Below are positions 1 to 41,868 of a stretch of 41,868 bases of DNA, piece by piece (within the stretch, counting starts at the first letter, position 1; each line of letters opens with the position of its first letter). The stretch spans positions 1 through 41,868 of IMG/VR virus record IMGVR_UViG_3300046532_004247. One strand, given 5' to 3'. The notes beneath the pieces were generated by a model, which saw only the letters and a list, made by a program, of their open reading frames with translations, had not been told where the DNA came from and did no database searches. The stretch comes from a virus. Position numbers and translations under genes: made by a program.

Positions 1-469
1 AAACGTGATGGTCTATTAGTATTTTTAAATCCTCTTCAGTTCTAAACAGATTGGCTTGAATAGCAACTCCAACATTTCCATATTTTTTATTTAATGACAT
101 AGCCAAGTTCCGAGTAAGGTCTGTCTTAAAATCCTTTGAGTCCTCCATGTCTAAACGGATCGTATGTTTGTGTTTTTTTGCCAGTTTAGCGATCTTGTCC
201 AAATGCTCGTAAGAGATAAGTGGGTGAATGAGCAGACCTAGTTGAGAGGGTTTAATGGAAATATCTAAGGGTGTTTTTTTATAAAAATTAATTATTTTAA
301 TATATTGCTCCGCAGCCCGATCACAATCATCCCGAGTTTTACTCAATTCCCCTAAATAATCCACTGAAACTTCATAGCCCTCCTCTATGAGGCTCTCAAT
401 AACAGGGCGTGCTGACTCAAAATTACTCCCAGCAATAAATCGTTTGGCCAATGGATATAAAATATTCAT
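1..469 (-). CDS. Proline dehydrogenase (FAD-dependent), C-terminus outside window
   Basis: The first 156 residues of a proline dehydrogenase, the flavoenzyme that oxidises proline to pyrroline-5-carboxylate and passes electrons to quinone. Visible family landmarks in order are an N-terminal AKRFIAG segment, VSVDYLGE (residues about 40-47), ISIKPSQLGL, RLDMEDS and IQANLFRTEEDL, which match the beta-strands of the ProDH TIM barrel; the RLDMED and YRTEEDL-type segments are especially typical. The frame stays open to the window edge, so the FAD-binding C-terminal half is not visible. It is the last gene seen in the minus-strand run and starts seven nucleotides after the stop of the preceding membrane-protein gene. 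A catabolic proline enzyme is unusual in phage and would be an auxiliary metabolic gene feeding electrons to host respiration. The family call is confident; activity is unknown because the protein is incomplete. Confidence 0.88.
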   Translation of the reverse strand, partial: MNILYPLAKRFIAGSNFESARPVIESLIEEGYEVSVDYLGELSKTRDDCDRAAEQYIKIINFYKKTPLDISIKPSQLGLLIHPLISYEHLDKIAKLAKKHKHTIRLDMEDSKDFKTDLTRNLAMSLNKKYGNVGVAIQANLFRTEEDLKILIDHHV

Positions 470-475
470 TTGGTA

Positions 476-1057
476 TCATCTATCAGGTTTTCTATGTATC
501 TCCGTCGGTAAAAGCTCATGAAACTGCCAATCTTGATCTTGAGACTCACTACCTCCCCCTTTTTTATTAGTTTTTTTATTACCCCCTTTTTTGCCATTGC
601 CTCCATCTTCGTCCAATTTTGTAAGCTTACCAAAAACAGGTTGACCTTTTTTGAGTTTATCACTTATTTTGTTAAGCTCCTCATGAAGGGGTCGGCTATA
701 CTTTAATTTAAAAAGACGAGGCTCAAGAGTGGAGTTTTTATAACTAAAAAAATCTATTATTTTATTGCTAGAATCTTTACGAGGGGACTCTGCTAAAATA
801 TATATATTGCCTTTATTTTTTAGGAGCTTATTTGGCTCTTTTATTATTACCCAATGAATTAATAGTTTTTCAGGTACATCTTTTTCTTCTGCGCCCCAAC
901 CCAAAAATGTATGAATAGATGACCAAAAAATAAGCGTAAAAACACAAAAGGATGAAATACAGGATAACTTAAAATACCATTTTAAAGATGATTCAGTTAA
1001 TATCCAAAGGGTTAGAGCTCCAAATACTAACAATAAAATTGGTAATGCTATATTCAT
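476..1057 (-). CDS. Hypothetical membrane protein with two N-terminal TM helices
   Basis: A 193-residue protein I cannot assign to a named family. Residues about 4-22 and 30-52 are strongly hydrophobic and should form two membrane helices. The rest is a soluble, Lys-rich domain. Near residues 150-170 there is a low-complexity stretch of Gly, Lys and Asn, followed by a Gln/Asp-rich tail, so the C-terminus is probably disordered. It lies between a 49-residue ORF upstream and proline dehydrogenase downstream with gaps of only a few bases, so it is co-transcribed. No catalytic motif is visible. A structural or membrane-remodelling role is possible but unsupported. Confidence 0.75.
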   Translation of the reverse strand: MNIALPILLLVFGALTLWILTESSLKWYFKLSCISSFCVFTLIFWSSIHTFLGWGAEEKDVPEKLLIHWVIIKEPNKLLKNKGNIYILAESPRKDSSNKIIDFFSYKNSTLEPRLFKLKYSRPLHEELNKISDKLKKGQPVFGKLTKLDEDGGNGKKGGNKKTNKKGGGSESQDQDWQFHELLPTEIHRKPDR

Positions 1058-1061
1058 TTTT

Positions 1062-1211
1062 CTAACACGGTCTGTGGCCTGAGTCTGACTCCTTGAGAGA
1101 TTTTTCCCAAGCTTCCATTTGTTGTTCTTCAGTTGGTCTTTCTTTGTGCGTCATACGCGAGTTTTCTTTAAAATATTCCACCCTCCACTTTAACCACTCT
1201 TTGTAGCTCAT
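1062..1211 (-). CDS. Small hypothetical protein, 49 aa
   Basis: A short ORF that exactly fills the gap between two larger minus-strand genes: its ATG follows the upstream stop directly and its stop lies five bases before the next start. The product begins MSYKEWLKWR and is highly charged (Glu, Lys, Arg) with no hydrophobic segment, consistent with a small helical soluble protein. There is no recognisable domain. The tight fit within the operon is the main reason to call it real. The upstream sequence is AT-rich without a clear Shine-Dalgarno, so expression would rest on translational coupling. Confidence 0.55.
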   Translation of the reverse strand: MSYKEWLKWRVEYFKENSRMTHKERPTEEQQMEAWEKSLKESDSGHRPC

Positions 1212-1212
1212 T

Positions 1213-1830
1213 TTAAAATTTTAACCGACGTTCTACCTTCCACGAAAACAATTTGCCTTTCCACTCGTTATATCTTCTGAGCTTACAAAATGTCCAACCT
1301 ACTAGCCTATTCCAATGCTTGAAGCAATATTTGTATCTCCATTTCTCCTCATATTCTTTTCGGGCTTTTGCTTCCCCCCACCACTTCTTAGTGTTAGCTT
1401 TGTGCTCTGTGTTATCTTCAAGCCTGTATGTTTCGAGTTCCACACCCCTTTGTACTTCTCCATTCTTTACGTGGACGCGGTAGTCTACCCAAGCATCATG
1501 CGTACTGTCTACGTCATTAATAAGATCGCAGAACCTAATATAGCCTGTAAAATTGTCCTTTACCCACTCATGGCTCTTTTCTTCCATGACCCACATGGGA
1601 CTCCAAAACCCACCGCTGTCTCTATCCTTCTTTTCCTCTTCGGTTAGTTTCCTTTCCTCATACTCTACCTGCTTCTGGTAAAGAATTTTATCCTTACCAA
1701 TCTTGTACTCTATAAGCGCGTTAGCCAAATCCTTTGTCTGGAATGAGTGGTCGTGACTAAAAGTAGGGGCAATATTCGCCCCTCCTCGTGGCAGCGGCAT
1801 TTCGCAACTTATATAATCAAACATTCCCAT
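1213..1830 (-). CDS. Conserved phage protein, MGMFDYI-type N-terminus
   Basis: A 205-residue protein starting MGMFDYISCEMPLP. This opening is shared by a large set of uncharacterised phage and bacterial proteins that I recognise by their start but for which I know no function. The sequence is rich in Trp, Lys and Glu, has no signal peptide and no membrane helix, and its C-terminal third is strongly basic with many aromatic residues. It follows a 75-residue gene with a two-base gap and is part of the long minus-strand transcription unit. The family recognition is by pattern only; the function is unknown. Confidence 0.75.
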   Translation of the reverse strand: MGMFDYISCEMPLPRGGANIAPTFSHDHSFQTKDLANALIEYKIGKDKILYQKQVEYEERKLTEEEKKDRDSGGFWSPMWVMEEKSHEWVKDNFTGYIRFCDLINDVDSTHDAWVDYRVHVKNGEVQRGVELETYRLEDNTEHKANTKKWWGEAKARKEYEEKWRYKYCFKHWNRLVGWTFCKLRRYNEWKGKLFSWKVERRLKF

Positions 1831-1832
1831 AA

Positions 1833-2060
1833 TTAATATCCATTCTGTCTTATCATTGTAATGCCAAACCCAAGGACTCTCAAGCTAAAAGTCCAATAAT
1901 TGTCGTCTTCTACATACAAGCAACATTTTGTAGGAAAACTGAAGCCATATTCTAGCCCAAAAAGAGAATGCTTCGGTGCAAATCTTTTCCCCATCCACGG
2001 AAAATTGATATGGATTTCCAAAAAGTCGTACCACTGTTTTTCTTTTCTATAAAGTCTCAT
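1833..2060 (-). CDS. Small hypothetical protein, 75 aa, aromatic-rich
   Basis: A 75-residue protein of predominantly beta character, rich in Phe, Tyr and Trp, with a C-terminal LRVLGFGITMIRQ segment. No domain is recognised. It sits between two minus-strand genes with a two-base gap downstream and 34 bases upstream. Compact aromatic proteins like this are common in the early regions of large phages, but nothing in the sequence shows what this one does. Confidence 0.6.
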   Translation of the reverse strand: MRLYRKEKQWYDFLEIHINFPWMGKRFAPKHSLFGLEYGFSFPTKCCLYVEDDNYWTFSLRVLGFGITMIRQNGY

Positions 2061-2094
2061 TTTGCCCCAACCGTAAAGGAATCCTTGTCAGTTG

Positions 2095-2697
2095 CTAATC
2101 CCACAAATTCAAATAATATTTACCAAACAAATCCAATCCCTCTTGGACTTTTTTACTATGTTTCTCGCATGGTGTCCAGTCCCATTCTCTCTCATCCAAG
2201 CCCTCGTACCCAACGCTACCGTCGCTGTATGTAGTCTTCTTGTGTCTTGGGTCGTAGTCTTTGGGCTTAATTGGGCTAGTCAAATCTTCCCAATGCTCAA
2301 ACGACCAGATCATCTTGTCTAAAGTTTTCTCCCAGCTACGCATAGCCCTATCCATAGCTAATTCTCTCTCCTGCTCGGATAATTCGGAGTCGGCGTTGTG
2401 ATCGTAATCCTCTCCAAACATCTCGGTAGGGCAACCGTTAAGGTTATTTCGGAGGTACTTCAGGCGAGGCGCAACCATCTTAGCATTCCAACTCTGAAAG
2501 TTCCATGCCTGTTCATGCGGGAAGCCTGTTTGCCAAGTCTGGCGTTTCTTGCGCCACCAATACTCAATCGCTTTATACTTCCAACACAATCGCCACCAAG
2601 CTCTTTGATACCAAGAAATTTTTGACCTACCCCAAACATCTTCCATGAATCGTTCAACGATTTCTTCTTTTACGATTGTTCTTTCCTCTTTACTCAT
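2095..2697 (-). CDS. Conserved phage hypothetical protein (W..D..LA..PRLKYL / MIWSFE type)
   Basis: A 200-residue soluble protein. The middle and C-terminal parts carry a pattern seen in many phage proteins of unknown function: an aromatic WNFQSWNAK block, then APRLKYLRN, then an acidic stretch and DKMIWSFEHW. I recognise the family but know no assigned activity. The N-terminal 60 residues are basic and Trp-rich. I chose the ATG at 2697 (MSKEERT), which overlaps the upstream stop by 8 nt, over an in-frame TTG 24 bases earlier. It belongs to the same minus-strand operon as its neighbours. No catalytic residues can be pointed to. Confidence 0.75.
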   Translation of the reverse strand: MSKEERTIVKEEIVERFMEDVWGRSKISWYQRAWWRLCWKYKAIEYWWRKKRQTWQTGFPHEQAWNFQSWNAKMVAPRLKYLRNNLNGCPTEMFGEDYDHNADSELSEQERELAMDRAMRSWEKTLDKMIWSFEHWEDLTSPIKPKDYDPRHKKTTYSDGSVGYEGLDEREWDWTPCEKHSKKVQEGLDLFGKYYLNLWD

Positions 2698-2956
2698 CGT
2701 TTGTCTTATAAATGCCTTCAAGCATCGTTGCTTGGTCGTCTCTTCCGCCTAACCCAAGTTGCCACGCAAGTTCTTTATCGAGGTATCCCGCGATGCTCTC
2801 GTTGTGAAATCCCCACGCTTGCAGAGCTTTCACTACTTGCGCCATTGTATCACCAATATCCAAATCGTCATTGGCAATGCTTACGCTTACCGTTGAGTGC
2901 ATGGTGTCCGCGCTATTACCAGACTGGTCTTCGGTTGGTTTAATTGTTATTTTCAT
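2690..2956 (-). CDS. Small hypothetical protein, 88 aa
   Basis: An 88-residue acidic protein beginning MKITIKPTEDQ, with a VSVSIANDDLDIGD segment followed by a helix containing ALQAWGFHNESIAGYL. Comparable short proteins occur in other large phages, but I know of no function. The gene overlaps its upstream neighbour by 17 nt and its downstream one by 8 nt, as expected for translational coupling in this operon. There is no membrane segment, signal peptide or metal-binding cluster. Confidence 0.65.
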   Translation of the reverse strand: MKITIKPTEDQSGNSADTMHSTVSVSIANDDLDIGDTMAQVVKALQAWGFHNESIAGYLDKELAWQLGLGGRDDQATMLEGIYKTNDE

Positions 2957-3194
2957 TTATCCAATTCGCTAATTCTTTTGATTTTTCTTTATTTAGAATA
3001 ACTTGGTCATTATAGACATTGCCTTTCGTCAGCACCATCCAGCACAGCTTCAGTCGCATCCACCAAGATAATTTGATAGGGTTGATGCCCTCACGCCAGT
3101 AGCTAAAGTACAGTTCTTCCCCGTCGTCGAACTTGGTGATGAGCATACCTTCGCTATGGCAATCACATTTAAAGAATTTTTCTTTATCAGCCAT
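2940..3194 (-). CDS. Small conserved phage protein with FKCDCHSEG motif, 84 aa
   Basis: An 84-residue protein with an N-terminal FFKCDCHSEGMLI strand and a central RLKLCWMVLTKGN block. Similar short proteins with a Cys-x-Cys near the start and an RL..CW..L.KG core are scattered through bacteriophages and are annotated only as hypothetical. Its ATG overlaps the stop of the upstream 52-residue membrane ORF in a TAATG junction, pointing to coupled translation. The two closely spaced cysteines might bind metal, but there is no second pair to complete a zinc site. Confidence 0.65.
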   Translation of the reverse strand: MADKEKFFKCDCHSEGMLITKFDDGEELYFSYWREGINPIKLSWWMRLKLCWMVLTKGNVYNDQVILNKEKSKELANWINENNN

Positions 3195-3352
3195 TACCCT
3201 CTCCTTCGCCCCACATTTTCCTCGTCTTCTATATCTTCATGCTGATCCTCGGGTTTAACAGTCGGGGAGTCTTTCATCTTCAACGCTATATACCAGACGC
3301 CAGCAGCGATTATATAAAAAGGTATTTGTAGTAATAAAAGGTATTCAATCAT
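3194..3352 (-). CDS. Small single-pass membrane protein, 52 aa
   Basis: A short ORF with a hydrophobic N-terminal segment (residues about 2-22, beginning MIEYLLLLQIPFYIIAAGVW) followed by a charged, Asp/Glu-rich tail ending in VGRRRG. The layout suggests one membrane helix with a cytoplasmic or periplasmic tail. Its start overlaps the stop of the preceding 33-residue ORF (ATGA) and its stop overlaps the next ATG (TAATG), so the three genes are chained. Such proteins in phages include lysis accessory and superinfection-exclusion peptides, but no specific role can be assigned. Confidence 0.55.
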   Translation of the reverse strand: MIEYLLLLQIPFYIIAAGVWYIALKMKDSPTVKPEDQHEDIEDEENVGRRRG

Positions 3353-3450
3353 TTCCCTCTCTTCTTTTCCCTTTTCTTTTTCTTTTTCTCTGCTGGGGTT
3401 AGCTTTGGGGTTTTCTTTTCCTCTTTCTTTCTTTTTTCCTTATTTGCCAT
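3349..3450 (-). CDS. Lysine-rich micropeptide, 33 aa
   Basis: A 33-residue ORF, over half lysine, arginine and glutamate, beginning MANKEKRKKEEKK. It starts eight bases after the stop of the secretin-like gene and its stop overlaps the next ATG in an ATGA junction. The extreme composition means it could be a nucleic-acid-binding peptide, or simply an AT/GA-rich spacer that happens to be open. The coupled junction is the only support for translation. Confidence 0.35.
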   Translation of the reverse strand: MANKEKRKKEEKKTPKLTPAEKKKKKREKKRGK

Positions 3451-3457
3451 AATATTA

Positions 3458-4006
3458 TTAGTTTCTAATCCTTAGATGTCGGTACGCCCACGGACTTAGC
3501 TGCATTCTTCTCGTGACTTTTTGTGGCCCCTTCTCGTCGCTTTCCATAAAAACAACACCAAAACTTGTTACTACATATATCATTGGACGGTCAAAAGACA
3601 TGGTCACCACGTCCAGCAGTTGCTTTAGTGTTATGTTTTTAATCGGTTGGGTTAATCCTACAATTTTAGGGTTGTTCCGAACAAGTTGGTTTGGGGGTAC
3701 GAGCTGCGGGGGGAGACCATTCACCTGCCCACCCACAGGTGGTAGTCCCGTGGCGGGATTGATGAAGGGTCGCTGCGCGTTATTAGCAGCGGGTTGCTGA
3801 ACTATTCTTGGAGGAAAGTAAAAAAAGTTTAAACCATTATTTGAAACCTTTGGAAGTATATCTATAATTTCATCCATAGAAAAAGAATTTAAAGGCCCCG
3901 CTTCTGCGACAATAGTATTGTTTAGTTTCTTTCTTATCTGTTTGCTATTTATAGGGGCTGCGCTTACAATTCCCGTTGCTAATATAAACAATAATATTTT
4001 TTTCAT
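3458..4006 (-). CDS. Exported protein with secretin/STN-like C-terminal domain
   Basis: A 182-residue protein with a clear signal peptide (MKKILLFILATGIVSA, cleavage about residue 16). A Pro/Asn/Gly-rich linker covers residues about 75-110. The C-terminal 60 residues contain ITLKQLLDVVTMSF and IYVVTSFGVVFM, the beta-alpha-beta pattern of the short secretin and TonB N-terminal (STN) domains that sit in the periplasm below outer-membrane channels. There is no secretin pore domain, so it is not a channel by itself. It is encoded three genes downstream of an ExbB-like and an ExbD-like gene, so one inference is a periplasmic partner of that pair. The domain call rests on pattern only. Confidence 0.6.
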   Translation of the reverse strand: MKKILLFILATGIVSAAPINSKQIRKKLNNTIVAEAGPLNSFSMDEIIDILPKVSNNGLNFFYFPPRIVQQPAANNAQRPFINPATGLPPVGGQVNGLPPQLVPPNQLVRNNPKIVGLTQPIKNITLKQLLDVVTMSFDRPMIYVVTSFGVVFMESDEKGPQKVTRRMQLSPWAYRHLRIRN

Positions 4007-4009
4007 TTG

Positions 4010-4516
4010 TTATACTCCCAGTAAATCCCTTAACCTACTACACGTATCTTCTATTTTCTCATCGTCTGTATTAACGGTATGGTTAGGGTTGCCTATTTCA
4101 AAATCTTCCACATGGTAACCTTTCCTTAAATTTCTATCAGACTTTAATAAAACCTCTATAACCTTATCTTGATTATTGTTTTTTAGTTCCTGCCTTAACT
4201 CCTCATAAGGGTTAACAAGGCACATAATTACGTCTGACCCTTCTTTTACGGGGCGACCCTGAATACTGTTGCCATTGTCTTTTTTGCAGTAAATGGCCGA
4301 CCAATCATCTCGATCTCCTTTTTTATTTAAATAAGTAGCTACGGCATTGGCGTTCCTAATATTTTCTTCCCTTCCCTCTCTGCCGTAATTTTTATTCATA
4401 AACATTTCTCTAAACTCATCTCCATCAATGATAAATGGAGTATTTAAATGTTCTGCTAACATTGCCCCTAGCGTAGTTTTACCTGAGGCTGGCTGACCGT
4501 AGAGTATGTAAATCAT
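4010..4516 (-). CDS. P-loop kinase resembling adenylylsulfate (APS) kinase
   Basis: A 168-residue protein with a Walker A loop GQPASGKT at residues 7-14 and a DGDEFR motif at 31-36, the pair typical of CysC-type kinases, followed by a helix ENIRNANAVATYL that matches the APS-kinase R..NI segment. A later NPYEELRQEL block resembles the family's SPY..R segment. APS kinases make the sulfate donor PAPS. The window also encodes one clear and one probable sulfotransferase, which would use PAPS, so the assignment makes biological sense. A related sugar or polynucleotide kinase role is possible because phage CysC-like proteins are not well characterised. It starts two bases after the ExbD-like stop. 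Confidence 0.65.
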   Translation of the reverse strand: MIYILYGQPASGKTTLGAMLAEHLNTPFIIDGDEFREMFMNKNYGREGREENIRNANAVATYLNKKGDRDDWSAIYCKKDNGNSIQGRPVKEGSDVIMCLVNPYEELRQELKNNNQDKVIEVLLKSDRNLRKGYHVEDFEIGNPNHTVNTDDEKIEDTCSRLRDLLGV

Positions 4517-4518
4517 TT

Positions 4519-5112
4519 TTATTCTCCTAACGGTTTCACTAAATTTGCTGGTAATTCATTTACATCTAAAATACCACCATTTTTATCCGTAGTAAAGCGA
4601 AAAGCAACCTTTTCTTCACCAACAATAGTAAACTGTCTCTTTTTTACTACAATTTCTTTAAATGGTTTGATTTTTATTAATTTAATGGTAGCAATCGTGG
4701 GCTTTTCATCTCTTTTAGAGTAAACATGAACTGTAACAACGTTTTCCCCTACTGTCACCCCTCGGAATGAAACAATCTCCTCGTTAAACAAAACCACAGA
4801 ACCCTCTTGCCCTTCACTCAAACTGTTATTGCGCCTCTTACCTAATGCGTCGTGATCTAGACTAATTAAGCTTCCTTGACCCCCTTCTCTATTATTAAAA
4901 CTTACAATATGTCCTGAGGCTGCTTTAACATAAAGGTCTAGGTCATCTTCACTCCCTCCGTCCCACGTGAGTATTACTTCATATAAAACGTTGGGAGGGC
5001 GGGCTGGTTTTTTTTCCTCCTCTGTTTTAAGTAAAAAAAGAATTGCCACCAACATGAGTAAGCAACAGAACAAGACATCAATGAACGGTCTGAATGAAAA
5101 GAATCTACGCAT
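4519..5112 (-). CDS. ExbD/TolR-like membrane protein with a C-terminal beta-rich domain
   Basis: A 197-residue protein. Residues 1-10 are basic. Residues 9-29 form one membrane helix reading PFIDVLFCCLLMLVAILF, closely matching the ExbD helix (PFIDVMLVLLIIFM); Asp12 aligns with the ion-conducting Asp of ExbD/TolR. The rest, about 160 residues, is a periplasmic beta-rich domain with WDGGSEDDLDLYV and NNREGG segments; I recall similar DLDLWV proteins in other large phages but no function. An ExbB-like gene lies just upstream, with only a 29-residue ORF bridging the two. I infer an ExbB-ExbD type proton-driven complex in which the usual peptidoglycan or TonB-binding region is replaced. Confidence 0.72.
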   Translation of the reverse strand: MRRFFSFRPFIDVLFCCLLMLVAILFLLKTEEEKKPARPPNVLYEVILTWDGGSEDDLDLYVKAASGHIVSFNNREGGQGSLISLDHDALGKRRNNSLSEGQEGSVVLFNEEIVSFRGVTVGENVVTVHVYSKRDEKPTIATIKLIKIKPFKEIVVKKRQFTIVGEEKVAFRFTTDKNGGILDVNELPANLVKPLGE

Positions 5113-5194
5113 CGTTTATTTCTTTTGCCTCTATGATTACAGCAGAAAAATCCACTTCAAATATATCCCCCTCTGGCTCATTATTATTTTTCAT
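5105..5194 (-). CDS. Bridging micro-ORF, 29 aa
   Basis: A 29-residue acidic ORF (MKNNNEPEGDIFEVDFSAVI onward) that overlaps the end of the ExbB-like gene by 11 nt and the start of the ExbD-like gene by 8 nt. The overlap pattern is that of a translational relay: ribosomes finishing ExbB would re-initiate here and again at ExbD. It has no hydrophobic stretch and no recognisable motif. It may be a real micropeptide of the complex or only a coupling device. Confidence 0.4.
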   Translation of the reverse strand: MKNNNEPEGDIFEVDFSAVIIEAKEINDA

Positions 5195-5669
5195 TGTGAT
5201 CTTCGTTTAATTTATGTTTTAAAACCATGAGTTGAATCTGTAGGGGGAGACTGAAGATAATACCACATATTGTTGTATAAAAGGCTGTGTTTAGTCCCTT
5301 TTTTAACCCTGCGACAATTGCACTTGTCGGTAAGGAGCTATCTAGATTTCCGTGCGTAGCGATGACTAGGCCAATGATAGTCCCTAGGAGTCCTAGTGAA
5401 AAAAAATGTTCCGCCGTAAACCACCCAAGTTCCGAACGCTGCTCAAGATGGTGTATTGCTTCTTTTTTTCTTTTTTCATTTATTTTATCTGCCAAATAAC
5501 AAAGGCGTCCTATATAAAGAGACACCCCAACATAAAGAACCATTATCAATAAAGAAATATAAGATAGGTCATTTTTAAAAACAGAAGAAACCATACCCTT
5601 TTGCTCTACCAAGAATAAGGCAGTTGCCATCACGGCATTAATTAAAAACCATTTTATAAATGTGCTCAT
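5184..5669 (-). CDS. MotA/TolQ/ExbB-family proton channel protein
   Basis: A 161-residue inner-membrane protein with four predicted helices at about 4-20, 36-55, 88-105 and 125-147. Family signatures are plain: FSLGLLGTIIGLVIA (about 90-104) matches the PxLGLLGTVxG helix and GLKKGLNTAFYTTICGI (about 121-137) matches the GL..AL.TT..G helix of ExbB/TolQ, which line the proton path. The ATG at 5669 is preceded by a strong GGGGAGGAG ribosome-binding site, so the longer in-frame form from 5714 is rejected. It is shorter than bacterial ExbB (about 240 aa) because the cytoplasmic loop is reduced. An ExbD-like partner follows directly. The family call is secure; the force-using partner is unknown. 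Confidence 0.87.
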   Translation of the reverse strand: MSTFIKWFLINAVMATALFLVEQKGMVSSVFKNDLSYISLLIMVLYVGVSLYIGRLCYLADKINEKRKKEAIHHLEQRSELGWFTAEHFFSLGLLGTIIGLVIATHGNLDSSLPTSAIVAGLKKGLNTAFYTTICGIIFSLPLQIQLMVLKHKLNEDHNEK

Positions 5670-5670
5670 G

Positions 5671-5883
5671 TTATGCTCCTCCCCATTCGTTAGTGTGATC
5701 GTCCAACCAATCACTTTCTGTATCTTCTTCCCCCTCTATAGGATCACTGAAGACTCTTTCCTCAATAGACACTGGAGCAATAAACACTCGTGTATTAAAT
5801 TTTTTACAATGGGCGACAGCATTTTTGCGGTGTAAAAAGCGACCAACAACTATTCTCCCTTGTAATACTTCATAAAATTTCAT
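5671..5883 (-). CDS. Small hypothetical protein, 70 aa, acidic C-terminus
   Basis: A 70-residue protein with a compact alpha/beta N-terminal half (MKFYEVLQGRIVVGRF) and a very acidic C-terminal tail (EGEEDTESDW). It ends one base before the ExbB ATG, and its last codons contain that gene's ribosome-binding site. Its start overlaps the preceding gene by 4 nt. No family is recognised and no function is suggested beyond co-expression with the ExbB/ExbD pair. Confidence 0.6.
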   Translation of the reverse strand: MKFYEVLQGRIVVGRFLHRKNAVAHCKKFNTRVFIAPVSIEERVFSDPIEGEEDTESDWLDDHTNEWGGA

Positions 5884-6146
5884 AATAAATAGGGCCCTGC
5901 TCCTTTCGTGCCCTTTGTGTATTCATTTCGCTCATCTAGGTCTGTGTAATGAAGACGATTTGCGACTTCACTTATTGTTGGGGCCTCGCCAGTGTCAGTG
6001 CGGGGCCTAATATTTGCGTCCATATCCCTTTGCTTCTCAAGGCAGACAAGCAAGTCCTTTATCCTTTTTTTAATCCACCCTTCTGAAGCAAACCATAGGG
6101 CTATGGTAATGAGGGTTTTAAAAAGTGAGAATTTTATTCTTTCCAT
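5880..6146 (-). CDS. Small hypothetical protein with possible N-terminal membrane anchor, 88 aa
   Basis: An 88-residue protein. Residues about 5-22 (KFSLFKTLITIALWFASEGW) are moderately hydrophobic and amphipathic, so a membrane anchor or membrane-surface helix is possible. The C-terminal half is hydrophilic with no recognised motif. It overlaps the SpeD-like gene upstream by 13 nt and the next gene by 4 nt, so it is part of the same translationally coupled chain. Confidence 0.55.
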   Translation of the reverse strand: MERIKFSLFKTLITIALWFASEGWIKKRIKDLLVCLEKQRDMDANIRPRTDTGEAPTISEVANRLHYTDLDERNEYTKGTKGAGPYLL

Positions 6147-6508
6147 GTTAACTCCATTAGGTTGTCCCCAAAAAACTCCTTGGTAAAGTTAATTACACTT
6201 TTATAATCAAAAGGGCGGCATGTATAAATATCCACTGAAAAAAACGGCGGTTTACGGCTATCCCACCCATAAATATGCATTCCGCTCTCCTTCCAGTGCA
6301 TATAAGCACACCAGCCATAATGTGAATCATAATTGCACACTGGGGACGTTACCGCAGTCATATTCAAAACCTCAGTAACCTCCTCGCAATAGCGAGTCAT
6401 ATCCTCGGGTTTAAAGGGGGTGTGAAGGGTTCCTTCAACTACAATGCGTTGCCTGCAGATGTCGGGGGCTAGATCGATCCATTTATTATTTAAATTACTG
6501 TTGTCCAT
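6134..6508 (-). CDS. speD: S-adenosylmethionine decarboxylase proenzyme-like (SpeD/SpeH type)
   Basis: A 124-residue protein of the short bacterial AdoMet decarboxylase class, about the length of Bacillus SpeH. The central KESGMHIYGW aligns with the family's ESHISIHTWPE; Ser75 is at the position where self-cleavage makes the pyruvoyl cofactor. FSVDIYTCRPFD matches the DvFTCG..D segment that carries the catalytic Cys. The product, decarboxylated AdoMet, is the aminopropyl donor for spermidine. The ATG at 6508 gives this length; a longer in-frame extension covers the upstream gene and is rejected. speD is a known auxiliary gene in marine cyanophages. The residue after Ser75 is Gly rather than His, so processing is likely but not certain. 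Confidence 0.75.
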   Translation of the reverse strand: MDNSNLNNKWIDLAPDICRQRIVVEGTLHTPFKPEDMTRYCEEVTEVLNMTAVTSPVCNYDSHYGWCAYMHWKESGMHIYGWDSRKPPFFSVDIYTCRPFDYKSVINFTKEFFGDNLMELTWKE

Positions 6509-6756
6509 TTTAAATATCCATATATGTTCATTAATAAAATAGTTAAAGACATTACTCCCGTCGAGTACGCTTTTTTGAAAAAACAATATGCCCCAACACA
6601 AAGATTACCAATAATCCAAGCGAGCCAACCAGATATATCATAGTTAGCATTAAGATAATAACCCCAGATAACAAAGAGCGCCCCAATTCCACCAAGAACT
6701 TCATAACAAACGTTGGCTTTCAGGGCTGTTTCTGAATATTTTTTTTTCAACTTCAT
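6490..6756 (-). CDS. Small multi-pass membrane protein (PnuC/YgjV-like), 88 aa
   Basis: An 88-residue protein with three hydrophobic segments at about 18-34, 40-58 and 64-82 after a short basic N-terminus. The GWLAWIIGNLCVGAYCF and NIYGYLKW patterns resemble half-length transporters of the PnuC or YgjV kind, which occur in phages as small membrane proteins, but the similarity is loose. It overlaps the upstream gene by 56 nt and the SpeD-like gene by 19 nt; these are the longest overlaps in this operon. A transport role for a nucleotide precursor would fit the setting but is not shown. Confidence 0.55.
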   Translation of the reverse strand: MKLKKKYSETALKANVCYEVLGGIGALFVIWGYYLNANYDISGWLAWIIGNLCVGAYCFFKKAYSTGVMSLTILLMNIYGYLKWTTVI

Positions 6757-7285
6757 AACATGATCTTAATAAGGGTACATTTATTTGCAATTCCCTCCTT
6801 ACCTCTGTTAAGGTATTATTAGGGTGTTTATTAAAGTTTACCTCGGAGAGGTCCACAGTGCAAGTAGAACCCGCCTTTACCCCTAAATTAAAAATAAACC
6901 GCTCCTCCTCTTTGAATTTATACCCTTCTGGAAAAAGGTACTTAGCACAAAACATGTAAAGGTTTCTACGCCATCGCCTCATCTTCTTTGTGCTCCCCAT
7001 GGTAAATCCAATAACAAAGGCTTCGTCTTTAACTTCAAGACCTCTTCCTAATAACAAGTGAATGGAATCGTGATTAAATAAAGAAACGTTCCCTGCGAAT
7101 AAGCCAACATCATATTTAGGATTTTCCACGAGCCTGATTATAAGCGGGACTTCTGCCCCCTTCAGTTTGAAAGCACTCATAGATTCGAGCCCTTCTTGCA
7201 ATGTCCATTGTTTTTTAGAAAAAAGAGGAATATGCCACTCTTTTATGCATTTTTGCCGCTCTTCTATGTACTGGCAAGGCGTCAT
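6701..7285 (-). CDS. Conserved phage hypothetical protein (LGRG..DEAFVIGFTMG type)
   Basis: A 194-residue soluble protein, first gene of the leftmost minus-strand run. It contains LFNHDSIHLLLGRG and DEAFVIGFTMGS (around residues 68-97), a signature I recall from conserved hypothetical proteins of T4-like cyanophages. The function is unknown. The His/Asp residues in the first motif could bind metal, but the sequence does not decide this. The start is preceded by AAGAAGAG and an AT-rich block containing TATAAT, so the promoter for the whole run probably lies in the 62-nt divergent gap. Confidence 0.72.
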   Translation of the reverse strand: MTPCQYIEERQKCIKEWHIPLFSKKQWTLQEGLESMSAFKLKGAEVPLIIRLVENPKYDVGLFAGNVSLFNHDSIHLLLGRGLEVKDEAFVIGFTMGSTKKMRRWRRNLYMFCAKYLFPEGYKFKEEERFIFNLGVKAGSTCTVDLSEVNFNKHPNNTLTEVRRELQINVPLLRSCYEVEKKIFRNSPESQRLL

Positions 7286-7295
7286 CTCTTCTTAT

Positions 7296-7301
7296 ATTAT
7301 A
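7296..7301 (-). promoter_or_regulatory. Possible -10 element of the leftmost minus-strand operon
   Basis: The minus strand reads TATAAT ten bases before the ATG at 7285, with AAGAAGAG between them. It is a perfect match to the bacterial -10 consensus, but in AT-rich DNA such matches arise by chance and no good -35 is seen. Its position at the head of a long co-directional run supports a promoter here. Confidence 0.35.
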
Positions 7302-7333
7302 TTTTATTTTAAAAGAAAAGTCAAAAGATTTTA

Positions 7334-7339
7334 GTGTAA
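7334..7339 (+). promoter_or_regulatory. GTGTAA element 8 nt before start codon
   Basis: GTGTAA followed by exactly eight bases and then the ATG of the lone plus-strand gene. The same arrangement occurs at four other starts in the window (14904, 16423, 30455 and 30523). No Shine-Dalgarno is usefully spaced. I read it as a -10-like promoter element giving a leaderless or nearly leaderless mRNA. Confidence 0.5.
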
Positions 7340-7347
7340 TTAAGGAT

Positions 7348-7650
7348 ATGCCTATATATAGCGGGATATCAGAACTTCGGGGGGCGGTACACCAATACGT
7401 ATTCAGTACTGGTACGGTTAGTGGTGAGTTTATGATTACGGGGATGGGGGATTCTTCTTACCAGAGTCAAATGACGGGGCTTCTTAATACCGGTATCGAC
7501 GCAGACCGTCAGGAACTTACTAATCATATTGGTAGAGAGTTTTACACGAAATTAAATCAATTTGATATAACCGCCACTTACAAAGATCAACTTGACGCAG
7601 GGTTTAGACCCACTACCTTTACCGGTCTTTATTGCACGGGAGCATATTAA
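7348..7650 (+). CDS. Hypothetical protein, 100 aa, lone plus-strand gene
   Basis: A 100-residue protein beginning MPIYSGISELRGAVH, rich in Thr, Gly, Ser and Tyr, with no charge clusters, membrane segment or signal peptide. The composition suits a small beta-rich structural or adhesive protein, but I recognise no family. It is isolated: the flanking genes are on the other strand on both sides. It has its own GTGTAA-type upstream element and no spaced ribosome-binding site; AAGGA ends only one base before the ATG, too close to be used. It converges on the GMP reductase gene across a 41-nt gap. Confidence 0.6.
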   Translation: MPIYSGISELRGAVHQYVFSTGTVSGEFMITGMGDSSYQSQMTGLLNTGIDADRQELTNHIGREFYTKLNQFDITATYKDQLDAGFRPTTFTGLYCTGAY

Positions 7651-7651
7651 A

Positions 7652-7690
7652 TCCCCTAACATAGGGAGGCAAGCTGCACTGTGAAGGGGA
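7652..7690. terminator. Inverted repeat between convergent genes, possible terminator
   Basis: The gap between the plus-strand 100-aa gene and the convergent GMP reductase gene contains TCCCCT (7652-7657) and AGGGGA (7685-7690), six perfect pairs, with an alternative inner hairpin CCCTA-ACA-TAGGG (7654-7666). There is no T tract on either strand, so an intrinsic terminator is only weakly supported. Confidence 0.3.
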
Positions 7691-7691
7691 G

Positions 7692-8852
7692 TCATAGATT
7701 TTTCCCAAACACTTCATTCGATTGTTGGTTGACCCGCAAAAAAGTCGCGCACTTCGGCATGTCCTTTATCGTTTTAGCGCCAATATAAGTACAGGTGCTA
7801 CGTAGCCCACCGAGAATATTTTCCACAGTATTTTTAATGAATCCACGATGTTTTATCCTTATTGTTTTTCCCTCTGAGGAACGATACTTCGCAACACCTC
7901 CATGATATTTGTTCATAGCCGTGTCGGAACTCATGCCATAAAATGTTTTATATTTCTCTCCGTTTACTTCTTCCTCTTGTCCTTCTGATTCAGTATGACC
8001 TGCCAGCATCCCGCCCAACATAACAAAATCAGCACCAGCACAGAAGGCTTTGGCCACGTCGCCAGCACATACGCACCCACCGTCAGCCATAATATGCCCA
8101 CCAATCCCATGAGCAGCATCCGCGCATTCAATGACTGCGCTGAGTTGAGGGTAACCAACACCAGTTTGAATACGAGTAGTACAGACAGACCCGCCGCCAA
8201 TACCCACTTTAACAATATCTGCTCCACTTAATAATATCTCCTCTGTCATTTCGCCAGTGACGACATTCCCCGCAATAATAATAAGAGCGGGGTTTTCGTC
8301 TCTGACTCGTTTAATAAAATCGCAAAACCTTGATGTATACCCATTAGCTGCATCAATACAAACAAATCTATTATGGTAAAACTTCCATTGAATGTCTCTA
8401 AGGTAATCTACATCATCATAACTATTTGGGTCATATTTGATACCAATAGAAGGACAGAGATGGTCGTAAATTCTAGCTTGCCAATTCTTTGCTCCTCGTT
8501 CGTATTTCCAGTTCTTAGAGTTAGCTTCCCTGCTTTCTTGCGTTTTGAAAACCCCGTAGCCATCCAGCTTATGTAACCATCTATTTACGTCGTTGTGCTT
8601 GCTAATACAAGTCAACATATGATGTTGAGCAAGAGCCTTGGCCGTTTCAAACGTGCCAACAGTATCCATATTTGAGGCAACAATCGGAACGCCTGTCCAC
8701 CCGTAGGACTCGGGGTCAGAGCCTTCGCCACCAGCATTCTTAAATTTAAAAGTACGCATCAAATTAACATCCTTACGAGATGTTAGCTCTGAACGTTTAG
8801 GACGTAAGAGAACGTCCTTATAGTCTAACTTTATTTCTGGTTCAATTCTCAT
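7692..8852 (-). CDS. guaC: GMP reductase
   Basis: A 386-residue TIM-barrel enzyme that deaminates GMP to IMP with NADPH. It aligns along its length with Escherichia coli GuaC: MRIEPEIKLDYKDVLLRPKR at the start, ASNMDTVGTF, AGNVVTGEM, then the catalytic loop GGGSVCTTRIQTGVGYPQ with the thioimidate-forming Cys, ADGGC, FVMLGGMLAGH and FYGMSS. GMP reductase rather than IMP dehydrogenase is indicated by the loop wording, the missing CBS domains and the C-terminal LGGLRS.CTYIGA. It is about 40 residues longer than the E. coli enzyme because of insertions around residues 100-150. The ATG at 8852 matches the family start; an upstream in-frame start is rejected. With RNR and dCMP deaminase it would rebalance purine pools during infection. 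Confidence 0.93.
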   Translation of the reverse strand: MRIEPEIKLDYKDVLLRPKRSELTSRKDVNLMRTFKFKNAGGEGSDPESYGWTGVPIVASNMDTVGTFETAKALAQHHMLTCISKHNDVNRWLHKLDGYGVFKTQESREANSKNWKYERGAKNWQARIYDHLCPSIGIKYDPNSYDDVDYLRDIQWKFYHNRFVCIDAANGYTSRFCDFIKRVRDENPALIIIAGNVVTGEMTEEILLSGADIVKVGIGGGSVCTTRIQTGVGYPQLSAVIECADAAHGIGGHIMADGGCVCAGDVAKAFCAGADFVMLGGMLAGHTESEGQEEEVNGEKYKTFYGMSSDTAMNKYHGGVAKYRSSEGKTIRIKHRGFIKNTVENILGGLRSTCTYIGAKTIKDMPKCATFLRVNQQSNEVFGKNL

Positions 8853-9174
8853 TAATTTTACGGTCTGAAAATCCGCCCCCAAGCTTACCGGTGTCTTCAT
8901 CTGGTATAAATTTGTGGATACGACGCTGTTCCAGTTCTTTTCCGCCATTCATGTTTTCGAGAAATTCCATTATTGCAGAAAAAATACCGAGACTGGGATT
9001 CTTTTTTTCTATCCAATCATTCATTTTTTCCACTGCGTCATCACCTTCCATGTCTTTCTTAGAAAAAACTGCTGGAGTGGAGATCTTCATGCCCTCCTTA
9101 GTGAATGCAAGCATTGCTTCGTGGTTCTCTAGGAGGATTTTGGTACCTTTTTTGCTTTGACTTAGTATTTTCAT
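8842..9174 (-). CDS. Hypothetical protein, 110 aa
   Basis: A 110-residue hydrophilic protein starting MKILSQSKKGTKILLE. It has an alternating charged pattern, a possible amphipathic helix around the IFSAIMEFLENM segment, and a Gly-rich C-terminus (KLGGGFSDRK). No family is recognised. The ATG at 9174 lies just after the SET gene stop and is preferred over an in-frame codon 18 bases earlier; the 3' end overlaps the GMP reductase start by 11 nt, so the genes are coupled. Confidence 0.6.
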   Translation of the reverse strand: MKILSQSKKGTKILLENHEAMLAFTKEGMKISTPAVFSKKDMEGDDAVEKMNDWIEKKNPSLGIFSAIMEFLENMNGGKELEQRRIHKFIPDEDTGKLGGGFSDRKINEN

Positions 9175-9179
9175 ATTAT

Positions 9180-9491
9180 TTATTCTTTCCAATCTTTTTC
9201 GGGTTGCTCTAAATCTTTATCTTTTGTAAAATCTACAAAAAGTTCTTCTGCGGCGAATATGTCTCTGGATGTAATTAAAATTTTAGTATTATTTATAGTT
9301 TTTATTTCTGAATTTTCCTTTATTTTAGAATGGTTATACATACAATTAGGTTTAATGTTTACCCATGTGTTGTGTGTATCGCTCCAAACATGTGTCATGT
9401 GTATTTGTTTTCCACTTGGGATATCTTTTGTGGCAATCAACCCTCTACCGTGGCATTCACTCTTTTCAAAAATAACTATATTATTCAACAT
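9180..9491 (-). CDS. SET-domain protein (putative protein-lysine methyltransferase)
   Basis: A 103-residue minimal SET domain. Three landmarks are in order: GRGLIAT (15-21, the usual GxG.A..dI motif), YNHS (52-55, the AdoMet-binding NHS core) and AEELFVDF (81-88, the GEEl..DY motif, here with Phe at the final aromatic position). SET enzymes methylate lysine side chains with AdoMet. Without pre- and post-SET regions this is among the smallest forms, as in viral and bacterial SET proteins. The ATG at 9491 overlaps the HNH gene stop by 11 nt. The substrate could be a host or phage protein; activity is not certain because the catalytic Tyr equivalent is Phe. The C-terminal EQPEKDWKE echoes the end of the dehydrogenase at 17472. 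Confidence 0.75.
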   Translation of the reverse strand: MLNNIVIFEKSECHGRGLIATKDIPSGKQIHMTHVWSDTHNTWVNIKPNCMYNHSKIKENSEIKTINNTKILITSRDIFAAEELFVDFTKDKDLEQPEKDWKE

Positions 9492-10110
9492 TGAATTTTT
9501 TTTTGTTTTTTCTGGCAAGTGCACTATCGGCCCATTTAGCAGTTAGCTGATTTGGGTATTTTTCGGGATTCCATATGTCAGATTTAAGGGAGTTTTCTTC
9601 TTTTGTAATAATTTGTAGATTGTCTTGGTGGTGAGCCCCTCCTATAGAGAGGGGGACTATGTGGTCTACCTGATAAACAATTCCACTTTCTTGGGACATA
9701 ACACTTCTTAGGACGTAAAGTTCTTTGATTTTTTCAAAATCACTATCAGGTAAAGTTGCGCCCTTTTTCAAGGATTCCCTCTTCATTTGAAGGGCAGCCC
9801 TAATCGCTTTTTTTTCGGGCTGAGAACGGTAGTCCTGCTGGTAAGCTTGCTGGCAGAATTCGCCTCCCTTGCTTTTTTTCCTCCATTTTTTCATCATTGA
9901 TAGCCTACGGGGACGAGTTTTTATTAGGTTCTTTTTAATACGGTTTTTGTTTGTGAACCGCCACGCTTTAGATCTTTTAGCAACGTGTTCCACCATTTCA
10001 GGACAAATACTTCTGCATGCACCACAATAATCTGGGTTACGGACAATGCAGCGCCCATGCGGTAGCGAGGCCGGCTTTTTCTTACATAAAATGCATTTTT
10101 TAGCTTTCAT
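9481..10110 (-). CDS. HNH endonuclease-family protein
   Basis: A 209-residue protein with a C-terminal HNH domain: YQVDHIVPLSIGGAHHQDNL (about 146-165), with Asp149-His150, His160/161 and Asn164 as the metal-binding and catalytic set. The N-terminal 40 residues contain CILCKK and CGACRSIC, Cys pairs that probably form a zinc ribbon, followed by a very basic region (55-115) suited to DNA binding. It may be a free-standing homing-type nuclease or a phage recombination or host-DNA-degradation enzyme. It lies within the minus-strand operon, 16 bases after the sulfotransferase stop, and overlaps the SET gene. Confidence 0.85.
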   Translation of the reverse strand: MKAKKCILCKKKPASLPHGRCIVRNPDYCGACRSICPEMVEHVAKRSKAWRFTNKNRIKKNLIKTRPRRLSMMKKWRKKSKGGEFCQQAYQQDYRSQPEKKAIRAALQMKRESLKKGATLPDSDFEKIKELYVLRSVMSQESGIVYQVDHIVPLSIGGAHHQDNLQIITKEENSLKSDIWNPEKYPNQLTAKWADSALARKNKKKFNVE

Positions 10111-10126
10111 AAAATACCTTATTAAT

Positions 10127-10837
10127 TTAAATAAAATTATAATTTATTATTTTTAAATCTTTTTTAAACAACATTCGCACCTTTTCAATTGTTTCCTCAT
10201 CGAACTTACCTTTATTTTTATAAAACTCCACGTAATTTTTATTATGAGAAGTATTAAGCTTGGGTATTTTTCCAAGCGCAATGTCAAATTTTTTACATAC
10301 CTCACGCAAGCCATTTTCAAAATTCTCAAATTTAATCAAAAAATTAACATCTAAACACCCTTCGTGAAGCCACCACGTTGCAAGGGGTTGAAGGGCCAAG
10401 TTGTGACAGGATGGTAGGTGTTCAGCATCAGTAGGCGCAAAAGGCTTGGAACGCAGAAAGTTAGGAACTTCCCCCCCACAATAGGGAAACGCGAGCTCTT
10501 GAACGAAGTTCCTAAAGTCCCTACATGAATCCTCGGCAGCCGTAGCCCCGTGCCACCACGAAAACCACGATACCGTTCTGTCCCACGGGTTACGCATAAC
10601 CGAAATTTTATAATAGTCGGTGGCGTGGGGGAACATTTTATATAGGTCACTTAATGTTGCATGTTTGTCCATATCTCCCTCCCTATCTCGATATACCATT
10701 TTCCCTTGACCATTACCGGCTCGATTATCAAATGTCTTCACATTAGGGGAGTAATAATCTTTTAAAAGAGAATGGATGGTGTTTCCCCCCACTTTTGGAG
10801 GGTGAATAAAAATAAATTTCTTTTTATCTGATATCAT
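10127..10837 (-). CDS. Sulfotransferase family protein
   Basis: A 236-residue protein with the two PAPS-binding signatures of carbohydrate sulfotransferases: FIHPPKVGGNTIH near residues 9-21 (5'-phosphosulfate loop) and ISVMRNPWDRTVSWFSWW near 78-95 (3'-phosphate binding RNPxxR..S). It would move sulfate from PAPS to a hydroxyl on a sugar or, less likely, a protein. The window also encodes an APS-kinase-like protein and a large glycan island, which together could supply donor and acceptor. It overlaps the sigma-factor gene by 14 nt. The acceptor is unknown. Confidence 0.85.
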   Translation of the reverse strand: MISDKKKFIFIHPPKVGGNTIHSLLKDYYSPNVKTFDNRAGNGQGKMVYRDREGDMDKHATLSDLYKMFPHATDYYKISVMRNPWDRTVSWFSWWHGATAAEDSCRDFRNFVQELAFPYCGGEVPNFLRSKPFAPTDAEHLPSCHNLALQPLATWWLHEGCLDVNFLIKFENFENGLREVCKKFDIALGKIPKLNTSHNKNYVEFYKNKGKFDEETIEKVRMLFKKDLKIINYNFI

Positions 10838-11513
10838 CTTGATTATTTTTTTTTGAGCTTTTCCAAATCCTGTTTACATATTTGCGAGCATAAAAAAGTC
10901 GAGACATAACAGTGCCCAGTGGGGCGTGTATAACCTTTGCGATCTCTGGGTATGACAATCCTTCCAATTCGTATAAAACTAATACCTCTCGATGTTTTGG
11001 GGCAATCTTAGCTAATAACTCTTTTCCTAATTTAATGTTTTCTTGTTTTTCATCTGCGTCCATTTTCTTTTTACTGGCCGTCTCTGAGTCAATCAAGCCA
11101 CCCTGTTCTATCCTGATCCCCTTGAAATGAGCCTCACCGTTGACCATATGAAGAGGGGAGACCGCATCAGCACGGTTTCCTTGTAAATCTACGTCAACTT
11201 CCGTGGAAAAAAACCTTCCCTCCCTTCGTTTTTTTATAGCCCAAAGATCATAAAAATTGTTACGAGCAATAGAACAGGCCCATGTTTTAAAGGTGGATTT
11301 AAACTTAAACTGACTGATCTTTTGCCAACTTTTTATTAGGGTTAGTTGAAAGGTTTCCTTGCTGAGATCTGCGTTCCCTTTTGTAAAACGCATTATCCAT
11401 GAATTTAAGTATTCTTTATTCCTTGTGACAAGTTCCTCAAAGGCGTTTTGATCACCCTTTTGGCAAAACTCAATCAACTCAACCTCTTCAAGTTTTTTAT
11501 AATCTAATTTCAT
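10824..11513 (-). CDS. ECF-type RNA polymerase sigma factor
   Basis: A 229-residue sigma-70-family protein with only regions 2 and 4. Region 2 spans about 10-95, with FQLTLIKSWQKI and FKTWACSIARNNFYDLW as the core-binding and -10 helices. Region 4 spans about 165-215, with PKHREVLVLYELEGLSYPEIA and LGTVMSRLFYARK as the -35 helix-turn-helix. A longer than usual hydrophilic linker (about 100-155) separates them. The ATG at 11513 has a textbook GAGGGAGGA ribosome-binding site six bases upstream and overlaps the previous stop. No anti-sigma gene is adjacent. ECF sigma factors are rare in phages; this one may direct RNA polymerase to a subset of phage promoters. Confidence 0.9.
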   Translation of the reverse strand: MKLDYKKLEEVELIEFCQKGDQNAFEELVTRNKEYLNSWIMRFTKGNADLSKETFQLTLIKSWQKISQFKFKSTFKTWACSIARNNFYDLWAIKKRREGRFFSTEVDVDLQGNRADAVSPLHMVNGEAHFKGIRIEQGGLIDSETASKKKMDADEKQENIKLGKELLAKIAPKHREVLVLYELEGLSYPEIAKVIHAPLGTVMSRLFYARKYVNRIWKSSKKNNQDDIR

Positions 11514-12061
11514 CTTAAATCCTCCCTCAGAAGTCTCCACCTGTCGCTGTCTATTTTTTTCTCACCAGAGTCAATTTGTTTAACCATATCAACGACCTCT
11601 TCAATAGAGTCGTAAATATAACGATGCGGCAGCATGCCCATCATCCAAAGGGGGGTTGCGTGTTTACCCCCTTCCATAGAAATAAAAATTGGTTTTTTCA
11701 TTCTAACAGCGGTAACAAGTTCCTCTGCGCTCCCCCAGCTAGCCACCTCTGGCAAAATATGAGCAATAATAAAATCAGACCTATCAACTAAATTCAAATC
11801 ATAACTTCGCACAAGACTCATCCTTTCAGCAACATCATTGAAGTACCCATGTTTCTGGCAATGGGCTAATGAAAGGCGAGTTTCCTCGTCTTCTTCGACG
11901 TCTTTAACAAACGGCTTTTTGTAGGGGTTAAAAATTCTTACCCCTAGGGGTTCAAGCTCTCCCTCTACATACTCACGCCAATCCCTACCACTTGCATACT
12001 GCATATGCCCCACCAAATAAGTTCTGGTCTTGTTTAAGAGGTGAAGTTTATTTTTGTCCAC
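11510..12061 (-). CDS. Nucleoside 2-deoxyribosyltransferase-like protein
   Basis: A 183-residue Rossmann-like protein. It opens with TYLVGHMQYASGRDWR, continues with NPYKKPF, and has DLNLVDRSDFIIAHILPEV followed by SWGSAEELVTAVRMKKPIF; this is the layout of nucleoside 2-deoxyribosyltransferases and related proteins, where an Asp in the first region and a Glu in the GS.EEL segment form the active site (here Glu in SAEEL). Such proteins are common in large phages as salvage enzymes or DNA-base-modification partners. The substrate cannot be read from sequence. It overlaps the upstream nucleotidyltransferase by 14 nt and the sigma factor by 4 nt. Confidence 0.7.
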   Translation of the reverse strand: MDKNKLHLLNKTRTYLVGHMQYASGRDWREYVEGELEPLGVRIFNPYKKPFVKDVEEDEETRLSLAHCQKHGYFNDVAERMSLVRSYDLNLVDRSDFIIAHILPEVASWGSAEELVTAVRMKKPIFISMEGGKHATPLWMMGMLPHRYIYDSIEEVVDMVKQIDSGEKKIDSDRWRLLREDLR

Positions 12062-12536
12062 GAATTTTCTCTAAAATTATTTTTTTGGAAATATCCCTTG
12101 TCAGGGGTCCAAACTTGATTTTAGTTTCTATCTCTCCAGTTACGGAACCTGATAGTCCAAGGCCGTCTTTTTCTTCCTCACTCAATGATTCAAAATTAGA
12201 GTGAGGGCCCTTCAGGTAAAACTCTGGATTAACTAGCTTAATAATTTCCTTCACATCATCCACAATACAAACAAAATCTACAGAGGGCATTCTCAGTAGA
12301 ATATCCAAACGATCTCTTTCAGGATAAATAGTTTTATTTTCACAAAGTACATCACTTTTCACACCAATAACTAATGTATCCACTGATCTCTTGGCCCACT
12401 CAAGAAGGTCTAGATGCCCCGCGTGAAACAAATCAAAGGTTCCAACCACAAGGCCTAACCCCCCCATGTTTAAATACTCACGGTTTTCCTTTAACTGTTC
12501 TAATGTTACGAGCTTAAATGTATTAGTAGTAATCAT
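12048..12536 (-). CDS. Cytidylyltransferase-like nucleotidyltransferase
   Basis: A 162-residue protein with the HxGH nucleotidyltransferase fold: VVGTFDLFHAGHLDLLEWAK (30-49), with His38-Ala-Gly-His41 binding the nucleotide, and a later DVKEIIKLVNPEFYLKG block. It resembles glycerol-3-phosphate cytidylyltransferase and the nucleotidyltransferase half of HldE. The usual ISSTxxR-like C-terminal signature is weak here. The ATG at 12536 was chosen because it follows the upstream stop and gives the expected family length; an extension to 12578 would add 14 unmatched residues. It probably activates a sugar or alcohol phosphate with CTP. A second member lies at 37255. Confidence 0.75.
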   Translation of the reverse strand: MITTNTFKLVTLEQLKENREYLNMGGLGLVVGTFDLFHAGHLDLLEWAKRSVDTLVIGVKSDVLCENKTIYPERDRLDILLRMPSVDFVCIVDDVKEIIKLVNPEFYLKGPHSNFESLSEEEKDGLGLSGSVTGEIETKIKFGPLTRDISKKIILEKIRGQK

Positions 12537-12564
12537 GCTGATTGATCTTATTAAATGTTTTTTT

Positions 12565-13128
12565 TTAAGAAAGGTCAAGAAATTTTTTGAAAATAAAGGT
12601 GACTAGCTGTAATGTTTTAATTAAGACCCACTTAATAATGCCATAAACACACCGTACGCCCAACGAATAAATAGTATAAAGAGGGTGCCACCATTTTTTT
12701 TCAGAATTTAAATTCTTGCTAAGATTACGCTTAAATTTGTCCTCTCTTTCTTTTCGTTCCTCGTTTGCGGAGAGAGACCACTCTTCAAGGTAAATTTCTT
12801 TTAAATCCCCTTTCCTGACCCATGCAATAAATTCCACCCATAGGTCTTCTTCCTCTGTCACATGGAGAAGGTTAAACCTAATTTCCCCTGTATACTCAAG
12901 TTTTCTAATGCCATTATCTTTATACGTGATTTCCCCTGTCTCCTCGTCATGTTCGGCCTCAAGAATTTCTTCATATATTTGGCCGTCTTCTTCTATTGTG
13001 TAGCCACCACCGTCAAGGGAGGGCGACGTAAAATCTTTACTACTCCAGTTTATGTTGTCAAAAGACAATTGTTCGGCCGACAAAGGTAGTTCATAATCGC
13101 ACTTAATTGTTGAAAGAGAGAAAAACAT
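12565..13128 (-). CDS. Conserved phage protein with C-terminal membrane segment
   Basis: A 187-residue protein. The N-terminal half matches a family of conserved phage proteins I recognise by the KCDYELPL opening, a Lys-Asp-Phe block and a YTIEEDGQIYEE segment; no function is known. The middle is acidic, and residues about 150-183 are hydrophobic (LGVRCVYGIIKWVLIKTLQLV), suggesting a C-terminal tail anchor. Its start overlaps the stop of the 59-residue ORF upstream. Confidence 0.72.
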   Translation of the reverse strand: MFFSLSTIKCDYELPLSAEQLSFDNINWSSKDFTSPSLDGGGYTIEEDGQIYEEILEAEHDEETGEITYKDNGIRKLEYTGEIRFNLLHVTEEEDLWVEFIAWVRKGDLKEIYLEEWSLSANEERKEREDKFKRNLSKNLNSEKKWWHPLYTIYSLGVRCVYGIIKWVLIKTLQLVTFIFKKFLDLS

Positions 13129-13307
13129 TAAATATCCCCTACAAGTTTCTTTAAGGCTTTTAAGTGAAAAAGCATGAAACTTTCTCCTTGAGCACTCGAG
13201 CCCTTTCCCTGAGAAATACAGTGTTGTTTAAACTTAAGATCTTGCCTGTGAGCCTCTTCAATTAACTGATCGACTAGCTCTATCGCAATTTTTTTTCTAG
13301 TATTCAT
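13128..13307 (-). CDS. Small hypothetical protein, 59 aa
   Basis: A 59-residue basic, probably helical protein beginning MNTRKKIAIELVDQLIEEAH. It fills the 180-nt gap between the phosphomannomutase gene and the next ORF; its stop overlaps the following ATG (TAATG) and its start lies two bases after the preceding stop. The central GKGSSAQGESFM part is Gly/Ser-rich. No family is recognised. Exact fit and coupling support it. Confidence 0.6.
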   Translation of the reverse strand: MNTRKKIAIELVDQLIEEAHRQDLKFKQHCISQGKGSSAQGESFMLFHLKALKKLVGDI

Positions 13308-13309
13308 TA

Positions 13310-14026
13310 TTATTTAATATTTAATATTCTAAAAGTTTCTTCGGGATTTTTTACATTAAACCATTTACCATCATTATTTTTTTCTAGGTCTTGACATATA
13401 TCATGGTCATTCCCACCTTTGAAGCATTTGTCTCCAATGAAGATCATTTTTTTAGAATAGTTTTTTCTTATCCATTTAGACGCTTGAGACTTATTGTACC
13501 CCTGCGGTTGTACGTCAATACTTTTTTGCCCCCCAATTCGAACGTCTAAGGATGGAAATTTTTTTTGCAGACTCCTTTGTATTGTTTTCCTTTCCTGTGA
13601 AAAGGAGTCCCACCCTGCATACCTTTGTCGCCTCAGAATAGAGGCATTAATTCCTATGACAGAGAAATTCAACATACCGTCTCTAGTTTCATAGAAATCC
13701 TTACCCTTGTCGGGGTAAGGAGATTTTTGATGCCATAACAAAAGTTCACTCAATAATTTCACAGGAGGCTTCCATTTATTCTGATAAATAACCCGACCCT
13801 TTACAACCAAGCGATTTCCCATAGAACTAAAAATACCCTTACTCCTGTTTATGATACTTAATGGAAGTTGGGAACAAATTTTATCATGGGAACCTCCACC
13901 GACAAGAAAAAAATTCTTCCCTACGCACCAACTTAAAAAGTCAAACACATCCCTTTCCTCCATAGGCTGAGTCGGGTTAGTTAAGGTACCATCAATGTCA
14001 AATAAATAAATTGAATCTTTGCTCAT
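13310..14026 (-). CDS. Eukaryotic-type phosphomannomutase (HAD superfamily)
   Basis: A 238-residue HAD phosphatase-fold enzyme of the PMM type, which interconverts mannose-6-phosphate and mannose-1-phosphate. Motif I is LFDIDGTLT (Asp10 and Asp12 as nucleophile and acid). RDGMLNFSVIG (115-125) is the cap motif that marks this family, and GDK...GGNDHD (198-209) is the metal-binding motif IV seen in human PMM2. It is close to full length (PMM about 246). Bacteria normally use the unrelated ManB-type enzyme, so a eukaryote-like PMM in a phage is notable. Mannose-1-phosphate would feed GDP-sugars and the fucosyltransferase encoded at 33606. Confidence 0.9.
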   Translation of the reverse strand: MSKDSIYLFDIDGTLTNPTQPMEERDVFDFLSWCVGKNFFLVGGGSHDKICSQLPLSIINRSKGIFSSMGNRLVVKGRVIYQNKWKPPVKLLSELLLWHQKSPYPDKGKDFYETRDGMLNFSVIGINASILRRQRYAGWDSFSQERKTIQRSLQKKFPSLDVRIGGQKSIDVQPQGYNKSQASKWIRKNYSKKMIFIGDKCFKGGNDHDICQDLEKNNDGKWFNVKNPEETFRILNIK

Positions 14027-14322
14027 CTCCTAATTTTTCGCCAACGATTATTCCATAAAAAATGACTACAGGTACTTGCAAACCTTTCTACAGCCCTTTC
14101 TGATTTGTCCCAGAAAAAGGCGTGGGCTAATTCGTGTATAATCGTATTGAGTTCGTTTTGTGATGTCAGATTTGGGTTTATGAAAATTTTAGGGTGCTTA
14201 TCTTCAGGGGGGTAACATACTCCATCAGCATCTCCATAAGCCCGTTTGTCGGGCTTACGAAATGAAATATCATATTCAATTCCTTTTGTATTTTTAAATT
14301 TAAAAGAATTATTTTTTTTCAT
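14023..14322 (-). CDS. HExxH metallopeptidase-like protein (SprT/ImmA-like), 99 aa
   Basis: A 99-residue protein with a zincin core: NTIIHELAHAFFWDKSERAVERF places His63-Glu64 and His67 as metal and catalytic residues, with Glu75 or Glu79 as a possible third ligand. It resembles minimal SprT or ImmA-type peptidases. Upstream of the helix is a KIFINPNLTSQNE strand-loop as in those families. It overlaps the mutase gene by 4 nt and the upstream gene by 14 nt. Many phages carry similar short zincins; targets are unknown, and a non-catalytic role cannot be excluded. Confidence 0.7.
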   Translation of the reverse strand: MKKNNSFKFKNTKGIEYDISFRKPDKRAYGDADGVCYPPEDKHPKIFINPNLTSQNELNTIIHELAHAFFWDKSERAVERFASTCSHFLWNNRWRKIRR

Positions 14323-14647
14323 TTTTCTTTTTCATTTTTAGATTTTTAAGTGTTTTTTTTGGTGGCTCGGGAGAATTCATAGTTTTAGATTTGAAGGCTT
14401 TACTGATTTCATATTTAGCTATATCCTCTTGTAGGTCAGCAAGCTCATGGTTTTCCCACTCGCCTTTTAAGATAAGGTATCTCATGGCATTTGAAATTTC
14501 AGACATCGCATCTTCGTAGTCTGGGTCATCTAGGTTGTCTTCGAATTTATCAGATTGATGTACCCAGTAAGCCATCTCAGTTTTCCACCACTCAATTGAG
14601 TCGTGCAAAACCTTAGCCCTGAAATGTAATTTATCCTCGGTCTTCAT
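14309..14647 (-). CDS. Hypothetical protein, 112 aa, first gene of operon
   Basis: A 112-residue, mostly helical, charged protein (MKTEDKLHFRAKVLHDSIEW onward) with a basic Lys-rich tail. No family is recognised. It is the first gene of the minus-strand operon that runs to the GMP reductase. Its ATG is preceded by TAGGGGT, a usable ribosome-binding site, and a GTGTAA element lies 39 bases upstream, so this operon probably has a short leader. Confidence 0.6.
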   Translation of the reverse strand: MKTEDKLHFRAKVLHDSIEWWKTEMAYWVHQSDKFEDNLDDPDYEDAMSEISNAMRYLILKGEWENHELADLQEDIAKYEISKAFKSKTMNSPEPPKKTLKNLKMKKKNEKK

Positions 14648-14686
14648 ACCCCTATGGTAGGGTCTTTTTGAGAACGAGTCAATGTT

Positions 14687-14692
14687 TTACAC
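14687..14692 (-). promoter_or_regulatory. GTGTAA element upstream of the 14647-7692 operon
   Basis: On the minus strand the sequence TATGTGTAAAAC lies 39 bases before the ATG at 14647. The hexamer equals that found eight bases before five other starts. Here the distance leaves room for a leader of about 30 nt with a ribosome-binding site. Confidence 0.35.
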
Positions 14693-14721
14693 ATAGATTA
14701 CTTATGCCCTGAATAAGGAGG

Positions 14722-14904
14722 TTATTCATTGATGATTTCGCAATCTATATGGGCTTCTTCCTCTAGAAACCCTTCGTCATACAAGTATTGGACAATGGCA
14801 ATTGCCTTGTCGTCCTCTAATTCGCTAGAGGGGTCAAAAATTTTTATTTTTCTTTTATAAATTTTTACCTTATACCCGCAAATTTTTGCTGTAATAACCC
14901 TCAC
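14722..14904 (-). CDS. Small protein paralogous to the 15470 gene, 60 aa
   Basis: A 60-residue protein starting at GTG, with a short basic strand region (KVKIYKRKIKIFDP) and a C-terminal IVQYLYDEGF helix. It is clearly related to the 66-residue product of the gene on the other side of the signal peptidase: both have a Y/I-K-I strand, IxDP, then I..YLY(D/E)EGF. The GTG start is fixed by the exact 8-nt spacing from GTGTAA on the minus strand; the overlapping ATG runs into a stop immediately. Function is unknown; a small regulator or inhibitor of the protease next door is a guess. Confidence 0.6.
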   Translation of the reverse strand: MRVITAKICGYKVKIYKRKIKIFDPSSELEDDKAIAIVQYLYDEGFLEEEAHIDCEIINE

Positions 14905-14911
14905 ATATAAA

Positions 14912-14933
14912 ATTACACATAAAAATGTGTAAT
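14912..14933. promoter_or_regulatory. Perfect 9-bp inverted repeat with divergent GTGTAA elements
   Basis: ATTACACAT-AAAA-ATGTGTAAT is a perfect palindrome of 9-bp arms around a 4-nt spacer in the short gap between the minus-strand 60-aa gene and the plus-strand signal peptidase gene. Each arm contains GTGTAA reading outward. On the minus strand it is 8 nt before the GTG start; on the plus strand 16 nt before the ATG with AAAAGAG in between. It may be a back-to-back promoter pair or an operator. Confidence 0.5.
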
Positions 14934-14948
14934 AATAAAAGAGAAAAA

Positions 14949-15473
14949 ATGAAAAAAATTTTAAATTTTTTTAAAAAACCATTTAGAAGGAGCCCCTTCA
15001 CAAAAGTGTCAATTCTGCTTCTTTTGCTCTCTTTTCTGATACTTTTAAATAATCATTATAAAATATTTAAAATTGATGGTCAAAGTATGCACGACACATT
15101 GGGTAACGGGGATGTGGTGTTGGTTAATAAACATTTTTATGAGAATGAACGGCCCGAGCGAGGAGATGTGGTTATTTGTGTGTCGGGTAATGAAATTTTA
15201 ATAAAACGAATTATTGGTATACCCGGGGACACTGTTGAAATTATTGAAGGTTATATTATAGTCAACGGGGACCTTTACAGGGACGAACTTGGGGAGTACC
15301 AAGTGAGTATTGACTTCCTTGATGATGACGGAAAGCCCATCTATTTCTTTGTGAATGAGTCGGAAGTTAGTTTAAACTTAAGAGAATATTGGGTCATAGG
15401 GGATAATCGGGCGATATCATGGTACGGTAAAATAGATCAAAACGATATTATAGGTAAGGTTTATGGTTTATGA
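14949..15473 (+). CDS. lepB: Signal peptidase I
   Basis: A 174-residue S26-family membrane peptidase that cleaves signal peptides outside the inner membrane. One membrane helix spans about 18-35 after a basic N-terminus. Box B is DGQSMHDTL with Ser46 as the nucleophile, box D is LIKRIIGIPGD with Lys86 as the general base, and box E is WVIGDNRAISWYG with GDNR at 141-144. All catalytic elements are intact. It is about the size of Gram-positive SipS and shorter than E. coli LepB. I chose the ATG at 14949, preceded by AAAAGAG, over the one at 14925, which lies inside the promoter palindrome. A full signal peptidase is unusual in a phage. Exported proteins in the window (3458 and 16460) are natural substrates. 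Confidence 0.9.
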   Translation: MKKILNFFKKPFRRSPFTKVSILLLLLSFLILLNNHYKIFKIDGQSMHDTLGNGDVVLVNKHFYENERPERGDVVICVSGNEILIKRIIGIPGDTVEIIEGYIIVNGDLYRDELGEYQVSIDFLDDDGKPIYFFVNESEVSLNLREYWVIGDNRAISWYGKIDQNDIIGKVYGL

Positions 15474-15670
15474 ATCACAATCTAATAGTTCAGAATTACG
15501 TTGTAGAAATTAAAAGGGGCGAACACTGGACCGGGGATAGGGTTTATATATATGATCCGTGCCTAAATCTACCAGAAAATCTAGAAATGACCATTTTAGA
15601 GTATTTGTATGAAGAGGGGTTTACACAAGACAGAAGGGTGGCTCACACTGTGGTACGGGTTGAAGACTAG
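15470..15670 (+). CDS. Small protein paralogous to the 14722 gene, 66 aa
   Basis: A 66-residue protein whose ATG overlaps the signal peptidase stop (ATGA), so the two are coupled. It shares with the 60-residue protein encoded divergently upstream of the peptidase a VEIK strand, a VYIYDP segment and an ILEYLYEEGF helix. The pair therefore brackets the peptidase gene. Its stop shares the four bases CTAG with the stop of the convergent gene. Function is unknown. Confidence 0.65.
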   Translation: MNHNLIVQNYVVEIKRGEHWTGDRVYIYDPCLNLPENLEMTILEYLYEEGFTQDRRVAHTVVRVED

Positions 15671-15870
15671 TCCTTGTCTTCTTTTATTTTTTTTATTTGT
15701 TCTGTAAAATCTACTTCTACTATGTTGGCCTTAGAATCCTGCCAACGTGACGTACATACCGCGTATCTTTGTTGAGAATCTGGGAACTCTTTACCCATTA
15801 CATCGTTATCCATGCACTCTGAGATAAAGTCTTTACGACTCTGCTTGCCGTGAGGAGAGGGAAGGGGCAT
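15667..15870 (-). CDS. Small phage protein with MPLP..FISECM..EFPD..QRYAVC motif, 67 aa
   Basis: A 67-residue protein beginning MPLPSPHGKQSRKDFISECM and continuing with EFPDSQQRYAVCTSRW. I recognise this module from phage proteins, where it appears alone or at the start of prohead-protease or head-associated proteins. The first 45 residues are the conserved part; the tail DFTEQIKKIKED repeats a DFTEQI element also found near the start of the next gene upstream. It overlaps the convergent 66-aa gene by four bases. It may be virion-associated. Confidence 0.68.
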   Translation of the reverse strand: MPLPSPHGKQSRKDFISECMDNDVMGKEFPDSQQRYAVCTSRWQDSKANIVEVDFTEQIKKIKEDKD

Positions 15871-15874
15871 TTTA

Positions 15875-16423
15875 TTATTCGTTACCCAAGTCGCCTGTGT
15901 CCTCGGATTTGTCCTTCGTTAAACTTTTTATTTCTTGATCAATATTTTTTATAGCACCTTGATGGTGTTTTCGTAACTCACGTAAAGTCTCGTGTTTTGT
16001 ATCATAGGAATCTTGGTTGTCCATTCTATCGCGCAGATTCTCTCTCATGCCTTTGAAATGTTCCTCCATATCCTCGTGATAAGCTTTTGTAACCCCGCTG
16101 TCTTTCCAAGTATCCGAAACCTCAATTCCGTATTCTTTAGCTTTTGATTTGAGTTTTTTCAGTATTTTGGCCTTTACCTCTGGCGACAGCTTAGATTGTG
16201 GAAGTCGCGCTAATGCGTTTCTTACGTGAGCGGCATCGGGGATGGGGAAGTGGCGAAGGGAACGGGGTTCTGTTTTGCCGTCCACCTTTTTACCACCGGG
16301 AGCTATGTATGCAAAATCACCATCTGGCAGGTCGTTACGACGTTTGGTGGTAAACGTCTTGGCTAACCCCTCGTTAGCTAAGATTTGCTCTGTAAAGTCA
16401 ATCTCTGTAAAGCCCTCTTGCAT
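15875..16423 (-). CDS. Phage protein with LPDxxFA / FPIPDAAHVRNALARL domain
   Basis: A 182-residue protein. Residues about 27-100 contain RRNDLPDGDFAYI, RSLRHFPIPD and AHVRNALARLPQS, a domain I associate with phage capsid-assembly or prohead-protease regions and with related phage proteins. A Lys-rich helix and a coiled-coil-like, charged C-terminal half follow. The N-terminus IDFTEQI matches the C-terminal DFTEQI of the downstream gene, perhaps a shared binding tag. There is no ribosome-binding site; the ATG is eight bases after a GTGTAA element. A structural or scaffold role is plausible but not shown. Confidence 0.65.
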   Translation of the reverse strand: MQEGFTEIDFTEQILANEGLAKTFTTKRRNDLPDGDFAYIAPGGKKVDGKTEPRSLRHFPIPDAAHVRNALARLPQSKLSPEVKAKILKKLKSKAKEYGIEVSDTWKDSGVTKAYHEDMEEHFKGMRENLRDRMDNQDSYDTKHETLRELRKHHQGAIKNIDQEIKSLTKDKSEDTGDLGNE

Positions 16424-16431
16424 ATAAGATG

Positions 16432-16437
16432 TTACAC
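16432..16437 (-). promoter_or_regulatory. GTGTAA element 8 nt before start codon
   Basis: The minus strand reads GGTGTAAC, then reaches the ATG at 16423 after exactly eight bases (counted from GTGTAA). This equals the spacing at 7348, 14904, 30455 and 30523. No Shine-Dalgarno is suitably placed, which fits a leaderless message. Confidence 0.5.
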
Positions 16438-16459
16438 CTTTATAATAATATTTTTTTCA

Positions 16460-17407
16460 TTATTTTATTTTTTCTTTAATGATTAAAATTTTAGGATAGG
16501 TTACCCGAAGTCTGAACGGAAACAATTTTTCAGCTTCAACCCTGCTCGCGGTTTTAGCCTCTTCGTGCTCTTTTGGGCTATTTTCAATGGGCATCTTTTT
16601 TAGGTCTTCGTCCGAGGGCATTGGAAGTTTTGCGTTCAGGGCCCACATAATGTCATGCTTCGTACAATATTCTTGCATACGCCGAACAGGAACGATTAGA
16701 TTGAACCCCTCTCCTGCCCCCCTTACAAGCATACCAATATATTTGGCGTCCTTTTTAAGGTATACCCCTCCCCCGCTAGAGCCGGGAAACGCCACACAAG
16801 TCGTCTGGTCGAAAATATGTTTATTTAATTGTTTTAAAATTCTACCGTGCTGGGAATAAATTCCATCAGTCATGCTGTTTGCGCCCATTTGGCCAAGCAG
16901 ACTTCCAACGTGTAAAAGATCAGTTCCCAGAGTGGGGATCCCTTCATCAAGATGAAATGTTACGCTATCCTTAACAAAATTAAATTTACGAACCCGTAGT
17001 AGTGCAAGGTCGTGGCCGTCCGTGGCGTCGCTGTACTTCAATACCTCGGCGTCCATTTGTAATCTGCCAACAGTTCTACCTCCTTGTCTAATCTCCTTAA
17101 CAACCAGTGGGTCTTTGAATTCCACTAGGGTTTTAGGTGCACCGCCGACCAGCACCTTTCTGGTGGATCGAAGGTTGTCAACAACATGCCCAGCAGTCCA
17201 TACAAAATTTACCAAATTCCCTTTCGCGTCTTTTCGTGAAAAAATAACACCAGACCCCTCCCCATTGGAAAATTCGCCCTCAGACCTGATTGTCACAGAT
17301 ACATTTTGCAAGTGTTCTGATGTAGACGGGGACTTTTCTGCTCCAGCGGTATGCCTAATCGGGAAAGCAAAAAAAACAATAAGAGAAGCCAAAAATATTT
17401 TCTTCAT
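16460..17407 (-). CDS. Exported trypsin-like serine protease
   Basis: A 315-residue chymotrypsin-fold protease with a signal peptide (MKKIFLASLIVFFAFPIRHT, cleavage near residue 23). The catalytic triad is visible: His74 in WTAGHVV, Asp133 in DGHDLALL and Ser211 in FPGSSGGGVY. There is no PDZ domain; residues after 250 form a charged tail ending in a basic segment. It resembles the DegP/HtrA core more than digestive enzymes. The ATG at 17407 follows AAAAGG. It is probably periplasmic and could degrade host envelope proteins or process phage proteins. With the phage signal peptidase it forms a small export set. Confidence 0.85.
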   Translation of the reverse strand: MKKIFLASLIVFFAFPIRHTAGAEKSPSTSEHLQNVSVTIRSEGEFSNGEGSGVIFSRKDAKGNLVNFVWTAGHVVDNLRSTRKVLVGGAPKTLVEFKDPLVVKEIRQGGRTVGRLQMDAEVLKYSDATDGHDLALLRVRKFNFVKDSVTFHLDEGIPTLGTDLLHVGSLLGQMGANSMTDGIYSQHGRILKQLNKHIFDQTTCVAFPGSSGGGVYLKKDAKYIGMLVRGAGEGFNLIVPVRRMQEYCTKHDIMWALNAKLPMPSDEDLKKMPIENSPKEHEEAKTASRVEAEKLFPFRLRVTYPKILIIKEKIK

Positions 17408-17423
17408 AATGAGGTACCTTTTA

Positions 17424-17443
17424 ATAAAGTACACCTACTTTAT
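17424..17443. promoter_or_regulatory. Inverted repeat upstream of the protease gene
   Basis: ATAAAGTA-CACC-TACTTTAT is a perfect repeat of 8-bp arms with a 4-nt spacer, 17 bases before the protease ATG. It could be an operator or a leader hairpin. There is no T tract to make it a terminator for the upstream dehydrogenase gene, whose stop is outside this position. Confidence 0.4.
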
Positions 17444-17471
17444 AAAAAAAACAAGTAAAATCACCAGAAAA

Positions 17472-18329
17472 TCAACTAACTGCGCGACCTTTGTTCTTTT
17501 CCCAGTCTTTTTCGGGCCTGTCTACTGTGATATTTCTTTTTTCCGCAGCCTTTAAGACCATAGAATTGCATTTACTCTTTTTTAGTTGATGCAACATGGA
17601 GCATATATCCTTTGGAAAACACGTCCCGCCATACCCTCTGTGGCCATCGGGTCCCGGCACAGCAGTATGGCTCATCCCGATTCTCTCATCTGAGCCAATA
17701 AGGTTTGCTGCTACGGAATATGAAATGTCGTTTTTACCACAAAATTCCTCAAGTTCATTAAAAACAGAAACCTTAACCGCTAGGAAAGAGTTGCGCCCGT
17801 ATTTAATAAATTCCGCTGTCCTCGTGGAAACAAAGGTGGTCTTAGCATTTTTTATTGACCCCTGATCTCGAGCTGTGCAAATTAAATTATTTAATTTTTC
17901 AACACTACCAGCATCCAGAGAGGTATCGTACCCAAACACCCATAGGTTATTATTGTAGAAATCCTCTCTCCAGTTTCTTTCTGTTAAGAACTCAGGCATA
18001 AAGTGAACCTTTAATTTTTTTGAAGTCCCCACGGGAACTGTAGAACGGAGAATAATTTTCTTTTTCCTAATGCCGTGCCGAGTCAAATCCTTAATGGCCG
18101 CTTTAACTATGGATAAATCGCACACCCCGTTTTTTTTCATTGGGGTAGGAACACAAACAAAAACAAAATCACACCCCTTTAAGTCATCAATCGTCGTGCT
18201 CTTTGGGTTGCACTTCTCGGGGTCTTTGTCATACGCTATACACTCGATCAGCTCGCCCCCTAAAAGTTGAGTCGCTTGACCCACATATCCATTCCCTAAA
18301 ATGCCTAATTTAAATTTTGTGTGCTTCAT
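17472..18329 (-). CDS. UDP-glucose/GDP-mannose dehydrogenase family protein, shortened
   Basis: A 285-residue protein with a Rossmann GILGNGYVGQAT loop (9-20), VFVCVPTP, STVPVGTS, the central-domain EFIKYGRNSFLA segment (Lys176, Asn180) and the catalytic GYGGTCFPKD with Cys237. These residues carry out the two-step NAD oxidation of a UDP-sugar C6 hydroxyl to a carboxylate. Full-length enzymes are 390-440 residues; the C-terminal UDP-binding domain is absent, so substrate binding must differ or need a partner. Such two-domain forms may be widespread in large phages. The C-terminal VDRPEKDWEK tail resembles that of the SET protein. The structured element at 18372-18482 lies just upstream. Confidence 0.8.
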   Translation of the reverse strand: MKHTKFKLGILGNGYVGQATQLLGGELIECIAYDKDPEKCNPKSTTIDDLKGCDFVFVCVPTPMKKNGVCDLSIVKAAIKDLTRHGIRKKKIILRSTVPVGTSKKLKVHFMPEFLTERNWREDFYNNNLWVFGYDTSLDAGSVEKLNNLICTARDQGSIKNAKTTFVSTRTAEFIKYGRNSFLAVKVSVFNELEEFCGKNDISYSVAANLIGSDERIGMSHTAVPGPDGHRGYGGTCFPKDICSMLHQLKKSKCNSMVLKAAEKRNITVDRPEKDWEKNKGRAVS

Positions 18330-18371
18330 ATAGTTATGATACGGGGCAATTATTAAAATATCAAGTAAAAG

Positions 18372-18482
18372 CCCCCTCGCTGTAGCCGGCGGATAAGAAC
18401 ACCGGTGGTGTGTTCTGGCCTAAAGGCCAGTTAGTGTCGAGGATTTGCAGCGACACTAATACAGCGAGGGGACAGCGAGGGG
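18372..18482. other. Multi-hairpin inverted-repeat element (possible structured RNA)
   Basis: A compact gene-free element. A perfect 12-bp outer stem (18373-18384 with 18460-18471) encloses three hairpins: AGAACAC/GTGTTCT (18396-18416), GGCC-TAAA-GGCC (18417-18428) and TTAGTGTCG/CGACACTAA (18431-18459). The 3' strand of the outer stem, ACAGCGAGGGG, is repeated in tandem at 18472-18482, so either copy can pair with the 5' strand. A CCGG at 18386-18389 can also pair with the first hairpin loop. It lies between two minus-strand genes; read on that strand it is followed by GGGGGCTTTTACTT, so it could act as a terminator or as a leader of the dehydrogenase gene. It matches no RNA family I can name. 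Confidence 0.6.
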
Positions 18483-18484
18483 TC

Positions 18485-18730
18485 CTAAACCCCCTCTGGG
18501 GGCTGGGTGTAATCGGTGGGCATCATCCTCGCGGGCACCTCAGGAGGGGCCTCAGAAGAGGCTCCGTCCAACTTTACAATCGCATAACCCGTAAACAGGA
18601 GGTTTAGTGCGACGAGTAAGAGAGCCAGACGTGCATACGTCATGTTAACGGTCATCATCCCTTTTTTGGGCTGATCTGTGGGCGAATCTTGGTCACTCGC
18701 ATTACTTGGTTTATCTTTGGTATTACTCAT
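18485..18730 (-). CDS. Small single-pass membrane protein, 81 aa
   Basis: An 81-residue protein: a hydrophilic Asp/Ser/Pro-rich N-terminus (1-30), one membrane helix (about 33-53, ARLALLLVALNLLFTGYAIV) and a Pro-rich C-terminal tail. The order suggests an N-in, C-out single-pass protein. No family is recognised. It stands alone between a 42-nt gap upstream and the multi-hairpin element downstream, which may mark its transcript end. Confidence 0.6.
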   Translation of the reverse strand: MSNTKDKPSNASDQDSPTDQPKKGMMTVNMTYARLALLLVALNLLFTGYAIVKLDGASSEAPPEVPARMMPTDYTQPPEGV

Positions 18731-18772
18731 AGGTTTTCTATTTTACTCCTTCTTGATTTAAAGTAAAGCTTT

Positions 18773-18964
18773 TTATGGGGCGTGGCGGTGCGGTGAAGTG
18801 GATCGCACGTCAAAGATGCTCACTGGCCTCGTTTCAAGGGTTTCTAGGTCTTTTACCAGAAAGGTTTCTTCGTCGAGAACCTTTTCAACGACCCCTTGCC
18901 AGTCACCGTCTACTTCTACGGATTTACCTAGCATTTTTTTATTCATTTCAAGTTTTACTGTCAT
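18773..18964 (-). CDS. Small hypothetical protein, 63 aa (SH3-like beta fold possible)
   Basis: A 63-residue protein with an alternating beta pattern (SVEVDGDWQGVVEKVLDEETFLVKD), reminiscent of small SH3-like or KOW-like barrels, but without a firm family match. The ATG overlaps the upstream stop in an ATGA junction. It is the last gene of the unit that starts at 20693. Confidence 0.55.
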   Translation of the reverse strand: MTVKLEMNKKMLGKSVEVDGDWQGVVEKVLDEETFLVKDLETLETRPVSIFDVRSTSPHRHAP

Positions 18965-19560
18965 AATGTTTTGAGATGTACGTTATCTAAATAAAAATAC
19001 AATGAATCTATATCTTCGGCCTTTTTAAGGTTTATTACTAGGGGGGACTTCTCGTTCAGAGAGTCAACCAGAGTCCTGTATGCAGCTTTCAGCTCCCCAT
19101 CCCACTGTTTACGCATTTGGCAACAGGCTCCGTCCATTGCAGCCTTGCGAGAACTAAGCAGGTGAAGGTGATCTTTTTCTTCCTTTGTTAAATCTGTAAT
19201 CTTATGTTTTACGTTAACCATATGTAAAAGTTCGTGTGGTTGAGGAATGATTACGCCATCCCCAATCGGCACAAGCTCAAATGTCTCATTTATTGCTACG
19301 TGTAAACGTTCATGATATCGAGAGTCACAATGGGTAATCTTACGCACGGCCTCGTAGTCGCCCCAACACGACTTCACCTGATTGACATTAGGTAGCGGAT
19401 CGGAGTCGCCCTTACAGCATTCCCCTTTCGTCGCAAGAGATTCGATGGTTTGTTGGAGACAATTGTTTAGACTATTAAGAAGAGGGACCTCTTCGGGGTT
19501 GCAGTCTATGCCCCCCATCGATAGCAACTGCATCATTTCGTTAAAGTCAATTTTTCTCAT
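18961..19560 (-). CDS. Hypothetical protein, 199 aa, Cys/His-containing
   Basis: A 199-residue, mostly helical soluble protein. It has a GECCKGDSD segment near residue 50, CDSRYHERLH near 80, and CCQMRKQW near 145; the paired cysteines and histidines could bind metal, but the spacing fits no finger type I know. The ATG at 19560 is preceded by GGAGGTGG, a strong ribosome-binding site, so an in-frame start three codons earlier is rejected. It overlaps the DUF1360-like gene by 14 nt. Function is unknown. Confidence 0.65.
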   Translation of the reverse strand: MRKIDFNEMMQLLSMGGIDCNPEEVPLLNSLNNCLQQTIESLATKGECCKGDSDPLPNVNQVKSCWGDYEAVRKITHCDSRYHERLHVAINETFELVPIGDGVIIPQPHELLHMVNVKHKITDLTKEEKDHLHLLSSRKAAMDGACCQMRKQWDGELKAAYRTLVDSLNEKSPLVINLKKAEDIDSLYFYLDNVHLKTL

Positions 19561-19912
19561 TAGAACCACCTCCCAATAAAACCATAGTATAATAAAGGAT
19601 TAAAGAAGTAACAGTATAAACAAAATATTTTTCAAAATTCTCAAAACCTAAGCATAAAAATATATTAACCCAAACCCCAAGGCAAATCGGGCAACAGAGT
19701 AACCTAACAAGGAAACAATTTTTGTAAAGTAAAATATATCCTTTGAAGTCTAGCCCTTCTCGTGAAGATTTTTCTTTAAAATCCTTTAAGAAACGCCCCC
19801 CGAGACACAGTAGCTCTAGGTATTCTACCACCGCATTAGTCCTAAACCATACGAGCAGCAGGAGAGCGCCCAAGAAAGGCTGCATTAAAAAGTTATCCAA
19901 CTCTAATATCAT
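19547..19912 (-). CDS. Small membrane protein, DUF1360-like
   Basis: A 121-residue membrane protein with hydrophobic segments at about 10-25, 60-80 and 85-110. The RLLCCPICLGVWVN motif resembles the Cys-rich RC.yClg.W signature of DUF1360 proteins found in phages and bacilli. ATG at 19912 is preferred to a GTG seven codons upstream inside the dCMP deaminase gene. Function is unknown; the Cys pair may bind metal at the membrane surface. Confidence 0.6.
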   Translation of the reverse strand: MILELDNFLMQPFLGALLLLVWFRTNAVVEYLELLCLGGRFLKDFKEKSSREGLDFKGYILLYKNCFLVRLLCCPICLGVWVNIFLCLGFENFEKYFVYTVTSLILYYTMVLLGGGSNEKN

Positions 19913-20384
19913 TATTGTCTTCAAGGATGACACTCCTAGTTTCTCCTAGGGAAAACTCTTCGGTATCTTCTTCTGTAATCTGAAGTAAGTCAATGTTATA
20001 AAATTTAAAAATTTCTCTTGCCCCTTCGTCTAACTTGTAGTCATCTCTATAAACCACAGTGGGGATCCCATACCCAGCAATCATAGTCGCGCAGTGGGAG
20101 CATGGCAAGAGGGTTATTGCTAAAATCTCAACCTGCCCCTTCGTGCAGAGGGAAAGGCAGTTCATTTCAGCGTGAAGCATCACGGGGCGACGTTGGTCGC
20201 GGCTGAATAATTCCCAGTCAACGTCCTTGCCAGACGCCAGACCGTTATAGCCAACGCCCAAAACCATATGGTCACGGTTAAGGGCGCAAGCTCCAACCTT
20301 AACAAAGGGGTCTTCGCTCCTCAAGGAAGCCGCCTCGGCTAACCCGAGAGCGTATTTTTCCCAGCTTAATCTAGTGTCCGCCAA
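19893..20384 (-). CDS. dCMP deaminase (TTG start)
   Basis: A 163-residue zinc deaminase converting dCMP to dUMP for thymidylate synthesis. Zinc site: HAE at 71-73 (His71, catalytic Glu73) and PCSHC at 94-98 (Cys95, Cys98). VGACALNRDHMVLGVGYNG is the typical substrate strand-loop of the family. No ATG lies near the expected start. A TTG at 20384 stands six bases after GGGAGG and yields MADTRLSWEKYALGLA, which is the family N-terminus, so I take that start. It works with NrdA/NrdB and the dNMP kinase encoded on the other strand. The 3' end overlaps the next gene by 20 nt. Confidence 0.88.
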   Translation of the reverse strand: MADTRLSWEKYALGLAEAASLRSEDPFVKVGACALNRDHMVLGVGYNGLASGKDVDWELFSRDQRRPVMLHAEMNCLSLCTKGQVEILAITLLPCSHCATMIAGYGIPTVVYRDDYKLDEGAREIFKFYNIDLLQITEEDTEEFSLGETRSVILEDNNDIRVG

Positions 20385-20445
20385 AGGCAACCTCCCAAAT
20401 GATTGACAGGCCAAACGCCAAGGTCACTACGCCAAGAAACAACAT
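20371..20445 (-). CDS. Membrane micropeptide ORF, 24 aa
   Basis: A 24-residue ORF whose ATG overlaps the upstream stop (TGATG) and whose end overlaps the TTG start of dCMP deaminase by 14 nt. The product (MLFLGVVTLAFGLSIIWEVA plus four residues) is a single membrane helix. The GGGAGG that serves the deaminase lies inside it, so it may couple translation. Either a genuine micropeptide or a relay ORF. Confidence 0.4.
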   Translation of the reverse strand: MLFLGVVTLAFGLSIIWEVAFGGH

Positions 20446-20693
20446 CAGGAAACCTTTCTGTAGATAGAATGAGGTCTGCCCATTTTACTCTTAACGACCC
20501 TGACCAGTACCAACTCGCCATCTTCAAGGGCATTGTTAATTTTGGTATGAACCGAAACCCTTGAAAGCTTGTCTCCCATACTGTCGGACAGTTCACTTGC
20601 TGTGAACTCCTCGTCGGGCCACGTTACGCTGACTGGTTTTCTGCCCCTTTTAACGAGGGGCTTCACATTTTCTGTGTTTAGTTGTGTGCTCAT
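20445..20693 (-). CDS. Small protein, possible winged-helix DNA-binding type, 82 aa
   Basis: An 82-residue basic protein with KRGRKPVSVTWPDEEFTASEL, then SVHTKINNALEDGELVLV and a C-terminal GRPHSIYRK. The order resembles small phage proteins with a winged-helix core (helix, T..KI helix, then beta wing with GRP..Y). It is first in its unit and starts at the divergent gap that holds the 16-bp palindrome at 20743, so it could be a repressor acting there. Both the fold and the role are inferred. Confidence 0.55.
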   Translation of the reverse strand: MSTQLNTENVKPLVKRGRKPVSVTWPDEEFTASELSDSMGDKLSRVSVHTKINNALEDGELVLVRVVKSKMGRPHSIYRKVS

Positions 20694-20742
20694 GTTAGGG
20701 TAATATTAATTGTTTTTTTAAGATAAGTCAATTCTTTTTTTG

Positions 20743-20758
20743 CAATAAATATTTATTG
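20743..20758. promoter_or_regulatory. 16-bp perfect palindrome in divergent gap
   Basis: CAATAAATATTTATTG is a perfect palindrome with no spacer, between the minus-strand start at 20693 and the plus-strand start at 20773. Both strands therefore contain AATAAATA, one base from the T4-type late promoter TATAAATA. It is a candidate operator for a dimeric regulator, or two overlapping promoter cores. Confidence 0.45.
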
Positions 20759-20772
20759 TGATAAGCTTAATT

Positions 20773-21186
20773 ATGACAGTTTTTGATTCCTCTATCACTT
20801 TGTATCAATGGTTTCGTGATAATGATGTTTTCTGTATGGAAGATCACTTCCAGAAGGCTATCGTCCTTACTGAAGACGAAGGGGCGGATAAGGCTTCTTT
20901 CTCTGCGGCACTCGGAGAGTTTGAGCAAAGCGGGCTTGTTGCTCGGGAATCCTTTGAGGGTAAAGAATATTATATATTAAAAAAAACACTGGACTCAGTA
21001 GATCAGGATGTCTCTGTTAACCACCCTCTTGCACTTAAGATATCAATTCAGATAAATGAATTCTGTGAGAGGGTTAAGGATTTTCAGGATGTATGTGACC
21101 CTGCCGAAATCCACTCACGGGATTTGCTTAACTTAACCTTTATGATCGATTACTTCATTGAGAAAGAAAACTCACAAAAGGATTGA
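20773..21186 (+). CDS. Conserved phage hypothetical protein, 137 aa
   Basis: A 137-residue acidic protein starting MTVFDSSITLYQWFRDNDVF. The N-terminal 70 residues (ITLYQWF, DHFQKAIVL, ADKASFSAALGEFEQSGLV) look like a small winged-helix domain in which the second part reads as a recognition helix; I recall similar conserved phage proteins but no function. The C-terminal half is helical with an acidic surface. The ATG at 20773 is preferred to a GTG 15 bases upstream inside the palindrome. Its stop overlaps a TTGACT that may be the -35 of the downstream RNA. Confidence 0.65.
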   Translation: MTVFDSSITLYQWFRDNDVFCMEDHFQKAIVLTEDEGADKASFSAALGEFEQSGLVARESFEGKEYYILKKTLDSVDQDVSVNHPLALKISIQINEFCERVKDFQDVCDPAEIHSRDLLNLTFMIDYFIEKENSQKD

Positions 21187-21211
21187 CTTAAAATCAAGGA
21201 GCGGATACTTT
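21183..21211 (+). promoter_or_regulatory. Possible promoter for the 21218-21586 RNA
   Basis: TTGACT (21183-21188), 17 bases, then TACTTT (21206-21211). The -35 matches the sigma-70 consensus at five of six positions; the -10 keeps the key T, A and final T. Initiation would fall near 21218, just after the upstream stop codon. No experiment supports it. Confidence 0.4.
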
Positions 21212-21217
21212 CATCGA

Positions 21218-21586
21218 AAGGTTCAACCCCTTTAAGCTCGCTGAGAGAAAACAGTAGAGTTTGGCCTTAGTGAGACCTTCAGGGTCAGGGCGGATGTAAA
21301 AATCCACGACGGTCCCCCACACCTAAGGCAGATACCGTTAAAGTTCCGTTAGGTTCTTTCAAAAAAATCAAGGTTAGACACCTTGGCATTACCCCCGTGT
21401 GTTGTGGGTTACTGCTGTAAGAAGTTTTTAGCACATTTTCTTCACCTAAAATGCCCGGCATAGGGAGATGGTTTTAGGCAGGCAGTTCGACGTGATCGTA
21501 TCTCGTGTCTCCCATTCACTTTAAAATTTTTGGGCCTCAGAGGAAAAGGGTCATAACCCCTCCGTGTGGGGGGTTATCTCTTTTTT
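21218..21586 (+). ncRNA. Candidate structured non-coding RNA, about 370 nt
   Basis: About 490 bases between the genes ending at 21186 and starting at 21681 hold no credible ORF in a genome that otherwise leaves almost no space. The stretch has many local inverted repeats: CAAGGT-TAGAC-ACCTTG (about 21369-21385), CCTAAAA/TTTTAGG (about 21446-21478), GGGAGAT/GTCTCCC (around 21471-21513), GACC/GGTC (about 21274-21286), and a strong terminator at the end. A sigma-70-like promoter precedes it. The length fits tmRNA or RNase P RNA, but their conserved blocks are not found. It is more GC-rich than intergenic DNA elsewhere in the window. The boundaries are estimates. Confidence 0.5.
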
Positions 21587-21609
21587 ATCCTAAAGGAAAA
21601 TGGTCATAA
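21541..21609 (+). repeat. Imperfect 16-nt direct repeat flanking the terminator
   Basis: AGGAAAAGGGTCATAA (21541-21556) recurs as AGGAAAATGGTCATAA (21594-21609) with one mismatch, on either side of the terminator hairpin. The second copy continues into GGTTCCC. It may reflect a duplicated regulator site or a duplication of the terminator upstream region. Confidence 0.5.
21553..21586 (+). terminator. Rho-independent terminator
   Basis: ATAACCCC (21553-21560) pairs perfectly with GGGGTTAT (21570-21577) around a 9-nt loop and is followed by CTCTTTTTT. This is the clearest intrinsic terminator in the window. It ends the candidate RNA and separates it from the glycosyltransferase operon. Confidence 0.8.
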
Positions 21610-21680
21610 GGTTCCCTGTTAACTTTATTAAATTATAATTAATATTTGATTTTATTTTATTTTGATTTATTGTTTTCTAT

Positions 21681-22487
21681 ATGGAATACCTTAAGGACGA
21701 AAACCTGCAGTCATCTCTAACACTAGAACAAGTAAAAGAAAAAAATTACAAAATATTCATAGGCACCCCGTGTTATGGAGGAATGCTGGCTCAAGAGTAT
21801 GTCAATGGACTTTTGAACGTAACATTTCAGTGTTTAATGTCGGGCATCCCTGTTGAAATATACCTTGCAGGGAACGAAAGTTTAATACCTCGTGGTAGGA
21901 ATCATATTGTTGCAGAATTCATGGCCAGTAATTCTACCCACTTACTTTTTATTGATGCAGACATTCGGTTTAGCCCCGAGTCAGCCTTCAAGCTCCTAAA
22001 AGCGGACAGGGGGGTAACTTGCGGGGCTTATCCGTTAAAGAAAGTCCCCATTGAATATGTAATTAATTTCCCCCCTGAAGCTCAAACTAATAGTAAAGAA
22101 AAGCTAGTAGAGGTGACAGATTGCGGTACTGGCTTTATGATGATTAAAAGAGAGGCGATTGCCGCAATGCAGGATGCTCACCCCGAGCTTCATTATACTG
22201 GTGACTTAGAGACAGGTTATCGGTCAGATGTTAGCGATCCTATTAAGATGAGTTTATTAAAAGAAAACCTATACAGCCTCTTTGACACAATGCATGACAC
22301 GGAAAATAACAACAATTACCTTTCAGAAGATTTCACATTTTGCAGAAGATGGCAAAATTCGGGAGGTAAAGTATGGCTAGACCCGACGATTAAGCTTGAC
22401 CATTTAGGAAAATTTGAGTATACTGGTGATGTTTCTAAGATCATTAATTTCGATGATTTAACCATTGACGACACTATAAAAGAATGA
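21681..22487 (+). CDS. GT-A-fold glycosyltransferase
   Basis: A 268-residue glycosyltransferase. IFIGTPCYGGMLAQEYVNGL (25-44) is the nucleotide-binding start, NESLIPRGRNHIVAEFM (65-81) the next helix, and LLFIDADIRFSP (88-99) carries the metal-binding Asp92-Ala-Asp94. A late SEDFTFCRRWQNSG block matches the family's (E)DxxfC.r acceptor segment. I recall the same architecture (TPCYGG...ARN..V...IDADI.F) from T4-like phage proteins. It is the first gene after the terminator and its stop overlaps the kinase start (ATGA). Sugar and acceptor are unknown; likely a virion or DNA or cell-surface glycan. Confidence 0.82.
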   Translation: MEYLKDENLQSSLTLEQVKEKNYKIFIGTPCYGGMLAQEYVNGLLNVTFQCLMSGIPVEIYLAGNESLIPRGRNHIVAEFMASNSTHLLFIDADIRFSPESAFKLLKADRGVTCGAYPLKKVPIEYVINFPPEAQTNSKEKLVEVTDCGTGFMMIKREAIAAMQDAHPELHYTGDLETGYRSDVSDPIKMSLLKENLYSLFDTMHDTENNNNYLSEDFTFCRRWQNSGGKVWLDPTIKLDHLGKFEYTGDVSKIINFDDLTIDDTIKE

Positions 22488-23095
22488 AAATAATCGGACT
22501 CTCGGGCGTTGCTGGTTCTGGCAAAGACTTATTCTATGATTTATTAGCCAGCCAAGTGCCATGTAAACGTTTCTCCTTAGCTGATGCACTTAAAGGTGAA
22601 GCAAGCCCTTACATAAAGGAACACTTCGGTATTGATCCAGTTTCATGTACAAGGGATGACAAGAATTTAATTAGACCAGCCCTCGTAGCTCACGGTTCCT
22701 TAAAAAGAAAACAGACAAACGGGAGGTACTGGATTGAAAAGCTTCAAGCAAAGATGGAAAAATTCACCTTTGAGGCGACCACCTCTGGCACGACCCCCGA
22801 CTTTCTGGTAATTACCGACATTCGATACGATGAGTATCCAAAAGACGAATCCATCTGGCTCAAGAAGGAAATGAATGGTATTTTAGTGCATATTTCAAAT
22901 TTTAGTATGTCAGGAAATAAGCAATGTTTCGTCCAGCCCGCTAATGAAGAGGAGACAAGGGAAAACCCAAAACTACAGCAACAGGCTGATTACTTAGTGG
23001 AATGGGAAATGATAAAGGGTGATCTAGGAGAAATCAAAAAAACATTAATCAGGGACGTTATTAAAGATTTTTTAAATTGGCAAAAAAATTATTGA
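22484..23095 (+). CDS. Deoxynucleoside monophosphate kinase-like P-loop protein
   Basis: A 203-residue kinase with Walker A GVAGSGKD (8-15), a FSLADALKGEA segment resembling the substrate-binding helix of phage dNMP kinases, and PDFLVITDIRYDEY as the Walker B-like strand with an Arg-Asp pair. This resembles T4 gp1-type dNMP kinases more than dephospho-CoA kinase. It would convert dNMPs to dNDPs upstream of DNA synthesis, in keeping with the RNR genes on the same strand and dCMP deaminase. It overlaps the previous gene by 4 nt. Confidence 0.75.
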   Translation: MKIIGLSGVAGSGKDLFYDLLASQVPCKRFSLADALKGEASPYIKEHFGIDPVSCTRDDKNLIRPALVAHGSLKRKQTNGRYWIEKLQAKMEKFTFEATTSGTTPDFLVITDIRYDEYPKDESIWLKKEMNGILVHISNFSMSGNKQCFVQPANEEETRENPKLQQQADYLVEWEMIKGDLGEIKKTLIRDVIKDFLNWQKNY

Positions 23096-23128
23096 CATCT
23101 AATAAAAATATAGATATAGTCAGGAGAC

Positions 23129-23410
23129 ATGAGCGAACAAAATAAAGAAAGTGAGTGGACTAAACGTGAAATGGGTGCCTTTTGGAAAAGGCAAAGCCAA
23201 AAAGGGCAAAGTTATCTTTCGGGGCATGTTACCCTGAAGCTTGATGACGGAAGCGAGGCAAAGGTCAAGGTTGTTGTGTTCAAGAACAAGAACAAAACCA
23301 GCAACGAGAAGGCCCCTGATTACTGCGTTTACTCATCCACACCACCTCAACAGGAAAATGCGTCAGAGAACACATCAAGTGAATCTCAAAATGACGAGGA
23401 CGTTCTATAG
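23129..23410 (+). CDS. Small DUF736-like phage protein, 93 aa
   Basis: A 93-residue protein with WTKREMGAFWKRQSQKGQSY near the start, then LSGHVTLKLDDGSEAKVKVVVFKNKNK and PDYCVY. The pattern of a GA.W.r opening, a short beta meander and a (P)DY.(V/I)Y end resembles the DUF736 and related single-domain proteins of phages and plasmids. The C-terminal 25 residues are Ser/Glu/Asn-rich and disordered. AGGAG precedes the ATG. Function is unknown. Confidence 0.68.
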   Translation: MSEQNKESEWTKREMGAFWKRQSQKGQSYLSGHVTLKLDDGSEAKVKVVVFKNKNKTSNEKAPDYCVYSSTPPQQENASENTSSESQNDEDVL

Positions 23411-24486
23411 TGAACTTCTCTGTTAATTTTCCTATTAACACGGTCTCTTTTGGGCAGGTTTCGACCCTGCTCATGAGAGGCCTTTTTGAGCAAAAAAAGT
23501 CTCCTCCCCTTTTTGTCATTGGCAACCTTGACCTCTCGGCTCAATCCAAAGATGATGGCTTTACCCAAAAGCTCAATGAATGTGTGGGTAAGTTCCATGA
23601 GCACTCTCGCGACAACCCAACCCTTAAGTTATGGCACCTTAACGGGGGCTTAGATTCCTTCAGTAAAAAACACCACCTACTTACATTCTATGAGCTCGAC
23701 CAACCCACAAAGGCAGAAATTAATACGGCAAAAAACTGTGACAAGTTAATTTTCACTAGTCGTTATTCTCAAGAAATTTTCAATCAGTTTCAGGTCGAAA
23801 GCCACGTCGTCCCTCTCGCCTTCGATAAGTATAATTTCAAAAAACTAGATAAGAAGTATTTTGATGACGGAAGAATAGTTTTCAACCTCTGCGGTAAATT
23901 CGAAAAAAGGAAACATCACAAAAAAATTATCCAAGCATGGGCAAAAAAATTCGGGAACAATAAAAAATATTTCCTTCAGTGTACTTTATTTAACCACTTT
24001 TTAAGTGAAGAGCAAAATAAAGGCTCCTTTTCAGATTGCCTTGAAGGAAAACCGTACTTTAACATTCAATTCCTAGGTCACATGCCTAGTAACGAAGTTT
24101 ACAATGACTACCTTAATTCCGCAGATATCATCTTGGGTATGTCAGGCGGGGAAGGGTGGGGTTTGCCAGAATTCCACTCGGTGGCGCTCGGCAAGCACAG
24201 TGTGATCCTTAACGCAAGCGGTTACAAGGAATGGGCTACTAACGAAAATAGTGTCCTTATTAACCCAAGCGGCAAGATAGAGGTTTATGACGGAATCTTC
24301 TTTAAAAAAGGACAACCCTTCAACCAAGGTTTAATTTATGATTTTAATGAAGACGATTTCATTTCTGGGTGCGAGGAAGCCATAAAGAGACATACGAAAT
24401 CCCGTGTTAATAAAGAGGGTATTAAAATCCAAGAAACCTTCACTGTAGAAAAAACACTTGACCAACTTTTAAAAATCATTAAATAA
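23410..24486 (+). CDS. GT-B glycosyltransferase (GT4-like)
   Basis: A 358-residue glycosyltransferase starting at GTG directly at the upstream stop (TAGTG). The C-terminal donor domain is recognisable: FNLCGKFEKRKHHKKIIQAW, FLGHMPSNEVYNDYLNSADI, and SGGEGWGLPEFHSVALGKH with the conserved acidic residue of GT4 enzymes. The N-terminal half (acceptor domain) is divergent, with ELDQPTKAE and LIFTSRYSQEIF segments. It probably uses a nucleotide sugar to extend a surface glycan or phage glycan. It continues directly into the next genes of the glycan and nucleotide operon. Confidence 0.82.
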   Translation: MNFSVNFPINTVSFGQVSTLLMRGLFEQKKSPPLFVIGNLDLSAQSKDDGFTQKLNECVGKFHEHSRDNPTLKLWHLNGGLDSFSKKHHLLTFYELDQPTKAEINTAKNCDKLIFTSRYSQEIFNQFQVESHVVPLAFDKYNFKKLDKKYFDDGRIVFNLCGKFEKRKHHKKIIQAWAKKFGNNKKYFLQCTLFNHFLSEEQNKGSFSDCLEGKPYFNIQFLGHMPSNEVYNDYLNSADIILGMSGGEGWGLPEFHSVALGKHSVILNASGYKEWATNENSVLINPSGKIEVYDGIFFKKGQPFNQGLIYDFNEDDFISGCEEAIKRHTKSRVNKEGIKIQETFTVEKTLDQLLKIIK

Positions 24487-24495
24487 ATTAAAATA

Positions 24496-24870
24496 ATGCC
24501 TATATATTCCTTTCAGCACCCCGACACTGGAGAAACTAAAGACGTGCAGCAACGCATGAAGGAAGATCATGTATATCTCGATAAAAATGGAGTTAAGTGG
24601 AATCGCGTATTTACTTCCCCGCACACATGTATCCCTTTAGGGGTAAACCCCAACTCATCGGACGATTTTGTGGCACGGACAAAGGACTTAAAGGGTACAA
24701 GTGTGGGGGAAATGTGGGACTTATCTAAAGAGTTAAGCGATAAAAGAAAGCACGAACGAGGAGACGGGACTGATCCCGTTCAGAGTAAATACTTTAAGGA
24801 TTATTCCACAAAGCGAAAAGGATTAAAACATCAAGACGACAAAATACGAGACGACCTTCTTGGATCATGA
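24496..24870 (+). CDS. FmdB-like N-terminal phage protein lacking the zinc cysteines, 124 aa
   Basis: A 124-residue protein starting MPIYSFQHPDTGETKDVQQR, which matches the opening of FmdB-type zinc-ribbon proteins (MPiYeYrC..CG), but the CxxC positions are occupied by other residues. Related Cys-less versions are frequent in phages. The middle has a SPHTCIPLG segment and the C-terminal half is charged and helical (KDYSTKRKG). It overlaps the next gene by 4 nt. The role is unknown. Confidence 0.7.
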   Translation: MPIYSFQHPDTGETKDVQQRMKEDHVYLDKNGVKWNRVFTSPHTCIPLGVNPNSSDDFVARTKDLKGTSVGEMWDLSKELSDKRKHERGDGTDPVQSKYFKDYSTKRKGLKHQDDKIRDDLLGS

Positions 24871-26132
24871 GATTTTCAGTTTTTACACCATCGCACACTA
24901 TAAAGCGAATAGACAGAACGCTTAAATCACTCCAAGCTCAGTCCTTTAAAGACTTCGAGTGGATTATTTGCCTGAACGGAGAGGCACTTAACTCACAGGC
25001 CGAACTTACAGAGAAAATAGGCAGAGCTAAGATTAAATACAAGATTTTACGGCATGAGGAATCTACTGATAAAATCGGTCTTTTAAAAAAAATATGTTGT
25101 GAAAGTGCAGAGGGGGAAATCTTAGTAGAGTTAGATCACGATGATGAATTAAGCCCTGATTGCCTAGAGGAAATACATCTCCATGACATAAAAAATAACT
25201 CTGATTTTTACTACTCTGATGATATTGACATCGTTGAGTCCAGTGGCGAATCAATTGCCCCTTACTCTAAGGACGGAGGGTGGGAATATTATACTTGTGA
25301 GAGAACAGGGCACATTGCCTCGCGAGCCTTTCCGCCTAATCCAATTTCATTCGGATATATTTGGTACGCTCCAAACCATGTACGTGCATGGAAAAAGGAT
25401 TTCTACCTAAAGATCGGTGGCCACAACCCCGACATGGACGTACTAGATGACCACGAACTATTATGCAGGACATACATAGAAGGAAGTGTCACCCATATTG
25501 AAAAACCCCTGTATATTTATTGGCGACATGATGAAAACACTTGTTATGGTGAAAAAAATTCAAAGATACAAGGACTGACCAGAGAGCTCCACGATAAATA
25601 TATCCTAGCGATGGCATCTAAATGGTCGGATATTAATAATTTAAAAAAAATAGACTTATGTTGCCACGCATCTAAGCCACGCGGATTCATAGGGGTGGAC
25701 GCATATAAATACGACGACGTAGACATAGTAGCTGACCTAGACAAAACCCCTTGGCCATTTGAAGACAATAGTGTTGGGGTGTTTAGGTGCCAAGACGCAA
25801 TAGAACATCTAAAGAGCCCCCTCACCACCATGAAGGAGATTTACCGATGTCTCGCCCCGAATGGTTGGGCCATTATAGAAGTCCCCAGCACCGATGGCCG
25901 AGGAGCATTCCAAGACCCCACTCACGTATCCTTCTGGAATGCTAATAGTTTCTGGTATTACACAAAGCAACAGCAAGGGGCGTTCATAAATTCCCCAGTC
26001 AAGTTTCAACTAAACAGGATTCTTGACTACTATCCTAGCGATTACCACAAAACACACTGGATACCCTACACAAAAGCCCACTTAGTTAAGCTTCAGGAGG
26101 GGGTAATACCCGCAGGTGGAAGAAACATTTAG
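24867..26132 (+). CDS. Fusion: GT2 glycosyltransferase plus SAM methyltransferase-like domain
   Basis: A 421-residue two-domain protein. Residues 1-245 are a GT2 glycosyltransferase: FSVFTPSHTIKRIDRTLKSL, an ILVELDHDDELSPD core with Asp90-His-Asp92-Asp93, and SDDIDIV, with a late CRTYIEGSVTHIEKPLYIYWRH helix-strand. Residues about 255-421 match type 11 methyltransferases: DLDKTPWPFEDNSVG, QDAIEHL and EIYRCLAPNGWAIIEVPS (the GG..ii..P motif III). Motif I, normally DLGCG, reads DLCCHASK, so AdoMet binding may be weakened. The protein could add a sugar and methylate it in one step. A frameshifted pair of genes is ruled out because the frame runs through. Confidence 0.82.
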   Translation: MRFSVFTPSHTIKRIDRTLKSLQAQSFKDFEWIICLNGEALNSQAELTEKIGRAKIKYKILRHEESTDKIGLLKKICCESAEGEILVELDHDDELSPDCLEEIHLHDIKNNSDFYYSDDIDIVESSGESIAPYSKDGGWEYYTCERTGHIASRAFPPNPISFGYIWYAPNHVRAWKKDFYLKIGGHNPDMDVLDDHELLCRTYIEGSVTHIEKPLYIYWRHDENTCYGEKNSKIQGLTRELHDKYILAMASKWSDINNLKKIDLCCHASKPRGFIGVDAYKYDDVDIVADLDKTPWPFEDNSVGVFRCQDAIEHLKSPLTTMKEIYRCLAPNGWAIIEVPSTDGRGAFQDPTHVSFWNANSFWYYTKQQQGAFINSPVKFQLNRILDYYPSDYHKTHWIPYTKAHLVKLQEGVIPAGGRNI

Positions 26133-26187
26133 TTTTTTCTTTCTTTAGGGTAAAAAAAATGTAATCATAGAGGCAGCCCCAAAAGAT

Positions 26188-28650
26188 ATGAGCCCTTCAT
26201 CAATTAATGTAAAAAAACGAAACGGACGACTTGAAAAGATTGACATTTCAAAAATAAATAAATGCGCCGAACGTGCGTGTGTTAATTTAGAAAACGTTTC
26301 TCCTAGTGAAATTGTACTAGATGCCCACGTTCAATTTTATGATAAAATACCCACAAAGGAGATAGACTCTGCGCTCATCCTATCCACTCGCCAAAAGATA
26401 GAAAAGGAGCCTAATTATTCCTATGTGGCTGCACGACTCCTCTTAGGGAATATCCACAAAGAGGTCTTCGGTACTAGTGTAGATAAGGACTCGTTTGATC
26501 ACCAATACAGGCTATCCTTCGTAAGCAATATTAAGAAGTTGGTGAAAGAGGAACGTCTCAATTCAAAACTTTTAGATTTTGATTTAAAAAAACTGTCTGA
26601 ATCCTTAGTTATTGACAGGGATTATAAATTTAAATACCTAGGACTACAGACTCTTTATGATCGCTACTTTCTACACTCTGACGAGAGGCGTTTAGAATCA
26701 CCTCAATCATTCTGGATGAGGGTTGCAATGGGTCTGGCTTTAAATGAAGAAGATAAAGAAAAAAAAGCCATAGAATTTTATGACGCCCTGTCTACATTTA
26801 AACTCTGCTGCTCCACCCCAACATTATTTAACAGTGGCAGTCAGAGAAGCCAACTTAGCTCCTGTTATCTTAACACTTTCGAGGACTCCATTGATGGAAT
26901 CTTTGAGGGTGCGTGGCAAGAGGCTAGAAAATCAAAATTTGCAGGAGGCCTAGGTTTCGACGTTACTAATTTTCGTTCTGCTGGGTCTCACATTAAGGGC
27001 ACAAACGGCACCTCCAGCGGGCTTGTACCTTGGCTTAAGATTTACAACGACCTCCTTGTAGCCGTTAACCAAGGAGGTAAACGGCCCGGTGCTGGATGCG
27101 CTTACTTGGAACCTTGGCACTTAGATATTGAAGATTTCCTTGAACTCAAGAAAAATACTGGTGACGAACGTAGGCGTTGTCATGATTTAAATACAGCCAA
27201 CTGGGTTCCTGATTTATTCTTTGACTATATAGAAAAAGGTAAAGAGTGGTATTTGTTTTCACCAGTTGATGCCGGCGAGCTCCATGAACTTTACGGGTCA
27301 GACTTTGATAAAAAATACGAGTCTTTTTGCAGGATGGCGGACGAAGGGGCTATAAAAAATTATAAAAAAATAAACGCCAAAGATCTATGGAAGAAGATGT
27401 TACGTGCATTATACGAGACAGGTCACCCATGGATTACTTTTAAAGATAATTCCAATCTTCGGTACTCAAACAGTCACGAAGGGGTAATACACAGCTCCAA
27501 CCTATGTACTGAGATTTTCCTACACACAAAGCCCTCTAAATACAAAGGGGGCATTAAGAGCGAGGTGGGTGAAACAGCCGTCTGCAACCTGAGCTCCGTC
27601 AACCTCAAGGAGCATCTTAAACCTAACGGGAAACTAGATTTCAAGCAACTAAGCAAAACCATAGCTATACAGTTACGTATGCTTGATAACGTAGTGGACC
27701 TTAATTTTTACCCCACTCAAGAATCCAAGAAATCCAACATGGCCCACAGACCAGTGGGCGCAGGAAGCATGGGGTGGGCAGACGTTTTCCATTCTTATAA
27801 ACTTGATTTTTCATCAGACGATGCAGTTAAGTTTTCAGACGAACTGTATGAGTTTATCTCTTACCATTGTATCTTAAACTCAAGCAAGCTTAGTAAAGAG
27901 CGTGGGTCGTACTCGACTTATGAAAATTCCCTTTGGGACAAAGACATGTTACCGATTGATACCTATAAGGGGTTAATGGACTACCTGAACGAAAAACCAC
28001 TAGTTCATAGAGGAAAAAAATTCACCCCTGAAGTTGACTGGAAAACCTTAAGGGCTCACATTAAAGACTACGGAATGCGTAACAGCAACACAATGGCAAT
28101 TGCGCCCACGGCAACTATATCTTACATTCAAGGATGCGCCCCCTGCATTGAGCCAGATTTTTCAGTTTTATTCGTTTATGAAAATAAAAGCGGAAACCTG
28201 ACGATTATTAATGAATGGTTTGTTAAAGAGTGCAAAGAACTTGGCATATGGAGCTCCCACTTTATTGAAGCCCTAAAGGCGGTAGACGGAGACGTTAGAG
28301 ACCTTGATATCCCCCAAGATTTAAAAGACAGGTTTAAGAACGCCTTTAGTCAAGATCAGTTTAAATTAATTGATAATGCAGCGGCCAAGCAAAAATGGAT
28401 CGACATGGGTCAATCGCTTAATCTTTTTAACGACAATACGTCCCTTAAATATTTAAACGACCTTTACTTCCATGCAAGAAAAAGGGGGCTCAAAAGTACC
28501 TATTACCTAAGGAATAAAAGTGCAAGCAAAATTGAAAAATCTTCGTCTGGCGATAACAATAATAATAACAATACAGGTACTAGCGATAGTAGCGGGACTG
28601 CTGATGAGTCTTGCTCGATCATAGACCCCACATGTGAAAGCTGTCAATAA
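26188..28650 (+). CDS. nrdA: Class I ribonucleotide reductase large subunit
   Basis: An 820-residue NrdA that reduces ribonucleotides. An N-terminal ATP cone (about 1-95: VKKRNGRLEKIDISKINKC) supports allosteric dATP control. Active-site residues are intact: Cys226 in SSCYLN, Asn438-Cys440-Glu442 in SSNLCTEI (thiyl radical Cys and acid-base Glu) and Cys466 in AVCNLSSV. Tyr772-Tyr773 in STYYLR carry the radical. The C-terminal pair Cys816/Cys819 (TCESC) accepts reducing power. A low-complexity Asn/Thr/Ser linker (about 788-805) precedes that tail, making it longer than in E. coli NrdA (761). The stop overlaps the NrdB start (TAATG). Confidence 0.95.
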   Translation: MSPSSINVKKRNGRLEKIDISKINKCAERACVNLENVSPSEIVLDAHVQFYDKIPTKEIDSALILSTRQKIEKEPNYSYVAARLLLGNIHKEVFGTSVDKDSFDHQYRLSFVSNIKKLVKEERLNSKLLDFDLKKLSESLVIDRDYKFKYLGLQTLYDRYFLHSDERRLESPQSFWMRVAMGLALNEEDKEKKAIEFYDALSTFKLCCSTPTLFNSGSQRSQLSSCYLNTFEDSIDGIFEGAWQEARKSKFAGGLGFDVTNFRSAGSHIKGTNGTSSGLVPWLKIYNDLLVAVNQGGKRPGAGCAYLEPWHLDIEDFLELKKNTGDERRRCHDLNTANWVPDLFFDYIEKGKEWYLFSPVDAGELHELYGSDFDKKYESFCRMADEGAIKNYKKINAKDLWKKMLRALYETGHPWITFKDNSNLRYSNSHEGVIHSSNLCTEIFLHTKPSKYKGGIKSEVGETAVCNLSSVNLKEHLKPNGKLDFKQLSKTIAIQLRMLDNVVDLNFYPTQESKKSNMAHRPVGAGSMGWADVFHSYKLDFSSDDAVKFSDELYEFISYHCILNSSKLSKERGSYSTYENSLWDKDMLPIDTYKGLMDYLNEKPLVHRGKKFTPEVDWKTLRAHIKDYGMRNSNTMAIAPTATISYIQGCAPCIEPDFSVLFVYENKSGNLTIINEWFVKECKELGIWSSHFIEALKAVDGDVRDLDIPQDLKDRFKNAFSQDQFKLIDNAAAKQKWIDMGQSLNLFNDNTSLKYLNDLYFHARKRGLKSTYYLRNKSASKIEKSSSGDNNNNNNTGTSDSSGTADESCSIIDPTCESCQ

Positions 28651-29657
28651 TGAAAGATGGATCAATACTTGGAGAAGAGATAGTTGGAGTAAATCAAATT
28701 TTACCCCACAAACACCAACTAGCATGGGACTTATTTCTCAAGGGGGTGGCTAATAATTGGTCCCCATCAGAAATAAACATGAGCACGGATGTAGGCCAAT
28801 GGAAAAACGGACAGTTGACGGACGACGAAAAGTTACTCGTCAAAAGATGTCTCGGGTTCTTCGCTGGGAGTGAATCATTAGTAGGTAACAACTTATTACT
28901 CACAGTAGCCAAGTGGGTAACCGACCCAGAGTGTCGCCAGTATATCCTAAGACAGGCGTACGAGGAGTCCCTACACAACTGGACTGTTGTTACGTGCTGT
29001 GACTCGTTCGGCCTCAAGGTTGCTGATGTTTACGAGGCTTACTTAAACATCCCAAGTATTAAAGCTAAAGATGAGTTCTTGATGGGTATAACCGCCGACG
29101 TTAACAGATCAGACTTCAGCACTAAAACCACAGAAGGCAAGAGAGAGTTTCTCCGTAACTTGATTACCTATTACATTGTATGTGAGGGCACCTTTTTCTT
29201 TAGCGGATTTGCCATGTTACTTGCGCTGGGTCGACAAAACAAATTACCGGGACTTTCAGACCAAATTCGTTACACGTTAAGGGATGAAACCCTACATATT
29301 CAGTTTGGAACCTACTTAATCAATACCATTAAAGAACAGTACCCTGCCGTGTGGACCAAGAAGTTCGAACAAGAAACAGTAGAACACGTAAAAAGGGCTG
29401 TGGAACTGGAGATACAATACGCACATGATGTTCTTCCGCGTGGAATTCTTGGCTTGAATGCTGAAATGTTTATAGACTACATGGAATACATAGGTAACAG
29501 GCGTCTAGAGGGAATAAACGTTGATTTTCGATTTAAGAGCGACCACAACCCATTCCCGTGGCTCTCAGAAGTAGTGGACACAGGGGCTATGACAAATTTC
29601 TTCGAAAGAAAGGTAAAAGATTACCAAAACTCTGGTACGCTTAAAGATGATTTTTAA
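28650..29657 (+). CDS. nrdB: Class I ribonucleotide reductase small subunit, class Ic-like
   Basis: A 335-residue ferritin-fold R2 protein that supplies the oxidising equivalent to NrdA. Metal ligands: Glu75 (in FFAGSESLVGNN), Glu106 and His109 (EESLH), Glu179, Glu213 and His216 (RDETLH). Two positions stand out: the first ligand is Glu where E. coli has Asp84, and the residue at H+4, where E. coli has the radical Tyr122, is Val113. This is the pattern of the Chlamydia trachomatis R2c group, with its Mn/Fe cofactor and no tyrosyl radical; the local SESLVGNN also resembles the chlamydial protein. The NrdA C-terminal peptide should bind in trans. There is no Y-to-V frameshift or damage nearby. 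Confidence 0.95.
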   Translation: MKDGSILGEEIVGVNQILPHKHQLAWDLFLKGVANNWSPSEINMSTDVGQWKNGQLTDDEKLLVKRCLGFFAGSESLVGNNLLLTVAKWVTDPECRQYILRQAYEESLHNWTVVTCCDSFGLKVADVYEAYLNIPSIKAKDEFLMGITADVNRSDFSTKTTEGKREFLRNLITYYIVCEGTFFFSGFAMLLALGRQNKLPGLSDQIRYTLRDETLHIQFGTYLINTIKEQYPAVWTKKFEQETVEHVKRAVELEIQYAHDVLPRGILGLNAEMFIDYMEYIGNRRLEGINVDFRFKSDHNPFPWLSEVVDTGAMTNFFERKVKDYQNSGTLKDDF

Positions 29658-29662
29658 TTAAA

Positions 29663-29980
29663 CTAGAGCAGGTAATTAGCGGTCCTTGAAGCGTCCACCT
29701 CTATGAAAACCCTCTCCCTTTTTAATTCCATCATTTGATCTAGGGTAAACCCTTCTGCACTAGCCCAGCGGTAGCGCGGCGGGTTAACCAAGTAAGCTCT
29801 AATCTCAGGAATCCCTCCGTAAATATCAGTTTCTAGGTTTAAAAGAATGATTTTTTCGACTTCACTATTATAAACTATAGCTGTGGTATTTCGGCCAGTT
29901 TCTGCAAAACGAATCCTAAACCCAAGGCGACAACAGTGACCCTTGAGTTTGTTAATATAGCTTTTTAAATAAAAATTCAT
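29663..29980 (-). CDS. Hypothetical protein, 105 aa
   Basis: A 105-residue basic protein with a GHCCRLGFRIRFAE segment, a beta-strand pair and a C-terminal FTLDQMMELKRERVFIEVD helix. No family is recognised. It ends five bases from the NrdB stop on the opposite strand and follows a Cys-rich protein gene. No membrane or signal segment is seen. Confidence 0.6.
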   Translation of the reverse strand: MNFYLKSYINKLKGHCCRLGFRIRFAETGRNTTAIVYNSEVEKIILLNLETDIYGGIPEIRAYLVNPPRYRWASAEGFTLDQMMELKRERVFIEVDASRTANYLL

Positions 29981-30196
29981 TTAACCATCTTTAATTTTTC
30001 TTTTTGTCTCTTTTAAAAAACTCTTAGTTGGCATAAACTGACTGCTACATACCTGACACAACATCACCTCTTTACACTTATGTTTCTCCTCACACGATTC
30101 TTCTTTTTGGTATTTACAACTTCGTATATCTAGTTTTACTAGAAGAAGGCACGCCTCAGGAGAGGCCTCACAGTAAGGGCAAGCATTATAATGCAT
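29981..30196 (-). CDS. Cys-rich zinc-ribbon-like protein, 71 aa
   Basis: A 71-residue protein with eight cysteines, mostly paired: CPYC (6-9), Cys in SPEAC, SCKY, SCEEKHKCKE and CQVC (about 47-50). The first CxxC and the late CxxC could form one zinc ribbon; the remainder may bind a second metal. It ends with a basic Lys/Arg-rich tail. It starts ten bases after the upstream gene and is probably a small DNA, RNA or protein-binding module. Confidence 0.6.
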   Translation of the reverse strand: MHYNACPYCEASPEACLLLVKLDIRSCKYQKEESCEEKHKCKEVMLCQVCSSQFMPTKSFLKETKRKIKDG

Positions 30197-30206
30197 GTCT
30201 TTCTTT

Positions 30207-30455
30207 CTAAAAAACAGATAACACTACAACCCCAACTAAAGCGGCATTAATAACTGCCAGAACAACGAGTGTGGCTGCTAAATAAAAGAGTGAAGAATCA
30301 TACTCTTCCATGGTCTTTGTTTTTGTTGTGCATGTTTTTTCTACAACAAGAAGGTTCGCTTCTCGAGAAGTGGTTACTTTATGCTTGTTTTCTTCCTTTT
30401 TACCAATATACCACGTTCCATTACGATATTTAGTCAATGTGCCCCGCTTCATCAT
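30207..30455 (-). CDS. Small protein with C-terminal membrane helix, 82 aa
   Basis: An 82-residue protein with a basic N-terminal part (MMKRGTLTKYRNGTWYIGKK, about 1-40, with alternating beta pattern) and a hydrophobic C-terminal helix (about 55-80, SLFYLAATLVVLAVINAAL). It is likely a tail-anchored membrane protein. GTGTAA stands eight bases before the first ATG. No family is recognised. It opens the short minus-strand unit ending at 29663. Confidence 0.6.
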   Translation of the reverse strand: MMKRGTLTKYRNGTWYIGKKEENKHKVTTSREANLLVVEKTCTTKTKTMEEYDSSLFYLAATLVVLAVINAALVGVVVLSVF

Positions 30456-30463
30456 AGTAAATA

Positions 30464-30514
30464 TTACACTATTTTTTTAAAAAATATATAAGACTAGCTA
30501 AAATACAAGTGTAA
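30464..30514. promoter_or_regulatory. Divergent pair of GTGTAA elements, each 8 nt from its start codon
   Basis: The divergent gap has TTACAC at 30464-30469, which is GTGTAA on the minus strand 8 nt from the ATG at 30455, and GTGTAA at 30509-30514, 8 nt from the ATG at 30523. The two leaders are alike (AGTGTAATATTTACTATG and AGTGTAAATACTATTATG), forming an imperfect inverted repeat around a 39-nt AT-rich middle. No ribosome-binding site precedes either ATG. Confidence 0.55.
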
Positions 30515-30522
30515 ATACTATT

Positions 30523-30816
30523 ATGGAAGTTGACTTTCAATTTTTCTTTAATACCGTTGCGGGTATAATTACTTTCTTTGGAGGGTTTCTCCTTAAAACG
30601 TTCTGGGGTCGCCTTGATGAAATAGACAGGGAAAGAGAAGCGTTATGGATGCACCATGAAGATGACATGAAACTGTTACGCAAAGACCTAAGTACCCTTG
30701 CGCTAACCCTCCCTGAAAAATATACCACGAAGGACGACTTCCACAATCTAGTCAAAACCGTACACCATAGATTCGACAAACTTGAAGAAAAAATAGATGA
30801 CCTCAATAGCAAGTAA
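30523..30816 (+). CDS. Small membrane-anchored coiled-coil protein, 97 aa
   Basis: A 97-residue protein with an N-terminal hydrophobic helix (about 6-26, FFFNTVAGIITFFGGFLLK) and a charged helical remainder, WGRLDEIDREREALWMHHEDD, ending in a coiled-coil-like KLEEKIDDLNSK. The central LPEKYTTKDDF phrase is common in phage small-membrane proteins of the holin or XhlA-like kind. A lysis accessory or membrane-anchored coiled coil is plausible. A GTGTAA element is 8 nt upstream of the start. Confidence 0.62.
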   Translation: MEVDFQFFFNTVAGIITFFGGFLLKTFWGRLDEIDREREALWMHHEDDMKLLRKDLSTLALTLPEKYTTKDDFHNLVKTVHHRFDKLEEKIDDLNSK

Positions 30817-30900
30817 AGCAACGGACAAGCTGCTCAATATAGGTTTGTTTTTTCTGCAAAAAAAGATTGATTTAAGATCAAAAAATGAGCACAGTTAAGT

Positions 30901-31761
30901 GTGCGTTATATTTTAATTAATGACTTTTTCTCAGAAGACTTAGCTGGCGGGGGGCACGCTGGCGGGGCCGCTCTTAATGATGAAATTCTTATTGATATAT
31001 TTAAGGCCAACGGTCAAGAGATAGTTAAGCTTAAAAGCCCCGATGTGACTTCGGATTTCCTTAAAAAAGAAAAAGATTCATTTTTTATAATTTCTAATTT
31101 TTTTCGTTTCTCGTCCATTGAAATGCTTAAGGAATTTGAGGAATTAAAATACATTATTTACGCCCATGATTATAAGTTCGTTAACCACATGAACCCCGCC
31201 AGATACGACAATTTTATAGTCCCCGAAAATGAATTGATTTGTGTAGATTTCTTCAGGGCAGCTAAATCTGTAATTTGCCAATCCAGTTTACAACAAAAAA
31301 TTTACGACAAAAATTTAAAAGACAATGTTAAGACTTTAAATTTTTCAGGCAACCTTTGGTCGCTTGAAGCTCTGGCCGTGATGCGTGACCTTTCCGATGG
31401 AGACAAAAAACCCATGAGCTCTGTGGTTAAATCTCACTATGCGGAAAAAGGAACCCCAGAAGCTATTAAATTTTGCATAGACAATAAGATGGATTATGAA
31501 CTAATATTTGACGCGGATTACGAATCTTTTTTACGTAAAATTTCAAAAAACCAAAGTTTGGTGTTTTGGCCAAAAACCCCCGAGACCTGTGGTCGAATGG
31601 TTCTAGAGGCTAAAATGATGAACGTAAAGGTTGCATTCAACAACCTACTAGGCGCATCCCACGAACCGTGGTTTAATAAGGACGGCGAAGAACTAATAGC
31701 CGAAATGACAAACAAACGTCAAGAAATATACGATATAATTAGCGCAATTGCCACACGGTGA
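30901..31761 (+). CDS. GT-B-like glycosyltransferase, divergent
   Basis: A 286-residue protein beginning at GTG (MRYILINDFFSEDLAGGGH). The opening strand-loop with a Gly-rich AGGGHAGG resembles the acceptor-domain start of GT4 enzymes, and a late FWPKTPETCGRMVLEAKMM segment corresponds to the donor-domain P.E..gl...EAma motif. Overall similarity is low. It opens the long glycan island and its stop overlaps the next start (GTGA). Substrates are unknown. Confidence 0.68.
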   Translation: MRYILINDFFSEDLAGGGHAGGAALNDEILIDIFKANGQEIVKLKSPDVTSDFLKKEKDSFFIISNFFRFSSIEMLKEFEELKYIIYAHDYKFVNHMNPARYDNFIVPENELICVDFFRAAKSVICQSSLQQKIYDKNLKDNVKTLNFSGNLWSLEALAVMRDLSDGDKKPMSSVVKSHYAEKGTPEAIKFCIDNKMDYELIFDADYESFLRKISKNQSLVFWPKTPETCGRMVLEAKMMNVKVAFNNLLGASHEPWFNKDGEELIAEMTNKRQEIYDIISAIATR

Positions 31762-32564
31762 AAAAAAATAACTATAAATATCTAAGCGGTAACGCATTCA
31801 AAAGTATTTGCAAATACTCCTGTGGCCACTATACATCCGCCAGAGAACACCACTTCAATTTTAAGGTACGAGATGACGTAGAAAATAATTATGTCTTCAT
31901 AAAAACAGAGTACACATTTCCGTTTTTTGAACACATCCATTTAGACTTCCCCTTTACGGTAATTACGCATAACTCCGATGAGGCTATTGATGAAAGATTT
32001 CGCCAATTCATCGACCACCCATTGGTAGAGAAATGGTATGGACAAAACATAAACCTTAAGCACCCTAAGCTCGAATCAATTCCAATAGGGCTGGCTAACC
32101 CTAAATGGGCGCACGGAAGCCCCAATGAGGTTAGCAAGGTGATCCTCGAATCCCAACCAGCGACATACAGGAAGACCTCCCTAGTTTATGTTAATTTTGA
32201 CATAGGGACTAACCCACGGGAAAGACTTTCGTGCTTAGAAGAGACGGGGCTACAAAACGCCGACAGGGTAGACTTTCCAACTTATCTGAACACTATGTCA
32301 GAGTCCTACTTTGCCCTCTCCCCTAACGGCAATGGAATAGATTGCCATAAACACTGGGAAGCTCTATATTTAAAAACAATTCCCATAGTTACAAAAAGTA
32401 TAAATATGGATTTTTATAAAGATATGCCATTTTTAGTATTAAATGACTGGTCTGAATTAAAAAATATTACTCTCTCTAAGGAACTTTATGATTCTATCTG
32501 GAAAGACTTCAACCCAGATACAATTCTTTTCCCACAATACGTCAACAAAAAGGGGCTCGGGTGA
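31758..32564 (+). CDS. Exostosin-like glycosyltransferase
   Basis: A 268-residue protein starting at GTG and overlapping its neighbours by 4 nt on both sides. ALSPNGNGIDCHKHWEALYL followed by KTIPIV is the family signature of exostosin-like and related GT-B transferases (sP.G...d..r.weal..G.iPvv). An earlier NDFPxx-like IGLANPKW block also fits. It lacks the second GT domain of animal exostosins. Acts probably on a surface glycan. The exact linkage is not inferable. Confidence 0.72.
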   Translation: MKKNNYKYLSGNAFKSICKYSCGHYTSAREHHFNFKVRDDVENNYVFIKTEYTFPFFEHIHLDFPFTVITHNSDEAIDERFRQFIDHPLVEKWYGQNINLKHPKLESIPIGLANPKWAHGSPNEVSKVILESQPATYRKTSLVYVNFDIGTNPRERLSCLEETGLQNADRVDFPTYLNTMSESYFALSPNGNGIDCHKHWEALYLKTIPIVTKSINMDFYKDMPFLVLNDWSELKNITLSKELYDSIWKDFNPDTILFPQYVNKKGLG

Positions 32565-33622
32565 AACAAAACGTATTGATAACAGGGGCATCAGGTTTAA
32601 TAGGATCTCAGTGTGTTGAATTTTTTAGCGATCTGGGCTTTAATGTCATTGGTGTAGACAACAATATGCGGGCTTACTTCTTTGGTCGGGACGCATCAAC
32701 TCAGTCAATTAAAGAGAGGCTAGAATCCAAGTACCCCTTATACCAGTGCCTCCCGCTAGATGTAAGAGAAATGGGTGCCATAGAATTCGTTTTTAAAAAA
32801 ACGAACATTGACCTAATAATCCACACCGCCGCCCAGCCATCTCACGACTGGGCTGTAAGAGAGCCGCTTACGGATTTTTCGGTTAACGCCCAAGGAACCT
32901 TGAATCTCCTTGAATTATGCCGCCTATACTGCCCCGAGGCTACCTTCATTTTCACCTCAACGAATAAAGTTTACGGGGATACACCCAACAAGCTTAAGTT
33001 AACAGAACTTGAAACTAGGTATGAATGCTTCGACCCCCAAGGTCTCCCTTATAGCATTGATGAAGGCATGTCTATTGATCAGTGTACTCATTCTATTTTT
33101 GGAGCCTCAAAAGTGGCAGCAGACATAATGGTTCAAGAATACGGCAGGTGCTTCAATATCAAAACAGGAGTTTTTAGGGGTGGCTGCCTCACAGGGCCAA
33201 ACCATAAAGGGGCAGAGCTTCACGGGTTCCTTTCATATTTAGTAAAATGTATTACGCATGGTGAGGATTATACTATATTTGGGTATAAAGGAAAACAGGT
33301 CAGGGATAATATACATAGCGCTGATTTAGTTAATATGTTCTGGGAGTTCCACCAAAAACCAAGAAGAGGAGAAGTCTACAATGTAGGGGGCGGAAGAGGC
33401 AATTCGGTATCCGTCCTCGAGGCTATAGATAAAATTAAAAAAATCTCCAACAAAAAGTGGGACTCATACTCCTTAAGCCCCCAAGCTAGAGCAGGAGATC
33501 ACATGTGGTACATTACTGACTTTTCTAAATTTCAAAACCACTTCCCCTCATGGCAATTAACCCACAGCATTGACCAGATTATTGAAGAGATAGTTAAATA
33601 CGAACATGACTCAGCAACCTAA
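32561..33622 (+). CDS. NAD-dependent sugar-nucleotide epimerase, CDP-paratose-2-epimerase-like
   Basis: A 353-residue extended short-chain dehydrogenase. Rossmann motif GASGLIG (9-15), HTAAQPSHDWA, FTSTNKVYGD (131-140), then SIFGASKVAAD. The layout matches TyvE/CDP-paratose 2-epimerase-like proteins, particularly the STNKVYGD and RGGCLTGPNH segments. The catalytic YxxxK reads Phe180-x-x-x-Lys184: the Tyr is replaced by Phe, which I recall from a subgroup of these proteins and which implies altered chemistry. It starts at GTG, coupled to the upstream gene. Confidence 0.82.
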   Translation: MKQNVLITGASGLIGSQCVEFFSDLGFNVIGVDNNMRAYFFGRDASTQSIKERLESKYPLYQCLPLDVREMGAIEFVFKKTNIDLIIHTAAQPSHDWAVREPLTDFSVNAQGTLNLLELCRLYCPEATFIFTSTNKVYGDTPNKLKLTELETRYECFDPQGLPYSIDEGMSIDQCTHSIFGASKVAADIMVQEYGRCFNIKTGVFRGGCLTGPNHKGAELHGFLSYLVKCITHGEDYTIFGYKGKQVRDNIHSADLVNMFWEFHQKPRRGEVYNVGGGRGNSVSVLEAIDKIKKISNKKWDSYSLSPQARAGDHMWYITDFSKFQNHFPSWQLTHSIDQIIEEIVKYEHDSAT

Positions 33623-34535
33623 ATTAAAAATAAATTTTGTAGATTTCTGGCCAGACTTCCATAAGGATAATAATTACTTTTATCACTTATTGAATTCAAA
33701 ATTTGACGTTGAAATTAGCGAAGGCGACCCCGATATTCTATTCTTTTCTGTTGATTACGCCAAGCAACGTGCCCGAGATAAATACAAAGACCACCGATGC
33801 ACAAAGGTTTTCTTTTCAGGTGAAAATGTTAGGCCTAACTATGGCAACGACTCAGCAGAACACACCATGTATAGTATTGGAAAGTGTGATTTTGCCTTTA
33901 CCTTTGATTTCAGTAATGACCCACGCCATTACCGCTTGCCTCTATGGGCTCTTCAAATTGACTGGTTTGAAAAGGGGGGGTACGTTAACCCACAGTTTAT
34001 ATTACCGCTCAACCAAATTTACAGCAACCCAGCTATCGCTATGCCCAAGATCAAGTTCTGTGCTTTTATTTTTAATAACCCAGTACCTAGGCGTCTGGAA
34101 ATTTTAAATAAATTAAACAAACATAAAGAGGTTCACGGGTATGGACAACCCTTTAACAACTGGTTCTACGGAGAGTACAACAAGTACAAGGTGCTCTCTC
34201 AGTATAAATTTTCTATTTGTTTTGAGAATTCTATCTCTCCAGTCGGAGGGTATTACACCGAAAAGCTTTTTCATGCCAAGACAGCCGGGACGGTACCGAT
34301 TTATTGGAGTGACGAAAGATGTGCTAATGATTTTAATGTTAAAAGTTTTATAAACCTTAATGACTTTGAGTCGATGGACAAACTCGTGGATCACGTTCTG
34401 GAGGTAGACGGCAATGAAGAGCTATACTTAAGCTATCACAGGGAGCCGCTTTTTAACAACAAGCAAATCAAAGATGAATTTTTACCCTCATCTGTGCTTA
34501 AATTTTTTGAAGAAAAGGTTATTAAAAATGCTTAA
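33606..34535 (+). CDS. GT10-family alpha-1,3/1,4-fucosyltransferase-like
   Basis: A 309-residue GT10 enzyme that transfers fucose from GDP-fucose onto a glycan. The signature region is clear: FSICFENSISPVGGYYTEKLFHAKTAG and VPIYWSDERCAND, which match the bacterial GT10 pattern FaiCFENs..pGYvTEKl..a...g.vPiYwG. FFSGENVRPNYG upstream is the N-terminal-domain counterpart of TGEn..p. GDP-fucose could come from mannose-1-phosphate via the phosphomannomutase encoded at 13310 plus host enzymes. It overlaps the previous gene by 17 nt. A GT10 gene in a phage suggests cell-surface glycan mimicry. Confidence 0.87.
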   Translation: MTQQPKLKINFVDFWPDFHKDNNYFYHLLNSKFDVEISEGDPDILFFSVDYAKQRARDKYKDHRCTKVFFSGENVRPNYGNDSAEHTMYSIGKCDFAFTFDFSNDPRHYRLPLWALQIDWFEKGGYVNPQFILPLNQIYSNPAIAMPKIKFCAFIFNNPVPRRLEILNKLNKHKEVHGYGQPFNNWFYGEYNKYKVLSQYKFSICFENSISPVGGYYTEKLFHAKTAGTVPIYWSDERCANDFNVKSFINLNDFESMDKLVDHVLEVDGNEELYLSYHREPLFNNKQIKDEFLPSSVLKFFEEKVIKNA

Positions 34536-35250
34536 TGTAGAAAAAATTTTCGTACTCCACTATACCAAACTCACGGAAAGAAGAGAGAGGTTGGATAAAT
34601 ACCTTAAACGACACAACCTAGAGGTAGAGTATATTTTAGATTACGACCAAGAAGACCTGACTGAGGATGTTGTAAATGAGTGGTACTCAACTAACGAAGA
34701 AGAATATAACGCCAAAATAGACCCCCTCTGGGGCGTCAAAACAGCCCCCTTCCGAAAACTTAACCGAGCTGAAATCTCATGTACCATTAAACATTACCTT
34801 GGTATTAAAAGTGTCGCCGAGAAGTGTACTGATTACGGTTTAATACTGGAAGACGACGTATTGTTTGTGGAAAATTTTCCTGAAACTTTTAACACTTTTC
34901 TTTCCAATACACCTAACGATTGGGGGGCCATCTTCATGGGGTGTTGCGCCGGGTTAAGGATACCGCCTCATTTTATTAAAGAAAACATAAACGCCTATCA
35001 AGTCCCCCACCCTGCATCAAGAGGTGGCGATTCATACATCCTGCGTAAAGAAGTAGCTGAAAAAATTATCTCTACTATGAAGCCCTTTAACACAATAAGC
35101 GACTGGGAGCTTGGCTACCAACTACACCTACACAATGTAAAAACCTACTGGTGGGAACCACCCTTAGTTGTACAGGGGTCCGAGAACGGTCTTTATAAAA
35201 CAACTTTAAATGACGATAACCATAGGCAAACCCACGGAGGTGTATGTTGA
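34528..35250 (+). CDS. GT25-family glycosyltransferase
   Basis: A 240-residue protein of the LPS-type GT25 family. VEKIFVLHYTKLTERRERLDKYL (3-25) is the donor-binding start, LNRAEISCTIKHY is the GE.gC..SH segment in which the Glu is kept, and GLILEDDVLF contains the EDD metal-binding acidic triad. I use the ATG at 34528 with AGAAAAGG before it; a start further upstream would lie within the fucosyltransferase gene. It transfers galactose-like sugars in related enzymes. Confidence 0.82.
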   Translation: MLNVEKIFVLHYTKLTERRERLDKYLKRHNLEVEYILDYDQEDLTEDVVNEWYSTNEEEYNAKIDPLWGVKTAPFRKLNRAEISCTIKHYLGIKSVAEKCTDYGLILEDDVLFVENFPETFNTFLSNTPNDWGAIFMGCCAGLRIPPHFIKENINAYQVPHPASRGGDSYILRKEVAEKIISTMKPFNTISDWELGYQLHLHNVKTYWWEPPLVVQGSENGLYKTTLNDDNHRQTHGGVC

Positions 35251-36338
35251 AAAAAATAGCATTTATTAAATTTGCAGGATTAGCCGCAGGAGGTTGTGAA
35301 AAATACCTCCAAAACATTGCCTGTATATTATCAAACAGCCAACAGTTTGAGGTGGATTACTATTATACTAATGCCGCCCCTTATATAAACTGGAGTTCCC
35401 CGTTTATACACCCCGATAATGATGAATCTAGACAAAAAATAATGGAGGATCATCAAATTAATCTAATAAAAGTAGACGTGCAAAATAAAGACGGGAGCGG
35501 GCCGCCCTATGAATGGATCAATACTAATTTTTGGGAACTTTTTGATGAGAATCAATATGATTATGTTTCGAGTGCTCGCTCTGGTTACCCCGAGTACCCG
35601 TTTCATCTTATTAATAAGACAAAAATAATTGACACAATTCACGGTCAGGACGGAGAAGACAAGGTTAACATTAGCAAGGTTATTTTATTATGTGAATGGC
35701 AGGCTAAACAGTGGTCCGAGAACGGAGGCAATATTGCTAAAGCCACGGTTATACCCACCCTAGTTAAAGTTCCGCCCAAAACCCCCAGCTTACTTAGGCA
35801 AAAACTCAGCATCCCCTCAGATGCCTTTGTTTATGGATTCCACCAAGGGAGCCGTGAAGATATTTATTCACCAGTTTCCCTTGAAGCTTATAATCAAATT
35901 AAAAATGAAAATAATTATTTCATAATTATGGGCGCATCAGAACAACACCGAAAATTCGCAGAACAAATAAATTGCCCTCATATTAAGTTTATAGATTTTT
36001 CTAGTTGTGTAAACGATATACATGATTTTCTCGGCGGTATTGATGTTTTTGCACACGCCCGTAATGATGGAGAAGTTTGCTCTGCTGCGATCATTGAGGC
36101 TCTGTATCACGGGAAGCCGGTTATATCACACCCTGCTATGAACATGGGTCACCAAGAGCAAATAGAAGGCTGCGGTAAGATGGTGTACAGTGTTCAGGAG
36201 TATGCACAAGAAATGCTTACGCTAGAACAAAACGATGCCTACTACCAAACCCTCTCCCTAGCAGCAGAGGAGAAATATACTGCAAAATATAGCTACGCCA
36301 CGATAAGAGATAAAATCTTACAACTTTACAAAACATGA
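35244..36338 (+). CDS. GT-B glycosyltransferase, GT4-like
   Basis: A 364-residue protein. KIAFIKFAGLAAGGCEKYLQN (start) has the G-rich GG.E....l loop of GT4 enzymes; the C-terminal ICR FAHARNDGEVCSAAIIEALYHGKP (about 270-295) is the donor-binding E..a..lEalyhG.P motif. A GFHQGSREDIYSPVSLEAY stretch forms the linking loop. It overlaps the GT25 gene by 7 nt and the GHMP kinase by 4 nt. It is likely an elongating hexosyl- or heptosyltransferase. Confidence 0.82.
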   Translation: MLKKIAFIKFAGLAAGGCEKYLQNIACILSNSQQFEVDYYYTNAAPYINWSSPFIHPDNDESRQKIMEDHQINLIKVDVQNKDGSGPPYEWINTNFWELFDENQYDYVSSARSGYPEYPFHLINKTKIIDTIHGQDGEDKVNISKVILLCEWQAKQWSENGGNIAKATVIPTLVKVPPKTPSLLRQKLSIPSDAFVYGFHQGSREDIYSPVSLEAYNQIKNENNYFIIMGASEQHRKFAEQINCPHIKFIDFSSCVNDIHDFLGGIDVFAHARNDGEVCSAAIIEALYHGKPVISHPAMNMGHQEQIEGCGKMVYSVQEYAQEMLTLEQNDAYYQTLSLAAEEKYTAKYSYATIRDKILQLYKT

Positions 36339-37270
36339 TAATTAGTAAGTGTTCCACTCGCATATCCTTAGCAGGAGGGTCTACGGACCTGCAAGAATTT
36401 ATAGAAAACTATGGGTACGGAAGTGTAATAAGTTTCCCTTGTAATATTTATACTTATATCACCCTGTTTAAAGATAAAGGTGGGTACAATAAGCTTAATA
36501 CCTACCTATTGAACTACACTCAACGTGAAGAAGTAGAGCAAGTTAAAGATATCCACAACGACATTGGGAGGGTAGTCTTAGAGCACTTCAACTGCCCCCC
36601 TGTTACCTTAAATTTTCACTCGGACGTTTTTGCATCAGGCTCAGGTCTAGCCTCTTCATCCTCCTATCTAATTAGCTGTATCAAGGCAGTAAGCACTCAT
36701 CTTAATGTCCAGATGAATACATGGGAAATATGCGAGCTTGGACTTGAGCTAGAAAGAAAATTTAATCCCTTAACCGGCTACCAAGACATTTATGGCTGTG
36801 CAACCGAAGGGCTCAAGCAATTAGTTTTCCTTAAAGACGGAAGCGTTACCCATGCGGGGCTTAGAAAAGATTTCTTAAACCAATTTAAAATGTATCTTCG
36901 CCCAACAGGAATACAAAGAAGTTCCACAAAGGTTTTGTCCAGCATTGACACAAAGCGCAGCGAGGCCCTTTTACCCTTTGTTAGTTACATGAGTGACGCC
37001 ATAAAAAAGAATGATGTAAGTAAATTTTTAGGATTAATGCAAGAGTCATGGGAGGTCAAAAAAAGCACTTCCCCTCTTATTTTAGAAAACGAAAAACTAA
37101 AGGAGATGGATCGTTCTTTATATAAAGATAAATCTACCCTAGCTCACCGCTTATGTGGGGCAGGTAATGGTGGTTTCTTTTTGATTTTCCGTGATAAAAA
37201 CTATAACGAACCCACCTTCGACATACCAATCGGGGTTGCAGAGATTCCCTACTTATGTACAAAAAATTAA
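36335..37270 (+). CDS. GHMP-family kinase, D-glycero-D-manno-heptose-7-phosphate kinase-like
   Basis: A 311-residue GHMP kinase. The N-terminal STRISLAGGSTDLQEF is the family's first motif in the form seen in HddA-type sugar kinases (R.SfaGGGTD), FASGSGLASSSSY (99-111) is the ATP-binding P..GLgSSa loop, and LAHRLCGAGNGGFFLIF is motif III. HddA phosphorylates heptose-7-phosphate at C1 in the GDP-heptose route; fucokinase-like GHMP enzymes share the start, so the substrate is inferred. The neighbouring nucleotidyltransferase and the C7-cyclase down the operon both suit a seven-carbon sugar. It overlaps both neighbours. Confidence 0.83.
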   Translation: MIISKCSTRISLAGGSTDLQEFIENYGYGSVISFPCNIYTYITLFKDKGGYNKLNTYLLNYTQREEVEQVKDIHNDIGRVVLEHFNCPPVTLNFHSDVFASGSGLASSSSYLISCIKAVSTHLNVQMNTWEICELGLELERKFNPLTGYQDIYGCATEGLKQLVFLKDGSVTHAGLRKDFLNQFKMYLRPTGIQRSSTKVLSSIDTKRSEALLPFVSYMSDAIKKNDVSKFLGLMQESWEVKKSTSPLILENEKLKEMDRSLYKDKSTLAHRLCGAGNGGFFLIFRDKNYNEPTFDIPIGVAEIPYLCTKN

Positions 37271-37665
37271 AAATCGGATTTACCGCCAGCTGTTTCGACC
37301 TATTACACGCAGGACACTGTTTAATGCTTAAAGACGCACGGGAGCAATGTGATTGGCTTGTGGTGGCCCTACAGTCAGACCCATCCATAGATAGGCCCGA
37401 AAAAAATCAACCGATCCAATCTCTAGATGAACGTAAAATTCAACTAGAAAGCTTAAAATATGTAGACCAAATAGAACTCTACGAAACAGAGGAAGATTTA
37501 GTTTTCTTACTTAAGAAAATCAAGCCAGATGTTCGCATTCTGGGAACTGACTACAAGAATAAAGATTTTACTGGACAAGAATTAAATATTGAAATATTCT
37601 TTCATGAAAGAAACCATCCATGGTCAACCTCAGAACTTAGAAAGAGAATTAAAGAAAATGAGTAA
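37255..37665 (+). CDS. Cytidylyltransferase-like nucleotidyltransferase, 136 aa
   Basis: A 136-residue single-domain enzyme. FTASCFDLLHAGHCLMLKDA (9-28) has the nucleotide-binding His18-Ala-Gly-His21, SDPSIDRPEKNQPIQSLDERK fits the R.k..P.......R segment, and WSTSELRKRI resembles the C-terminal sSTs.li..i signature of TagD/HldE-type proteins. It activates a phosphorylated sugar or alcohol with CTP or ATP. It overlaps the GHMP kinase by 16 nt and the epimerase by 8 nt, so kinase, nucleotidyltransferase and epimerase form a tight unit. A second copy of the family lies at 12048. Confidence 0.85.
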   Translation: MYKKLKIGFTASCFDLLHAGHCLMLKDAREQCDWLVVALQSDPSIDRPEKNQPIQSLDERKIQLESLKYVDQIELYETEEDLVFLLKKIKPDVRILGTDYKNKDFTGQELNIEIFFHERNHPWSTSELRKRIKENE

Positions 37666-38563
37666 ATGTATTGTCACAGGAGGGTGCGGCTTTATTGGGA
37701 GCCACATAGTAGATTCACTCGTAGATGCTGGAGATGACGTTCTCGTTATAGATAACGAGTCAGCCGAGTGCAATGAGGAATTCTTCAAAAATGACGGGGC
37801 AACTTATCACCTAGAGGATATAGAAGATTTCTCTAAAATAAGCCCACTTTTTAAAGGTGTAGATTACGTGTTTCACTTGGCTGCAGAATCCAGAATTCAA
37901 CCGACACTCGAGAGGCCCCAAAAGGCATGTTCAACAAACTTTGTCGGCACGTGTAATGTTCTTCAGGCGGCAAAACAATTTAAAATTAAAAGAGTTGTCT
38001 ATTCTTCCACTTCATCATGTTACGGCCTAAAACACACGCCGCCGCTAACAGAAGAAATGGAACGTGATTGCCTCAACCCCTACTCGGTGAGTAAAGTTGC
38101 CGCCGAAGACCTTTGTAAGATGTATTATACCCTGTGGGGCCTAGAGACGGTGGTGTTGAGATACTTTAACGTGTACGGCGAAAGGCAACCTCTCAAAGGT
38201 CAATACGCACCTGTTATAGGAATTTTTCAGAGACAAAAAGAGAACGGGGAATCATTAACAGTTGTGGGTGACGGAACCCAGCGACGAGATTTTACCCATG
38301 TATCTGACGTGGTTCAGGCCAACATTCTTGCGGCGTTTGTCCCCCACAATGAAAAAGATCCTGTTGCGGGAGAAATTTTTAATGTCGGAACAGGCTCTAA
38401 TCATTCTATTGTAGAAATAGCCAACCTAGTGGGTTCAGAAATTACATACATACCTCCAAGACCCGGGGAAGCGCAGACCACATTGGCTAACATAAATAAA
38501 ATTAAAACTAAGCTAGGTTACGAACCTAAAGTAATGCTAGAAAAATGGATAACACAGAACTGA
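37658..38563 (+). CDS. NAD-dependent epimerase/dehydratase (GalE-like)
   Basis: A 301-residue extended SDR. TGGCGFIGSHIVDSL has the NAD loop at 8-14, FHLAAESRIQPTLERP is the cofactor side, SSTSSCYG the catalytic Ser/Thr, and YSVSK (Tyr142, Lys146) the intact catalytic pair. RYFNVYGERQ and RRDFTHVSDV are usual for GalE/WbpP-type UDP-sugar epimerases. The ATG at 37658 overlaps the nucleotidyltransferase stop; a longer in-frame start is rejected. The substrate may be a UDP-hexose or a hexosamine. Confidence 0.87.
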   Translation: MSKCIVTGGCGFIGSHIVDSLVDAGDDVLVIDNESAECNEEFFKNDGATYHLEDIEDFSKISPLFKGVDYVFHLAAESRIQPTLERPQKACSTNFVGTCNVLQAAKQFKIKRVVYSSTSSCYGLKHTPPLTEEMERDCLNPYSVSKVAAEDLCKMYYTLWGLETVVLRYFNVYGERQPLKGQYAPVIGIFQRQKENGESLTVVGDGTQRRDFTHVSDVVQANILAAFVPHNEKDPVAGEIFNVGTGSNHSIVEIANLVGSEITYIPPRPGEAQTTLANINKIKTKLGYEPKVMLEKWITQN

Positions 38564-39234
38564 TAACACAAGGGCTGCCCAAGACACCCCACTCTCTGCT
38601 AGAACAGAAAAGGCGAGCCTATATAGTTCTGGGGCCAGAAATAAGCGGTACCAAACTATTGGCAGAGATACTACTAAAATGCTGCGGGCTTAAGGGGCAG
38701 GTCACGGACGGGTCTCTTCCTGAGGAAAGTGAAGATTTGATTATGGTGAGATGGTCACTACCCTCGGGGCTTTTTGATTTAGCAAGCCCACAGTGGGCCA
38801 CCCATAACGACAGAATGGTAGATATTCCATCAATAATTGAAACCTTAGAAAAGAGAAATTACTTACCCGTTTTCCTAGGAATCACCCGTAGTTGGATCGC
38901 AGTAACTAAATCAAGGATCAAGCAATATAAACAACACGGAGATTCCCGGTTTGGGCCGCCAGACTCTCTAGACACCCACCTCCATATGGTTAAAAGGGGG
39001 ATTTCTTACTTTTATGAGAATGTTCCACAGACAGGGTACCCTTGGTATATGTTTAGTTATGAAGAAATAACAACCGATCCAGACCTGTTTGTACCTCAAT
39101 TATCAAAGTTTTTAAACCTAGAATTCAATGGCTTAGACAAACTTGATTGGCCCATCAAAGGACAAAACTCAAAGTGGTTCAAGGAAGACGAAAACGCCGA
39201 AGGAGACCCCTTCAAATTTGATACATGGGGATAA
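38545..39234 (+). CDS. Sulfotransferase-like P-loop protein
   Basis: A 229-residue protein with YIVLGPEISGTKLLAEIL near residues 26-43, a P-loop-like PxxSGT in the position of the PAPS-binding loop, and GITRSWIAVTKSRIKQY near 112-128, a degenerate version of the RNPxd...S 3'-phosphate motif. A late YMFSYEEITTDPD.FV.QLSKFL segment matches the sulfotransferase C-terminus. It is likely to be a sulfotransferase or relative acting on the glycan made here. It overlaps the epimerase by 19 nt. Confidence 0.68.
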   Translation: MDNTELITQGLPKTPHSLLEQKRRAYIVLGPEISGTKLLAEILLKCCGLKGQVTDGSLPEESEDLIMVRWSLPSGLFDLASPQWATHNDRMVDIPSIIETLEKRNYLPVFLGITRSWIAVTKSRIKQYKQHGDSRFGPPDSLDTHLHMVKRGISYFYENVPQTGYPWYMFSYEEITTDPDLFVPQLSKFLNLEFNGLDKLDWPIKGQNSKWFKEDENAEGDPFKFDTWG

Positions 39235-39235
39235 G

Positions 39236-39985
39236 ATGGTATTAATGCTTACAATGGCAGGGGAGTACAGTCGCTTTAAAGAATTTAGCTACGCAATTCC
39301 GAAGTACCTACTCCCCTTATCTAACCGAACCATTCTTCATCACATTTTATCTTCTTTTAGAGATACAAATATGTTTAATGAAGTAATCCTTGTGGCTAAT
39401 AAGAAAGACATGAGGTTTCATTCTCAGATTTCCAGAACGCTAGAAGAGTTCAATTTTCCACGGAAGCACATTACCTTTATTGACGACACACTAGGACAGT
39501 CTGTTACCGCTGTAGAGGGGTTGAAGTTTTTAAAAGGGGAAACGTCTTTCGAACAACCCTTAACAGTGCACAACATTGATACCATTCTTCTTAATAGAAA
39601 CTTTAAAAGTATTTCAAACAGACTCACACACTCCGATTGTATAATAGATGTATTTTCTGCTAACAATGAAGCCTATAGTTATGTTTTAACCGATGGCGAC
39701 ACGGTGTCCACAATCGTAGAAAAGCAATTAGTTTCTGACATGGCCTCGTCTGGGTGCTATTTTTTCAAAGATTTAAATTTAGCTTTTGATTATTTAAGTG
39801 ACTCAGACAATTACTACATTAGTAATTCTATAATGAAAATGATCAAGGATGGTCTGAAAGTAAAAATAACAAGCACAAGTACGGGCAATGATACCTTTGT
39901 ACTGGGGACGCCCCAAGAATACATAAACTCTATGGGGTTTTTTGATTTAAAGATTCATGATTCACAGCACAAAAACACTACTTAA
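39236..39985 (+). CDS. Sugar nucleotidyltransferase-like protein (NTP-transferase fold)
   Basis: A 249-residue protein with the NTP-transferase fold. VLMLTMAGEYSRFKEF followed by IPKYLLPLSNRTILHHIL corresponds to the (L)AAG.GsR......PK.l..i motif; the Lys is kept but the Gly loop is altered. TVHNIDTILLNR is the Asp-containing metal strand. It resembles the capsule-locus nucleotidyltransferases that pair with APH-type kinases; such a kinase is encoded next, overlapping by 29 nt. The ATG at 39236 begins the motif; upstream in-frame codons lie in the previous gene. Confidence 0.75.
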   Translation: MVLMLTMAGEYSRFKEFSYAIPKYLLPLSNRTILHHILSSFRDTNMFNEVILVANKKDMRFHSQISRTLEEFNFPRKHITFIDDTLGQSVTAVEGLKFLKGETSFEQPLTVHNIDTILLNRNFKSISNRLTHSDCIIDVFSANNEAYSYVLTDGDTVSTIVEKQLVSDMASSGCYFFKDLNLAFDYLSDSDNYYISNSIMKMIKDGLKVKITSTSTGNDTFVLGTPQEYINSMGFFDLKIHDSQHKNTT

Positions 39986-40934
39986 AGGTGGCTCCCTAGC
40001 CGGCACCTACCTCATAAGCGGGACAGGCGGCACCTTCGTCAGAAAGGAGATTTCTTTAAGAAGAGAAAGGGAATATGGCTATCAAAGGTGGTACTCCCAA
40101 CTTAAGAGGCTACAACGATATGAACTCCTATTCCCTTCCATTTTCGCCAAGGTTATACGTTACGGCATAGAGGGTGACCGAGCTTTTTTTGATTTAGAAC
40201 ATTACGCTAATTACCACAATTGCTGGTCATACCTCATGCAGTGCGACGACAAGGAGGAAATAGAAAAAATTTTCAACCTGATAATAAGGGCTATGAATAT
40301 TGTACACTCAAAACAACTACCCTCGTGCCCTGAGGCACTTCACCTTTATTACGAGGAAGAAATAATAAAAAAAATTAAAGATTGTTTTATTGATGAAGAA
40401 TTTTCCAATTACTACAATCGCCCTACTATTAAATTCCACGGCAAGCTTATACCATCCCTAAGCTCTCTCCTGCAGGATTATCGTCAGTATGGATTTACTC
40501 ACTATACTTCTACCACGGAATGCTACACTCATGGCAACATAACTCTAGAAAACATCCTGTATTCACCGAAGGATAATAAAGTTATTTTCATTGACCCCTA
40601 TGAGGAAAATATAATAGATAACATTTATAATGAATATTCTCAGATTTTACAGTCTTGCAATAGCCATTACGAAATATATAATGAGTCCAATGGTCAGCGG
40701 TGGCACGACAGGAAAGAGGGTCCTCCCATACCACTAGGAATAAGTTATTTTAATATATTATTTTTGGATTTTATGAAAAAAACATTATCCGAAGATGAAA
40801 TTAAAATGGTGAAATACTTTGAAGTTTCACAATTCATCAGAATGCTACCCTTTAAGATGAAAGGGGACCGAGATAAAATGTTTTTATTTTATGATCTAGC
40901 CTCTTATCTAGTGGGAGACCTTTTAAAAGAATGA
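39957..40934 (+). CDS. Aminoglycoside-phosphotransferase/choline-kinase-like kinase
   Basis: A 325-residue protein-kinase-fold enzyme. TKTLLKGGSLAGTYLI and GGTFVRKE form the glycine-rich and Lys strands, CYTHGNITLENILY is the catalytic loop (HGD.h..N with Asp replaced by Asn), and VIFIDPYEE carries the metal-binding Asp. The HGN variation may reduce activity or shift the role of the Asp. It resembles kinases paired with the nucleotidyltransferase in capsule or cyclitol loci. A C7-cyclitol kinase is one candidate role because the C7-cyclase gene follows directly (ATGA overlap), and phosphocholine or a sugar is the alternative. Confidence 0.72.
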   Translation: MIHSTKTLLKGGSLAGTYLISGTGGTFVRKEISLRREREYGYQRWYSQLKRLQRYELLFPSIFAKVIRYGIEGDRAFFDLEHYANYHNCWSYLMQCDDKEEIEKIFNLIIRAMNIVHSKQLPSCPEALHLYYEEEIIKKIKDCFIDEEFSNYYNRPTIKFHGKLIPSLSSLLQDYRQYGFTHYTSTTECYTHGNITLENILYSPKDNKVIFIDPYEENIIDNIYNEYSQILQSCNSHYEIYNESNGQRWHDRKEGPPIPLGISYFNILFLDFMKKTLSEDEIKMVKYFEVSQFIRMLPFKMKGDRDKMFLFYDLASYLVGDLLKE

Positions 40935-41868
40935 GTGCAGGATGGACAGTTCAGTCTAATTTACCGGTTTCCTTTACAATTAAAACCGTAAAAAATATCC
41001 TAGACCCCAACAATAATAGCCTATTGGAATTGGGCGATTCCTCACGAAGGTTACTGTTTGTTGATTCAGAGGTTTTTTCTCACTTTGGGAAAAAGATACA
41101 CTTGTATTTCTCACACAACAACATTGAGGCTAAAATAGTTCCAATTGATATATCAGAAGAAAAAAAAGATATAGAAACCTTAATGTTTATTTTAAACACG
41201 ATTGAAAACTTTGGACTTCTCAGAAGAAACGAACCGATTATCTGTATGGGTGGTGGCGTACTGCTGGATATAGTTGGGTTTGCGTCCAACCTGTTTCGCC
41301 GCAGTGTTCCGTACATAAAAGTACCCACCACTCTCTTGGCTATTGTGGATGCCAGCATCGGGGTCAAAACATCCATTAACCACTTCGGAAGAAGAAATAG
41401 ACTCGGTACCTATTACGCCCCTCAAGGCGTTTACCTAGATAAGACATTTCTCGAAACAGTACCGCCCCAAGAAATACATCAGGCAATGGGCGAGATAATA
41501 AAAATTGCAGTTATTAAAAATACTAAATTGCTTTCCCTGTTAGAAACTCATGCACCTCAAGTTATAAAAGAAAAATTTCTAGTAGATGGACCGGCTGATA
41601 AGATAATTTCGCATGCCATACACGATATGATACAGGAGTTACAACCAGACCTTTTAGAAAAGAACTTAGAAAGAGTTGTGGACTTCGGGCATTCCTTTAG
41701 CCCTCTAGTTGAAATGAACTCCCTTAAAGATAGCACTGTTCCGTCTTTATCCCACGGACAAGCTGTCACCTTAGATATTATTTTCTCATCTTGCCTATCT
41801 TACAATAGGGGGTTGCTCTCCAAAGAATCTCTTAACCGAATTATTGAACTGTGCCAAATGTGCAACCT
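40931..41868 (+). CDS. Sugar-phosphate cyclase, sedoheptulose-7-phosphate cyclase (EEVS)-like, C-terminus cut
   Basis: The first 312 residues of a protein in the 3-dehydroquinate synthase superfamily, running off the right edge. MGGGVLLDIVGFASNLFRRSVPY (106-128), VPTTLLAIVDASIGVKTSIN (131-150), RNRLGTYYAP (155-164) and DFGHSFSPLVEM (251-262) are visible. Zinc ligands Glu188, His254 and His275 are in place. Three features separate it from dehydroquinate synthase: NRLGTY instead of NMIGAF, GVKT instead of GGKT, and HSFSP where AroB has HTFGH, which removes the second His. These are the marks of cyclases that turn sedoheptulose-7-phosphate into valiolone-type C7 cyclitols. The N-terminal NILDPNNNSLL also fits that group. 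The exact product (2-epi-5-epi-valiolone or an isomer) cannot be told. Confidence 0.83.
   Translation, partial: MSAGWTVQSNLPVSFTIKTVKNILDPNNNSLLELGDSSRRLLFVDSEVFSHFGKKIHLYFSHNNIEAKIVPIDISEEKKDIETLMFILNTIENFGLLRRNEPIICMGGGVLLDIVGFASNLFRRSVPYIKVPTTLLAIVDASIGVKTSINHFGRRNRLGTYYAPQGVYLDKTFLETVPPQEIHQAMGEIIKIAVIKNTKLLSLLETHAPQVIKEKFLVDGPADKIISHAIHDMIQELQPDLLEKNLERVVDFGHSFSPLVEMNSLKDSTVPSLSHGQAVTLDIIFSSCLSYNRGLLSKESLNRIIELCQMCN

Follow-up and report, generated by a model that had tools for sequence, protein, structure and literature searches.

A functional, monofunctional proline dehydrogenase (PRODH) is probably encoded by phages as an auxiliary metabolic gene and forms a phage branch of its own, a reading to which we assign a probability of roughly 0.75. 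It rests on a real gene in phage context, a single branch among the sampled sequences, a conserved fold with conserved catalytic residues, and purifying selection. The gene lies at the left edge of the window, the whole 41,868-base stretch of DNA analysed here, which is a linear IMG/VR virus record that ends inside PRODH (Table 1). Related genes occur in two phage groups, one resembling the window and the other T4-like.

Table 1. Features of the 41,868-base window and the evidence for each.
Feature	Position	Strand	Evidence
Proline dehydrogenase (PRODH), first 156 residues	2..469	-	ORF; Pfam, NCBIfam and PDB matches; cut by contig end
193-aa protein	476..1057	-	Directly upstream of PRODH; 69% identical in L002; no Pfam match
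MotA/TolQ/ExbB-type protein and ExbD-looking neighbour	4519-5112 and 5184-5714	-	PF01618 31.4 bits, cut-off 22.9
SpeD (AdoMet decarboxylase)-like protein	6134..6508	-	PF02675 34.2 bits, cut-off 25 (longer ORF)
GMP reductase	7692-8948	-	505 bits, cut-off 397
Class I ribonucleotide reductase	26188-29657	+	Large subunit by Pfam, small subunit by eye
Run of glycosyltransferase, sugar-nucleotide and cyclitol-type genes	30901-41866	+	Mostly by eye; conserved in G001
3-dehydroquinate-synthase-like protein	40931-41866	+	PF01761 111.8 bits

The PRODH reading frame of the window begins at an ATG and meets no stop before the left contig end. Pfam Pro_dh (PF01619) matches the fragment at 50.5 bits (cut-off 27; E 2.8e-13) over profile positions 4-134 of 278, and the Thermus enzyme in the PDB (2ekg) matches at E 7.6e-14. 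Both are far above chance and bear out the earlier note, which had recognized the N-terminal half of a PRODH at 1-469. The NCBIfam Thermus-type PRODH model gives 76.9 bits, far under its full-length cut-off of 500. Residues E41, K73 and D107 of the fragment correspond to Thermus E65, K99 and D133, and the remaining catalytic positions lie beyond the contig end. The same note had expected a C-terminal FAD domain further to the left. However, PRODH is one barrel domain and no separate FAD domain is expected; what the contig end cuts away is the second barrel half, which is intact in the relatives L002 and L009, whose PRODHs of 280 residues each score 95.8 and 109 bits with PF01619 (cut-off 27).

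A scan of viral contigs with a single sequence returned just L002 as a relative; its contig (G001) is 99,812 bases long. Its PRODH is complete and is 79% identical to that of the window over 156 residues. Among the 129 window ORFs of at least 60 aa, 99 match this contig, all within its positions 28,065-72,508, and the matches extend across the window, with PRODH as the leftmost gene and the 3-dehydroquinate-synthase-like gene as the rightmost. Gene order is the same save for one swap (the genes at 1213-1830 and 2095-2721); the remaining breaks in order involve antisense ORFs that overlap. Given this collinearity with G001, the window derives from a related virus. Only 6 bases separate the 193-aa gene from PRODH in the window, whereas an ornithine cyclodeaminase-family gene sits between the two in L002.

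This collinearity bears on the reading that the left end of the contig joins host or other bacterial DNA, or is misassembled. PRODH does lie at the very end of the contig, and two deposited phage records with PRODH look like bacterial DNA. Nonetheless, the neighbouring genes, by which the earlier note had proposed to exclude misassembly, place PRODH within a gene block common to an independent 99.8-kb viral contig. Dozens of other contigs have PRODH amid phage genes, and the window fragment is at most 40% identical to 47 PRODHs from outside the phage branch but 79% identical to its viral neighbour. A host join or misassembly is thus extremely improbable in general, and it is already refuted for the lineage of the window.

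A search profile built from five complete phage PRODHs recovered the gene from 59 viral contigs. In 58 of these the protein is at least 47% identical to L030, a PRODH of 298 residues. The remaining protein, L089, is 31% identical to L030 and groups with a Parageobacillus PRODH; it was set aside as lying outside the phage branch. Scans with one, two or three sequences had yielded one to three viral loci, owing to poor peptide patterns, and all such counts are lower bounds. Most of the loci L029-L089 (54 of 61) reach a stop codon, while seven run off the contig end. Clustering of neighbouring genes sorts them, besides L089, into 45 T4-like and 15 window-type loci. More than one contig has PRODH amid true phage genes, and the role of PRODH as a viral auxiliary gene, proposed in the earlier note, is supported by the gene block common to the window and the 99.8-kb contig, by the 58 viral contigs of this kind and by their single branch on the tree.

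Bacterial genome contigs were scanned with a weak three-sequence profile, and its two matches are a lower bound: L029 in a Marinimicrobia MAG (UBA2980) and L030 in an Acidimicrobiaceae MAG (SP304). L030 is surrounded by genes for tail tube, UvsY, helicase, dUTPase, late sigma factor, SbcD and SbcC (PHROGs), and the L029 contig carries gene clusters as in L030. Both contigs are T4-like phage on this evidence, and the two MAGs were rejected as PRODH hosts; the contigs reflect binning contamination or DNA from infected cells. Apart from these two contigs, the PRODHs of the two bacterial groups searched are at most 38-39% identical to L030. The MAG labels are therefore at best weak hints of the host.

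Of the 45 T4-like loci, 38 have PRODH immediately behind the gene for the late sigma factor gp55, and the other seven have gp46 and a small gene ahead of it. Where gp55 comes first, PRODH begins within the last bases of gp55 in all but one locus, with an overlap of 1 or 4 nt at the stop codon (37 of 38 loci). The exception is L029, in which gp55 passes into a run of N. The T4-like major head (capsid) protein of L063, recognized by PHROGs, is 63-64% identical to those of Pelagibacter and Methylophilales phages. Because its start overlaps the end of the gp55 gene, T4-like PRODH is probably made with the early or middle replication and recombination genes and not with the virion proteins, judging by position only.

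Phylogenetic analysis placed 41 phage PRODHs on one side of a branch with a long stem, apart from 34 others (100/99). Left off the tree were 20 phage rows, either nearly duplicate or incomplete, together with 14 of the 47 comparison rows; these were compared by BLAST only. The comparison PRODHs came from two bacterial groups, in which 104 of 149 and 41 of 148 genomes, both phage contigs counted, have a PRODH match, and from a few plasmid and other records, and a nearer cellular relative may exist. Within the sampled sequences, the phage PRODHs form a branch of their own. T4-like rows form one group (100/99); window-type rows do not, with L087 standing apart. The window PRODH is sister to L074, which is the same gene as in L002 (100/94). 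Phage PRODHs are at best 41% identical to the 47 other PRODHs, or 43% for two partial rows; L089, outside the phage branch, reaches 52%. L030 has matches in 56 of the 72,556 records of a plasmid collection, and the 30 listed among these are at most 36% identical.

The phage proteins retain the hallmarks of a working enzyme. None of the 28 aligned phage PRODHs varies at the positions equivalent to Thermus E65, K99, D133, Y275, R288, R289 and E292; we take D133, Y275 and E292 to have catalytic roles. K99, R288, R289 and the E65-R288 gate are named in the available text of a study of the Thermus enzyme (PMC6017737). The predicted structure of the L002 protein has the PRODH barrel fold (pLDDT 90.9, pTM 0.88), and its best PDB match is Deinococcus PRODH (4h6q, TM 0.88). 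The model is least certain in its first ten residues (pLDDT 63), where the N-terminal arm matters. Phage PRODHs begin near Thermus residue 25, with the segment equivalent to helix C still present (LAKRFIAG against LVRRYVAG). According to the same text, Thermus PRODH without helices A and B (dAB) is highly active, whereas activity is nearly abolished when helix C is removed as well (PMC6017737). The ratio dN/dS is 0.06-0.29 across ten pairs; for the pair of window and L074, dS is saturated (2.0). From dN/dS, residues and fold together, PRODH is therefore kept as a working protein, with its activity predicted.

Window-type loci are marked by recurrent neighbours, including the MotA/ExbB-like, ExbD-like and 193-aa proteins, a small kinase and others, not all of them in each locus. 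The ornithine cyclodeaminase-family gene of L002 encodes 310 aa (PF02423, 210 bits). Two contigs of 142 and 118 kb (L009 and L010) were reached through this gene; they are identical over the 2,001 bases compared, and in both a complete PRODH is followed by a cyclodeaminase-family gene with a 20-base overlap. As the records are fragments, its counts of 8 in 14 window-type records searched and 0 in nine T4-like records searched (of 45 loci) apply to the parts available. The gene adjoins PRODH, or almost does, in four distinct viruses, and either of the two may come first. None was found within the 41,868-base window, and by analogy with L009 a copy could lie beyond the cut edge. The viral contigs L021 and L025-L028 also carry cyclodeaminase-family genes (38-68% identical to that of L002), with PRODH absent from the available part.

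What this neighbour does can be narrowed to its family. Its closest solved structure is alanine dehydrogenase 1omo (2.8e-54), presumably the Archaeoglobus enzyme, followed by pyrroline-2-carboxylate reductase (3.1e-29), ornithine cyclodeaminase (4.4e-27) and lysine cyclodeaminase (8.6e-24). Against NCBIfam, it falls short of the cut-offs for both alanine dehydrogenase (188.6 bits, cut-off 409.15) and ornithine cyclodeaminase (138.7 bits, cut-off 350). The neighbour in the relatives is thus best described as a putative member of the ornithine cyclodeaminase family, an assignment at family level only. An aldehyde dehydrogenase gene is present in 8 of 14 window-type records. One such protein, from G001, gave 279.8 and 261.8 bits against L-glutamate gamma-semialdehyde dehydrogenase cut-offs of 648 and 659.65. 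It scores higher with other aldehyde dehydrogenase models, and the scores do not identify it as a phage pyrroline-5-carboxylate dehydrogenase. A complete phage route to glutamate is only a possibility.

Other genes for amino-acid or amine metabolism, and some of less obvious purpose, accompany this lineage. A PLP-dependent decarboxylase lies directly upstream of PRODH in L009 (3889-4992; NCBIfam histidine decarboxylase 489.9 bits, cut-off 305), and L021 has a histidine-decarboxylase-type gene 82% identical to it. Window-lineage phages L138 (3701-5236, 7094-8218) and L141 (4098-7163) have an aldehyde dehydrogenase near a protein that by eye resembles saccharopine dehydrogenase and has no NCBIfam match; in L141 a SpeD-like gene, also assigned by eye, lies between the two. 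These genes may represent an amine or lysine-type module. The ExbD-looking protein of the window was likewise assigned by eye and has no Pfam match. In L002, the copies of the MotA/ExbB and ExbD-like pair are 73-81% identical to those of the window, L021 and L024, and the MotA/ExbB copy has a weak ZorA-type match far under the cut-off; such a proton-channel-like pair is odd on a phage. A terminase of the lineage (G002, L017) has matches in 65 named phage records but in no case across 80% of its length, and the ten listed of these 65 are 23-25% identical over about 60%. With matches this distant, the window lineage is therefore, by this marker, one without a close cultivated relative in the named phage collection.

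The earlier note had also placed SpeD in the same operon as PRODH. A SpeD-like gene is indeed real at family level and lies on the same strand, but it is more than 5 kb upstream and the operon link is weak. Its start was set at an internal ATG, since the longer reading frame, to 6601, would overlap the following gene. The protein is 79% identical in L002 and has no match among named phages at 1e-5. Read without gaps, which the alignment may need, it has a Tyr five residues after the Ser of the E-S pair and a Cys at +22. The processing residues published for T. maritima AdoMetDC (S63, H68 and C83) are spaced otherwise, according to PMC10407285, where other phage SpeD homologues are described as ornithine or arginine decarboxylases by activity. 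As a link to amino-acid metabolism, the cyclodeaminase-family gene beside PRODH in relatives holds up better than SpeD.

The view that PRODH is not a common phage gene has stood up well. No PHROG family matches the window PRODH at E 0.001, and of 50,697 named phage records just 5 contain a PRODH, which is 29-34% identical to L030. Two of these, Microcystis phage MaAM05 and Staphylococcus phage UPMK_1, were discarded as evidence for viral PRODH on account of their bacterial-looking neighbours. In these two records, PRODH lies near a riboflavin operon and a leucine-tRNA ligase in MG543995 (L005), and near an acyl-CoA dehydrogenase and others in MW495066 (L003); both regions are probably bacterial DNA in phage records. 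The three other named records with a match carry no annotation, one of them being an unverified scaffold, and they too were set aside as evidence. No isolate with a phage-branch PRODH was found in the named phage collection. Among the open-licence papers that the literature searches listed, none was found to describe phage PRODH earlier; a virus-encoded PRODH came up in PMC11953307 only, and PMC11654794 and PMC10683058 turned out, by their available content, to be false matches for virus-encoded PRODH.

Enzymes of the PRODH family convert proline to pyrroline-5-carboxylate and deliver the electrons to quinones. By the proposed mechanism, the phage enzyme would bind FAD and oxidize host proline to pyrroline-5-carboxylate, and the electrons would pass to host respiratory quinones, a transfer that is plausible by analogy with the family. 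Proline, and perhaps ornithine where a cyclodeaminase-family enzyme is present, would then fuel phage replication, and pyrroline-5-carboxylate could continue to glutamate by host enzymes. From these sequences we infer that some phages probably make their host burn proline during infection.

Two other uses of the same protein were weighed against fuel. PRODH might mainly lower a pool, either of proline as an osmolyte or of ornithine and arginine in competition with polyamine synthesis, or it might make pyrroline-5-carboxylate as a signal or toxin. The window lineage lends this some colour with its SpeD-like, cyclodeaminase-family and histidine-decarboxylase-type genes (the last in L009 and L021), all of which act on amino acids or amines. 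However, 45 of 60 loci (without L089 and the window) are T4-like, and none of the nine T4-like records searched has the cyclodeaminase-family gene, so PRODH alone is under selection there. Fuel and pool-lowering also follow from one reaction and are inseparable by sequence; we regard a mainly pool-lowering role as unlikely. Alternatively, the substrate may be a proline analogue such as hydroxyproline or pipecolate, the latter made from lysine by the cyclodeaminase-family enzyme, for instance. The match of that protein to lysine cyclodeaminase structures and the aldehyde dehydrogenase found in window-type records fit such chemistry. Against it, the best matches of the phage PRODHs are proline enzymes and the Thermus Y275 equivalent is invariant in 28 sequences; a Ser at this position presumably goes with hydroxyproline use, which fits the title of the Y540S/hydroxyproline structure 3e2q. 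An analogue as substrate is accordingly a quite improbable reading.

Oxidation of proline as fuel remains the preferred reading, and it invites a broader, tentative conjecture. Large uncultured phages might run ornithine to proline to pyrroline-5-carboxylate, and perhaps on to glutamate via a phage aldehyde dehydrogenase, thereby feeding host arginine or ornithine and proline into respiratory electrons and glutamate, while a separate T4-like set would carry the proline step only. We consider this scheme possible though rather doubtful. If true, it would amount to a phage-borne amino-acid catabolic pathway, not one borrowed enzyme. Phage auxiliary genes described so far serve mostly photosynthesis, carbon, nucleotide, phosphate or polyamine metabolism. 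A PRODH branch in two phage groups would add amino-acid respiration to these functions, and it would presumably sustain the energy supply of amino-acid-using hosts. Experimental handles are at hand in the site directly behind gp55 in T4-like phages and in the cyclodeaminase-family pairing of the other group.

Several known systems offer points of comparison. Two giant viruses of haptophytes, PkV RF02 among them, likewise encode PRODH homologues according to PMC11953307, but they infect eukaryotes, and the parallel is drawn from their description. Kyanoviridae T4-like phages (HTVC008M, Methylophilales phage Melnitz and Synechococcus phages) share the gene order around gp55. In contrast, the three named relatives examined have no PRODH between gp55 and gp47, where HTVC008M has one very short ORF, and the five named records with a PRODH match include none of these phages. 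The phage neighbour protein belongs with the ornithine cyclodeaminase/mu-crystallin family by PF02423, and its HINAVGAD aligns with HINAIGAD of the archaeal alanine dehydrogenase; it differs in being nearest to alanine dehydrogenase, ahead of ornithine cyclodeaminase. The closest enzymatic parallels are the PRODHs of Thermus thermophilus (2g37/2ekg) and Deinococcus radiodurans (4h6q), with which the phage proteins share the fold (TM 0.87-0.88 by query length) and the catalytic residues, although they are only 30-33% identical in structural alignments. The phage proteins lack the first part of the N-terminal arm of the Thermus enzyme and are in this respect comparable with its engineered dAB form.
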